From contig CM049308.1 of the NCBI GenBank assembly GCA_026874595.1, positions 16,986,001-17,050,000 on the forward strand: a DNA stretch of 64,000 nucleotides, in the 5' to 3' direction. The notes beneath the pieces are model-generated. The model saw only the letters and a program-made list of their open reading frames with translations. It made no database searches and was not told the DNA's origin. Shown in pieces: positions 1-64,000 of the stretch; position 1 is the first letter of the stretch; each line of letters opens with the position of its first letter. The position numbers and the translations under genes were made by a program. Source of the DNA: Sipunculus nudus. Its lineage: Eukaryota; Annelida; Sipuncula; Golfingiida; Sipunculidae.

Positions 1-3000
1 ATAGAAACACATCAAGCTGTCAAATTTTGCAATCGACACAGTTCCATAGAGACGCCATCTTGAAAATGAATTGACTGAATTTATACTAGAATTATTCCAC
101 TTCCTCTAAGGAACTGTTGACTGTAATATGAAGGCCAAAATTTTATTACTTTATGACTTATCTTGAAAGAAGTGGAAAGGAACATTATGTCCCACAGAAA
201 TTAGGTCAACACAGCTGGTGCCACCTGGAGGTCAAAATCATCTGGCAGTCACATGATCAATATTCCTGTGAAATTTGAAACTGAAGGCTGCAGCAGTTCC
301 GAAAATATTTGTTAACAGACAATACATCCTGTATGGAAACACATCAAGTTGCTAAATTTTGCAACCCACACAATTTGAAGTTCTGTAGAGACGCCATCTT
401 GAAAATGACTTGACTGAATTTATACTCAAATTATTCCCCTTCCTCCAAGGAACTGTTTGCTATGATATGAAGGCCAAAATTTCAATACTTTGTGACTTAT
501 CTTGGAAGAAGTGTAAAAAGACCATTTTTTTCCCCCAGAAAGTAGGTCAACACAGGTGACGCCACCTGGAGGTCAAATCATCTGGCAGTCACATGATCAA
601 TATTCCTGTGAAATTTGAAACTGAAGGCTGCAGCAGTTTCCAAGATATTTGGTAACAGACAATACATCATGTATAGAAACACATCAAGCTGTCATATTTT
701 GCGATCGACAGAATTTGAAGTTCCGTAGAGACGCCATCTTGAATATGACTTGACTGAATTTATACTCAAATTATTCCCCTTCCTCTAAGGAACTGTTGGC
801 TATGATATGAAGGCCAAAATTTCAATACTTTGTGACTTATCTTGGAAGAAGTGGAAAAGATCATTTTTTCCCACAGAAAGTAGGTCAACACAGGTGGCGC
901 CACGTGGAGGTCAAAATCATCTGGCAGTCACATGATCAATATTCTTGTGAAATTTGAAACTGAAGGCTGCAGCAGTTCCGAAAATATTTGGTAACAGACA
1001 ATACATCCTGTATGGAAACACATCAAGTTGCTAAATTTTGCAACCCACACAATTTGAAGTTCTGTAGAGACGCCATCTTAAAAAATGAATTGACTGAATT
1101 TATACTCAAATTATTCCCCTTCCTCTAAGGAACTGTTGGCTATGATATGAAGGCAAAAATTTCAATACTTTGTGACTTATCTTGAAAGATGTGGAAAGGA
1201 ACATTTTCTCCCACAGAAAGTAGGTCAACACAGCTGGCGCCACCTGGAGGTCAAAATCATCTGGCAGTCACATGATCAATATTCTTGTGAAATTTGAAAC
1301 TGAAGGCTGCAGCAGTTCCGAAAATTATTCCCCTTCCTCTAAGGAACTGTTGGCTATGATATGAAGGCAAAAATTTCAATACTTTGTGACTTATCTTGAA
1401 AGATGTGGAAAGGAACATTTTGTCCCACAGAAAGTAGGTCAACACAGCTGGCGCCACCTGGACGTCAAAATCATCTGGCAGTCACATGATCAATATTCTT
1501 GTGAAATTTGAAACTGAAGGCTGCAGCAGTTCCGAAAATATTTGGTAACAGACAATACATCCTGTATGGAAACACATCAAGTTGCTAAATTTTGCAACCC
1601 ACACAATTTGAAGTTCTGTAGAGACGCCATCTTGAAAATGACTTGACTGAATTTATACTCAAATTATTCCCCTTCCTCTAAGGAACTGTTGGCTATGATA
1701 TGAAGGCCAAAATTTCAATACTTTGTGACTTATCTTGGAAGAAGTGGAAAAGACCATTTTTTCCCGCAGAAAGTACGTCAACACAGGTGGCGCCATCTGG
1801 AGGTCAAAATCATCTGGCAGTCATATGATCAATATTCCTGTGAAATTTGAAACTGAAGGCTGCAGCAGTTTCTAAGATATTTGGTAACAGACAATACATC
1901 ATGTATAGAAACACATCAAGCTGTCATATTTTGCGATCGACAGAATTTGAAGTTCCGTAGAGACGCCATCTTGAATATGACTTGACTGAATTTATACTCA
2001 AATTATTCCCCTTCCTCTAAGGAACTGTTGGCTATGATATGAAGGCCAAAATTTCAATACTTTGTGACTTATCTTGGAAGAAGTGGAAAAGATCATTTTT
2101 TCCCACAGAAAGTAGGTCAACACAGGTGGCGCCACGTGGAGGTCAAAATCATCTGGCAGTCACATGATCAATATTCTTGTGAAATTTGAAACTGAAGGCT
2201 GCAGCAGTTCCGAAAATATTTGGTAACAGACAATACATCCTGTATGGAAACACATCAAGTTGCTAAATTTTGCAACCCACACAATTTGAAGTTCTGTAGA
2301 GACGCCATCTTGAAAATGACTTGACTGAATTTATACTCAAATTATTCACCTTCCTCTAAGGAACTGTTGGCTATGATATGAAGGCCAAAATTTCAATACT
2401 TTGTGACTTATCTTGGAAGAAGTGGAAAAGACCATTTTTTCCCGCAGAAAGTACGTCAACACAGGTGGCGCCATCTGGAGGTCAAAATCATCTGGCAGTC
2501 ATATGATCAATATTCCTGTGAAATTTGAAACTGAAGGCTGCAGCAGTTCCGAAAATATTTGGTAACAGACAATACATCCTGTATGGAAACACATCAAGTT
2601 GCTAAATTTTGCAACCCACACAATTTGAAGTTCTGTAGAGACGCCATCTTGAATATGACTTGACTGAATTTATACTCAAATTATTCCCCTTCCTCCAAGG
2701 AACTGTTTGCTATGATATGAAGGCCAAAATTTCAATACTTTGTGACTTATCTTGGAAGAAGTGTAAAAAGACCATTTTTTCCCCCAGAAAGTAGGTCAAC
2801 ACAGGTGACGCCACCTGGAGGTCAAATCATCTGGCAGTCACATGATCAATATTCCTGTGAAATTTGAAACTGAAGGCTGCAGCAGTTTCCAAGATATTTG
2901 GTAACAGACAATACATCATGTATAGAAACACATCAAGCTGTCATATTTTGCGATCGACAGAATTTGAAGTTCCGTAGAGACGCCATCTTGAATATGACTT

Positions 3001-4440
3001 GACTGAATTTATACTCAAATTATTCCCCTTCCTCTAAGGAACTGTTGGCTATGATATGAAGGCCAAAATTTCAATACTTTGTGACTTATCTTGGAAGAAG
3101 TGGAAAAGATCATTTTTTCCCACAGAAAGTAGGTCAACACAGGTGGCGCCACGTGGAGGTCAAAATCATCTGGCAGTCACATGATCAATATTCTTGTGAA
3201 ATTTGAAACTGAAGGCTGCAGCAGTTCCGAAAATATTTGGTAACAGACAATACATCCTGTATGGAAACACATCAAGTTGCTAAATTTTGCAACCCACACA
3301 ATTTGAAGTTCTGTAGAGACGCCATCTTAAAAAATGAATTGACTGAATTTATACTCAAATTATTCCCCTTCCTCTAAGGAACTGTTGGCTATGATATGAA
3401 GGCAAAAATTTCAATACTTTGTGACTTATCTTGAAAGATGTGGAAAGGAACATTTTCTCCCACAGAAAGTAGGTCAACACAGCTGGCGCCACCTGGAGGT
3501 CAAAATCATCTGGCAGTCACATGATCAATATTCGTGTGAAATTTGAAACTGAAGGCTGCAGCAGTTCCGAAAATTATTCCCCTTCCTCTAAGGAACTGTT
3601 GGCTATGATATGAAGGCAAAAATTTCAATACTTTGTGACTTATCTTGAAAGATGTGGAAAGGAACATTTTGTCCCACAGAAAGTAGGTCAACACAGCTGG
3701 CACCACCTGGACGTCAAAATCATCTGGCAGTCACATGATCAATATTCTTGTGAAATTTGAAACTGAAGGCTGCAGCAGTTCCGAAAATATTTGGTAACAG
3801 ACAATACATCCTGTATGGAAACACATCAAGTTGCTAAATTTTGCAACCCACACAATTTGAAGTTCTGTAGAGACGCCATCTTGAAAATGACTTGACTGAA
3901 TTTATACTCAAATTATTCCCCTTCCTCTAAGGAACTGTTGGCTATGATATGAAGGCCAAAATTTCAATACTTTGTGACTTATCTTGGAAGAAGTGGAAAA
4001 GACCATTTTTTCCCGCAGAAAGTACGTCAACACAGGTGGCGCCATCTGGAGGTCAAAATCATCTGGCAGTCATATGATCAATATTCCTGTGAAATTTGAA
4101 ACTGAAGGCTGCAGCAGTTTCTAAGATATTTGGTAACAGACAATACATCATGTATAGAAACACATCAAGCTGTCATATTTTGCGATTGACAGAATTTGAA
4201 GTTCCGTAGAGCCGCCATCTTCAATATGACTTGACTGAATTTATACTCAAATTATTCCCCTTCCTCTAAGGAACTGTTGACTATGATATGAAGGCCACAA
4301 TATTAATACTTTATGACTTATCTTGAAAGAAGTCGAAAAGACCATTTCTTCCCGCAGAAAGTAGGTCAACAAAGGTGGCGCCACCAAAAGCTTATTTTTG
4401 CATGTCCATCCCATGATCAGTAATTCTGCAAAGTTTCATG
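1..4440. repeat. ~339-bp tandem satellite array with 2249-bp higher-order period
   Basis: The phrase TCTGGCAGTCA recurs at about 241, 581, 920, 1260, 1474, 1813, 2152, 2491, 2830, 3169, 3509, 3723 and 4062, so the monomer is 339-340 bp, with two short 214-bp monomers at 1260-1474 and 3509-3723. The short monomers and several private variants (GTCAAATCAT at 571 and 2821; GTCATATGATC at 1813 and 4062) repeat at 2249 bp, so about 240-1950 was copied as a block to 2490-4200. Most monomers carry GGTGGCGCCACC or a near variant at the same place. No protein is supported: the open frames here are by-products of the repeat. The array starts before the window. Confidence 0.95.
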
Positions 4441-4560
4441 AAGGTAGCTGCTTTGGCTGTTGAGATATTTGGTAACAGACGGTGGACGGTGGACAGTTGA
4501 CAGTGGACAGTGGACGGCGGACGCTGCGCCATGGCATAAGTTCACAGAGTGAACTAAAAA
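4441..4560 (+). repeat. Terminal tract and hairpin closing the satellite element
   Basis: The array ends in a GGTGGACAGTGGACGG-type tract, then the hairpin AGTTCAC-AGA-GTGAACT at 4539-4555, then an A run. The same order (GGAC-rich tract, hairpin, A run) closes unrelated repeats at about 22118, 23461, 24366, 50138 and 50945, which suggests a true element end. Confidence 0.7.
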
Positions 4561-5220
4561 AACAAGCGCCAAGTGACAAGAAAATATTCCATACTTCCAA
4601 CTATTTCCAAAACTGAAAGGGGCCTATTCTGATATCTGTTAATAATAGATAATCCCTTGAAGTGTTCAGAAAAACAGGCCAGAAAATGCTGGGCCAATTG
4701 TGCACCAACTTTTCATTTTGTTTAAATCCACTTGTTTATTATATGTGAGAGGCCGGCTAAAATAAGCCAAACACATTCAAGGAGGACATCTGGTGGCAAG
4801 TCAGATGAACCAGAGAGTTGAGATATCAAACCAACTTCTTATGTTACATGCATTTCTGTTTGTCAACATGGGCACATGAACTGAAATTACTAACATCTTC
4901 TGGATAAATAAGCATGTACATTCAACACAGAGGCATGATAAAAACCTCTCTAAGAAGGAATTACCTACAGTTTACTCATATGTATGTATGGTGAATCAGA
5001 AATCAAATAAAGTCTACAGATAAGGTATGGGAATAGATGATCAATCAACTTGTCTTTATATACTTCCATAGCTGCACATTTTTCAATGAAATACATTAGA
5101 AACTTTTTAATATTTCTTATATACATAGATAAACAAAAAAAAACAGGGATAATCATGTAACTTAGGCCAAACTTTGTATAGAGTGTTATTGAAAGAGTCC
5201 TGTGAAATATATGCACATAC
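4561..5220. other. Non-coding, presumed MCM8 intron
   Basis: I see no gene here. The next MCM8 exon in transcript order (towards lower coordinates) is not recognisable, so this stretch plus the satellite array would be intron. Confidence 0.4.
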
Positions 5221-5416
5221 GCCACTAGAAGCCTGAAGAGATGGGGTTCACTGTGGATTTCCTGTACAGCATACAGTTCCTTCATGCTGAACTCCATGGC
5301 AACCCCAAGGTTGTCCCCACCTCCAGACTTGGCCCCGCCTCCCTTGTTGCTTGTCACTGAGTTGGCCTGAAGGTATAGCTGGAACATGCACTTATCTTTG
5401 TTGTTTCTTCCATGTC
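5221..5416 (-). CDS. MCM8: MCM8 helicase, one internal exon
   Basis: MCM8 is an MCM-family DNA helicase that acts with MCM9 in homologous recombination and repair in the nucleus. On the minus strand an exon of 196 bp is bounded by a pyrimidine-rich acceptor (TTTTTTTAG before GACATGG) and a donor (GC then GTATGTGC). Its frame reads GRNNKDKCMFQLYLQANSV, a Gly/Lys-rich linker, then MEFSMKELYAVQEIHSEP and HLFRLLVA. This is the segment that joins the OB-fold/zinc region to the AAA+ helicase core in MCM8, recalled from family knowledge. The next expected exon, SLCP-like and starting the ATPase core, is not found downstream in the window, and the preceding exon is not found upstream through the transposon-filled region. 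The gene therefore either has very long introns or is a fragment. The frame is undamaged. Confidence 0.85.
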
Positions 5417-5703
5417 CTAAAAAAATAAGAAACAACAAGAGGAAACGCCAGTTGTCTGAAAAAAAAATTCTACACCACATTTAGTCATTCTGTGTAAAAG
5501 CTGGTCCTTCATGCCCATTTGTTATATGTGGTAAATCTCCAGGCAGTCAGGGTGAGCCACAATGAGGGTCGGTGCATAAAACCGTCACTGACAATGCGGC
5601 GCCACATGAGCAAGGGTCCATGTACGTCCCCGGATGTGCACAGCGCTACGCCCTTTGATTACAATTGACTTGCAAAGTTTTCACACTACTTTTATCGTTT
5701 AAA
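5417..5703. other. Non-coding between MCM8 exon and THAP exon
   Basis: No coding signal. It would be both MCM8 intron (minus) and the 5' flank of the THAP exon (plus). No clear TATA box and no transposon terminus was identified. Confidence 0.4.
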
Positions 5704-5890
5704 ATGCCTCAAACACAGTGTTGTGTTCCTGATTGTTTTAAGCAGGGTGGCCATAGATGGCCCAAAGACCAGGAACTATTCAGGAAGTGGATGCACGCAG
5801 TCAGACGGGATTGTTGGACACCAACCCAGCACTCAGTTGTCTGTCACGCACATTTCTTGCCTGATGGCTACATCACTCGGAACAGCTTGG
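5704..5890 (+). CDS. THAP zinc-finger exon (first exon of a THAP-DDE transposase)
   Basis: From the ATG at 5704 the frame reads a THAP domain: C6 and C11 in MPQTQCCVPDC, a Trp-containing middle (KDQELFRKWMHAVRRD), then C-x2-H in VVCHAHF, giving the C2CH zinc ligands, all present. The exon ends at a strong donor (TTGG then GTAAGA). THAP domains bind DNA sequence-specifically and are the usual N-terminal domain of several DDE transposases. The decayed DDE copies downstream at 6990-7678 and 9325-10003 lie in the right order and strand to be its former partner exons. I chose 5704 because it places the first Cys at residue 6, as is typical; the open frame starts upstream at 5665 without other support. 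The exon is undamaged although its downstream gene is broken. A domesticated THAP gene is an alternative. Confidence 0.75.
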
Positions 5891-6285
5891 GTAAGATAAC
5901 AATCTTTAAATGTACCGTTTATTTCTGTTTAAAAGTAGTATTATATATAAAATTAAAGAAAACTTTACATAGATTTACATGTGTTGTGTAATCATTTGCT
6001 GTGGCTCTGATAAACTGGTCCCGTTGCTGTGTCACTGTAACTTTTTTTATCAGCCATTTCACTCACGCATGTCGTCCAAAGTTATGAAATGTCTTCATCA
6101 GATTTGTTTATAAGCAATATTTCCATCAAAGATCAGCTTAAGAGAGGTTTAAGTATACTGAAAGAGATTATCTTTGTCCAGGCTATCGTTACTCATATGA
6201 ATAATATTATTTTAAAAACAGTAGGAAGAATGAAAAGTCAAAAAGTCATTAATCTGAATTGTATATTTTCAGCAATATTCATATA

Positions 6286-6452
6286 CAGTGAAACCTTGTT
6301 TTGTCGAACTCGCTCGAGTCGAATACCCCGCTTATGTCGAAGTTAAAGACTCAATATTCGGGCAAATCTAGTTAAATTATAACCAAATAAAACCCGTTGT
6401 GTCGAACCTCGGACCTTTCTGACGGTCCTTTTGACTTCGACAAAATGAGGTT

Positions 6453-6458
<6 letters not shown>
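6286..6458. mobile_element. pogo/Tigger-like MITE, copy 1
   Basis: Starts CAGTGAAACCTTGTTTTGTC after a TA and ends with the inverted match GAGGTTTCACTA beside a (TA)n tract. Termini beginning CAGTG with TA target sites are typical of Tc1/mariner-pogo MITEs. No coding capacity. The right end runs into the microsatellite at 6458-6486. Confidence 0.8.

Positions 6459-6486
<28 letters not shown>
6459..6486. repeat. (TA)n microsatellite
   Basis: Uninterrupted TA dinucleotides at the MITE's right end. Confidence 0.9.
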
Positions 6487-6492
<6 letters not shown>

Positions 6493-6989
6493 GTCATAGG
6501 ATATAAATGAATGTACAAAAAAAGTCACAAATTACTGTGGAAGTGTAAAATTTGAATTCATATCTGTACACTTCCAGAATATAATATCCACAATGTGGAA
6601 AGTGTCTGTCATTTAAAAACACATGAAGTTTCTTGTATAACTTATGTAAGGTTATCATGATATGATGTTGATTCCAAATTATTTAAGAATTAACTCTAAT
6701 GAATAAGTGACAGAGCATGAGGTGACAATTTATGCTGTACCTATGTGTTTTTTGTGCACCAAATCAGCAACTCAAGAAACTGAAAGAAGAGCTGAGCCAG
6801 CCAGCAAACGATTAAAATGTTTTGATGACAGGACTTAGAAGCCCCTGAAGTTGGCAGTGAAGTTGTGGTTACAACCCAGGATGATTCACAAAGAGAGACA
6901 GGGCCCAACAACTTCCCACATGAGACAGAGAAGATACCAGTTGCAACCAGCAAACAGACATGCCACAACCCACCATAAAACATATACAA

Positions 6990-7678
6990 CTACACACACA
7001 ATAATGATGCAGTACAACACTTGACAGGACTTGAAACACATAATAGATTTATGTTCAGGTTTAGCACACAAGGCCCTGCTGCTTATGACTTAAATAACAG
7101 GTGGCAGAACTGCCAGTTACTTTAGGCTGCCAAATCAGTTTTTATAACAATGATGAAACTCAGGCAGTACAACTCTAACAAGGATCTGTCCTTGATGTTT
7201 GACATCTCAGAATTCTCAGTGGCCAACATATACATTAAATGGGTGAATTTTATGCATGACCAGTGGCAAGAGATTGATATTTTGCCAACAAAGAGCCTGG
7301 TGCCATACTTTATGCCATCAGATTTTGCAAAAAAGATTTTCAACCACAAGGATTATTCTGGATGGTATAGAGTGCCCGATCAAAAACTGTAATGCACACT
7401 ATCGTAACAGACAATCTATTCAACATACAGGAAAAGAAACACTGCCAAAATTGTTGTTGGAATGAGCCCTGGTGGTATGTTCACTCATATCCAACATGCC
7501 TATGGTGGCTCAACCAGTGACTGCCAGTTTGTTAAGCAAAGTGACTTGGTGACATCATGTGACAAGGGGGTTAGTATCATGGTGAACAAAGGAATGAATG
7601 TGCGAGACTTTTTTGCACCATCAGATGTTTTGGTAAATATCCCTACTTTTTTGAAAACTGGGAAACCAAACCAATGCT
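6990..7678 (+). pseudogene. DDE_Tnp_4-type (THAP) transposase relic, copy 1
   Basis: Pieces in several frames align in order with the transposase at 41659-43831: LTGLETHNRFMFRF (cf. YTGLPNRDTLIGLF), LSLMFDISEFSVAN / YIKWVNFMHDQWQEI (helix-turn-helix, cf. IEDLFGVSDSTASS and FITWINLMHTLLKP), LVPYFMPSDF, IILDGIECPIK (first catalytic Asp), VVGMSPGGMFTHIQ, YGGSTSD, then IMVNKGMNVRDFF where the family has ADRGF. The second catalytic Asp is thus Asn. Frameshifts and stops occur at about 7390, 7465 and 7680, and the C-terminal Glu region is missing. Its DNA-binding exon would be the THAP exon at 5704. It is dead as a transposase. Confidence 0.85.
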
Positions 7679-8029
7679 AAAGCCTTGTCACATGACAGAA
7701 AGGTTGTCAGTTTGAGGAAGCTTTAGAAAGGCTCATTGGGCTGGCCAAAACACAAAAGATACTGACCAGGCCACCGACTCCACCAAAATAGACTTAGCCT
7801 GTGCCACCTACTCTGCCATTCTCCACTTTGCCTGTGCCAAAGGCTCCGCCAATCTGTAGAGCACTAAACAACAGGCACAAATTGTCATAGCAGCCAATGG
7901 GGATGATGACCTGCAAGAGCAGTCCAGCCTTTACGCACAGGATTTGGGAGGATTTGTTCACCTTGAACAGCTGGATGAATCTGATACGTAACCTTTAGAT
8001 GTCACACCGCGCGACATATAAGATCAAGA

Positions 8030-8240
8030 TGTAGGCATCTCCTATGAGATTGTCCAGGCCGGAACGAATTGCAGGAAACCATGTCTGATTGATTCACTAG
8101 GATATGCCTATACTAAGAAACCATCTCAGAGAAAGACAGCAACTTACTTGCAATGTGCCGTAAGAAATAAGCACACCTGTAAAGCAAATGTTGTAGAACA
8201 TCAGAATACTTATAAAAGGAGCCCTCATCTGCAGTGGCTG
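8030..8240 (+). pseudogene. FLYWCH zinc-finger fragment, copy 1
   Basis: The frame reads YEIVQAGTNCRKPCL, IDSLGYAYTKK, then YLQCAVRNKHTCKANV and SPHL. This follows the FLYWCH pattern (aromatic GY-Y, W/L-x-C, C, H), but the conserved Trp before the first Cys is Leu and one codon is missing beside the second Cys. It is cut by the duplication breakpoint before the histidine pair. FLYWCH fingers bind DNA and are often found in or near transposon genes. Confidence 0.65.
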
Positions 8241-8549
8241 ATCAATTCCTGTGTTGTGTAATCATTTGCTGTGGCTCTGATAAACTGGTCCCGTTGCTAT
8301 GTCACTGTAACTTTTTTTATATCAGCCATTTTACTCGCACATGTTGTCCAAAGTTATGAAATGTCTTCATCAGATTTGTTTATAAGCAATATTTCCATCA
8401 AAGATCAGCTTAAAAGAGGTTTAAGTATACTGAAAGAGAGTATCTTTGTCCAGGCTATCATTATTCATATGAATAATATTATTTTAAAAACAGTAGGACA
8501 GATGAAAAGTCAAAATCAAAGTCATTAATCTGAATTGTATATTTTTTAG

Positions 8550-8579
<30 letters not shown>

Positions 8580-8582
<3 letters not shown>

Positions 8583-8753
8583 GAAACCTTGTTGTGTCGA
8601 ACTCGCTTGAGTCGAATACCCCGCTCATGTCGAAGTTTAAGACTTGATATTTCAGACAACTATAGTTAAATTATAACCATATATAACCTGCTTGTGTGGA
8701 ACCTCGAATCTGTTGAAGTTTTCTGACGGTCCCTTCAACACAACGAGGTTTCA

Positions 8754-8756
<3 letters not shown>
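8580..8756. mobile_element. pogo/Tigger-like MITE, copy 2
   Basis: Second copy of the 6286 element, GTGAAACCTTGTTGTGTCG at the left and GAGGTTTCACTG then TA at the right. It differs by substitutions and short indels. It lies between (TA)n tracts at 8551-8577 and 8757-8811. Confidence 0.8.

Positions 8757-8811
<55 letters not shown>
8757..8811. repeat. (TA)n microsatellite
   Basis: About 27 TA units, roughly twice the length of the tract at the same place in copy 1. Confidence 0.95.
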
Positions 8812-9324
8812 CATGTCATAGGATATAAATGAATGTACAAAAAAAGTCACAAATTACTGTGGAAGTTTAAAATTTGAATTCATATCTGTACACTTCCAGA
8901 ATATAATATCCACATTGTGGTAAGTGTCTGTCATTTAAAAACACATGATTTTTTTTGTATAACTTATGTAAGGTTATCATGATATGATGTTGACTCCAAA
9001 TTATTTAAAAATTAACTCTAATGAATAAGTGACAGAGCATGAGATGACAAGTTATGCTGTACCAAGTGTGCTTTTTGTGGACCAAATCAGCAACTCCATA
9101 AACTGAAAGTAGAGCTGAGCCAGCCAGCAAACGGTTAAAGCGTTTTTGATGACAGGACTTAGAAGCCCCTGAAGTTGGCAGTGAAGTTGTGGTTACAACC
9201 CAGGATGATTCACAAAGAGAGACAGAGCCCAACAACTTCCCACATGAGACAGAGAAGATACCAGTTACAACCAGCAAACAGACATGCCACAACCCACCCT
9301 AAAACATAGACAACTACACACACA

Positions 9325-10003
9325 ATGATGATGCAGTACAACACTTGACAGGACTTGAAACACATAATAGATTTATGTTCAGGTTTAGCACACAAGGCCC
9401 TGCTGCTTATGAATTAAATAACAGGTGGCAGAACTGCCAGTTACTTTGGGCAGCCAAATCAGTTTTTTTTTAACAATGATAAAATTCAGGCAGTACAACT
9501 CTAACAAGGATCTGTCCTTGATGTTTGACATCTCAGAATTCTCAGTGGCCAACAGATACATGAAATGGGTGAATTTTATGCATGACCAGTGGCAAGAGAT
9601 TGATATTTCGCCAACAAAGAGCCTGGTGCCATACTTTATGTCATTAGATTTCGCAAAAAAGATTTTCAACCACAAGGATTATTCTGGATGGTATGGAGTG
9701 CCCGACCAAAAACTGTAATGCATACTATCGTAACAGACAATCTATTCAACATACAAGAAAAGAAACACTGCCAAAATTGTTGTTGAAATGAGCCCTGGTG
9801 GTATGTTCACTTATATCCAACATGCCTATGGTGGCTCAACCAGTGACTGCAAATTTGTTTAGCGAAGTGACTTGATGACATCATGAGACAAGGGGGTTAG
9901 TATCATGGTGAACAAAGGAATGAATGTGCGAGACTTTTTTGCACCATCAGATGTTTTGGTAAATATCCCTACTTTTTTGAAAACTGGGAAACCAAACCAA
10001 TGC
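9325..10003 (+). pseudogene. DDE_Tnp_4-type (THAP) transposase relic, copy 2
   Basis: Parallel copy of 6990-7678 with the same landmarks (LSLMFDISEFSVANRYMKW, IDISPTKSLVPYF, YGGSTSD region, MVNKGMNVRDFF). It shares the Asp-to-Asn change and the frame breaks, so these came before the duplication. It adds private lesions (TTTAGCGAAG near 9860, a TGAGACA change near 9885). Confidence 0.85.
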
Positions 10004-10364
10004 TAAAGCCTTGTCACATGACAGAAAGGTTGTCAGTAAGAGGAAGCTTTAGAAAGGCTCATATGGCTGGCCAAAACACAAAAGATACTGACCAGGCCAC
10101 CGACTTCACCAAAATAGACTTAGCCTGTGCCACCTACTCTGCCATTCTCCACTTTGCCTGTGCCAAAGGCTCCGCCAATCTGTAGAGCACTAAAAGACAG
10201 GCACAAATTGTCATAGCAGCCAATGGGGATGATGACCTGCAAGAGCAGTCCAGCCTTTACGCACAGGATTTGGGTGGATTTGTTAACCTTGAACAGCTGG
10301 ATGAATCTGATACGTAACCTTTAGATGTCACACCGCGCGACATATAAGATCAAGATGTAGGCAT

Positions 10365-10830
10365 CTCCTATGAGATTGTCCAGGCCGGAACGAACTGCAG
10401 GAAACCACGTCTGATTGATTCACTAGGATATGCCTATACTAAGAAACCATCTCAGAGAAAGACAGCAACTTACTGGCAATGTGCCGTAGGAAATAAGCAC
10501 ACCTCCTGTAAAGCAACTGTTGTAGAACATCAGAATACTTATAAAAGGGGCCCTCATCTGCACAAATGTCAGGCAGTGGCTGATTGATCGGTTGCAAACA
10601 AGATTATTGTAGAGGGGTAAGAGGAAGCAAAACATTGTGTCTTCAACTCCGCTGCCCAAATAGAGGAGGATGCAATGTTGAAGCATTTAGAAGAAGGGGA
10701 AGTCTGCTCTGGGCTACCAAAGAACAGTGACCTGACCAAAAGAGGCAACCAGGCTAGATAGAAGCTAATGCCACAGGATCCATCTGACCTCCTTTTTGAA
10801 CTGGACTTAGATTATATCCAGGCTTCATTC
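10365..10830 (+). pseudogene. FLYWCH zinc-finger gene fragment, copy 2
   Basis: Longer and better kept than copy 1: LIDSLGYAYTKK, TATYWQCAVGNKHTSCKATV, GPHLHKC (usual second His replaced). After an in-frame stop it continues with LPKNSDLTKRGNQAR and LMPQDPSDLLFELDLDYI. That C-terminal motif (N-x-x-R, R/M-P-x-x-P-x-D-L-x-F-x-x-D) is what usually follows FLYWCH fingers in transposon-associated genes. It has two or more in-frame stops, so it is a relic. Confidence 0.7.
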
Positions 10831-11424
10831 TTTCTGAATTATATCTACATTGCAGGTGTACACATCAATGAGGTACAGTTTTCTCTCGTTGTAGGCAAAG
10901 AATATCTCACATTGAAAATAACAGTATGAAATAACATGAATGTATACTGTGGTTGGCTTCATATACGCAAGGGTTGAAATTTGAAATTTTAACCTTTTCA
11001 CAGTTTCGAGAGGGTTCAATTTTTGCGAACTCGCCATACAATATTCTACTATATCCATCATTTTATGAATAAATTATACAGAGTAATATATTCCCAAAAT
11101 AAAGAAAATTTGCACAGGGACCCAAGTGAATACTGAATGAGAAGAAATCACTGTTTATTGTTGGCAGATAATTGTAAGATGATTATTAATGATAACTATC
11201 TTAGGTTAATGGTATCATGTATAGGATGAATTATTATTTATAATATCAATCTTGAACTACCTTCCATGAAGGGGCCTCTTATTCACAAATGTTTTATTTT
11301 CCCCGATAAATTCCAGTTAGAAAACATCCTAAATTTGAAACCCTCACGAACCAAAAGGTGACAACAGTATACCTCATACTGTTGATGTTTGCATCAACTA
11401 ACTTTATTGTATTATCCCTGTGAC
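10831..11424. other. No gene seen
   Basis: AT-rich single-copy-looking sequence; no convincing frame, splice pair or terminus. Confidence 0.4.
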
Positions 11425-11526
11425 AATATTACTGATATTGTCAGTCTTATGATATTGTCAATCACTGTCAGGATATGATATTGTCAATCACTGTCAGTCT
11501 TATGATATTGTCAATCACTGTCAGGA
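11425..11526. repeat. Minisatellite, ~27-29 bp unit
   Basis: About four units of GATATTGTCAATCACTGTCA with alternating spacers GTCTTAT and GGATAT, so the real unit may be a dimer. Confidence 0.85.
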
Positions 11527-11912
11527 TGAAATGTGACTCATCAATTCATGAGGGGTGAATAATCAATTCATTCAACAATAATGATTTTCGGGTTATTTAT
11601 TTTTGCAAGATGCACACATTCTCTCAATTTCAATGTGTACTCTGACAACTTTTTTTATATATTTCTTAAGAATGTTCACGGCTGATTCTGGACAAATTTT
11701 GTATGGATTATATTTATGAATATACATATGCCTGACCACACGTTTAAACTGACTTAAATAACTTGTTCTTTCAGATATGTCGCCAATTGATGGCCCTGTC
11801 TCTCTTACCAGCGGAACGCATCTTATTCTTATGTTGTTAAACTGGAGACAAGCATACTATGATATTATATATGAACCATGTATTTTTTCTTGGCCTAAAA
11901 GCATGTTAAGCA

Positions 11913-12136
11913 TGTACTGGCATCTGGCTGTCAGTGTCAGGCTGGTTGACTGGGCCACGACCCCGTCAGACAGGCAGGCATGGCTGCGCCAGCCTCGGTC
12001 TCGTACACTGGGTGTCAAGTTAAGGCAGTCTTTAGTATACCAGGCTCCAGGCTGGACGTATGTGTATTTACTGAATAAAAGGTTTTAAATGTGAAGAACT
12101 GGTCTTATTCCTTACGTTGTAAACAGCAACATAACA
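11913..12136 (+). repeat. Ty3/Gypsy LTR (left copy)
   Basis: Matches 12974-13197 along its length (TGGCTGTCAGTGTCAGGCTG through GTATTTACTGAATAAAAGG). AATAAA lies near the 3' part, as in an LTR poly(A) signal. It is followed by TGGTGGAGAAGTGCCGGG, in the position of a tRNA primer-binding site. The exact left edge (TG at 11913) is uncertain. Confidence 0.7.
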
Positions 12137-12217
12137 CTGGTGGAGAAGTGCCGGGTGTGAGCTACTGTTGGCTCAGAAGTAGTAAAGATGCCAAACAACA
12201 GATCAGGAACATGGAGA

Positions 12218-12960
12218 CGTCTTGACCAGATCCATTTTCTGGTGCACCTGAAATTGATGCTATAGCTTGGTTAGATAAGTTCAGGAACTGGGCTCAGTTC
12301 AGCGGGTTTCATGAGAACAATGAAAAAATAGCCAGCTGACTAAGTTTACTTCTCACCACGTCAGCATCTGATGAAATAAAAAAGAACAGGAAAGCACTCT
12401 ACGATGCTTTCCGGCAACATTACGCCCAACAACAGCTGACTTGGATGCTCGAACAGCAGTTGTGGGACACGCTAATGGAATTGGGACAGTCCCTTGAGGA
12501 CTTCATCGTTTAAGTGGAACTAAAGTGCAACAAATTGAATAAAACTGAAAGGGAAAAGATATGTGCCTTTGTGTTTGGACTTATACCACCCTACGAGGGC
12601 AGGTCATACAAAGTTACTTACAGTCCTGGCAGGATGCAATGCAGGCCGCACGTCTGGCACAGGAGGCCATGACAGTCTCAGGACCAGCAGCCACAGCGGT
12701 ATCAGTTACACCATCTGATGGAGGTACCGACACTCTGAGGCACTCAGCGTTGTGATCGTCAAATGATAACAGAGAAAGTCATGTTTCAGTTATAAGGTCT
12801 TCAAGGGACCGTTCAGATGATCGTCCAGTGTGTCAGTTGTGTTTAAGACGTGGACATACCGCCGCCACCTGCAGGAATTTACCGCATACAGCCTCGCGTG
12901 GATTCCAAGGGCCTGAGCAATCCGAATCACCCGAATGTTACAGGTGTTTACTGCTGTGAT
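12218..12960 (+). pseudogene. Ty3/Gypsy gag relic with CCHC knuckle
   Basis: In one frame it reads APEIDAIAWLDKFRNWAQFS, then after a TGA, ALYDAFRQHYAQQQLTWM, LGQSLEDFIV, a TAA, KTEREKICAFVFGLIPPYEG, then in a shifted frame VIQSYLQSWQDAMQAARLA. This is the capsid region of Gypsy-type Gag. It ends with the zinc knuckle CQLCLRRGHTAATC (C-x2-C-x4-H-x4-C) and the start of a second (CYRC). There are at least two stops and one frameshift. Protease, reverse transcriptase and integrase are absent, the right repeat starting straight after the knuckle, so only LTR-gag remains. Confidence 0.85.
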
Positions 12961-12973
12961 CAATGGGGCAATG

Positions 12974-13197
12974 TGTTGGGCATCTGGCTGTCAGTGTCAG
13001 GCTGGTTGACCGAGCCACGAGCCACGACCCCGTCAGACAGGCAGGCAGGGCTGAGCCAGCCTTGGTCTCGCACACTGAGTGTCAAGTTAAGGCAGTCTTT
13101 AGTATACCAGGCTCAAGGCTGGACGTATGTGTATTTACTGAATAAAAGGTTTTAAATGTGAAGAACTCGTCCTATTCCTTACATTGTAAACAGCAAC
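12974..13197 (+). repeat. Ty3/Gypsy LTR (right copy)
   Basis: Direct repeat of 11913-12136. The match continues about 25 bp past the LTR end through the primer-site-like GTGGAGAAGTGCCAGG, so this is LTR plus leader, not a plain 3' LTR. Confidence 0.7.
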
Positions 13198-13229
13198 GTC
13201 ACATTAGTGGAGAAGTGCCAGGTATGAGC

Positions 13230-13838
13230 TGAGTTGCTGGTGGCACCAAAGAATGAGGTCAAATCAAGTATAGGGGGAGAGTTATATTCCCCCTGACCCT
13301 GATCAGGAGTAACTGATATGCTACTACCCCATTGAGACCATAAGGAAAATCCCCTTTGGAAAATGACGAAATATAGCACCAGTTAAAATACAATAATAAA
13401 CAGTTGGGTCACACCACAAGGTATAGAGCTCGCATAAAGCCCTTTACCAAAGCGGCAAATCGAAATTAAGCATATACTCTAGCTCTATATGTTAATGATG
13501 AACTTTATGCGTCTTGGCCTAAAAGCCTCATTCTAGAAGTGCTCTTTGTTGGAGTGCTGTGCCATGACCAACAGGCGCATAACAATACATAGTGGTTAGG
13601 GTTTTTTTTGGTGAAGACCAAACTGGTTCTGTAGGGTAATTTTTGTTTCTGGAAACTTGGGTGTCAGATAAGCTGAACTATTTCCTGCTATATTTTCAGA
13701 TATAATAAACCATCTTGAGACCTATTGGGATTCTCTTTGATTGCTCCTTACACCTTTCACTTGACCTTGTCACATTATATTTGCAATAATAAATAATATT
13801 TTGCAATACAGAAATAAGTAAATACACATGCATTCAAA

Positions 13839-13881
<43 letters not shown>

Positions 13882-13960
13882 TTTTCATATTATAATATCA
13901 TACATAATACTTATACTAATGCTATTACTTCCACTAATTATAACAATAATGATAATCATC
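13230..13960. other. No gene; contains (TA)n at 13841-13876
   Basis: Non-coding AT-rich sequence; the open frame at 13828 is microsatellite translation. Confidence 0.5.
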
Positions 13961-13968
13961 ATAACAAG

Positions 13969-13994
13969 GGACCCATGGGTCACATCGCTCAGCT
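13969..13994 (+). repeat. 5' end signature of a hairpin-ended repeat
   Basis: GGACCCATGGGTC hairpin followed by CGCTCAGCTGA. The same signature stands at 15387 and 17519, and CAGCTGAGC closes the elements at 22118, 23461 and 24366, so the two ends carry inverted CAGCTGAGC. Confidence 0.6.
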
Positions 13995-14689
13995 GAATTT
14001 TGGAAAATGTTAGTAACTGCAAAATATTTTTATTTCATTTGGTTTTTCATGTATATTATCATTAGAAAAGCTATGAGAAAATGGCCCTGCTAAAATGAAA
14101 CTCTGTAACTTATAGAATAATGGACATGAGCTAAACCATTTAGTGATGCACCAAGGGAACAAATAGGCCTATGGTAAGTGTTATATAAAAGTAACATTTC
14201 ATAAACAAATAATGTGTGAAGGTAATTAAGTTTTCAAAAGTTAAATATATAGCCATATGAGATAAAAATTAATCCCACAAAGTTTGACCAATATTCCTAA
14301 TTTTAATACTAAGTTAACAGTGTTATTCACACCTAGGCCCTGCTAACTTTAAGAGATATAAATCAAATGCTACAAAGTATTTATATCTTCTTAAATCTTG
14401 TCAGTTAGCACTTACATTAGATCCTAATAATTTATCACATTTGAATATTAGGATTAAATTTCTGAAATTTTTTTCTTGAAAAAAATCAAAATTGTCCGTC
14501 TCATCAAAAAGAATTTATTTAACATTAAAATTATAAGATTCATCTTGTTTATTAGTCCTGTATATTGAAGGGGTGGGTGGGGTTTCCGTTGTTACTGCTT
14601 GTTGCTGAAAAAAATGTTAATTTTAAGATTAATCTAGTTCATAGTACAGGTCTGTCAACAGAATGGGGGGGGGGGGGGTGGGGGGGAAG

Positions 14690-15380
14690 GCTCCCTGTGT
14701 TATGGTATTAACTGCAGACAGCCTGATCAAGCTCAACTTGGTGGAGAGAGGGCTTGCCCTAGTGATGGGATGGCATAATATTATGCCTGGGGAGCATAGA
14801 GAGCTGCACTGAATGACCTACAGTGACCAAAGTTGACTGCTTGACAAGGTAAGGGAATACAACAAGAGCCTCCAAAAAAAATTCAATAACTAGTTCTGTA
14901 GTTGAATAATTTTTGCAGCTTTTATTTTCAAATTTCAGATTTTAACAGATTAAATCCTTATGTGTACATGCTGTGAAAATTAAATCCACAGTTCTTACAG
15001 GAAAAAAACGTGCCGTGGCCAAAGTTTGGCAAAATTTTAGGTGCCAATTTTTTATTTTTGCTAATATTTTAAAAAATTTAAAAGATTTTGATCTAATTTT
15101 GGGTATACAATTTAATTTTGATTAATTAAAGTTATATTACTGGAAAAAAGTCCTTAGCTTTAACATGTTTTGTGTAAAGTGATCAAATTATCTTTCCTGA
15201 TTTTTTACAAAATGCATTATGTTTGAGCCCATAACTTTTTTAAATTATATAATACAGACCTTATTTCTGGTATGTACACAGGAACTATATAGAGGAATAT
15301 TTATGGTAAATATTAGGAAAAACAGATGAGTGGCTTTGATTTTAGGCAGTCCTGAAGTGTGAAAATAGGTTTTTAATAAA
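14690..15380 (+). repeat. Interspersed non-coding repeat, family R1, copy a
   Basis: Shares AAACGTGCCGTGGCCAAAG, GGCCCATAAC-like and GGCAGTCCTGAAGTGTGAAA with five other copies in the window. It is broken on the right by a new 5' hairpin signature at 15387. Confidence 0.75.
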
Positions 15381-15386
15381 ACAAGT

Positions 15387-15590
15387 GACCCATGGGTCAT
15401 GACGCTCAGCTGACTGGGAAGAGATTCACAAAAGGAAATTTTATCATCAGAATGGTAGATACCCATTCAACTGAAGCATCAAACAGATTAACCAACAGGC
15501 CAAGATTTAGTCTGTATTTATATATCTGAAAAATAGAGAAAAAATGTGTAAACTTTAAAAACTAGAATACGGGTAGCCGACAAGTGACTA
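15387..15590 (+). repeat. 5' hairpin signature and unique lead-in of next repeat
   Basis: GACCCATGGGTC at 15387-15398 and GACGCTCAGCTGACT. It lies inside the R1 copy at TTTTTAATAAA, i.e. nested insertion. Confidence 0.5.
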
Positions 15591-17060
15591 CGTGTATCTG
15601 CCAAAATTAGAGTGAAGTGAGGCATGGATTGAGTGGCAAGGGGAAACAGAGTGAGGTATGTTGCATATTAGCATGGATGTCTGCAGCCTAAATGTGTATG
15701 TAGGTTGTGCAACCTACCACAAATCCAGAAAGCTGTCCAAGTTGTATACATATGAAAATTTTAGGCAGAAAAGTCAAACCACTACATGGATATGAGTGAT
15801 TTTAGCCCACGGCAGACAAACAGACAGACGCTGTGCAAAAATGGTTGCAGTTTTGTGTATGATAAAGACCTATGTGAGATCTAAACACAAGCACAATTTT
15901 GGCCCAATCAGTCAAATGGTTCCTGAGATATTAGCTTGGATGTGTGCAGCGTTAACTAGAATGTAGGTGGCGCCACCTGTCATAAAATCAAAAAGCTATC
16001 CAGGATGTATAAACCTGCAAAATTTTAGGCAGTTATGTCAAACCACTACAGAGAAATGAGTGATTTTGGCCACGGCAGACCAACAGACAGACGCTGTGCA
16101 AAATGTGCAAAAATGGTTGCAGGTGGCCCCTCCAGTTTTGTGTATGATAAAGACCTATGTGAGATCTATACACATGCAAAATTTTGGCCCAATCGTTCAA
16201 ACGGTTCCCGAGATATGAGCTTGGATGTCTGCAGCATAAACTAGAATAAAGGTGGCGCCACCTGTCATAAAATCAAGAAAGCTATCCAGGATGTATAAAA
16301 CTGCAAAATTTTAGGCAGATATGTCAAACCACTGCCAAGATGTGAGTGACTTTATTGCACGGCAGACAAACAGACAGACGCTGTGCAAAAATGGTTGCAG
16401 GTGGTGCCACCAGTTTTGTGTATGATAAAGAGCTATGTTAGATCTATACACATGCAAAATTTTGGCCCGATCGATCAAACCGTTCCCGAGATATCAGCTT
16501 GGATGTCATCAGCGTGAATGTGAATGTAGGTGGTGCCACCTGTCATAAAATCAAGAAAGCTATCCAGGATGTATAAAACTGCAAAATTTTAGGCAGATAT
16601 GTCAAACCACTGCCGAGATATGAGTGACATTATTGCACGGCAGTCAAACAGACAGACGCTGTGCAAAAATGGTTGCAGGTGGCGCCGCTAGTTTAGCGTA
16701 TGATAAAGAGCTATGTTAGATCTATATACATGCAAAATTTTGGCCCGATCGGTCAAACGGTTCCCGAAATATGAGCTTGGATGTCATCAGCGTGAATGAG
16801 AATGTAGGTGGCGCCACCTGTCATAAAATCAAGAAAGCTATCCAGGATGTATACGCATGCCAAATTTCAGGTGAATTAGTCAATTCACTGCAGAGATATG
16901 AGTGATTTTAACCAAAGGCAGATGAACAGATGGACACTGTGCAAACATGGTTACAGGTGGCGCCACCATTTTTTGTGTATGTTATAGAGCTTTCCAAGGG
17001 CTACATTAGTATAAATTTTATTTCCTGATCAGTCAAACGGTTCCCGAGATATGAGCTTGG
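15591..17060 (+). repeat. 278-bp tandem repeat, about five copies
   Basis: ATGGTTGCAG recurs at about 15841, 16113, 16391, 16669 and (ATGGTTACAG) 16947. Each unit holds CAGACAGACGCTGTGCAAA, a GGTGGCGCCACC-like palindrome and GTTCCCGAGATATGAGCTTG. No protein. Confidence 0.9.
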
Positions 17061-17129
17061 AAAGCTGATAAAATCAAGTCCCAGAGGAGCTCTCTGGAAA
17101 CGAACGCGGCAACGGCGGAGGAACCCGGT

Positions 17130-17480
17130 CAAAAACATAGTATCCACAAAACTTCGTTTTGGCGGGTACAAAAATACAGGTGGCTCCACCAGTCTGCAGA
17201 AACTAATAAAAACACTTACAAACATCAATATCCATGCAAAGAATCATGGTGATCTCCCCATTAGTTGTTCAGATACTTCAACTTTTGTATCAAATTGTCC
17301 ATTATTCTGAGGGATACTTTCGGAGTCCTATAGCTTGAAGGATATGGGTAACAGAGACCTAATTTTAAGTTTCCACAGGCACTTTTCATGGGCCTTCTTG
17401 CATGACAAGAATGAAGATTCTAGGTCCAGTTGTTGCGATTTGTACCCTGTTGACAGATAACCTCATCTTTAAAGGTATCA
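17130..17480 (+). repeat. Single monomer of the ~330-bp repeat seen at 22119-23461
   Basis: Same phrases as the later array: CCACCAGTCTGCAG, GATATGGGTAACAGAGACCT, GAAGATTCTAGGTCCAG. It joins directly to the 278-bp array, so the two tandem families occur inside one composite repeat. Confidence 0.8.
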
Positions 17481-17518
17481 AAAAAAGAGAAAAAAAATCG
17501 TAAAAAATTGAAAAAAGG

Positions 17519-18560
17519 GACCTATGGGTCACGACGCTCAGCTGTTATATATGATAAAAAAATATTATTTAGAAATGAGGCACATGCTGGTTTTGTGTGG
17601 TAATAAATATAAGCTGTATTATGAGTTGTTGTTGTTTAGCTTATGTATGATTTTGATAGTACCTTTGGAGACAGGGAAGAGGATTGATTTCATTTTATTA
17701 ACAAATGGAGTACTACTGTCACACAGATTTTGACTTGGCCATATAACTTATAAGCAGAACATATAATATAAGAGTTTTACTATTTATTAAAAAAATTACA
17801 AATGTTGTCCCAAATATAATTTTTATTAAAAATAATAAGAGAATCATATGATTTTTTAAAATGAAATATAACTGATATGATTATAAAAATAATATTAAAG
17901 AATATATTCATGAATGCATTCATGAATACATTTTGAAAGTATTTGCACGAGTATTCATATACTTTCATTTTTACCTGAATTCCCATTCTTTATGCAAGAA
18001 ATTTTATAATGGAGTACATAATCATATTTGTATTTAAATACAATTACAAAGTATTCGCACCATGTCTGGTATCTATTCAGTTTTCACCAAACAAAGATGT
18101 TGAGAATCCAGAATATACAAAATTCACACATTTAAATAATGATAATAAGTACCTGGTTTTATGGCCTTTATTTATATTAAAAAATAACTTTAAAAAATTC
18201 ATTTTGGACTAATTTCACATCAATGTACACACTAGACACAGTAGGAATCTAGATTAATATTATCAACTGCATCTTTGTCTATCATTAATTTCCTTCATAT
18301 AATCCCTAATGATTAGTAATGAATAATATGATTTACTTCTTTATCATTAAAATTGAACTGAAAAATGCCATAGGTGACTGCATGGTGTTATTTGGAATAT
18401 GTGACATTCTACCCATCGATCCAAGATTCTTATATCATCAGTAACTGCAAGTTAATTTCCTGTTATTATAAACTAACAAATTCCTTTTCTATTTTTCTTT
18501 AATTTGTTATTAAAAACCAATAAAAATTTATTAATTTATTGTTTATTGTTATGTTGTTGG
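17519..18560. other. Hairpin 5' signature then AT-rich non-coding sequence
   Basis: GACCTATGGGTC signature at 17519-17530; the rest has no supportable gene. The small frames in it are AT-rich and unsupported. Confidence 0.5.
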
Positions 18561-18569
18561 TTAAAACTA

Positions 18570-19330
18570 CTAGATGAGTTGGGTTGGACACCTGGATCAA
18601 CTGTGGCTGGCCATAAGCTGCCTGGATTCTCGCCTCAAGCGTGCATAATTTGATGAAAGGTCAACAAGGTCAACAAAGTGGTGACTCAAGAGGGGCTGGA
18701 GAGAGCCAAAGTCTGACAGGGTCTCATAAAAAACATTAATAAAAGCTACAATATTTGGCCAATTTCTTTCAGCTTTCTAAACTAAAAAGCTGAAATCCTT
18801 ATATGTGCATGATATGAAAATTATATCAACAGTGCTCACGGGAAACAAACGTGCCATGGTCACAGTTGGGCAAAATTTAAGGTACTAATTTTATATTTAT
18901 GCTAATAACTTAAAAAATTTGAAAAATTCAGAACTAATTTTGGGTATTCAATTGAATCTTGATTAAATAATGTTACATCCCTGACAAAAAAATCTCTAGC
19001 TTCAGCAATGCCCTTGTTAAGGGAGTAAATATATTTCTTGATTTTTTACAAAGTGCATTATGTTTGGGCCCATAACTTAAAACAATTACGCAATACTGAC
19101 ATCATTCTGGCATGAGCATAGAGAATGAAAAATATGTATATTATTTATGATTAAAGTCAGATCAGTGGTTTTGATATTAGGCAGTCTTGAAGTGTAACAA
19201 TGGGTTTTTAATGGAAAAATGAAGTTTTTCATTAATATCTCGAAGGTATTAAGTCCTAGTGACCAAATTCTTGGCATGGTAGGGGATTTTGGAGACATCT
19301 AACTGTATGCCGAATTTAAGGAACTTAGAG
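18570..19330 (+). repeat. Family R1, copy b
   Basis: Contains AAACGTGCCATGGTCAC, GGCCCATAACTTAAAAC and GGCAGTCTTGAAGTGTAAC in the R1 order. Confidence 0.75.
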
Positions 19331-19369
19331 CTGAAGCTGGGGAGCTGAGCTCTTGCAAACTGCATAACA

Positions 19370-20030
19370 CTAGCTTGATGTTAACAATATGTTACATGGT
19401 GCTTGAAAACTTGATTAAAATTTACAGTTTTTGATCAACTGGTTTCAAATTTTTGGTTTTAACAGTTGAAATGCTAACAAAAACATGCTGTGAAAATTAA
19501 ATCCACAGTACTTACAGTAAAAAAAACGTGCCATGGTCAAAGTTGGGCAAAATTTAAGGTACCAATTTTTTATTTTTATTGATATTTTAAAAAATTTAAA
19601 AGATTTTAATCTAATTTTGGGTATACAATTTAATTTGGATTAATTAAAGTTATATTACTTGAAAAAAGGTCCATAGCTTTAACGTTTTTTGTGTTAAGTG
19701 ATCAAATATCCTTCCTGATTTTTTCAAAATGCATCATGTTTCTGGCCCATAACTTCTTAAAATTAAATAATACAGACATAATTTCTGGCATGTATATAGG
19801 AACTATATAGAGGAATATTTATGGTAAATAGTAGGAAAAACAGATAAGTGGTTTTGATATTAGGCAGTCCTGAAGTGTGAAAATAGGTTTTAAATAAAAA
19901 AATTGAGGTTTTTCCTTAATTTCTCAAAAGAACGAAGTTGCAAAGACCCAGTTTTCGGCTTGGTAGGAGATCTTGGGGACATCTAACATTATGCCGAATT
20001 TTGGATTCCTAGGTCTGGACTAATACCTTT
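19370..20030 (+). repeat. Family R1, copy c
   Basis: Contains AACGTGCCATGGTCAAAGTT, GGCAGTCCTGAAGTGTGAAA and CAGTTTTCGGCTTGGTAGG. Confidence 0.75.
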
Positions 20031-20769
20031 ATTTCACATTCAATTGAATAATACATTTAAGTTTATATATTATTTAAGCATATCCACTTTTCCCATTAAA
20101 ATAGTTTTTATCTGATTAATTTTTTTTATTTACAAGTTTTATAAATTTGTATTAAAAAAACACTGAAAATATAAGTTAAAATATTAGAATTCTTAGTTGC
20201 AATCATTATACATCCAGAGTGTAGCTCGTATTGGGTCATATTATGCATACACATATATTTTTATTATTTTTAAATCACAAATTTTTAAACTGAATTTAAA
20301 AGAAAATAATGCCACAACATGGCATCTGCAAGAGTATTCCTTGAATCACTATTAAAAAGTTTTGCACATTGGAGTTTTCAGTACATGCTTAATCTTATTC
20401 ACCAAAATAAAATAAGATTCTGTAAATTTGGTAAAATAAAAACATCTTTTCAAATAAAGTATACACACTGTTGGTTGAATGAGGGACAAACAATATCATT
20501 ATGCTAATTACAATCTAAGCTTTAATTTATTCCTGGAATTAATTGTCAATTTCACACCTTGTGAAGTTTTTACTCTTCTCAAGGAAGGAATTACTTATCT
20601 GATGAACATCCACAATTTCATAGCAATACACCTCTTTGTGGACACAATTAAATGTGCACTTTAATCATTGTAACCCTGGTGGTAAATACAAAATCTAAAA
20701 TGAAGCATAGCCAAGAATAAAATGAAATACAGAAAATTATAACATTCATCTAGTTAATGCATCATCTAG
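20031..20769. other. No gene seen
   Basis: AT-rich; short frames without domain, splice or repeat support. Confidence 0.4.
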
Positions 20770-21360
20770 GGGGGGGGGAGGGTGTGCAGGGCAGAGAAGA
20801 GGCCTGCTAGTAGTGGCCCAGCTGAGCCAAGACAAGCTGCCTGGGGTGGGTTACATAATGCAAGTGAAGGCTTTACTACTAGGTGGGCTAGATGTAAACA
20901 ACACTTGACATGGTGTATGAAAACTTGAATAAAAGCTACTCTTTTCAATCAATTCCTTTGAAATTTCAGATTTTAAATGATTAAATCCTTATGTATATAT
21001 GCTGTGAAAATTAAATCAACAGTGCTTACAGAAAATAACATGCCATTGCCAAAGTTGGACAAAATTTAGGGTATTGATTTTTTATTTAAGCTAATAACTT
21101 GAAAAATTTGCAAAATTCAGATATAATTTTGGGTAAACAATCGAATCTTGATTAAATAAAGTTATATTCCTGACAAAAGTCTCCAGCTTCAGCAATTCTC
21201 ATCTAAGGAGAGTAAATATATTTCTTGATTTTTAAAAAAGTGCATTATGTTTGGGCCCATAACTTAAAAAAAATACACAATACTGACATCATTTCTGGCA
21301 TGTGCATAGCGAATGTATAGAAAAATATGTATATTATATATGATCAAAGTCAGATCTGAG
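20770..21360 (+). repeat. Family R1, copy d (truncated)
   Basis: Begins near a G run and CAGCTGAGCCAAGACAAGC; shows CATGCCATTGCCAAAGTTGG. It lacks the 3' hairpin. Confidence 0.65.
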
Positions 21361-21369
21361 CTCTAGCAA

Positions 21370-22118
21370 ACTGCATAACACTAGCAATATGTGACACGGT
21401 GCTTGAAAACTTAAATAAAATCTACAGTTTTTGATCAACTGGTTTCAAATTTTTGGTGTTAACAGTTGAAATGCTAACAAAAACATGCCGTGAAAATTAA
21501 ATCCACAGCAGTTACAGCAAAAAAACGTGCCATGGTCAAAGTTGGGCAAAATTTAAGGTACCAATTTTTTATTTTTGCCAATATTTTAAAAAATTTAAAA
21601 AATTTAGATCTTATTTTGGGTATACAATTTAATTTTGATTAATAAAAGTAATATTACTGGAAAAAAAGGGCTTAGCTTTAACAAGTTTTGTGTTAAGTGA
21701 TAAAATTTCTTTCCTGATTATTTACAAAATGCATTATGTTTGGGCCCATAACTTTTTTAAATTATATAATACAGACCTAATTTCTGGCATGTACATAGGA
21801 ATTATTTAGAGGATTATTTATAGGAAATATGAGGAAAAACAGATGAGTGGTTTTGATATTAGGCAGTCCTGAAGTGTGAAAATAGGTTTTTAATAAAAAA
21901 TTGAGGTTTTTCCTTAATTTCTCAAAGGAATGAAGTGGCAAAGACCCAGTTTTCGGCTTGGTAGGAGATCTTGGGAACATCTAACATTATGCTGAATTTT
22001 GGATTCCTAGGTCTTACGGTTTCAAAACGTGCCACATCTACGGACAGACGGACGGACGGACAGACGGACGGACAATGGACCACGACTATAGCTCAGATGA
22101 CTTATAGTCAGCTGAGCT
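21370..22118 (+). repeat. Family R1, copy e, with intact 3' hairpin
   Basis: R1 body, then CGGACAGACGGACGGACGG tract at about 22040 and the hairpin AGCTCAG-A-TGAC-TTATA-GTCA-G-CTGAGCT at 22090-22118, then AAAA. Confidence 0.85.
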
Positions 22119-23463
22119 AAAAATAGAGGTGGCGCACCCAGTCTGCAGAAACTGATGGAACAGGTCATGATCAATATGTATGCCGAAAATCATGACCATC
22201 AGTGTTGTAGTTATTGAGGTACTGCGGTTTTTGTATCAAATTTTCCATTATTCTGGGGGGTAATTTGGAGCCATACAGCTTAAAGAATATGGGTAACAGA
22301 GACCTAATTTCAGGTTTCCATGGAGATTTTTCATGGGTCTCCCTGTGTGTCAAGAATGTAGATTCTAGGTCCAGTTTTAATGATTTGTGCCCTGTTAACA
22401 GATGTTCATAACTTTAAAGGTCTCAAAAATAGAGAAAAAATTCGTAAAAAAACCTGAAAAAATACAGGTGTCTGCAGGAACTGATGAAACACTCCATGAT
22501 CAATATCCATGAAAACAATTATGGTGATCTCTGCATTAGTTGTTAAGATACTTCAGCTTTTGTATCAAATTTTCCATTATTCTGAGCTGTACTTTGGAGT
22601 GCCATAGCTCAAAGGATATGGGTAACAGAGACCTAATTTCAGGTGTCCATGGAGACTTATCATGGGTCTCCCTGTGTGTTAACAATGAAGATTCTAGGTC
22701 CAGTCCTTACGATTTGTACTCTGTTGACAGATAACTACATCCTGAAAGGTCTCGAAAATAGAGAAAAAAAAATTGTGAAAATTTGAAAAAATACAGGTGG
22801 CACCACCAGTCTGCAGGTACCGATGAAACACCTCTTGATCAATATGTATGCCAAAAATCATGACCATCAGTGTTGTAGTTATTGAGATGTTGCAGTTTGT
22901 TTTTATCAAATTTTCCATTATTCTGGGGGGTTATTGGGAGCCCCCCATAGCTCAAAGGATATGGGTAACAGAGACCTTATTTCAGGTTTCCATGCAGACT
23001 TTTTATGGACCTCTCAGTGTATCAAGAATGAAGATTCTAGGTCCAGTCTTTATGATTTGTGCCCTGTTAACAGCTGTTCACATTTTTAAATTCGTAAAAA
23101 ATCGAAAAATTCAGGTGGCGCCACCAGTCTGCAGGAAGTGATGGAACATCTCATGATAAATACTTATGCCAAAAATCATGACCATCAGTCAAGTAGTTAA
23201 TGAGATATTGAAGTTTTTGTATGAAATTTTTGACTTTTCTGGGGGGCACTTTGGGGCCCCATAGCTCGAAGGATATGGGTAACAGAGATCTAATTTCTGG
23301 TTTCCAAGGAGATTTTTCATGGACCTCTCAGAATCCCAAGTTACAAGGTTCTAGGTTCAGCGGTTCCGATTTGTGCCTGGTTAACGGACGGACAGACGGA
23401 CAGACGGACGACGGACAAAGAGTGATCGCTATAGCTCAGATGACTTTCAGTCAGCTGAGCTAA
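22119..23463 (+). repeat. ~330-bp tandem repeat, four units, hairpin end
   Basis: TCTGCAG(A/G)AAC-type phrase at 22143, 22471, 22810 and 23128. Each unit has GGATATGGGTAACAGAGACC and TTCTAGGTCCAG. It ends in a GACGGACAGACGG tract and the same hairpin at 23433-23461. No protein. Confidence 0.9.
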
Positions 23464-23559
23464 AAATTGAGGTTTTTCCTAAATTTCTCAAAGGAACAAA
23501 GAAGCAAAGACCCAGTTTTCGGCTTGTTAGGAGATCTTGGGGACATCTAACATTATGCC

Positions 23560-24366
23560 AACAGCCTGGGAAGCATAGAGAACTGCACTGAATGACCTAC
23601 AGTGACCAAGTGGACTGCTTGACAATGTAAGGGAATACAACAAGAGCCTCCAAAAAAATTCAATATCTAGCCTAATTTTGCAGCTTTTATTTTCAAATTT
23701 CAGATTTTAACAGATTAAATCCTTATGTGTACATGCTGTGAAAATCAAATCCACTGTACTTACAGGAAAAAAACGTGCCGTGGCCAAAGTTTGGCAAAAT
23801 TTAAGGTACCAATTTTTTATTTTTGCTAATATTTTAAAAAATTTAAAGATTTTGATCAAATTTTGGGTTTACAATTTAATTTTTGACTAATTTAAGTTAT
23901 ATTACTGGAAAAAAAGTCCTTAGCTTTAACATGTTTTGTGTAAAGTGATCAAATATCTTTCCTGATTTTTTACACAATCCATCATGTTTGAGCCCATAAC
24001 TTTTTTAAATTATATAATATAGACCTTATTTCTGGCATGTACATAGGAAGTGTATAGAGGAATATTTATGGTAAATATGTGGAAAAACAGATGAGTGGTT
24101 TTGATATAAGGCAGTCCTGAAGTGTGAAAATATGTTTTTAATAAAAAAATTGAGGTTTTTCCTTAATTTCTCAAAAGAACGAAGTCGCAAAGACTCAGTT
24201 TTTGGCTTGGTAGGAGATCTTGGGGACATCTAACATTATGCCAAATTTTGGATTCCTAGGTCTTACGGTTTCAAAAGGTGCCACATCTACAGACGGAAGG
24301 ACGGACTGACAGACGACGGACAATGGACCACGACTATAGCTCAGATGACTTATAGTCAGCTGAGCT
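23560..24366 (+). repeat. Family R1, copy f, with 3' hairpin
   Basis: R1 body with hairpin at 24338-24366. A short R1-like stub (TTTTCGGCTTGTTAGGAG) at 23464-23560 precedes it, showing nesting. Confidence 0.85.
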
Positions 24367-24369
24367 AAA

Positions 24370-25200
24370 AATAATTTTTCAATTGTTTTGTGTATCTTTT
24401 GTGGCTGATCTTCCCTTCCACATGTTGGAAGATCTTCTGTAGAAGGAGCCCAAACTTATCAAAATTTTGGTGTAGTTGGTGCTTAAGGAAAAACTGACAC
24501 ACCAACAGAGATGGGCCATCAGACGATGCAAAAAGGAACTGTACTGTCTGTGGACAGAGTATGAGGACAACAGAGAAGTGCTCGGTTGTTATTTGAGGCA
24601 GGGAGGCAACTGCTTTGCCCTAATGTGGATTGAGATAAAACCAACCATGATACTTACCTGTAGAATTGTACACTGATCACCTTCAATGGACTATATATAT
24701 GTATATATATTTATATATATGTGCGTAATGCAAGTATGGACTTAACTCGTGTACGCTTTAAGATCTTGCATGGTATTGATTTTTAAGACACGTTGCAATA
24801 AATGATTTGGATGCTTTATTTTTCATTATTGATACAGATAACCCCCCACCCCTTTCCCCACCATATAGTTTATAAAACCTCAAACTTGGTGACTGTACAT
24901 AAATGATATGATGATAAATCAAAGCCTTTGATAAAAAACATGAACTAGTCTAAGAATTGATTAATTCTCCAAGATATAATGTAATGACCTGGAGTAAAAG
25001 ATTTTCTGTCACAGCCAATTTTTGGCCTGATTAATTCTTCTGAGATGAATCATGTATAGCTTTGTTTGATATGTAACAAATTCTTCACAACAGCAAGAAG
25101 TGCTGCATAGCTTGTATTGTCATAATACAAATTCTTAAATTCAACTTGAAAGAATATATGGAAAAGTTCAGAAATTTGTATGAAACTATTTATTTATTTT
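24370..25200. other. No gene seen
   Basis: Imperfect TA tract near 24693-24720; otherwise single-copy-looking, non-coding. Confidence 0.4.
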
Positions 25201-27004
25201 ACACACATTATTATGCAGATGCATCATCTGCACAGCTGCAGGGAGCCAGGGTGACATCATATCTATTGATGGGGAAAGTGGTATGAAAAGAAGTCCAGAA
25301 AACCTTGAAAAAGCCCATTCAAGCTCTCCCAGCACAGCTAGAGCCTCAGGATGTCCACCATCCCCACCTGTATTGCCAGTAACAGGGTGGAACTATTTCC
25401 ATCCACCAAGATTTCTGCTATGGCAGTATTTATGAGCATATCATCTCATCTGCAAAGTTGGTGAATGTGACTGAAGCCGATGATAGTGATGCGAAGTCAG
25501 ATGAATACAGCACTGAACAACCATTGAAGAAAGGGAGGCAGTACTTTGTCAGGGTAGATGTGACTGAACTTCAAGATACCAGCAGCACTGAACATTATTT
25601 CGTCAAAGCCCTGGTGTGTGCTTCATATGCTAGTACAAACTATCATAGCTGTGTAACTCTGCAAAAGGATGGAAAGACTGCAAATTCATCATGTGAGTGT
25701 AAAGCCTCAGTCATAGGGAGATGCAGTCATATTGCTCAATTATTGTTTGCACTGGAGAACTACACAATCTAGTTTGGACATGAGCAGTTTTCATGCACCA
25801 GCAAGCTATGTAAATGGAATGTTGGCTGGAAGAAAACAAAAAAACCCAAAGTCAGCTCATTCACTTACATACACAAAAAAATGTTTTAAACATTAATGGA
25901 GATGAACACCTGGATTATGCGCTCATTGATGTCTGACAAAAAGAGCTTGGTGAATTGTCAGAAACTTTTCTCAGGGCAAAGGAAAACAGACTCAGGTTCC
26001 AACATACATCAGTTGGCCGGAACAACATGCCAGGCTGATTCCATGGAATGGCACATGGCACAGTGGTTCTGGATAAATGCTTCTAATTGCAAGCAGTTTG
26101 CATCCACAAGATCAGAAAGAGGACTCTATAATTGTTAGTTGTAAACCGTGGGGTGCCACCTTATCCACTCCAGCAATTCAATATGGAAAACTAAATTAAG
26201 CAAAAGCTTTGAACACTTACAGGGACACCCTGCCATGTACTCTGTCAGTGAAGGAAAGTGGGTTTTGGATAAATCCAAGCTATCCTTATTTTGATTCAGT
26301 CCAGATGGCCTTGCGTATGATGAAGATGGCCTTGCTGGACTCATAGAAATGAAATGTTCAGTAATTCAGAAGCATCGCAATCCAATTGAAATAAATAAAT
26401 TAAGTAAGAAGCAGCCAGCTTAGTTTGCTGTAAATGTGTTGACAACAAAATATATTTATATATGCGTGACCATTGACATCGCTGTCATGTTTTTAGGTAA
26501 CTCCAGAAGACATAAAGAATATTGAAATGGCTACAAGGAACCAAGCATCCAGTGCACTGTGGTTCAAGGAACGGAAGTGGCGCCTTACTGCATCTCGGTT
26601 CTACGGACATCATCCATGTGACAGCAGGGAGGAACATGGACAAGTTGTACCATCCCATACTTGAGGCCCCAAAATTATGCACAAACAATTGTACATAGGA
26701 AACAGTACGAACAAGCTGCCATTGAGAAGTTTGAGGAAACTTTTAAACTAAAGGTCACACCCAGTAGTTTGCATATCAGCGCTGAACATCCATTTCTGTT
26801 GCATCTAGGAATGGGCTGATTGGTGATGATGCCATCCTTGAAGTGAAGTGTCCATAAAAAGGGAGACATGACTTGATCAACCCTGGGCCAAATTTCCCAT
26901 TCCTTGACCACTTGGATAAGGAGGTGGTACTTAAAGACTCATAAATACTTGGTGCAAGAGAAGTGTTTATATACTGGTAAATGAATGGTCTAACTTGAAT
27001 ACAG
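25200..27004 (+). pseudogene. SWIM / YqaJ / YqaJ nuclease unit, copy 1
   Basis: An upstream stretch unique to this copy reads GSIYEHIISSAKLVNVTEAD in frame with the body. Then a SWIM zinc finger (CECKASVIGRCSH, C-x-C...C-x-H, about 25694-25733). A first YqaJ-type nuclease follows: MEWHMAQWFWINASNCKQFA, then near 26280 the SPDGLAY and MKCS equivalents of the D...E-x-K site. After an acceptor-like TTTTTAG at about 26495 comes a second, different YqaJ domain (WFKERKWRLTASRF, EKFEETFKLKVTPSSLHISA, ASRNGLIGDDAILEVKCP). Stops and frameshifts are spread through it. YqaJ is the lambda-exonuclease-like fold that digests DNA ends; SWIM fingers often precede it in transposon proteins. Confidence 0.85.
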
Positions 27005-28691
27005 TAGGCAGCTTGGTACCCCTGCTGTGAGGTCACAGGAACCAGCTGATGAAAGTGATGCAAATGCAGATGAATACAGCACTGCAAAACCATTGAAGAA
27101 GGGAGGCAACACATTGTCTGTGGTCATGTGACTGAACTTCAAGATACCAGCAGCACTGAACATTATTTTGTCAAAGCACTGGTGAGTACTTCATATGCTA
27201 GTACAAACTATCATACCAGTGTAACTCTGCAAAAGGATGAAAGATTGCAGCTTCATCATGTGAGTGTAAAGCCTCAGCCAATGGGAGCTGCAATCATATT
27301 GCTGGACTATTGTTTGCACTTGAGGACTACATAATCCAGTTTGGCCATGAGCCAGTGTCAGGCACCAGCAAGCTATGTTAATAGAATGTTGGCTGAGAGA
27401 AACAGAAACGCCCTAAGCCAGCTCAACCACTTACATAGACAAAAAAGCAGCACCAGACAGAATCAAAGTTAACCCACGTCAGCACCCAGCATCATCATCA
27501 GACACAACATTTGAACATCTCTTCTTAGCATCCCTCCCATCAACTGGCAACGAAACTATGTTTGAAACATTAATGGAGATCAAATATAAGGAATATGCAC
27601 TCACTGATGTCCGACAAAAAGAGTTTGATGTATTGTCAGAAACTTTCCTCTGAGCAATGGAAACAGACTCGGGGGGCCTACATACATGAGGTGGCCTAAA
27701 CGACAGGCCAAGCTGATTCCATGGAATGGCACCTGGCACGGTGGTGCCGGATAAATTTTTCCAGTTGTAAGCAGTTTGCATCCACAAGATCAGAAAGAAG
27801 ACTATAATTTGCAGAGGTTTAAACTTTGGGGTGCCAGCTTATTCACTCCAGCAATGCAATATGGAAAACTAAATGAAGCAAAAGCTTTGAACACTTACAG
27901 GGACACCCTGCCATGCACTCTGTCAGAGAGGGAAAGTGGGTTTTGGATAAATCCGAGCTATCCTTTTTTTGGATGCAGTCCAGATGGCCTTGTGTACACT
28001 GAAGATGGCCTTGCTGGACTCGTAGAAATGAAATGTCCAGTATTTCTGAAGGATCACAATCCAGTTGAAATAAATAAATTAAGTCAGAAGCAGCAGGCTT
28101 CATTTTGCTGTAAATGTGTTGACAACAAAATATATATGCATGACCATTGACATCCCTGTCATGTTTTTAGGTTACTCCAGAAGACATAAAGAATATTGAA
28201 ATGGCTACAAGGAACCAAGCATCCAGTGCACTGTGGTTCAAGGAATGGGAGTGGCGCCTTACTGCATCTCGGTTCAAGGGACATCATCCATGTGACTGCA
28301 GGGAGGAACATGGACAAGTTGTACCATTCCATACTTAAGCCCCCCCCCCCCCCCCCCAAATTATGCACAAAGCAATTGTGCATAGGAAACAGTACAAACA
28401 AGCTGCTATTGAGAAGTCTGAGGAAACTTTTAAACTTAAGGTAACACCCAGTAGTTTGCATATCAGCGCTGAATATCCATTTCTGCTGCACCTGGGAATG
28501 GGCTGATTGGTGATGATGCCATCCTTGAGGTGAAGTGTCCATAAAAAGGGAGACGTGACTTGATCAACCCTGGGTCAAATTTCCCATTCCTTGAACCCTT
28601 GGAAAAGGAGGTGGTACTTGGAGACTCATAAATACTTTGTGCAAGAGAAGTGTTTATATACTGGTAAATGAATGGTCTAACTTGATTACAG
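27005..28691 (+). pseudogene. SWIM / YqaJ / YqaJ nuclease unit, copy 2
   Basis: Same order as copy 1, period 1687 bp to copy 3. The first YqaJ site is the best preserved: FGCSPDGLVYTEDG then LVEMKCPVFL, the complete D...E-x-K signature, inside an open frame 27776-28150. The SWIM finger is hit by a frameshift near 27240. An 18-C run at about 28338 replaces the CCCCC of the other copies. The second YqaJ reads APGNGLIGDD, with Asn for Asp. Confidence 0.85.
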
Positions 28692-30380
28692 TAGGCAGCT
28701 TGGTACCCCTGCTGTGAGGTCACAGGAACCAGCTGATAAAAAGTGATGTGTATGCAGATGAACACAGCACTGTAAAACCATTGAAGAAAGGGAGGCAGTA
28801 CTTTGTCAGTGGTCATGTGACTGAACTTCAAGATACCAGCAGCACTGAACATTATTTTGTCAAAGCCCTGTTGAGTACCTCATATGCTAGTAAAAACTAT
28901 CATACCATTGTAACTCTGCAAAAGGATGGAAAGATTGCAGTTTCATCATGTGAGTGTAAAGCATCAGCCATGGGAAGCTGCAGTCATATTGCTGGACTAT
29001 TGTTTGCACTTAAGGACTATATAATCCAGTTTGGCCATAAGCCAGTGTCAGGCACCAGCAAGCTATGTAAATGGAATGTTGGCGGGGAGAAACAGAAAAA
29101 CCCACAGCCAGCTCAAACAGTTACATGGACAAAAAAAGCAGCACCAGACAGAATCATAAAGTTCAACCCACGTCCACACCCAGCATCATCATCAGACACA
29201 GCATTTGAACATTTCTTCATAGCATCCCTCCCATCAACTGGCAACAAAACTATGTTTGAAACATTAATGGTGATCAAATATCAGGATTATGCACTCACTG
29301 ATGTCTGACGAAAAGAGTTTGGTGAATTGTCAGAAACTTTCCTCTGAGCAATGGAAACTGACTCAGGCTCCTACATACATGAGGTGGCCAGAACAACAGG
29401 CCAAGCTGATTTCATGGAATGGCACATGACACGGTGTTGCCGCATGAATTTTTCCAGTTGTAAGCAGTTTGCATCCACAAGATCGGAAAGAGGACTCTAT
29501 CATTTGCTGTGGTGTAAACTTTGGGGTGCCAGCTTATCCACTCCAGCAATGCAAATATGGAAAAGTAAATTAAGCAAAAGCTTTGAACATTTACAGGGAC
29601 ACCCTGCCATGTACTATGTCAGTGAAGGAAAGTGGGTTTTGGATAAATCTGAGCTATCCTTATTTTGGATGCAGTCCAGATGGCCTTGTGTACAATGAAG
29701 ATGGCCTTGCTGGACTCGTAGAAATGAAATGTCCAGTAATTCTGAAGGAAAACAATCCAGTTGAAATAAATAAATAAAGTCAGAAACAGCAGGCTTCATT
29801 TTGCTGTAAATATGTTGACAACAAAATATATTTATATATACATGACCATTGACATCCCTTCATGTTTTTAAGTAACTCCAGAAGACAAAGAATATTGAAA
29901 TGGCTAGTAGGAATCAAGCATCCAGTGCACTGTGGTTCAAGGAATGGGAGTGGAGACTTACTGCATCTCGGTTCAAGGGTCATCATCCATGTGACAGCAG
30001 GGAGGAACATGGACAAGTTGTACCATTCCATACAGAAGCCCCCAAAATTATGCACAAAGCAATTGTGCATAGGAAACAGTACGAACAAGCTGCCATTGAG
30101 AAGTTTGAGGAAACTTTTAAACTAAAGGTCACACCCAGTAGTTTGCATATCAGCGCTGAACATCCATTTTTGTTGCATCTGGGAATGGGCTGATTGGTGA
30201 TGATGCCATCCTTGAGGTGAAGTGTCTATAAAAAGGGAGACATGACCTGATCAACCCTGGGCCAAATTTCCCATTCCTTGAACCCTTGGACAAGGAGGTG
30301 GTACTTAAAGAGACTCATAAATACTTGGTGCAAGAGAAGTGTTTTTATACTGGGAAATGAATGGTCTAACTTGATTACAG
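28692..30380 (+). pseudogene. SWIM / YqaJ / YqaJ nuclease unit, copy 3
   Basis: Longest intact SWIM part: 28748-29308 reads through KPLKKGRQYF, the finger CECKASAMGSCSH and KFNPRPHPASSSDTAFEHFF to a TGA at LTDV. The first YqaJ has a shift between WHMTRCCRMNFSSCKQFA and FGCSPDGLVYNEDG. The second reads WFKEWEWRLTASRFKGHHP through EKFEETFKLKVT, then the shared frame break before ASGNGL. Confidence 0.85.
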
Positions 30381-31921
30381 TAGGCAGCTTGGTACCCCTG
30401 CTGTGAGGTCACAGGAACCAGCTGATGAAAGTGATATGAATGAAAGATGAACACAGCACTGTAAAACCATTGAAGAAAGGGAGGCAGTACTTTGTCAGTG
30501 GTCATGTGACTGAACTTCAAGATACCAGCAGCACTGAACATTATTTTGTCAAAGCCCTGTTGAGTACCTCATATGCTAGTAAAAACTATCATACCAGTGT
30601 AACTCTGCAAAAGGATTGAAAGATTGCAGTTTCATCATGTGAGTGTAAAGCATCAGCCATGGGAAGCTGCAGTCATATTGCTGGACTATTGTTTGCACTT
30701 AAGGACTATATAATCCAGTTTGGCCATGAGCCAGTGTCAGGCACCAGCAAGCTATGTAAATGGAATGTTGGCAGGGAGAAACAGAAAAACCCACAGCCAG
30801 CTCAATCAGTTACATGGACAAAAAAAAGAGGCACCAGACAGAATCATAAAGTTCAACCCACGTCCACACCCAGCATCATCGTTTCAGACAGCATTTGAAC
30901 ATCTCTTCATAGCATCCCTCCCATCAACTGGCAACAAAACTATGTTTGAAACATTAATGGAGAACAAATATCAGGATTATATGCTAACTGATGTCCGACG
31001 AAAAGAGTTTGATGAATTGTCAGAAACTTTCCTCTGAGCAATGGAAACAGAATCTGGTTCCTATATACATCAGGTGGCCAGAACAACAGGCCAAGCTGAT
31101 TCCATGGAATACCACATGACATGGTGGTGCCCGATAAATTTTTCCAGTTGTAAGCAGTTTGCATCCACAAGACCACAAAGAGGACTCTATAATTTGCTGA
31201 GATGTAAACTGTGGGGTGCCAGCTTATCCACTCCAGCAATGCAATATGGAAAACTAAATGAAGCAAAAGCTTTGAACACTTACAGGGACACCCTGCCATG
31301 CACTCTGTCAGTGAAGGAAAATGGGTTTTGGATAAATCCGAGCTATCCTTATTTTGGATGCAGTCCAGATGGCCTTGTGTACAATGAAGATGGCCTTGCC
31401 AGACTCGTAGAAATGAAATGTCCAGTAATTCTGAAGGATCACAATCCAGTTGAAATAAATAAATTATTTCAATAGCAGCAGGCTTCATTTTGCTGTAAAT
31501 ATGTTAACAACAAAATATAATTTCATATGCATGACCATTGACATCCATGTCATGTTTTTAGGTAACTCCAGAAGACATAAAGAATGTGGCTACAAGGAAT
31601 GAAGCATCCAGTGCACTGTGGTTCAAGGAACAGGAGTGGCGACTTACTGCATCTCGGTTCAAGGGTCATCATCCATGTGACAGCAGGGAGGAACATTGAC
31701 AAGTTGTACCATTCCATACAGAAGCCCCCAAAATTATGCACAAAGCAATTGTGCATAGGAAACAGTACAAACAAGCTGCCATTGAGAAGTTTGAGGAAAC
31801 TTTTAAACTAAAGGTCACACCCAGTAGTTTGCATATCAGCGCTGAACATCCATTTCTGCTGCATCTGGGGATGGGCTGATTGGTGATGACGCAATCCTTG
31901 AGGTGAAGTGTCCATAAAAAG
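30381..31921 (+). pseudogene. SWIM / YqaJ / YqaJ nuclease unit, copy 4
   Basis: SWIM finger broken by TTGAAAG near 30615 but otherwise kept. The first YqaJ is open over 31041-31475 (WGASLSTPAMQYGKLNEAKA, FGCSPDGLVYNEDG, LVEMKCPVIL). The second YqaJ is the only one with the acidic residue, ASGDGLIGDDAILEVKCP, then the TAA that all copies share. It joins directly to a fifth fragment. Confidence 0.85.
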
Positions 31922-32060
31922 GGGGAAAGATTGCAATTTCATCATGTGTGTGTAAAGCCTCAGCCATGGGGAGCTGCAGTCATATTGCTGGACTATTGTT
32001 TGCACTTGAGGACTACACAATCCAGTTTGGCCATGAGGTAGTGTTATGCATCATCAAGCT
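31922..32060 (+). pseudogene. SWIM finger fragment, partial copy 5
   Basis: GGAAAGATTGCAATTTCATC then the finger C-x-C (CVCKASAMGSCSH) and ALEDYTIQFGHE. Fused to the end of copy 4 by a deletion; nothing further downstream. Confidence 0.8.
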
Positions 32061-33648
32061 ATGCAGGAGAAGTGGTCAAAGGCTATGGAAACGGACATTG
32101 CAAGGCATGCCACTAACTGCCTGAAACAAGCTCCATGGATAAAAGGGGAGGCAAAATAAAGACATTTAAAATACAATCGAACAAATCCAGCATGCAAAAA
32201 AAAACATTTTTCTTAAAACTTTCTGTACTGTGTACTTGATTCATGCCTTAATTACCAAGCAGGGAGCAGGTCCATAAAGCCATACCATCATGCTGCTGTT
32301 AAGAGTTATACTAGACTGTGCTGAACTCAAGGTTCAGTCCCCTTCCAGCCTAGTATTAAATTCAAAATTGTATTTTTACAACAAGAGTACAACCACCTTC
32401 AAGAGTTTGGTATGCATTGCATCCTCTGCAGCATAACCATGGTGACAGGCATCTTGGACCTTCTTGATAGTGGGGATCAGGTGATGGCGGTTAAGGGGTT
32501 TGTGATCCAAGATATACTCAACAAACAGGGCAGCATGTTGGCTATTCAAAACGTTTAAGCACAAAAGGACCAATTCTCTGGACAGGAGACTGAGCATAAT
32601 GAGAAGATAGCAAATTTGAGAGTACATGTAGAAAGTACATGTAGAAAGGGTGATTCAAGGAATTTCATATCTTTGATTCAATAATTCCCTTGAACTAAAC
32701 CGGAACCTTCATCACACCATGAGAATGTAAGGAAACGCATATATTGCTCTAGTGAGAGCACCTGCCTATACTTCTCCCCTGTATTGCATGCAAATACATG
32801 AAGCGCCCCATGGTCACATAATTTCAGGAAATCATATCAAGATATGCCTAAAACCAGTTTTTTGATGATATTTAGTCATTGGTGAATATGCAAAAGTGCT
32901 AACAAACTGAGCAAATATGGGTAAAGGTCAACCAACAGTTAATCAGTTCGAGAGTCATTATTTGATGCCTTCCACTAAATTAGAAAAAAAATCCAATAAA
33001 AAAAAACCCTCAGTGCTATCGTGCTAACTGACAAACAAAGCCCAAAGTCTACTGTAACTTGGCCTTGAGAGCATAAGTCAAGGTCACAGCACCAGGAAAT
33101 GATACAGAATTATGATGTAATATTGATAGATGCAAGTCTGTAGGAGATATGAGCATTTTAAAAGTGCAGCCACGGACATGGATGCCTACCGGTAAAACAA
33201 TAAGCTCTCTGATGGGGCACTTCAAAATATTTACTTTGCGATGCTGGGAAGGTGTTGCCCCTTCTAGAAAGAGGTGCAAAAATGGTGGCATCAGTTTAAG
33301 TGGCCATATCTGTTTATCAGTGCGATAAAGAGGGACATTTGTATGATGTAACATACAAATGACGTACAAATACCACTGTTATTTTCAACAGTACAAGTTG
33401 CCAAGTGGATGTAAATTTAGTCTGTCATCTAGGTTCGTCACTGATATGTTGCAAGACCACAGACCTCTTTCAGTCATTATTCTTTCTGAATTAATCATTT
33501 GGAATCCATACATAGGAGAATATTATTCTGCTGTAAGATAAAAGCCACATTTGTCTGATTTGCTTCTGGACAAAATAAATGTAATTTATAGTGCATTGTA
33601 AATAAATGATCATGAAAAAACCCAGGTGAACAGGGATACTGGAGGGAG
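32061..33648. other. Mostly non-coding; one possible minus-strand exon
   Basis: Apart from the candidate at 32397-32577, no supportable gene. The minus frame 33049-33369 has no recognised domain. Confidence 0.35.
32397..32577 (-). CDS. Possible exon of an unrecognised gene
   Basis: The minus strand reads ELVLLCLNVLNSQHAALFVE, then YILDHKPLNRHHLIPTIKKV and QDACHHGYAAEDAMHTKLLK, bounded by an acceptor (CTCCTGTCCAG) and a donor (TTGAAG then GTGGTT). Composition is protein-like and helical, resembling an alpha-helical repeat, but I do not recognise the family. It could be a real exon of a host gene lying on the same strand as MCM8, or chance. Confidence 0.35.
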
Positions 33649-33649
33649 T

Positions 33650-34310
33650 ATAGGCAACAAAATATCAAGCATGTGGCCACCCATGTCACAAGGCAACAAA
33701 TTATGACCATGATGGGGATCCAAGTAACTAGGAAATAACAGATCAAGTATGTGGGGTGGTAATCCATGTTACAGGCAACAAATAATGCACATGAGTGGGT
33801 GGTGATTCAAGTTACTAGGCAACAATTAATGAGCATGAGAGAGTGGGGATCAATGTTACAAGACACCAAATAATGAGCATGAGAGGGTGGGGATCCATGT
33901 CACTAGGCAACAATTAATGAGAATGAGAGGTGATGATCCATGTTACTAGGCAACAATTAATGAGAATGAGAGGTGATGATCCATGTTACTAGGCAACAAT
34001 TACTGAGCATGAAAGAGATGGTGATCCATGTTACCAGGCAACAATAATGAGAATGAGGGTCAGTGATGCATGTTTCTAGGTAACAAGTGATTAGCTTGAA
34101 AGGGTGGTGCTACATGTTACTAGGCTACAATATTGAGAATTAGGGTGTGGTGATGCATGTTACTAGGCAACAAGTAATGAGCATGAGGGGGTGGTGAACA
34201 ATTATAACAATGATAACAACAATGCATGAACCATGTTATATGGTGATCCATGTTACCAGACAACAAGCATGAGCGGTAATGATTCATGTTACTAAGCAAA
34301 AGAAATATAC
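33650..34310 (+). repeat. 45-bp minisatellite with X-box-like palindromes
   Basis: About 13 degenerate units of the type CATGTTACTAGGCAACAA then TTAATGAGCATGAGAGG and TGGTGATC. Nearly every unit has GTTAC(T/C)AGGCAAC, two inverted half-sites GTTRCC around one base. Confidence 0.9.
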
Positions 34311-35742
34311 ATGTATAGTAGATAATCCAATTTAATCAGCTACACAGTACTAAGCACAATGTTTGATAATCCAAGTAAACACTGCAAAGCAGACAGCACT
34401 GGTCCTGGTGTATTGAGAAGACCATCAGGATTGGATGTGTGGAAATATCAAGAACTCAAACAAAAAGGAGATTTCTCAGTGTACTTTAAAATCAAGATGA
34501 ACTGGTGGTCAAGGAATCCAACATGTTTAATCAAATGATGGTATGGGATATTAAAATACCTTTATACTTTAATGTACATTATAGGAACATAATCATTGAA
34601 CCACTATTAATCCATTTTGTTGTCAGAGGGTGTAACAACTCAAGATGGTCAACAGAGCCAAGTCAAACTGGGTTGTTCTGGTCATTTTCAGGACATAGAT
34701 GAACAGAACAATATTTTGGTTCAATAATTCATTTTCTTTTCAATTTTGCCCTTCATAACCCTTCTGTACAACTTTCAGTGACAGTGTATGATCCCATTTC
34801 ACGACTGCATGATCCTCTGAACTTTACAACCATCTTGATTCAAGGGCATCCTGAGTCTTGTTTAACCACTAGATTCCATGATTGTTCATGGCCTTTACCA
34901 AAATTATTCTAGGCTTCTGAAGATTTCTTTGATGAAAATTATTTCATGAATTTTCATGATCTTTACAATTATTATGATTCAATACTTTCAACAACCTTTT
35001 CAACCTTTATAGTTCAAAGACTTTAAATTACCTTTTTAAATAATATCTGCCTTTTAGGAACATACAGTACCTTAGTCTGAGATTGTTCATAATAGACAAA
35101 TGAATCAATGCCTTATCAAATACTCTCTTATTCTGGGGCGGTATGACCACTGAGTGTATCAAACATACATGCTTGTAGTGTGAAAATGGCTAAAGACAAT
35201 GTCTGACCATAGTGTAATTGCAAGAAAGCTTACGAGCTAAAAATGTTGTGTGATTTCTCAGGAATGTACAAGATATAAAGTCAGCATTAACAATCCTGTT
35301 GAAATAATAATCACCAAAGGAACCTCCTTTTTTATTTTAGAACATAACTTCTTAAAAGGAACAAAACAAACTGAATGTAATGAAGTGGAGACAATGTTAA
35401 TGAGAATGACTTGTGTTCCTATGTTCATAAAAAATATGTATAATGATGTAGGTGATAAGAAGACCTCTAATAAATTTCTGTAAACCCAAGATGAAAAGAC
35501 AGATCATGATGGTGTGCCACTTAACCTGGTAAATTCAGTGGTGAATGGTATGTAATAAAGTGAACAATAATGTTGGTAAAGTCCCTGTGTTCTTCAAGAT
35601 AAATGCAATCCTCAGCTTCAGAACCAGCTTGTGCATTGTTGAAAGGGAAGAAGAGGTAGACCACCATGCCCTTGACATGTATCAACACAATTAAAAGTCA
35701 AAGGGTACAGATTTCATGCATCACTTTCAAGCGGGAATTAAG
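34311..35742. other. No gene seen
   Basis: AT-rich; short frames (34505-34702, 35250-35483) have no recognised domain. Confidence 0.35.
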
Positions 35743-36232
35743 GGCGTCACCATTTTGAATTTGCTCATATTATATTGTATCAGAGGCCTTAAGCTGCTTG
35801 CATTCCTAAGCGAGTTCACTGATGTGATTGACAGTGTCTGGCCTGAGTTTGTGTTTGTCCAAGAGGGTGGTAATGATTTACATTTAGCCTCAGTGTCTCC
35901 TGAGTTGATCCGACTGTCTTTTACTCTCAGATGTTCCTATGCTGTTAAATTTGTGTATATCAGCTTGATCCCATACCGCAATGTTCCAGTCTGTATGCGC
36001 AGATGGCCATGCTGATCTGATTACAACTGTGTCGTTGATGCAGTAAATCGTAGCATTAAGTAACAACTATGATGGCAATATTCGGATTTGGGAACATCTG
36101 GATCTGGCTAATGTTCGTTGGCCTGATTATCTCAGCAATGACGATGTACACTCAACTCTGTTGGTTTATCACAGTATTACAGAAGTGTCAGAGGGGCCAT
36201 TCTACAAGCTCTGCGTTTGCATACTGCTTCCC
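35743..36232 (+). pseudogene. SGNH-hydrolase-like relic (retroelement-associated)
   Basis: Reads RGLKLLAFLSEFTDVIDSVW, PEFVFVQEGGNDLHLASVSP (the GGND block of SGNH hydrolases), later YNCVVDAVNRSIK-like sequence, SNDDVHSTL (the D-x-x-H block) and, after frameshifts, RGAILQALRLH. Such SGNH domains are encoded by some Ngaro/DIRS retroelements. At least three frame breaks; it is a relic. Its place just upstream of the DIRS-like relic suggests one element or two tandem ones. Confidence 0.65.
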
Positions 36233-36346
36233 TGTAATCACCCCCAGATAAAATGTTTCTGTTTTCAGGCACATTTAATGATAATTTGTGCGTATCATCA
36301 GTCCTTAGGAGTCACATTTTGTTTGTGGAACGTCCCTGTGTTTTAA

Positions 36347-36650
36347 GTCAAGTTTAAGCACTTAATGCTTTAACCTGGCAGGTGTAGTTCATTCAGTTCA
36401 TATGATATCATATCATGTACATTATTATCTGTGTTTGTCAAGTTTAGGTAACTTGTGCTTGAACATGGAACATGGCAGGTGCAGTTACCTTTATTTGTAT
36501 AATACATTATTATTGCTGCTTTTTCTGTCAAGTTTGAGCTGTTTCAGTTTGAACTTGGCTGGTGCGATTCCCTTAAGTTATAAATGTATTTATACTTGGT
36601 GTTATTGTCAAGTTAAAGCGGTTTCAGCTTGAACATAGAAGGTACATACA
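36347..36650 (+). repeat. ~90-bp degenerate tandem repeat, four units
   Basis: GTCAAGTTTAAGC / GTCAAGTTTAGG / GTCAAGTTTGAGC / GTCAAGTTAAAGC at about 36347, 36438, 36528 and 36607, each followed by TTGAAC and GGCAGGTGCAG-like sequence. It lies between the SGNH relic and the gag-like frame. Confidence 0.75.
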
Positions 36651-37016
36651 TTTATAATTTATCATTATAACAAAGTATGTCATACGGTTTGACCTGTCAT
36701 TTGTGATGCATCATCACCCTGATGGCAGGATATGATATAGGTCAAATAAGTGGCAGGTAAGAGTTGCCGTGGCTAGTTTTATGAGTTACATTATAAGGTG
36801 GCAGGTGTTTTGCTGGTACTTTTTGCCAGTATTTTGTTAATTTTTGAATTCCATCATTTATATTTTCTGTCTAATGGAGATTTATGTTTATGTTGATGAT
36901 AACTGTGGTAACCCCCTTTTGTTATTTTATATTTGGATAAAAGGGGCTGGCAGTTGCAATTTTAAATATTACCTTTCTTATAGAACAAAGATATTGCTTG
37001 TCTATTTCATTTACAG

Positions 37017-38735
37017 ATGCATAGAACAAGGCTTAGCAACAAGGACAAACACCCTGGCTTGGCTGTTAGTTTGAAGGATAGCGCATCTTCGTTGAGAAAT
37101 GATCAGCCCAAACACAGGAGTCGCAGACCTACAGCAACATCCACAGAGGAGCAACCTTGCTCATGGGCAGACGGTGAAGCAGACATGGCTTCTTGCATTA
37201 TCCAGATAGAAGTGCAGAATGTGCAGAGCAAGCTTTGCTCCTTGGTTGTGTAAACAGCTCCACACCATCACCAAGTCCATCTGCCGCTAACAATCTGCTG
37301 CCATCACAGAGCTCATCTGTGATGCCGACACCTCCAATAATGTTTCACCTTTCTCTGATTCTGATGATGACACTGATGAGGAATAGATGTCTCTTAGTCA
37401 TCCTTGACTATGCCTCTCGGTCAAGACAAAGAAACAGATCATTGGGAATAAATATGTCCCCTTTGCTTCCTTATGTAAACCTTTATCAGAGAAAGGATAT
37501 ACATTCAAGCTGTCAAATGCTAGTGTATCATTGGCTAAGGCCTCCATCCATGGCCCATCCATGGCTACAGACTGTCCAAGGATGAATGGAATTCAGTCTT
37601 CTTTACCTTTGCAGCAATTTATACCAAGGCTCATCCTTCTTCTGGTCTGGCATTATTCAAGTATGCCCACACCATCAACTCAATGACTGATAAAGGAGTA
37701 GAATAGGTGGTCTTAGACAAGACTTCCACAAGTCGTATCAAGGTCAGGTTGAGGTCCCATGTGGTGACCATCATACTGAACTCTAAAAGCTTTCCGCACA
37801 AAGAACCATCTTACCAACAAATGCCGTGGTAAAGCAAAAATAATCTCCCAACACCGCCAGATCCTGAAGCCATTAATGATTCATTAGTGGGATACAATGA
37901 GTCACATAGGGAATTTTTCATTCTGACTTCAAAATGGTTTTAAATAACCATATGAGGGCCACCATGAATTAAGCTACCATCCCAACCACTTTACTGTCAT
38001 GAATAATATGTCTGGTATGGACAAAGCCATCACTAAGGAATTGGCAATGGGCAGAGCAGCTGGCCCATTTGAAGATCTGCCATTTCAATATTTGCAGATT
38101 TCGCCTTAAGGTTTAGTCCCTTAAAAAGACGCTGGTGAATTTCACATAATACACGATCTTTCATTTCCACTAAGCAGTTCAATCAATGCTCATATTCCAT
38201 GAGAACATTGCACTCTTCAGTATCAACCATTTGGTTATTATTTCTCACAGTTGGGGGATCTAATTGCGACATCCAGTTGTTTGTTGTATGAAGTATGAAC
38301 ATTCCAGGGAAGCACAATATACTTGCTGATTGTTATCTCGTTTTCAGGTTCCTCGGGCACACAGATAGCACCTTGGCTTCAAGACCAACCACTTTGTCTC
38401 CATGCATCCATCTGGCCATAGGGCCAGTATTTGTTTCATTGTTGAAAGCTGCTTTTTCAACAGCCACTCAAACCTTTACAATCAGGTTTACAATAGATTC
38501 AAGTCATTCGTTTTTTCCCCATTTCCAAGAACTGGAACATAAGTCTTTACCTACAGCTGTGCCAGTGATAGCTAGCTATGCTGCATTTTTACATGAGGCA
38601 GGGTATTCCTCTAAGACAATAAGTACTCATATTTCAGCACTAACTTATCAACATAAAATTCAAGGCCATATTGACCCTTCATCCTCCTTTCTCATGGGGA
38701 CAAGGCACCTTAGCCAATCAGTTCCCACTAAATAA
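37017..38735 (+). pseudogene. DIRS/Ngaro-like tyrosine-recombinase retroelement relic
   Basis: Pieces in order: a gag-like start after an AG (HRTRLSNKDKHPGLAVSLKD), a gag core (FFTFAAIYTKAHPSSGLALF, KYAHTIN), and the start of reverse transcriptase (KAITKELAMGRAAGPFEDLP, then LVP and GEFHIIHDLSFP) with two TAA stops where the family has Leu and Lys. An internal deletion removes most of RT/RNase H. The frame 38295-38735 follows: the RNase H tail (NIPGKHNILAD) and a tyrosine-recombinase core-binding domain (VIASYAAFLHEAGYSSKTIS, THISALTYQHK). No recombinase catalytic domain is visible after 38735. The gene order gag-RT-RH-YR is diagnostic of DIRS/Ngaro elements. Dead. Confidence 0.8.
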
Positions 38736-39130
38736 CAAAGGATATACTTGCTAGACTTTGTGCTGTCTGTTGGAAGTTCTAGAGAGTTGTGCATGGCTAT
38801 GTTAGAGCTTAGAGTTATAGGGTGATTATTTTACATGTGGGTACCAAACAATGTTGAGATGAATAGTGTAGAAGAGATATGGACTGCTTTGAAGGGACTT
38901 GTTATTTTGCAGAATGGAAAGAATACTCAAGCTGTTACTGTGATTTCAAGAATCCTACCAAGCTGATAGGACTTGGGTGTGAATGATTTGAATATCAAAA
39001 TTACACAAGTGAATGCAATTTAAGCATGCCAGGTTAAAGTTTGGGATTGTGAATTCTGGAAACCGTACAGGGTATTTATGTGGACAATTAGTTTAATTGG
39101 ATGTTAATTTTGTAGGCAGGGCACCAGTCT
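38736..39130. other. No gene seen
   Basis: Degraded sequence between the retroelement relic and the CACGTG cluster. Confidence 0.4.
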
Positions 39131-39134
39131 GTGG

Positions 39135-39172
39135 CACGTGACGGGCGGTCACGTGTGACTGCCAGTCACGTG
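39135..39172. promoter_or_regulatory. Three CACGTG E-boxes in 38 bp
   Basis: CACGTG at 39135-39140, 39150-39155 and 39167-39172, two of them as GTCACGTG (USF/MITF/TFE-type bHLH-Zip sites). They lie 111-148 bp upstream of the ATG at 39283 of the interrupted SAM-like frame, a plausible proximal promoter. Binding is inference. Confidence 0.5.
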
Positions 39173-39290
39173 ATTTAGTTGTGGTGGGTTGGGATATTTT
39201 CCTGGCTGGGTCATTCGGCAAATCTCAGCCCAGTTGGGCAGACAGAATTTACAACAACTGGCAACCCAGAAAACTGTTTAGGATGGCAAT

Positions 39291-39327
39291 ACGCGACTCC
39301 GGAGATCCCCGATCTTCTGTAGTGGAG
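39291..39327 (+). repeat. Left terminal inverted repeat
   Basis: 37 bp matching the reverse complement of 43966-44002 with two mismatches; contains CTCCGGAG and ATCTTCTGTAGTGGAG. Confidence 0.92.
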
Positions 39328-39373
39328 GTGCGTAAGTGCTGCTGCACCAGCAGGCTTGCGGGCAAAAACAAAT

Positions 39374-41596
39374 ATGGCCGACAGCAACAGTACAGCAGAC
39401 CGATCGTCACCAAATTGTGCCACACATTTTAGCGCTAAGACCATTAAGCAACTGAAAGAATTTCTCACTGCTAGAGGAGTTCAGACTTCGGGATATAAAA
39501 AAGTCCAACTCGTTGAGCTTGCCCAGCAGTCAGAGTGTTTGGACCTGGAACAGATAGACACGGCTGATGACCATGAGGAAAGCCTGGACAAGCGTCAGCT
39601 TGTACAAGGCCCTGATGACCGGGAACACGTACTGCCCCTTATATCTTCTGTTCAGAACTGGGCCGACGATCTAGTAAATTTGCCTCCCATAAAAACTGCC
39701 GATGTCCTAGTTTACCTGCAGACCGTGTGTGGCTGGAGCTCTGAGAGACTTAAAGGTTACAAACAGGATCGGGGCTACGGAATGTGCAGTGACAACCATG
39801 TTGGTAATGTCAAGCTGGGGCTTCTTGCGCAAGAATACGCTTATGTCAAGGGGACATGCCTACCTGAAACCAGACAATCTGCCGAACCTTACTGCGTGTG
39901 GATTCTGGTTAGACTGGATGGCAGGATAGAGTCGGGAGGTTGCAACTGTGTCGCGGGGCAAGTTTATCAATAATTTTAATAAAAATTACTATTTCATAAC
40001 TATTAAGTCCAAACATGTATGCCTTAAGAAAAATGTTGTTTTTGTATTGATCATACTTTAATCACTGAGCACAAATTTTATTCAAATGACACGCTTCAAA
40101 TTCTAGATAGGAAAATACTCTGAAACAATACAAGTTAAAAGAATACTTTATTACATGGCCTACGTCAATTAAAATAAGTTTTTTATTGATTTTCAACACC
40201 CCTCTAAAACAAAACAAATATATTCTGAGGCTGCCTACATGTATATATTATTTAACTCTTTTATTGAAAAATTGAAGTAATATTGTATTGATTTTCAACC
40301 CATCAAATACAAAACTAAAAATATATACACACACACACAAACTCTATATATATACACATTGCAGATGTTTTCATACCTGAGGCTGCCTACATGCACATAT
40401 TATTTGACTTTATTATGGACAAACGAAACGATATTCACAGTATATTTTACTATTACAGCCAAAGCATCAACATATTAATGAACATACATTTATGGTTTAT
40501 TCTATTTCTCTTGTCTTGCAGGGATGGAGGAACATGTAAACACGTGGTAGCTCTACTCTATGCTGTTCAGCAGTTTTGTGAGAGGCACCAAGACCGGCAC
40601 ACAGAAGTTGGAACTGATGTCACATGTAAATGGGACAGGGCAAGAAAACCATCTCGCCCAATGCTGATAAGTGACATTCAAATGACATCTCGAGCTTGTC
40701 CACTACCTATTCCGTCAGTTTACAACCCATGTATAGCACTGACAAAGGATGAAGAGACAGCCATTCAGAATGCAGTGTTTTCTCTCTGCCTCAAGACTGC
40801 ACTGCTGAGAACCCTGACCCCACCACCTGGGGTCACATTTGAACTCCAGCCACCCGCTGTGTTTGATTTGGCAAAGGCATTCAAGCAAAACGAGACAGAT
40901 GAAGGATTCATAGACTATATGAAGAAACACATGACCACACAAAATGTGCAAGAGATATCCTCGTATGAACAAGGAACAGATGAGTGGCACGTTCATAGAA
41001 GTGGTCGTATAACAGCGTCTGTCATGCATACAGTATGTAAAATGCAAAAGCAGTGGAGATCAACACACAGTGCAATCAAAAAGATCTTAGAATGTGTCAG
41101 CACAGACATCAAGTCTCCTGCACTTACCTATGGCAGGGAGAAAGAGCCGATAGCATGTCAACTTTACCAAAATGACAATGAGAAACTACATCAGCAGTTC
41201 AAACTTAAAACATCTGGGCTTGTAGTGAATTTGGAGGAACCATACCTGGGAGCATCACCAGATGGAATTGTGTCATGTAAATGTTGTGGAATAGGAACCT
41301 TAGATATAATATGTTCCTACAAGTATAAAGATATCTCCCCCTCAGAAGTAGCTGCTAAAGAAGATTACCACATTAAAGTTACAGCTGATGGAGCTGTGAG
41401 TCTGGACACAAGTTCACCATGGTATTATCAGATTCAAGGTCAAATAGGAATCCTAAAACTTGACTGGTGTGACTTTGTACTGTACACTGAAAAGGGTCTC
41501 TACTGTCAGAGAATATCGTTTAACCAGACCCTGTGGAATGACATTAAAGAAAACTGCAAACAGGTATATGAAACCTGTATTGTACCTGAGCTGTAA
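39374..41596 (+). CDS. SAP-SWIM-YqaJ nuclease-like protein of the transposon (two exons)
   Basis: Exons 39374-39957 and 40522-41596 give a 552-residue protein. The ATG at 39374 (ATATGGCC) is the first in frame. Domains: SAP-like DNA-binding helix pair near residues 20-50 (IKQLKEFLTARGVQTSGYKK, VQLVELA); SWIM zinc finger around 195-210 (CNCVAG, then DGGTCKHVVALLYAV), split by the intron; YqaJ/lambda-exonuclease-like domain in the C-terminal half (EQGTDEWHVHRSGRITAS, YGREKEPIA, YLGASPDGIV). The intron has a GC donor (GGGCAAGT) and a TTGTCTTGCAG acceptor. The catalytic Asp in SPDG is kept, but the E-x-K step reads LDIICSYKY where relatives have LEIKCPYKY, so Glu is Asp and the key Lys is Ile. 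AATAAA at 41608-41613 lies just after the stop. Family role: end-processing nuclease supplied with the transposase. Probably catalytically impaired here. Confidence 0.85.
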
Positions 41597-41658
41597 AATT
41601 AAAGTGAAATAAAACAAATTATACACTGAAGTGATACATTTGCTGCATATTTAAGCGA

Positions 41659-42941
41659 CTATTTCTTAACCAGAGGGGGTAGGAAATTGCACAGAGCAGC
41701 AGCAACAGTTATTATTTGGTTTGCTACAGACTGTAAGCCCGAGGGCATAACCTGATTTAATAATCTGAAGTTCTTGAGCCTTTCAATAGCTCTTTCCACA
41801 TGGATTCTTAATTTTGCTATGGACCGCGTCTTGTAAATTTCTTGAACATTTAACCTTTTATTTTTACCCCATATACATTTCCTTGTAAAGGGAGGCATAT
41901 TCAGTGTGGCCTGATGTTTAAGGAGAAGATCTTTAATAGTAAAACCCCTGTCTGCCATTACATCACCTCCAGGTTGAAGTAAATCTAGAATCCCACTTTC
42001 TTTAGTGATGTATCTGTCAGATACATCCCCCCCCCACAAATCTGAAATAAAGCTGAAGGTTCCCTGTGGTGTTACACCAATCAATGCTTTGTATGCGTTG
42101 TGTGATTTGTATTGGCTGTATGTAGTGGCTTGTGCTGAAGGTGATCTTGGTCGTTGTATGTAAAATTCACTGCAATCAATGATTACTCTTGTGTTGGGGT
42201 ACTCACTCTTAAAGTTGGGTGGCATGTACTTGTTAATCATGTCCCTGGAAGGCCATACAATAAGTGGTTTCAACAGTGTGTGCATCAAATTAATCCAGGT
42301 AATAAATACACTGGAAGCTGTGGAATCTGACACACCAAACAAGTCCTCAATGACAAATCCCAACAACCCTAACCTGACCCTAACTAAGGTCATGAGGAAC
42401 TCCTCAAACCTTGTAAGCTCTCTCTGTGGACCAGGCTTTTCTTGCTGCAACGAGTTTGATACCCCTTTGGGTCTTTACTAGAACCTTGTGTCAAATATTT
42501 AATTTTTGGCTCAGAACTATCAATAACCTTGAAGAGTCCAATCAAAGTGTCCCTGTTAGGCAAACCGGTATACTGCCGCACTGATCGATCACTCTCTGTA
42601 ACCATTCCCACCACAAGTTCCCTCCGTAGTGCTGCCCTGTCTGACAATTTTGTCTGCAGGTATGCATTTTCATCTGCCAACTTCTTGTATGATGCCTCCA
42701 TTTCATTGAACTTTACCAGGTCAACATCTGTTTGCACTGCCATGTCCCTGGTCATTGGTTTGTCCGAAGACCCCTGCCCTGGTGAGTACTGGTGATCCGT
42801 AGATGGAGCCATGCTTGGGATGACCGCTAAAATGAAGAAAAATAATCATAGTACACATGTATATTCATCCTAATAACTGGTTTGTGTGTGTGAGCTGATA
42901 CTACAAAAGTATAAAATAAATAAATATTCACATGCATGTAT

Positions 42942-43001
<60 letters not shown>

Positions 43002-43831
43002 TCATATTTTTAAGCTAATGTATAATATAAGTGTACCAGCTTATATACAAATTATACTCAAAAGTTAACAAAAAAGTACTTATATATAAATTTGTATATA
43101 CACTATATATATAGTACATATATATATATATATATTTGAACATATATATATATTTGTAAATACAGATCATGACATGCTTTAATATACTAATCCTGACACA
43201 GATAAATAGCTGTGCAGCAGTATTCACGGCTCTGGACCTATACTATAGTCACTTTGTAATTTATATACATAAAATACATATTATATATACACTTGAGCAA
43301 AAATTAAATATACTATATTAACAAGCTTAAATATCAATTTGACTTACATGGTTCTGATCTGTTTGAGTTTTCAATCACAAATTCTCCCGCAACATATGGG
43401 TATCTTGCCTCAGCAGGTAAAATTGTTTCGCTGACAATGGTGACTCTGGGATGCACTGATGTCGAACTTGGTGACTGACAGCTGTGATGTTCATGGACTG
43501 ACGACTGATGCGACTCACATTTGTTTATCGAGGCTGGCGATCGTGTACTCACAGGCAACTTATAGTTGTTGTAACTGAACAGTTCTGGTATTGGATGACT
43601 TTCTGTCGGACCAGCGTTGTCCACAAAATGCATTGAGTAAATCCTTGTATGGCGATTTGGCACCCTTGTCGGCTCTCTATGGACCATCCGTATCCACTGA
43701 TTGAGAAGAACTCGATCTTTCAGCGGAAACTTGTGGAGGGTAACGTGTCTCATCCATGGATATTTCTGGAGATTATCCTTCTTCCTGCTATCTGCCGAAC
43801 AGTCCTACGAACAACAACGGTATCCTGGCAT
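41659..43831 (-). pseudogene. THAP-DDE_Tnp_4 transposase (two exons, three lesions)
   Basis: Exon 1 (43831-43348) starts MPGYRCCS, then an in-frame TAG at 43807-43805 between the first zinc cysteines, then FPLKDRVLLNQWIRMVHREP and RIYSMHFVD. THAP needs Cys where Tyr stands in RIYSMHF. Donor CCAT then GTAAGTC; 521-bp intron with a (TA)n tract; acceptor CATTTTAG at 42828-42827; exon 2 continues in phase with VIPSMAPSTD and a coiled-coil-like segment (FNEMEASYKKLADENAYLQT). At about 42460 the frame must change by -1 at AAAGGGG to reach LTRFEEFLMTLVRVRLGLLG, a helix-turn-helix (LFGVSDSTASSVFITW) and the DDE core: D in VIIDCSEF, D in VMADRGFTI, E in HVERAIERLKNF, all kept. So the catalytic core is sound and the DNA-binding N-terminus is broken. 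A programmed -1 shift, or a sequencing slip in the G run, cannot be excluded. Confidence 0.85.
42943..42998. repeat. (TA)n microsatellite in transposase intron
   Basis: About 28 TA units; a further TA-rich tract lies at 43102-43160. Confidence 0.95.
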
Positions 43832-43965
43832 ATTCAAGCGATAACAAATGACAGAGCAATGGACAAGGCGAATCAAGCGACGGCCATCTTTGTTTTTGCT
43901 CGCAGTGACACTAGCTATAGGGGCGCACCTGCCGGCGAAAGGCAGCAAACGGGGTGACATTTTGT

Positions 43966-44002
43966 CTCCACTACAGAAGATTGGGGATCTCCGGAGCCGC
44001 GT
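43966..44002 (-). repeat. Right terminal inverted repeat
   Basis: Reverse complement of 39291-39327 with two mismatches, followed by AT. Confidence 0.92.
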
Positions 44003-44378
44003 ATTCAAGAGAATGCGCCTCCATTATCGCCCGCAGAACAAATTAAAGCCTGGGCTGAGGAGCACATGATAGATGTGGCTTCAGTTGATCTACTTGCCAA
44101 ACATGGATTCACTTCTATCCAAGCCTTACAGCTACTGGAGGCAGAAGATCTTCCTCTGAAACTGCCAAGAGGGCAACAAAAGTTAATTCTGAAGGAAGTT
44201 GGCTTGCTCCCAACAGTAGTTATGGGGTGGTAGCTACTAAAGTGTTTGTACTTGATGACCTTAGGAGTGCACCCGTCCCCGTCCCCGGGTTTGTTTACAA
44301 ACAAAGGGTTGTTGACCTGGCGGGGCTGAGCGGTAACTGGGTCAAGTGGAACATCTGGCCAACTGGGTCAACAGGCAT

Positions 44379-44705
44379 TTAGCCTCTCCTGTGTTTGTTT
44401 TGTTGGTATGTTGTGGTGATATCTGATTGCTGTAAATGTAAGGGTGACATTGTGATGATGACCAGACATCTGGTTTTATAAAATGATGACCTTTGGTTAT
44501 ACATCTGGAAAGTTCTGCAGGTCTGGTAAGGTTCCCGACGACCACAGGATGTCTGTTCAACTGGAGGTGTGTTGCTAAATGCAGTGCATGATAAGCCAGC
44601 CTGTCTCATCTGCCTGGCCTGGTTGTGGCCCACGAAACCGCAGTAATGCACAAGACCACGTGGTCGTTCTGGAATGTTCTGAATGGTGACGCTGATGTCA
44701 CCGAG
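44379..44705 (-). CDS. Possible terminal exon, unrecognised
   Basis: The minus strand is open from an acceptor-like TTTTAG at 44707-44706 to a stop near 44379: LGDISVTIQNIPERPRGLVH, YCGFVGHNQARQMRQAGLSC, Cys-rich, then a low-quality tail. No family recognised; chance remains likely. Confidence 0.25.
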   Translation of the reverse strand, partial: LGDISVTIQNIPERPRGLVHYCGFVGHNQARQMRQAGLSCTAFSNTPPVEQTSCGRREPYQTCRTFQMYNQRSSFYKTRCLVIITMSPLHLQQSDITTTYQQNKHRRG

Positions 44706-44718
44706 CTAAAACATGAAT

Positions 44719-44752
<34 letters not shown>
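44719..44752. repeat. (TA)n microsatellite
   Basis: Pure TA run; shorter TA runs follow at 44911-44921 and 44940-44954, each preceded by GTTGTCCAGCAGATA. Confidence 0.9.
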
Positions 44753-44757
<5 letters not shown>

Positions 44758-45005
44758 ATCCAGACAGGTGGGCTGTGTGCGTTTGTGTGTGATGTATATG
44801 CCCTGACTTAATGAGTAATTGGAAAACTCCATGGGGTCAGCTCCATGCACAGGCCCCCAGAAACCGAGCGCATAACCTTTCACCGGTCACCCTAACCGTT
44901 GTCCAGCAGATATATATATATAACTGTTGTCCAGCAGATATATATATATATATACCCAAAGTAGGTCTGGAAGTATGATTAGATTGATCTTTAGTATCTT
45001 CAAGT

Positions 45006-45156
45006 CTTTAGTATCCTGGCGATAATTGAGCGGATCCTGGTACACAATTGGGTCGGCTGAAAATGCTGTGATATGAGTGACACATACATACATACATACA
45101 TACATACATATTTATATATATATATTTATCCATATAACCTCTGTCATATGTATATA

Positions 45157-45200
<44 letters not shown>

Positions 45201-45390
45201 GTATTGGGTCTTGAGCTGTACTCCAAAGTGCAGACCACTTATAAGTAACAGCCCAAACAGAAATATCTTCCTGTCTTTAAACTAACTGACGACCCCAGCA
45301 CATCTCTTGTCTTTAGTGTCCTGGCGATAATTGAGCGGATCCTGGTCGACAATTGGGTCGGCTGAAAATGCTGTGATATGAGTGAAAGTC
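45006..45390. repeat. ~80-bp direct repeat flanking CATA and TA microsatellites
   Basis: CTTTAGTATCCTGGCGATAA to TGATATGAGTGA at 45006-45082 is repeated at 45312-45387 with a few changes. Between them lie (CATA)n at about 45084-45110 and (TA)n at about 45160-45194. On the minus strand both copies stay open (ITAFSADPIV...QDPLNYRQDTK), so a duplicated exon is possible but unproven. Confidence 0.75.
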
Positions 45391-45483
45391 AACCAGTGGG
45401 GTGATTATTTCCCGTGCTTCAGTGCATGAAGGGGAATGGGGTTCCACCCGTTTTTAGATTATCTACAGTGACATCACAGTTCA

Positions 45484-45492
45484 CTATATATA
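45484..45492 (+). promoter_or_regulatory. TATA box of the C2H2 gene
   Basis: CTATATATA about 80 bp before the ATG at 45569, with TGACATCAC (CRE/AP-1-like) at about 45470 and CCCCGCCCA downstream. Spacing predicts transcription start near 45515 and a 5' UTR of about 55 bases. Confidence 0.55.
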
Positions 45493-45568
45493 CACTGTGT
45501 CCCCGCCCAACAGACCATACCAGCTTATTTCAGCCTGACCGGTCATTCCTGATTTGCGCTAACACAAA

Positions 45569-45655
45569 ATGAAGTTTAATCTGAAGTGCGTCCTTTGCGA
45601 CACTTGGTTCCCCACAAAGGAGGCCTGCAAAGAACACACGCTGAAGATGCATAAA
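45569..45655 (+). CDS. C2H2 zinc-finger gene, exon 1
   Basis: Starts MKFNLKCVLCDTWFPTKEAC and continues KEHTLKMHK: one C2H2 finger, C-x2-C-x12-H-x4-H. It ends in phase 0 at AAA then GTAAGTAG. Preceded by a TATA box and followed by phase-0 exons at 46732, 47501, 47849, 48179, 48516, 48841 and 51057, which together give a frame of about 369 codons. A single N-terminal finger on an otherwise acidic, low-complexity protein suggests a nuclear protein; the gene is not recognised. Confidence 0.65.
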
Positions 45656-45743
45656 GTAAGTAGATCAGTATTTATATATACATATATATTTAATTATTCA
45701 ATTAAAAAAAAAATATGTAAGGCAAATAATAATAATAAAAGGC

Positions 45744-46030
45744 ATGGTTCTCAGGCACCGCCCCCCAAAAATTTTTACCACCCCGCATCAAAAATTTGTT
45801 TTTCAATATTCATATTTTGAGGAGATAATACAATTTTGAAAAGATTTCCTTTGTTATGTAGTGCTTCTACCTGTTTAGCAAAAGATCCTGTTATTTTCTT
45901 GCTTTTCCTGATCATATGACATTTTTATCGAAACATACAAGAAATGGAAAAAAAATTAAATAAATAAATAAATAAAAATACCGCCCGCCTTCTCGCACTG
46001 ATTCCTGGATAAAAAGTGCCTAGGAACCAT
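45744..46030. mobile_element. MITE-like element in intron 1
   Basis: Ends ATGGTTCTCAGGCAC at left and GTGCCTAGGAACCAT at right (inverted, one or two mismatches), 287 bp, no coding capacity. The left end in inverse form (GGTGCCTGAGAATCAGGC) recurs in each intron of the duplicated exon array at about 47775, 48095, 48440 and 48760. Confidence 0.65.
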
Positions 46031-46104
46031 ACCTTTTTTCTGTTCTTTTTTTTTCTTTACCTCTATATAATTTTATAATCCTGAAAAGTAAACAATTATA
46101 ACCC

Positions 46105-46731
46105 TTTTGAATCTGCATGTGAGGAAGGTTTAGGTCCCAGGCTTATCAATAAAAGTTTTTTTTTTTTTTGTCTAAGTAGAGAAGAAAAACGTACATCCGA
46201 GTCCTTGATGTTTGAGTCCAAGTCAACCTTCTTCGAGCTAGAGTCTTTTAAAAATTAAGTCTAAGTCTGGAGTTCGAGTCCACTTAATATAAGATTTCTT
46301 TATGAAATATCTTTAAAAACTTTATAAATACATTTGAGTAATTCGTTTTTGTCAAAGAAGTAAAATGTTATAACACCTTAATTCCCTGTTTCTAATTCAC
46401 ACTTGAAATAGTATAGATATCCAAATCTGCTTTATATAAATTCTGTAAAAGCATGTAAAGGCTGATCACATAGATGTGCTGACAGAGACCTTTATCAGAG
46501 AGTCCGAACAAATGCATTTCTTGAGGTAAGTCCAAGTTAAGGACTCCTGGGTGTAAGTCTTAGATGATAAAAAAGAGGATATAGTCCGGACTACATCACT
46601 GCTCAAGATCCCCTACTGCACTATTGACCTGGTATTATAGGAAATGTATATTTATGCTTGTAAAATCGTAAAAATTTGCATGTGAGAGAGGTGTAGGTCC
46701 CAGGCTTTTCATATTTTTTTTTTCTCCGTAG
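46105..46731 (+). repeat. Intron 1 tail with duplicated pre-acceptor segment
   Basis: TGCATGTGAGGAAGGTTTAG / GTCCCAGGCTTATCA at about 46115-46150 is repeated just before the true acceptor at 46677-46710 (TGCATGTGAGAGAGGTGTAG). Otherwise non-coding. Confidence 0.7.
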
Positions 46732-47136
46732 GGAAAAAAGAGCCCTTTGGGCAAGAGGCCCGCCACTGCTTATAAGGAGACGCCTAGGCCTACTGGCTTG
46801 CTTACCAGCAGGCCAGTTACTGTAGACGTCTCCTACGCCAGCGTCATAAAGTTTGTCCTGGCGCGCCCGCCCACCCCAGTAGGTGGGTGCAGTTTCTGGG
46901 ATGAGGGGCCATGCCTGACCAAAAGGGCACTGGTCGATGAGGAGGAGGAAGAGTCTTCAGCCAAAAAGGTCTGTGAGGACCCCATAGTCATCTCCTCGGA
47001 TGAGGAAGAAAAAATAGAAAAGTTTGAAAATAAGAAAAAGGTGTGGGCCAAGAGACCGCCGAATTGCAACCACCATCAGAATCAGATACATTGCATGGTC
47101 GAATGCAAATGGGGGGAAGGATACTTGTATGTTTCG
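46732..47136 (+). CDS. C2H2 zinc-finger gene, exon 2 (SIM-containing)
   Basis: Acceptor TTCTCCGTAG at 46731, donor TTCG then GTGAGTGA. It encodes 135 residues in phase 0: basic start (GKKSPLGKRPATAYKETP), Pro-rich ARPPTPVGG, then EEEEESSAKK and DPIVISSDEEEKIEKF. IVISSDEEE fits a SUMO-interacting motif (hydrophobic core followed by Ser and acids), a feature of SUMO-regulated nuclear proteins. Then basic KKKVWAKRPP, a His-rich stretch (NCNHHQNQIHC) and KWGEGYLYVS. Motif identity is by pattern; function inferred. Confidence 0.65.
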
Positions 47137-47500
47137 GTGAGTGATAAACTTAATAAATAAATAAATAACACATCTATAATTAATTTTAAATATATATGAA
47201 AAAGCTAAACAAAGAGGTGGGGGCAAAAATGAATATATCAGGCAAACAATTAGGTTCGGTTATCATTCACATTTTTGGAAATAAATAGGAGCAGGAAATT
47301 TGTTTATTCTTGTTCTCTTTTAAATGTTTTGATATAAATGATATGATTAAGGGAAAAGCATGGAAAACATTAAAAACTAGTAGAAGTACTATATGACAAA
47401 GGGAATTTTAATAAAATCATATAATTTTTTCTTCATGTATTATTATTTATTTATCTATTTAATTTTTATCTTATTATATCTCCTCCTGTCTTTTTTGCAG

Positions 47501-48969
47501 GACAGTGAATCTGAGGAATTCCCCCCAAACGGACAAGGCTCTCTTCGGGGAAGCCCACCTCATACCCCAACGCCCTCTGACGATGAGGAGGTGAGTTAAA
47601 AATTTAACTGTTTGTTTTTTGTTTGTTTGTTTTGTTTTTTTGTTTTTTATGCATTGCCATCAACAAAACCACATAACCTCATGCAGTATGTGATTGACAA
47701 CATGACGTAAATGACGGGCGGGCGATTTTTTTTTTTCCATTGAAAATCAAAATACAAAAATTTTGGCGTGGGCGGTGCCTGAGAATCAGGCATTTTATTT
47801 ATTTATTTATTTTTGGGCTAATTATTTCTCCTGTCTTTCTTTTTTTAGCTGGACAATGGGCAAGGGTCTCCATGGGGAAGCCCCCAACAACCCTCAGCGC
47901 CTTCTGACGATGAGGAGGTGAGTTAAAAATTTAACCGTTTTGTTTTTTGTTTTTGTTTTTTGTTTTTTATGCATTGCCATCAACAAAACCACATAACCTC
48001 ATGCAGTATGCGATTGACAACATGACGGTAATGACGGGCGGGCAATTTTTTTTTTTTTTCATTTAAAATTAAAATACAAAAATTTTGCCGTGGGCGGTGC
48101 CTGAGAATCAGGCATTTTATTTACTGATTTATTTATTTATTTTTTGACTAATTATTTCTCCTGTCTTTCTTTTTTTAGCCGGACAATGGGCAAGGGTCTC
48201 CACTGGGAAGCCCCCACCAACCCTCAGCGCCTTCTGACGATGAGGTGTTTCAAAAATTTAACTGTTCTTTTTTTTTTGTTTTTTGTTTGTTTGTTTTGTT
48301 TGTTTGTTTTTCATGCATTGCCATCAACAAAACCACATAACCTCATGCAGTATTTGATTGACAACATGACGTAAATGACGGGTGGGCAATTTTTTTTTTT
48401 TTTCATTTAAAATTAAAATACAAAAATTTTGGCGTGGGCGGTGCCTGAGAATCAGGCATTTTATTTATTTATTTATTTTTGGACTAATTATTTCTCCTGT
48501 CTTTCTTTTTTTTAGCTGGACAATGAGCAAGGGTCTCCATGGGGAAGCCCCCAACAACCCTCAGCGCCATCTGATAATGAGGAGGTGAGTTAAAAATTTA
48601 ACCGTTTTTTTGTTTTTTTTGTTTTTTGTTTTTGTTTTTTGTTTTTTATGCATTGCCATCAACAAAACCACATAACATGACGGTAATGACGGGCGGGCGA
48701 TTTTTTTCTTTTTCTTTTTTCATTTAAAATTAAAATACAATAATTTTTAGCGTGGGCGGTGCCTGAGAATCAGGCATTTTATTTATTTATTTATTTATTT
48801 ATTTTTGGACTAATTATTTCTCCTGTCTTTCTTTTTGTAGCCGGACAATGGGCAAGGATCTCCACAGGGAAGCCCCCACCAACCCTCAGCGCCCTCTGAC
48901 GTGAAGCGTCGTGAAGCACAAAGTAGTCGAGCCCTCAACGCTTACTTCGCACCTCAAGCAAGGCGTGAG
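47501..48969 (+). CDS. C2H2 gene, exons 3-7: tandemly duplicated 69-bp exon
   Basis: Exons: 47501-47590, 47849-47917, 48179-48244, 48516-48584, 48841-48969, all phase 0-0, each after a T-rich acceptor ending in TAG or CAG. Exons 4-7 read [L/P]DN[G/E]QGSP[W/L/Q]GSP[Q/H]QP then SAP and an acidic SD(D/N)EE end; exon 3 is a diverged version (PNGQGSLRGSPPHTPTPSDD). Donors are GTGAGTTAAAA except after exon 5 (48244), where GAG is missing and the donor is a weak GTGTTT; that exon may be skipped. Exon 7 extends into a basic tail (VKRREAQSSRALNAYFAPQA) ending at GAG then GTAAGA. The frame stays open across any subset, since every unit is a multiple of three. Confidence 0.7.
47501..48969 (+). repeat. 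Exon-plus-intron tandem duplication, ~330-bp period
   Basis: Exon starts at 47849, 48179, 48516 and 48841 are 330, 337 and 325 bp apart. The introns match too (CATTGCCATCAACAAAACCA, GACGGGCGGGC, GGCGGTGCCTGAGAATCAGG, ATTTATTT runs of varying length). The unit copied is therefore exon plus whole intron. Confidence 0.93.
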
Positions 48970-49084
48970 GTAAGAAACAGACAATCAGTCTTTGTTGATT
49001 TTGATACTTATGTGAACGGTAATAACCATACTGTAGCTGCCCATTGGATACTAGTGATGAAAATAATGATGATGAAGACTAGAT

Positions 49085-50945
49085 GTGTCGGAACGACACG
49101 AATGCCCCCGCCTGGGGCAAATTAGAAACATTTGTTAAATTTTGTAAAATTTTTTAAGTTCAGGAAGTGTTGTATGGTTAAAAGTAGGTCAACAAGGGCA
49201 AAATGGAAACTTGATCTGTAAAGGGTCATTATCAAGCAACACACCAAAAATCAGGCCAGTATCTGCAGGCATTGTGAAAAAAAGTCCATATATGTGCATT
49301 TTTCATGAAAATTTCTGTCTTTCATGAAATTTTCTATGTTCAGGATCTGTCATATGGTGAAAAATAGGTTAACTGGGACGAAACGCGAACTCGATCTGTA
49401 AGTGGTCATTATGCGCCCACAGACCAAACATTAGGCCAGTATCTGTAAGCATTGCATTGCGAAACTAGAATATTAGCAAAAGTTGATAATCATTTTTAAA
49501 TTTAAATTGGAGAGGTATATACCATGTTTCGTAACAATCCACCAAATGCTTCCTGAGAAATAAGCTCCTAAGTTTTTTTTCTATACTAAGCTCTGTGAGC
49601 TTGAAAAGTAGGTCAAGATCACCCATCTTGAACTTGACCAAGATTTTGTAAATATAATGCAATAACACTGAAGAAATGAAGTTCCTGTGTTGAATACCTT
49701 TGGAGATATCCTGCACAAAAGGCCAAAATTGAAAAATCAGATAAAATTTCATTAAAAAATCAGAAATTGCAGGTGGCGCCACCAAAATTGTGCAGCACAT
49801 ACAGACCATCAGTCCCAATGATCATAGTAAGTTTTGTGAAAATCCACACAATGGTTCCTGAGATATAAGCTTCTGAGTGTTTTTCTATAATCAGCTCTAA
49901 AATGTAGAAAAATGGGTCAAGGTCACCCATCTTCGAACTTGACCGAGATTTTATCGATATACATCTTCACTGATGAAATAAAATTCCAACGGTGAATCCT
50001 TTTAGAGATATCCCACTCACAAGGTAAAAGTTAACAGACATGGAACGGACGGACGGACAGACATACACCGGACCAACAGATGGACAGACGGACACCTTGG
50101 GTGACGACAATAGCCCATCAGCCTATGAGCTGAGGGCTAAAAACAACTGTACATGTGTATTTGTCATAAAAATTTCTATTTTTCATGAATTTTTCTAAGT
50201 TTAGGAGCCGTAAAAAGGTCAAAAGTAGGTCAACCGGGACGAAATGCGAACTCGATCTGTAACTGGTCATTATCTGTCCACACACCAAAAATCAGGCCAA
50301 TATCTGCAGGCATTGCGAAAAAAAGTCCGTACATGTGTATTTGTCATGAAAATTTCTATTTTTCATGAATTTTTCTAAGTTTAGGAGCCGTAAAACGGTC
50401 AAAAATAGGTCAACCAGGACGAAACGCGAACTCGATCTGTAACTGGTCATTATTTGTCCACACACCAAAAATCAGGCCAATATCTGCAGGCATTGCGAAA
50501 AAAAGTTTGTACATGTGTATTTGTCATGAAAATTAATATTTTCATGAAATTTTCTAAGTTTTGGAGCCATAAAACGCCCAAAATAGGTCAATTGGGACGA
50601 AACGCAAACTTGATCTGTAACTGGTCATTATCTGCCCACACACCAAAAATCAGGCCAATATCTGCAGGCATTGCGAAAAAAAGTCCGTACGTGTATTTGT
50701 CATGAAAATTTATATTTTTCATGAAATTTTCTAAGTTTAGGAGCCGTAAAACGCTCAAAAGTAGGTCAACCGGGACGAAACGTGAACTCGGTCTGTAACT
50801 GGTCATTATCTGCCCGAACACCAAAAATCAGGCCAATATCTGCAGGCATTGCGAAAAATGTCCGTACAACTGTTTGATTTCGGAATGACGGAATGACGGA
50901 CATGGGTAAAACTATATGCCCCGGCCACTTTGTGGCAGGGGCATA
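49085..50945 (+). repeat. ~179-bp tandem repeat element with hairpin at both ends
   Basis: The left end has GTGTCG-GAA-CGACAC (49085-49099) and TGCCCC-CGCCT-GGGGCA (49103-49119); the right end has TATGCCCC-GGCCAC-TTT-GTGGC-A-GGGGCATA (50915-50945) then AAAAAA. TCTGCAGGCATTGCG-type phrase recurs at 49262, 49442, 50303, 50483, 50661 and 50839. It is interrupted by the element at 49455-50143. It lies in the last intron of the C2H2 gene. Confidence 0.85.
49455..50143 (+). repeat. Nested hairpin-ended repeat inside the 179-bp element
   Basis: Breaks the host phrase GCATTGCGAAA...GTACATGTGTATTTGTC. It has two ~300-bp units with GGTGGCGCCACC and GGTTCCTGAGATATAAGCTT, a GGACGGACGGACAGAC tract near 50045 and the hairpin AGCCC-A-TCAGC...GCTGA-G-GGCT at 50112-50138, then AAAAA. 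Confidence 0.8.
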
Positions 50946-51056
50946 AAAAACAGTTTCAAGTCAATTTTGCTTCATCCGTTAAAATCATGCAATAAGAAAT
51001 TGTGATGCTGCTGCTGCATGGGAGGATTAAGTGGGATTTTCCATTATTTTTAACAG

Positions 51057-51251
51057 TTCCCGCCTGAGACTCCTCTCACCCTAAAGAAGAGGATGCTATT
51101 TTCAGATCCCAGATGGTGCCGTATGGAGCACCTGGGCAGAAAAGGGGTGCATTTTTATTTAAAAAGGGACTTGGAAGATTTTTATGGACTTAAGTTTATT
51201 AGGGGTTTATATTTTTTTAATCGCAGAAAGGAAAATTCAAGACATCAATAG
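51057..51251 (+). CDS. C2H2 gene, exon 8 (likely last coding exon)
   Basis: Acceptor TTTTTAACAG then TTCCCGCCTGAG in phase 0 with exon 7. It reads FPPETPLTLKKRMLFSDPRW, CRMEHLGRKGVHFYLKRDLE and DFYGLKFIRGLYFF to TAG at 51249-51251. Basic and aromatic; no domain recognised. A splice from inside it to the frame at 51277 is possible, but I see no good donor. Confidence 0.5.
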   Translation, partial: FPPETPLTLKKRMLFSDPRWCRMEHLGRKGVHFYLKRDLEDFYGLKFIRGLYFFNRRKENSRHQ

Positions 51252-51276
51252 AGATTTAGGTTATTATTTTCAATGG

Positions 51277-52125
51277 TGCAGGGGTAAACAGACAGGATGG
51301 GCAACAGGAGGCGCAGCATCTCACCTGCACCATCTGTGGGACCCGTTTCTCTGACTCTAAGCAGTTTTACATCCATTCATATATCGCACATAGAGATTTT
51401 GACAATGACAGGGAACTAGACTAGTTTACACGGATCATAACAAACAACGCAGACAACATGTTCAGGGAGTTCCGGCCCTTCTATTCAGAGAGGGCTCTGG
51501 CCAATAGCTCTCCGCACAGCCTTCCCAGGGAGCACGACCTTGACCAAAACAACGACGGACCTGTGGAGCCAACCCACACTTACAATTTCCCGTTGGCAGC
51601 TGGTCAGGTAATCACCCCGGACCTGATCCGCCAGCACTTAGACCAGATCGTTGACGACGCGCCGAGAAAGTCTAAGATCAGTATGGGGGTGGGCAGGGTC
51701 CTTCAACATAAAGAAGACAAAAAATTTCAAATGTGGAGACCGGACCATGACACTGTTCAGGCCAGCACTGACAAAAACAATAACATAAACAGGGTGCAAA
51801 ACCACATGAGTGAGTGTGACGCCCCTGTGTATGTACACCGTCGGACAGACGTGGAGGAGGTCTTTTTCAAGAATGATGTGCCTTCCATGCTCATCAGGGG
51901 ACGTGAAGATTCACAGTAGGAACTGGTGACACCGGTAAACGTGAGGTACTTTGTCTTTCAGACATCTTACCTCATGCGGGGTGCCCGGGATATCCATATC
52001 CCTCTGTGGTTGAAAAACAAGCACCAAAGCATGACGCACCTGCTCGTTCACCCGAAGGCACATTTTAAAACGCCCGCTGATAACCTCTGTTTTTTCCGTG
52101 CCTGGCGTACCACCGGTTATTGATG
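51277..52125 (+). pseudogene. C2H2-containing reading frame with stops
   Basis: After an acceptor-like AATGGTGCAG the frame reads VNRQDGQQEAQHLTCTICGT, RFSDSKQFYIHSYIAH: a C2H2 finger (C-x2-C-x12-H-x4-H) of the same spacing as exon 1 at 45569. A TAG at 51422-51424, then a long open part from 51458 (MFREFRPFYSERALANSSPH ... APVYVHRRTDVEEVFF), a TAG at about 51917, then VTPVNVRYFVFQTSYL and DNLCFFRA before a final TGA. Long frames with an N-terminal finger and a DNLCFFR block remind me of uncharacterised ORFs in large self-replicating DNA transposons, but I cannot confirm this. Two stops make it a relic. It may also be the old 3' part of the gene at 45569. Confidence 0.5.
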
Positions 52126-53205
52126 AAACACGGTAGGCAAGCTCACCCTCATTGTTTTCACCTTTAGACGATTTAATATTTTGTTCATCTGGGTCATCAT
52201 TATCTGACATATTTCATTTAAATGATGACACAGATGACAGCTGTTATCACTCAAATTAGCCTTTTTCATATGAAATTTATTTAAAGATAAAAAAAAAAAA
52301 AATTAATAAAAATAAACCAGCGTTTCCAGTCATAAGATAATTATATATATTATATATACCAACTCAACCTTTACTAAATTCTTTTTTTCCAACTCATCCT
52401 TCAAAAAGGACGTTAAATTTTTAATATATTTCACAGACTAGATGAAGTGTTTTAAAACCATCAACTCGTCCATTTTGTTTTGTTTATGGGTCAGCAACTG
52501 AGTCCTGAAATATGTATATTATATGTCATATCGTCTTCTGAACGTGCAAGTTTATTTCTGGGACGAGTTGGTAAACATGTCTTTAGAAAATGATAGGTTT
52601 TGAGATTAAGTACAGAGTCGTCTTTTAAACCACTTGTTGTAGAAATTAGAAATTATATGTAAATACAATGTGAAGTTTGCTTTAAAGAATATCTTAACTC
52701 TTCTCCCAAAAGGGAGATTTTGGTAACAGTTTTGTTGAAGACGACTTGAGAATGTGAATATTTGTAATATAATGTAGCACTTGAAATTATATGTAAATAT
52801 AATGTCAACTCGTCTTTTAAACAATCATTTTTAAATCACCAACTTGGTTTTGAAATAAAAAACATTTTTGCGTCACTCTGCAGGCTTGTGATACACAACT
52901 GTAAAAAAGGAGGAGGTTAAGTGTCAGAGACACCTGAGAACTTGGGATCTGTCAGGAAGAGAAGAAAAAATAAAGTAAAGAAAAGATACAGAATCAAACC
53001 ACAGGGACAACTGCCATCTGCAAAGTGGACCATTTCTACTTGCAGACCATGGTAGCTGGAGGACTTGGTTGACAGTGACAAAGAAGAACAAATGGCAGTG
53101 TCTGGGTAATAGTATTTTAATGTATGATGACAAATTAAAAATTTTACATGATTTCATGAGTCTGTTATAATTAATACACTTGTATGTACAATTTAGGAGC
53201 ACTTA
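52126..53205. other. No certain gene; short degenerate repeat
   Basis: AATTATATGTAAATACAATG at 52650 and AATTATATGTAAATATAATG at 52785, with CAACTCGTC-like phrases at 52380-52460 and 52800, mark a degenerate ~130-bp repeat. A minus-strand start MSDNDDPDEQNIKSS at 52210 followed by AAAG-GTGAAA is possible but weak. Confidence 0.4.
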
Positions 53206-53227
53206 TTGGGTTTTACCCTCTTGTGTA

Positions 53228-53560
53228 GGTCGTCCCAGCATATTTGGCATCCTCCTTCAGAAAGGATTCTCTGGTTGCTGACGAGGATATCATCAGTATG
53301 TCATTTGATGACATCCCAGACTGGGTGTGCCCAGCAGATAAAGTCATTAAGATGCCATCACTGTCATCACTCAGGTCAAAGAATATCTCATGCTCAGATA
53401 CCACGGCTGCCAAAAAACATGCATTACATTTAACTCGAGCCTGGTCAAGTTGGTTCAGCCAGCTATTCAGGAGACCCTCCAAAAATGTGGTGGTGATCTG
53501 GATTTCAAGAAAGCAATACGGGCCTCGTGTCTTGTGGTCATCTGGACATGCAAGGTGAAC
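53228..53560 (+). CDS. Possible exon, unrecognised
   Basis: After CTTGTGTAG the frame reads VVPAYLASSFRKDSLVADED, IISMSFDDIPDWVCPADKVI and KMPSLSSLRSKNISCSDTTA. It looks protein-like, with an acidic-hydrophobic segment, but no domain is recognised and the downstream frames to 53868 are broken. Could be a relic exon. Confidence 0.3.
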
Positions 53561-53984
53561 CAGAAGCATGTTCGCAGCTAGGCATCGCAGCCAAGATTAA
53601 GAAAAATGTTTGCAGCTTCTATGCAGGGAACCTACTAATTCAGCTTGCCTGGTACTGTCTGGGAATAATTATGCAAAGGTTGCTCTTGGCTTTGTTGATG
53701 AAGAAATTATTTACAGATGAGTTGGGCTCTATATATAACAATTTATGTGAGGAAAATAACTTATTTGCCTGCAGGGCAAAGGAGCTTTATGAGAGCATGG
53801 GGCCAGGCAGCCGTCTTTGTCACGCCCCCTCCTTTCTTGTTTACATGCTGGACCAAGCTTGTGCGTAGTCTACTAACCAGAGTTTAACCCCTCTAGACTT
53901 TCAAGCTTATTATACAGCCAATCAGTAGCGTGGACGCCTTCAGTGCTGTGAAGATGCTGACCTGTATTTAAGGCTTTAAACTCC

Positions 53985-54060
53985 AATAACGCCCGCCAGG
54001 GCGCGCGTTTGTCACGGGCCTGTAGTTCAAAGGCGCCCGCCCGGGCGCGCTAAAGCCCAT
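53985..54060. repeat. CpG-rich paired hairpins
   Basis: ACGCCCGCCAGGGCGCGCG and GGCGCCCGCCCGGGCGCGC lie about 45 bp apart around a GTCACGGGCC spacer; each can fold on itself. The region is AT-rich on both sides. Confidence 0.7.
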
Positions 54061-57000
54061 TTTACATACCCGTAATTGGGGCAAGTTTTGGGGGTGAAAT
54101 GTCTATTGTCATCCATCATATTTGTAATTAAATGAAAGAGAAAAACGTCAAGTGTTGTTCTTACATGTGACCAAGATCCAAACTGGCGCGAACGCAGACT
54201 TGTTGGAAAAATATAAAAATGATTGACTTTCACTCACGTGGCCTTGTTACGTGGGCCCTGGTAACATGTCGGCTGCGAGAGTAAAATCAGACTCCTACGC
54301 TAAATTCATCAGAAATCGGTAAATTACCAAATGTTGGCAATCAATCCTGGTGACAAAATCAAGTGCAGTGTGTTAACAGATTTAACTTCCGTTAAACATT
54401 TCCAAGATCATATATTATCCCCTTTTTTATTGGTTTAACTTGTGACCAATGATCGCCGTCCGACTGACTGACGCGTCTGACAGACACCACGCACGTGATC
54501 TGCGTGACCTCCTTACTGTGTCATGTACTGGCACTGGAAAACCATTTTTAACCGATATCAAATAATAAAAAGAGTATTTATTTTATATATTAACATATTT
54601 TCTTAACTAAAAATCGAAGATACTGTCATATATCATGTCGTATATATATTTGATGTCTGATTGTTTACTAGTGATCATTTCTGTGCCAAACATTTTATGT
54701 ACAATCGTAATCGGGCACAAGAACTGTCAATTATTCTAAGAAGCTTTTTGGATTGAAAATAAAATTAATACCGTCTTAAATTAGAAACAGCCAGATATTA
54801 TAGAGATATAGTTAATTTTCCAGTGTAAAATATAAAGATAACTTTATACTCCATTAAATATTGAAGTAATTATTTTACGACGTACGTGGAACTGTACGCC
54901 TATACACCCAGATCCTTGAATATGTAAAACAAGACAGTAAGTGACTTATACGCTTGAACAAATATGTATTAATACGGTTTTAACACATACTGAACAGATT
55001 TTACAAATTTTTATATGTGTAGTACTTCCTTTATATGTATAGGCTACATGTGTACGTGCACGTGTGCGCGCTTTTGTGTGTGTGTGTGTGTATATATATA
55101 GGCCTATGTGCGTATTATAATTTTCATTAGTGATTGATAAAAGCACCAGTAGTTGTCACTGCCAGTGAAACAGATTTTGGGCGGAGCTGCAAAACATCTT
55201 TAAATATATATGGCACATAGCAAACTAAATTTTAAAAATATAACCTATTTTTATATGAATTGAAGTAAATAATTTTTTTTTTTTGTAATACGTTTGCCTA
55301 TAACAGGCTATTCATTGTTGTAAGGAATAGTACTGCGTTATAAATGTTTGTACCTTTTAAAAATAAAATCTGATCACTAATACCAGAACTTATAACTCCT
55401 TTTTATATTTCATCCATGAAAGTTTCTCAAATCGGGTTCATTCGCCGCCTATATTCATAAAAAATACATAACGTATACCGCAGACTGCATATATATCGCA
55501 TATACCGTACGTGCACCCGGTATAAACGCCGCTTTATATTGATATCGCTCTCAAAACCCAGTCAACGCTTGCATGCATGGCCCAGGGATTAAATATGGAA
55601 AATGTGTCGTGGTCATGATAATCCTTTAAAGTCATACGGCGGAGTCAGTCTCAGTCATGACACATGCAAGAAAATGAATAAAATGCATTCGCCAATCTTA
55701 AATTAGAAGCTATAGCGTATATATATAGTGACGGTGACACAGTGAAAGTAAAATATTAAGACCAAAGATGCGGACTTTCGATATGCATGCGCATGGTGTA
55801 TTCAAAATGACGATCGAGAAATCATGCAGGTGGACAAATTAGACTGAAATCTAATTGTACCTTTCCATTGCTGTAAAATAAGATTTAAAAGACGCAGGTA
55901 TACAAATATATCTATATTGCAAAATGTTTGATGGCTTTGTCTCAAACTTGCCCCTTTCGAAGACCTAAAATACCACAGGGTGTCGGCTTCTATTTTTACC
56001 CACCGACCTTGTCATTTTCACGTTTGATTGACAGTTTTATTAGCACAAGGAAATTTTCCTATCACACAGAAGATTTTAGCGGAAAGACAGCACACAACAT
56101 GTGGCCAACCAGACGGGGATTCGGAGTGAAAATTACCAATTTAAATTGGCATCAATTACATTAATCATCAAAGGATAATGACATCATTTACAATGTTCAG
56201 GAACCGAACGACATGTATAATTGCCAGGTGTAGGTCATGGTCCGCGTCTCTACAGCTGACGGGACTGGTGAATACAAAATAAATAAATAAACAAACACCC
56301 AAGAGATCATAACTTATTAGAAGTTTTTGGAACATTCCAGGTGCTTCTTAAGAATTATTGAATTGTTGCTGCATATTGTTTTATAATTAACTGGAACTCT
56401 GCCTCTCCGTGAAATCACCATGCACCTTGCAGCCTGGGGAGACCGCATGCTTTCCTGCTAAAGCTGAAGTTTTATCAGCAGTGCATGATTTCTGACTATA
56501 TGAGGGCCTAAATGTACAAAGTTGCATACGGAGGTTACCAGATTAGCTATATGATTTGAAGTTAGGTCTCGTGTATACATCTAGTTAACCAAGGAATTGT
56601 GCATCTCAAAATTATAAAATAAATTTCCTACTTTTCTTCAAGTGAAGTTGAATTAAATAAATGTAATTATATATTATATTTCCATTTTATATTAATTTCA
56701 TATGACGTAATTATGCTTCATTTAAATGTCACTGAAATAAAGTGCAAATTGAAGACCTGGATAAGTAAGTGCATGAAGATATGTAAGCCTACGTGCAATT
56801 TTCCTCTAAGATACCAGAATGTACTGCTATGAAATCATAGTAACTAGGCATGATTTTGATAAGCATTGTTGGACTTACGTAGGCCTATATATTTGAATAA
56901 CTTAACATACATTAAAATGTACTGTGAAAACATGTTTCTTTGGTGTTACTTCACAGTTTAGTATCGTTTTCTCACGTTTATAAACTTTGGTATTATGTGC

Positions 57001-57337
57001 ATTATCCCCAATAGCACATTTTAAAAACACCTTTTCAACAATAAAAAATATTGATTTTCCGTTATTTTATATTCTTGTTAATAACGATTTGTTTACATTA
57101 ATGTGCATAGGCCTATTTATTATATATATGTAATAAATTATTGTTCCACTAGTACTACCAGTGTTTTCATTGTTTCTGATACCTGCGGGAAAGAATCGAT
57201 TCTAATGCATACATATTGCATGACGTGAGAGGATGTTTCCAGGTAACTCCCCCCCCCCCCCCACCACCCCCACAAAAAAAAAAAGAATAATCAGACCGCC
57301 AGTCGGCACAGCATCTCATGATGCTTCTTATAATATA
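54061..57337. other. No gene seen
   Basis: Single-copy-looking, AT-rich; holds a (GT)n/(TA)n tract at 55077-55100 and a scatter of CACGTG/TACGTG sites at 54230-54500. The frame 55928-56164 has no recognised domain. Confidence 0.4.
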
Positions 57338-57417
57338 CACGCCAGACTCAGTCACGTGAACCATGTCCATTTAAAAGACTTTACAAAATAAACACGCCAG
57401 ACCCAGTCACGTGAACC
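57338..57417. promoter_or_regulatory. 55-bp duplicated CACGTG site
   Basis: CACGCCAGACTCAGTCACGT at 57338 and CACGCCAGACCCAGTCACGT at 57393, each giving GTCACGTGAACC (CACGTG 57353-57358 and 57408-57413). Could be a proximal promoter or a small tandem duplication. Confidence 0.45.
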
Positions 57418-57880
57418 TTGCTGATGTAAAAGTAGATACGATTGGGTGAGAAAAGTTTGCAGCGTCAGTGCGTCACCGCTGGCTGAGGGATGACGCGGTA
57501 AAATTGGACCGTTCAGGAAAAAAACCCAAACAGACGTGTCGTCTTGCATCTTAATTGTCCAGTAAATGTTTTATTTATTTTTATTTTTTCGTTATATTGA
57601 CTAGATAGGATAATTATGTGACTAAAGTCTGCAAAACCGCCTCGTTAATGTACCTTGTGTGCTACATATTGCTAAATTCACTCATTATCGCTGAATCACC
57701 ATCAGCCGCGGAGGGGCGGTTTCTTCAAAAGAAATTGCATGGATACCCTCAATTAAGAAAATAAGAGTTTTCACAATTGCAAGACATATTTGTTTTGATT
57801 TTTTATTTCAAATTTTAGTACATTCGCACTGTTTCGAATGGGAAAGATTTGGATATATCAACGTTTATTTAGGCTAATCG
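57418..57880. other. No gene seen
   Basis: Contains CCGCGGAGGGGCGG at about 57706 (GC-box-like) in AT-rich sequence. Confidence 0.35.
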
Positions 57881-57889
57881 TTGATCGAA

Positions 57890-59345
57890 CCAAGTGCACA
57901 CCTGTTTACCTGTCGCACCTGGATTTTTACAAGTGCAGATAAATGTGACAGACCAACTAAACAGCAATTTTATTATTGCATGAAATGTTAACAAACAGGG
58001 TAGACACATTTTTCCAGATTTTATTTTAAAATCAGTCGGCGATTTGTTTTAGCCTGCACATGTAAAAATATATTAATTTGACATAAAAAGGTATATTACA
58101 GGTAACCAGATAATTAGTGCATTTCACACCCATAAATTATATATTTTGCACATTGGACAAAAGTAAATAGTTTTTATTGCAATGTCCCTTATAACAAGTA
58201 TAATATATAATTTAAATTAAAAAAATGAGAATTTACCTTTATTTACCTGATCTTACCTGTGCAGGTGAGTAAACTTTTACAGGTAGAAATTGGCAAAATT
58301 GAAATCCACAAGTCTCGTGGCTGTGCAGTTAATTAAAAGATAGTTTCTGCATATTGTTTTAACTCCTTCAAAAATTTCCTCTCCACTTTTAAAATAAAAA
58401 GTTGTCTTTATATTCTGTACTTACAAAGGTAATTAAATCTGTTTAAGATCAAAGGTATCATTTCAGGTAACCCAATAAATAGTGCAGTTAGTACCTATAA
58501 TTCATAAATTTTACACATGGCACTCAAAATTAAGTTGTATGTTTTTTTTCTCCCTTATTACATGTATAAAATATATACTTCATTAAAAAAATAATTTACC
58601 TGTATTTACCTGAACTCACCTGTACAGGTGAGTATGTTTTTATGTGTAACCGTAACCAAAATTATCAATTTATGTTTTACATGTCTGAAAAATCAAAATA
58701 TAATGGTTTTACACAGTTGACACTTGTTTATCCATATTCTTCTCAGCCACTTTTCAGCATGATTTTGTCACTGCCACAGGTAATTAGATCAGTTGAAGAA
58801 CAAAGGTACTATTCACATAGGTAACTTAATTACTGTATTAAAAGCACCTGTTCTTATATCAAAATGAATTATACAGTCCATAAATAGAGAAGGTATTAAT
58901 TTATAGTAACTATATTGATGAACAAGGTGTTTGCTAACATATTCAGAAAAAAAAAAAATTTACCTTTACTTACCTGTACAGGTAAACATATGTGTTATAT
59001 GTTAATAATCATAGAATGTGCTCTTTGGGTCAGCAAGCTTTTCAGGTGAAAAATATTTGATTTCCACAGAAAAATCTAATTTACTTGCACATTCTGGTTC
59101 GTTGGTGGTTCCCTTTCCAGTATTTAACCAAATCATTTACCTTTTTCTTACCATTAATTAATAATTACCTTAGAGTGAAAAAAATCCTTACATTTCCCTT
59201 TTTTTATCAAAGGGTTAATGGGTTACCTGAACAGGATGAAAGGGGTCATTTTGGTGATATACCAGTGAGTGGAAATACAGTTAGTACAGATTTACCTGTT
59301 TTTACCTGTATATACCTTAGTTACATACATATCAAACCAGGTATA
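57890..59345 (+). repeat. ~360-bp degenerate tandem repeat with ACCTGTACAGGT palindromes
   Basis: TTTACCTG...ACCTGT(G/A)CAGGT(G/A)A occurs at about 58257, 58619 and 58974. A fourth, weaker unit at 59290 (TTACCTGTTTTTACCTGTAT) and a lead-in at 57900 (CACACCTGTTTACCTGTCGC) flank them. Units also share AGGTAACC and a TTAAAAAAAT-AATTTACC block. Confidence 0.8.
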
Positions 59346-59732
59346 TAGAAAATAAATAAAATAACATGATGGACATATACCTGACAGTAAAAGCTGAAAA
59401 TTTCACAAAGATACCTTTAACGGTTACTGAGTTAATGTCTCTTATATAGATTCATGTCAAAATGTGGAAAAAATGCAAAATAAATCTGAACAGTAGGAGT
59501 GTGACAATCCACAGGCTAATCTGAACAGTAAAGGGTTAAGTTTAGGTCAGCCCTGTTCCAGCCCCTTTTCTGCTGCTGCCTGCATCACAGTAATTCTGAT
59601 CGCGGTATTTCTGAAACAACTTCTGATTTATTCATTCCTTTTTATCCTCCGTTTGTAACAGCGTTGTTCTGATCGTACCACACAAGGTGAGTGGTTTGTC
59701 TCACTTTCCCGTAAAGTAACTGTTGAAGATTC
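59346..59732. other. No gene seen
   Basis: Non-coding; CATCACAG and T-rich stretches only. Confidence 0.35.
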
Positions 59733-60240
59733 ATGTGTTATTCGGTGATTAAACTAAGTAACTTTTGTCGTTTGACGCAGGCAGCATTTTGTGACCTAGT
59801 AAAGCGTGTCTATGTCAGCGCCATACCGCGATTCGCAGTTCTTGTACAAGGACGCCATGGTTCTTGGCGCTTTCAAAGTGCATTACTTGAGGTAAGGAAT
59901 GGCCCATTACTGCGTGAAACTGAAGCCTAATTTTGGTCTTCCAACCTCTGCTTGAAACGTTCATTTAGCGGGGTCAAAGGCCACACTGTGCGGACATTGC
60001 TTTGTGACTTAATGACAATCGAGGCCGTCAGACCCGAATTCGTCCTGCTCCATATTGGCGGGAAAGATCTCTCCCCCGACAGTTTAGCCAGTCAACTTGA
60101 AGTTGTCAGTAACTCTATTTAGGGGCTTGGCAATAAGTTGCATCTTGCTCGTTAAGGATATCACGGCAGTCCAGCCTCATGTCATGCTATCGACAACACG
60201 TCGAATCAGATCTTGTCTGCTTTGTTGCAGGTAGGTAAAA
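59733..60240 (+). pseudogene. Second SGNH-hydrolase-like relic
   Basis: The frame 59968-60122 reads GVKGHTVRTLLCDLMTIEAV, RPEFVLLHIGGKDLSPDSLA, SQLEVVSNS then TAG. The block RPEFVLLHIGGKDLSPDSL corresponds to PEFVFVQEGGNDLHLASV at 35743-36232, with Lys for Asn in GGND. Stops follow. Likely another Ngaro/DIRS-type hydrolase remnant; neighbouring retroelement genes are not seen. Confidence 0.6.
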
Positions 60241-60347
60241 GTATATTCAAAATATTGTAGATAGATACCAAAATGTAAATTGAATGTCAATATAATATTC
60301 CCTAAGTAATAATATTAATATTTTTCTATCTGGGTGCTTAAATTATA
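60241..60347. other. Short non-coding spacer
   Basis: AT-rich; ends in the TA target site of the next element. Confidence 0.4.
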
Positions 60348-61460
60348 CAGTCGGACCCTTCTAATCCGGCCTTCGATAGTCCGGCATTCGGCGTAAACCG
60401 GCACATTTCTTGAGAACGGATTTCCCACATTATATTTTTAGGTCGTAATCCGGCTTTTTGCGTAATCCGGCTCTGGCACAATTACCGAGAACCAACATCC
60501 CTATTTATGATAACCATCATCTACGTAATCCGGCACGCCTCAGTGACTTCCCCGCCGGTGAACATCAAACAGCTCACTGCCGGTCATGCATAAGTCGCAC
60601 CCCCAATCAGACATGAAAGAGTGTATTGGTCTCGCTTGTTGATTGCAAACATAAACAATGTGTCAATGTTGAGTAGATTTAATCATTGTGTTTATGTTTG
60701 TTACTTGTTTTGATTCTATGTAATTATGTTTAAAGTGACTTCAAAGAACAAACAAACTAAAAAGAGTGAAAAATTAAAGATTTTTATGCCTATAAATACT
60801 GCAGTGATTAAAGAGTATTTATTATCGTCATTGACATACGCCAGCTATACCGAAACGAAAGCGCTGTGAAATCAATGTTTCTCTGAAGAGAAACATCTGC
60901 CTCTACAAAGAAAAACACCCAAAGGTGACACAGAGAGACATCGTGGGATGGGTTGCTACTGAACACAAGATTGACATTGGTCGTCAGACTGTGTCAGACA
61001 TACTGTCAATCAAAGACAAGTGGCTGAAAATGGATGAAAGCACAGACACAGTGAAAAGGATGAAAATGGGCAAGCATCCACAGCTGGAAGAGGCATTGAC
61101 ACTATGGTTGAAAGACATTTTGGCACATGGAGCGATTGTTTCCACTGACATTCTCCCTGAAAAAGCAAAAGAGCTAGGACAGCAACTGGGGATCACTGAC
61201 TTCCAATACTCGAATGGATGGATAGATAGGATGAAAGCACGAGGTGGCATCAAACAGCACGTCATGCATGGTGAATCAGGGAGCGTAGACCAACAAGTCG
61301 AATCAAAGGGTCGAAGTGACATTCAAGCAGCACTTGTCGGATACAGTCTTTGCAACATTTTCAATTTTGCTGTGGGTGTCCCTGATACGTAATCCAGCAA
61401 ACTGCGTAATCCGGCATGATTCCTAATCCCCGATGGTGCCGGATTAACGGGGTCCGACTG
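60348..61460 (+). mobile_element. pogo/Tigger-like transposon, internally deleted
   Basis: Begins CAGTCGGACCCTTCTAATCC and ends GGATTAACGGGGTCCGACTG, flanked by TA at 60346-60347 and 61461-61462. These are Tc1/mariner-pogo type ends and target site. 1113 bp, much shorter than a full Tigger; encodes only the N-terminal DNA-binding part of a transposase. Confidence 0.9.
60853..61392 (+). pseudogene. Truncated Tigger transposase (CENP-B-type DNA-binding part)
   Basis: The frame KRKRCEINVSLKRNICLYKE, KHPKVTQRDIVGWVATEHKI, DIGRQTVSDILSIKDKWLK is a CENP-B N-terminal/Psq-type helix-turn-helix. A second HTH of the Tc5/CENP-B kind follows: HPQLEEALTLWLKDILAHGA, LGITDFQYSNGWIDRMKARG. It ends YSLCNIFN then an unrelated tail and TAA, exactly where full transposases continue into the first DDE Asp. 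So the whole catalytic domain is deleted. No clear ATG opens the frame; TGA lies upstream. It might still bind the ends as a repressor if expressed, which is speculative. Confidence 0.8.
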
Positions 61461-61604
61461 TATATCCTTATGACTACAGGACCCCCGAACCTTCGACCTC
61501 GGGTTCTTTGGTTGCACTGGAAAACCCCAGAATATATTCCTGTAAACCTTTAAAAAGGGGCCAACACCACCACCCAAAATGCCATATTATTGCTGACCTC
61601 CAAA

Positions 61605-61685
61605 AGAGCATTTCCATGTGTCCAGATAATTTCCACGTGTCTATATAATCTCCACTTGTCCAGATAGAATTCCATGTGGGACTGA
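61605..61685. repeat. ~22-bp minisatellite
   Basis: TTTCCATGTGTCCAGATAAT, TTCCACGTGTCTATATAATC, TCCACTTGTCCAGATAGAAT, TTCCATGTGG: about four degenerate units. Confidence 0.7.
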
Positions 61686-63660
61686 AAGGAGTGCCAATAA
61701 ACGAATTATATCTGTACCGGTACCTCTAACCTCCATTATTTCTGTCTGTCCATCATTTATTTTCCTCCCCACTCCTAAGGCAGCAGCAATATTTAAAAAT
61801 TAACTTGGAAATGCATAGAATGAGTAAAGAGAGAATTAAAAAATATAACAGAACAAAATGTAACACTTGTATTGAATCATTCTGTAAAATCTTAATTTCT
61901 TTTATAAAATATAATGAGAAAATGATTCTACAGCATAAATATGAGTAAAGAGAAAATGGTTCTACAGCAACAGCCTTCTCTCAAACAAACGCAGACGTTA
62001 TGACTATAACCGTGCTGCCATCTAGCGTTGGATGCACGCACTAATTCCAGCTAACCCATAACACCCCCCCCCCCAATTCTCTCTCTCATTTATTTTTGAA
62101 AACTTGAATTACCACGAAATGTTAGCAAGATGAACCAGAAATTCCTATTAACGTTCATAAACCTCCCATAAATAACTCACTGTGGAAATATGCCAAGTTA
62201 CTTTCAACCTTTAAAATCTGATCCTTTGCATTAAAAGTATGATCCTGTTGGGATATAGAAAATCCGAGAATATTGGGTGCGGGGGTATTTCTTCTGTGAC
62301 ACCGGAAGTTGTAATAAGAATGTTCTATGCTGTTTGCAGGTTCCAGGAGCTAGATGGTGGCAACACAAAGTTATGTTACATGGTTGTATCCTGGAAGGTA
62401 GCAAGCCAGACTTATGGTAGGCAAGATCCTTTCATATCTTATATTATGGAGATGTAGTGGATTTTATGTGTCAACACTGATTCTCTCTGATAATTGTAAT
62501 TTAATTGTTGTCGGTTCAACTGTCAGTTGCGCCACCTTCTGGCCAACTTTGTAAATTGTGTAAACATTCAGCAGATGATATCATCTCCATAACTCCATTA
62601 ATATCAGAACTACTGTAACTAATCTAAGCGTAGTTATTGTTTGACTCAGATGTGCTGTGTGATTAAGTTTTGTTTATTCTAACTAGGCTTATGCCTGTAA
62701 TGGTGAGAAGACCTGGTCATGATGGAACCTCTTGATCCATGAAAACCCACGGACTTGTGGTATGCTTTATTTGTCTTTTACAGTTTTAGTAGTTGCTATA
62801 TTATTCTTCTGACTTATGTGAAACATTCGACTTTAATATTAGATTCGTTGTTAAAGTAGTACCAGGTATATTTGTCTTGTGACATTAATGATCTGTAGTG
62901 ACAGGTTATTGTTAGATCAAGATATTGTATACTCATTGGCTGTAGGTCTAATGAGATAGTTCAGTTAGATACTTTCATGTTTACACTGTATTATCACCCA
63001 ATGAAGAATTATGGTGATGACTAATGATATCTTGTGGGATGATATGATATGCATGTTAAATGTAAGCTGATAAAAAAGGATATATTACTTGTATTAAACA
63101 ATATAATGATCAGTTATGATGTTACAATATCTGACGTGAGGTATCATGGTTATGATATGAGATACCTGTTTGGGGGAGGTACCATCCTAATTTTATTTTT
63201 ATGGGATCTATAAGTCTTGTTTGCCTAAGATCTTGTTAATGTTTCATAGAGAGATATTTATTTCATGTTTGTTGTCAGTGGTCATGCCGGCTATCAAGGT
63301 TTATCTCTGCAATATCAACCAGTGAGATATTTTATTTAAGTCAGTGATAATGACATTTATCTGAAGACTTTGAGCAGTTAGGCTTTTAGGCTTATAAGTG
63401 CTGGTGTTAACCACTATCTGTGTGTCATTTCCTAATGATATGTTTTATTTGTTGCAGGGTTTTTGTCTTGTCTCTGTGATTGGTTTGTTTGGTGACATAA
63501 AGCCTCATAAATGTAACTTCATTGAGTTGTCTTGATTCCGCTACCCCTGTCCTTCCACTCAATAACCAAACTGAATCTCGCAACCTGACAATCCCATGCA
63601 TTAAAAGTAACAGTACCACTGATAATTTACCACTGACTGACTCCCAGTAACTTTCCACTT
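61686..63660. other. No certain gene
   Basis: C run at about 62065; the frame 62239-62457 follows an acceptor-like TGTTTGCAG at 62339, but no domain is recognised. The rest is AT-rich. Confidence 0.35.
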
Positions 63661-63682
63661 AATTATTGATTTTGAACCTCAC

Positions 63683-63840
63683 CTGAGATAGTCCTGCTGC
63701 AAAATTCCCGTTACATTCATACACAACTTTCACTAAGCGTTCTGGGCCTGGCGATGTTGATGATTTGTCACTGGGAACCACCTGTTTACACGCGGTGGCC
63801 TCGTTGTTCCGACTCGCTGTTCCATTTATAAACCATTCCC
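63683..63840 (-). CDS. Possible exon, unrecognised
   Basis: The minus strand reads GEWFINGTASRNNEATACKQ, VVPSDKSSTSPGPERLVKVV and YECNGNFAAGLSQ between an acceptor-like AAAAAAG (poor pyrimidine tract) and a good donor CTCAG then GTGAGG. Protein-like composition, no family recognised. Confidence 0.3.
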
Positions 63841-64000
63841 CTTTTTTATAACACACATTAGTCCTTCTATTTATTAAGTTACTAAATAATGTCAATATGT
63901 GTGATCAACCAAATATATCCCGTACCTACAAGTAAATAAATATATACCGAGGTAGATTTCTTGAATTTCCTAGGGAAGATAAACAACCATTATCCGTCCC

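Follow-up and report, generated by a model that had tools for sequence, protein, structure and literature searches.

A probable ISL2EU transposon of Sipunculus nudus, full-length and decayed, pairs a THAP-HTH-DDE transposase gene with a SAP-like, SWIM and YqaJ nuclease gene

In the genome of Sipunculus nudus, a segment of 4712 bp enclosed by inverted repeats carries a transposase gene and a nuclease gene, which raises the question of what kind of mobile element it represents and what a nuclease might contribute to it. The segment lies at positions 39291-44002 of the window, i.e. the whole stretch of 64,000 nucleotides of contig CM049308.1 that was analysed. A preliminary description, made from the window alone, had reported 37-bp inverted ends with matching AT on both flanks, and this was confirmed: the left terminal inverted repeat (TIR; 39291-39327, forward strand) and the right one (43966-44002, reverse strand) are identical at 35 of 37 positions, the element starts 5' with ACGCG, and the flanks read A|AT...AT|T. 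When a 36-nt TIR pattern was searched with up to 3 mismatches, only the two ends were retrieved from the window, shuffled sequences (n=100) giving an expectation of 0, and a search of the window for MITE copies, with TIR 16-mers and up to 2 mismatches allowed, matched nowhere else. The putative target-site duplication consists of the AT at 39289-39290 and the AT at 44003-44004, in A|AT and AT|T context respectively, and the same flanks recur in other copies. Formally the two-base repeat can be read as TA too, the surroundings (AATA...TATT) being palindromic; the flanks of the other copies favour the AT reading.

Those copies came from a search for the TIRs throughout the genome (1.43 Gb, 153 contigs), a test that had been set beforehand and that did not refute a mobile element. 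From 77 first-look candidates, 40 places including the window were scored, so that these ends occur in at least 39 other places. Twenty regions, covering 22 of the 39, were fetched, and both ends were found in 18 copies. AT borders all 36 ends of these 18 copies and is preceded by A at 34 of them; the flanks are AAT/ATT in 16 of the 18, with position -4 mixed. Such flanks are compatible with a duplication as well as with fixed ends, and would fit a Spy-like branch inserting into AATT without duplication, AAT/ATT then stemming from a target cut in two or belonging to the ends themselves; Spy itself, according to the available text of PMC4482050, inserts into AAATTT and leaves no target-site duplication. 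Against this reading, which we regard as very improbable, in 2 of the 18 copies the triplet flanking one end differs in its outermost base (TAT outward) while AT is invariant, and the joined window flanks give a 125-codon frame over the junction when the element and exactly one AT are removed, versus 79 codons in the other reading (a frame of 125 codons or its equal arose in 79 of 2000 random joins). Moreover, Spy possesses a single transposase ORF, whereas the two genes found here are the pair known from ISL2EU.

The two spliced genes face each other, as had been noted before with stops placed about 60 bp apart; 62 nt were measured between them. Gene 2, on the reverse strand, comprises exon 1 (43348-43831), which encodes a broken THAP domain (Pfam, 1e-7), and exon 2 (41659-42826, stop at 41659-41661), which encodes a linker region, an HTH_Tnp_4 domain (42265-42420; Pfam, 1e-12) and the catalytic DDE_Tnp_4 domain (41686-42180; Pfam, 1e-43), in which D, D and E are in place as judged by eye. 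Between the exons lies an intron of 521 nt. Gene 1, on the forward strand, comprises exon 1 (39374-39957), a GC-AG intron of 564 nt (39958-40521) and exon 2 (40522-41596, stop at 41594-41596), and its frame is open over 552 amino acids. A transposase with DDE_Tnp_4 and HTH_Tnp_4 is one that we take to be of the PHIS type, and the target duplication of Kolobok elements is TTAA. The domains of the transposase as well as the AT flanks speak against a KolobokE-like origin, i.e. from another superfamily that pairs a DDE transposase with a lambda-exonuclease-like nuclease. Here the nuclease has a gene of its own that converges on the transposase gene, whereas in KolobokE it lies downstream of the transposase domain (PMC9587614, available part); we consider such an origin highly improbable.

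Could the two genes have come to lie inside MITE ends by chance? Short copies do prevail, 17 of the 18 two-ended ones measuring at most 1.75 kb, and the three whose frames were read (L033, L034 and L048) contain no frame longer than 96 codons. Nevertheless, the convergent arrangement of YqaJ and DDE genes recurs in independent relatives (L051 together with L047, L052, L054, L059 and L061; among these the THAP part was read for L051+L047 and L052 only), which refutes the chance association, and we give it practically no credence. The copy L031 is a deletion derivative: it retains parts 94% identical to the window element and lacks nearly all of the nuclease gene.

Taken as a whole, we place the probability that the window contains a two-gene ISL2EU transposon of the PHIS superfamily, in a copy that is full-length and decayed, at about 0.9. 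The available text of PMC4482050 characterizes ISL2EU by an AT target-site duplication within A|AT|T, one ORF with THAP, HTH and DDE parts and one YqaJ ORF, and gives a mean length of about 4840 bp for autonomous elements and 6-259 bp for TIRs. Target site, coding capacity and domains of the present element are as published there, in line with the ISL2EU assignment in the preliminary description, and its lengths (4712 bp, TIR of 37 bp) fall within the published range. It differs from ISL2EU in that its TIR opens with AC instead of the usual GG, which is typical and not defining, in that this copy is defective and in that its YqaJ protein bears a SAP-like motif and a SWIM finger. Like PIF/Harbinger elements, whose transposase is related, it has an accessory ORF besides the transposase (PMC4482050, same part); Harbinger, however, duplicates 3 bp (TWA) at its target, and its second protein is Myb-like. 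The element represents a previously undescribed family within ISL2EU, a known kind of transposon found in animals.

The outline of the element is complete, as had been claimed; its coding content is not, since three separate defects disrupt the transposase gene. An in-frame TAG interrupts the THAP domain (43805-43807, reverse strand), a Tyr codon stands at the third THAP zinc-ligand position (43637-43639, reverse strand), so that this ligand is lost, and the frame shifts within 42390-42474 (reverse strand). An 83-nt, phase-keeping GT-AG intron, found by eye, was considered in place of the frameshift and rejected, because L031 reads through this stretch. The window copy is dead and can no longer supply a working transposase; with D-x-I in the nuclease active site, it probably could not supply a working nuclease either. 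At most, proteins encoded at other loci of the genome could still mobilize its ends. Searches with the DDE part gave no match in the PDB up to E 10, and neither the DDE part nor alignment A1 yielded confirmed relatives in viral_contigs.

In gene 1, the YqaJ or lambda-exonuclease-like domain (residues 349-484; 40982-41389, forward strand) was recognized by Pfam with E 7e-13. Its N-terminal part was less readily assigned. A CxCx7CxH SWIM zinc finger (residues 190-202; 39941-40543, forward strand) is split by the intron, exon 1 providing its first half and exon 2 its second, and the GC-AG pair is the sole enumerated donor/acceptor combination that gives the SWIM ligands their normal spacing; in the relative L047, a GT-AG intron was seen by eye at the same position. 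Upstream, in exon 1, lies a helix-extended-helix motif (residues 19-52; 39428-39529, forward strand). An HMM search with the domains proposed in the preliminary description retrieved THAP, DDE_Tnp_4, YqaJ and, in excised form, SWIM, whereas SAP and the SWIM finger in the full protein (E 0.007 and 0.012, respectively) remained below the gathering score. Excised SWIM segments (PF04434) reach 20.4 bits (window) and 20.6 bits and pass the threshold of 19.6 bits, versus 15.5 bits in the full protein; the excised window SAP segment (PF02037) reaches 21.7 bits and fails at 23.9 bits, and therefore we name this motif SAP-like. SAP was matched in three of four related N-termini at E ≤0.1 (best 0.0003), and when four relatives were scanned over their entire proteins at E ≤0.05, it was found in one and SWIM in none. 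Shuffles of the SAP segment never matched SAP (0/8), yet 3/8 matched some other family at E ≤1 (best 0.001), indicating that E-values of this order are noisy when the query is short. A profile search of four N-termini against the PDB ranked a Mu-like gp35 first (0.012), followed mostly by unrelated proteins, with the SAP domain of Tho1 at 0.32, and the SWIM segment had two PDB matches, both with E >1. Predicted structures were of low confidence, with pLDDT 46 for exon 1 alone and 37 for exon 2 with four window fragments.

Judged by their ligand pattern and by searches with excised segments, SAP-like and SWIM parts also occur in YqaJ genes that belong to other families of this genome, so these modules are not special to the window element; the earlier claim that both are joined to the nuclease holds, with SAP reduced to SAP-like, while the view of an unusual fusion does not. 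We found no paper describing such parts in YqaJ genes, and the available text of PMC4482050 makes no mention of them. In a protein search, the closest further full-length match to the gene 1 product was 53% identical, and no relatives outside this genome were confirmed in genome_contigs or viral_contigs.

The nuclease core is homologous to lambda exonuclease (1avq, 3sm4, 4wuz; best PDB E 4.5e-5) and to phage YqaJ exonucleases, and 99 phage records were matched by tblastn at E ≤0.001. In addition to carrying the SAP-like and SWIM parts, the window protein differs from lambda exonuclease at the active site (41300-41320, forward strand), where LELKCPF is replaced by LDIICSY: Asp takes the place of the Glu (E129) and the catalytic Lys (K131) has become Ile. 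If D-x-I were a family trait and not decay, the YqaJ protein of this lineage could be a nuclease-dead, DNA-binding partner similar to the Myb-like protein of Harbinger. Its 552-aa frame, open beside a decayed transposase, would agree with this, as would the term DNA-binding protein that Han et al. use for the second ORF (PMC4482050, available part). On the other hand, E-x-K is kept in all 8 relative loci compared, the nearest ones (L047 and L052) included, and likewise in three array copies; these belong to other families and do not settle the ancestral state of the window family, and we consider a nuclease-dead partner improbable.

Starting from the active-nuclease reading, a mechanism can be proposed. 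By analogy with the ISL2EU family, the THAP and HTH parts would bind the inverted repeats, and the DDE domain would excise the element and join it into A|AT|T, creating the AT duplication. The YqaJ protein, by domain homology, would most likely act as an accessory factor in DNA processing; the SAP-like motif and the SWIM finger, to which some families add a PHD-like finger, may recruit the nuclease to transposon or target DNA, where it would resect a DNA end 5'->3' in the manner of lambda exonuclease. The preliminary description had suggested that it may trim ends or assist integration. The role that we tentatively prefer, at less than even odds, is to process the break that excision leaves in the donor, which would favour repair from a sister copy.

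A bearing on this comes from a 2.66-kb unit that contains a SAP-SWIM-YqaJ gene alone; four almost identical copies of it occupy unrelated sites, three with a full-length frame. The units have moved recently and go back, through a deletion, to a two-gene element (L059). Only 4 of their 12 differences fall inside the ORF, where 64% would be expected (one-sided p 0.03); as the sites are few and the region outside may differ in make-up, this deficit is not taken as proof of selection. A further proposal, which we rate as rather unlikely, is that selection maintains the SAP-SWIM-YqaJ protein as a partner acting in trans on ISL2EU transposition, with a division of labour in which nuclease-only units were moved very recently by the transposase of two-gene relatives such as L059; if true, it would be a first hint that the nuclease benefits the DNA that carries its gene.

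In 2015 the role of the second ISL2EU ORF was stated to be unknown (PMC4482050, available part), and the accessible portion of a 2022 paper records that its authors knew no proof of ISL2EU activity before reporting expression (PMC9179366). At least one genome paper files YqaJ genes under 'endogenous viral elements' (PMC7826175, available part); as such genes in animal genomes can belong to transposons, caution is called for in annotation. Because the S. nudus genome holds near-identical nuclease-only copies together with a closely related two-gene copy, the help of a nuclease to transposition, in cis or in trans, becomes directly testable.

The element at 39291-44002 is well supported as an ISL2EU element on those published criteria that could be tested, in agreement with the assignment in the preliminary description; it adds a new member to an already known type of transposon. 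Its inverted ends, described earlier as 37 bp long with AT on both sides, agree at 35 of the 37 positions, and the AT flanks are read directly. The two spliced genes, likewise recovered, converge with 62 nt between their stops (about 60 bp had been noted). Gene 1, on the plus strand, encodes a SAP-like/SWIM/YqaJ protein of 552 aa in two exons (39374-39957 and 40522-41596), and gene 2, on the minus strand, a THAP-HTH-DDE transposase (43831-43348 and 42826-41659). The intron of gene 1 has a GC donor, the sole enumerated in-frame alternative that keeps the SWIM halves normally spaced; in L047, a relative in the same genome, an intron seen by eye at the same position has a normal GT donor.

The element had been called structurally complete, which holds in outline only: the window copy is defective and a full transposase cannot be made from it. 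Gene 2 carries a TAG codon within the THAP domain (43805-43807), a frameshift between 42390 and 42474, and a Tyr in the alignment column that we take to hold the third zinc ligand in THAP1 and THAP2. The stop and the frameshift are lesions of this copy, since L031, a locus 94% identical to it, has a THAP domain without the stop and is read through in the shifted stretch; L031 in turn carries Trp in the third-ligand position and is broken at other points. The nuclease frame is open. In a phmmer alignment with lambda exonuclease, for which we assume that the numbering of the 1avq chain is offset by two from the published one, gene 1 retains the Asp of SPDG, and the Glu and Lys of the ExK motif are replaced by Asp and Ile. 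The corresponding residues of lambda exonuclease are D119, E129 and K131, of which the first two hold a metal and K131 activates the water (PMC6199318). ExK is kept in all eight relative loci compared (L047, L052, L053, L054, L055, L056, L059 and L061, with L056, L059 and L061 forming a single family) and likewise in three array copies inside the window; some of these relatives are decayed at other points (SPDG changed in L052 and L061, several stops in L047).

Within the window, no third match to the inverted ends was found with up to 3 mismatches, and 100 shuffles gave none. Searching the 1.43-Gb genome with the first 61 nt, including three flank bases, placed these ends at at least 40 places, the window's own among them (40 of 77 candidates scored), so that the search for further copies proposed earlier yielded at least 39. 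We fetched 20 regions representing 22 of the 39 other places, and seven of the remaining 17 were covered as 3-kb loci. Of the 20 fetched loci, 18 showed both ends, and L040 and L047 only left ends; L041 holds two copies, the right end of the first not being recognised. The two left ends in L041 (503 and 5018) are 4515 bp apart, point the same way and each follow an AT run, as would be expected from duplication of a larger stretch. In the 18 two-ended copies AT adjoins 36 of 36 ends, preceded by A at 34. Three are MITE-like units of 368-381 bp; fourteen, of 1.3-1.75 kb, share 95.8-98.9% identity (mean 96.9%) and are 71-76% alike to the left end of the window copy; L031 (2243 bp) is a deletion derivative that lost nearly the whole nuclease gene. 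The fetched and searched loci showed no other full-length copy belonging to precisely this family, and the next whole-length match to the nuclease exon in the genome protein search is 53% identical.

The window copy itself is flanked by GGCA-AT on the left and AT-TCAAG on the right and, because AATA...TATT is palindromic, could formally be read as flanked by a TA repeat; AT is favoured by the other copies and by the greater length of the frame that spans the joined flanks (125 codons for AT versus 79 for TA). This frame is weak evidence, since 79 of 2000 random joins gave one as long. It (MAIQENAPPLSPAEQIKAW...) occupies 39142-39290 and 44005-44233 and resumes once the element and one AT are omitted; its small protein had no Pfam match at E ≤0.1.

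At least 115 genome matches to the nuclease exon were obtained (114 of 261 candidates scored), and a YqaJ gene converges on a DDE gene in five of the relatives read: L051+L047 (decayed, 59% and 47% identity in the two exons), L052 (decayed, 51-56%), L054 (a 571-codon open YqaJ frame opposite a DDE frame that stays open for 290 codons, as far as the fetched sequence goes), L059 and L061. A THAP match was obtained in L051+L047 and L052, the two that were read at that end. DDE pieces occur in both orientations in L053, and no DDE match was found within the 4 kb read of L055.

Fusions of YqaJ with SWIM or SAP are probably common in protein databases. The SWIM ligand pattern CxCx7CxH is present in L053, L054, L056 and L059 and was not found in the tested stretches of L052 and L055. 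Pfam SWIM was detected in three of four segments excised by this pattern; whole-protein scans of L053 to L056 at E ≤0.05 reported SWIM in none of the four and SAP in L056 only (0.042). A SAP-like start is common to the window copy, L047, L052 and L056, and three of these four match Pfam SAP at E ≤0.1. L055 has a C-terminal PHD-like finger (E 0.001, under the gathering score), and by eye the Cys/His tail of L053 resembles it; for each of these two proteins (L055:1537-2949 and L053:1513-3189) the genome search gives additional places whose frame is equally long and whose score is nearly equal. Given these ligands, starts and tails in other relatives, the second proteins in this genome appear to carry such extra modules as a rule, rather than as a novelty of the element. 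The preliminary description did not know the SAP and SWIM fusion as described; the main texts of PMC4482050 and PMC9179366 mention YqaJ and neither module. No literature combining YqaJ with SWIM or SAP was found among the matches listed.

A nuclease-only unit of 2663 bp, counting its AAT and ATT flanks, occupies four places with unlike surroundings (L056:841-3503, L057:413-3075, L058:388-3050 and L060:307-2969), with 12 variable positions in total. Inverted ends of about 63-73 bp enclose its one long gene, a stop-to-stop frame of 566 codons (complete in three copies, cut to 486 in L060) in which SAP-like, SWIM and YqaJ parts are present and ExK is retained; no DDE match was found inside it (L056 searched). 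Its first 2003 positions are 98.9% alike to L059, which goes on with a DDE gene whose frame stays open for 389 codons up to the fetched edge (DDE_Tnp_4 at 4e-42) and whose stop lies 55 nt from that of the YqaJ gene. Therefore, the unit is most simply explained as a two-gene element that retained, after a deletion, the nuclease gene alone and was probably moved by transposase supplied from elsewhere. Its first 120 nt recur at at least 40 places (40 of 90 candidates scored): six are identical, five of them fetched, and 34 are 93-96% alike apart from one at 88%, two of these (L061 and L062) having been read. With unit copies so nearly identical, an open frame by itself is no proof of selection; the ORF takes up 64% of the unit and holds 4 of the 12 differences (one-sided p 0.03), which is only a hint of selection on the nuclease.

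The window holds further relics. A tandem array at 25475-32132 consists of about four units of 1.69 kb, built from decayed pieces of a SWIM-YqaJ gene of a second ISL2EU-like family; by eye, L054 has a comparable open gene. The array is followed by a DDE remnant (32302-32786). Two similar decayed DDE fragments of a further family (7195-7656 and 9464-9982) lie about 2.27 kb apart, and no YqaJ match lies nearby. An ORF close upstream of the element (38292-38735) weakly resembles the phage-integrase N-terminal domain (E 0.06) and is possibly the tail of a tyrosine-recombinase retrotransposon; an ORF with a Tc5/CENP-B type DNA-binding domain (60835-61392, E 4e-12) is another DNA transposon relic. 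Other, long tandem arrays lie at 40-4480 (period about 340 bp), 15848-16991 (about 278 bp), 22141-23385 (about 329 bp), 47611-48899 (about 344 bp) and 50149-50868 (about 180 bp).

Judging from the family, the transposase would bind DNA via its THAP and HTH parts and insert into A|AT|T by DDE catalysis. The nuclease may resect DNA 5'->3', as its homology with lambda exonuclease suggests, and the SAP-like, SWIM and PHD-like parts may tether it to DNA or chromatin; donor-break repair, end trimming and integration are candidate roles, and to processing of the donor break we give less than even odds. KolobokE is a DDE transposon group that, like ISL2EU, bears such a lambda-exonuclease-like nuclease (PMC9587614). 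The two groups probably acquired it independently, which, if so, would point to a shared benefit in the handling of DNA ends. For the specialist, the nuclease-only units and the wider set of domains may come as a surprise.
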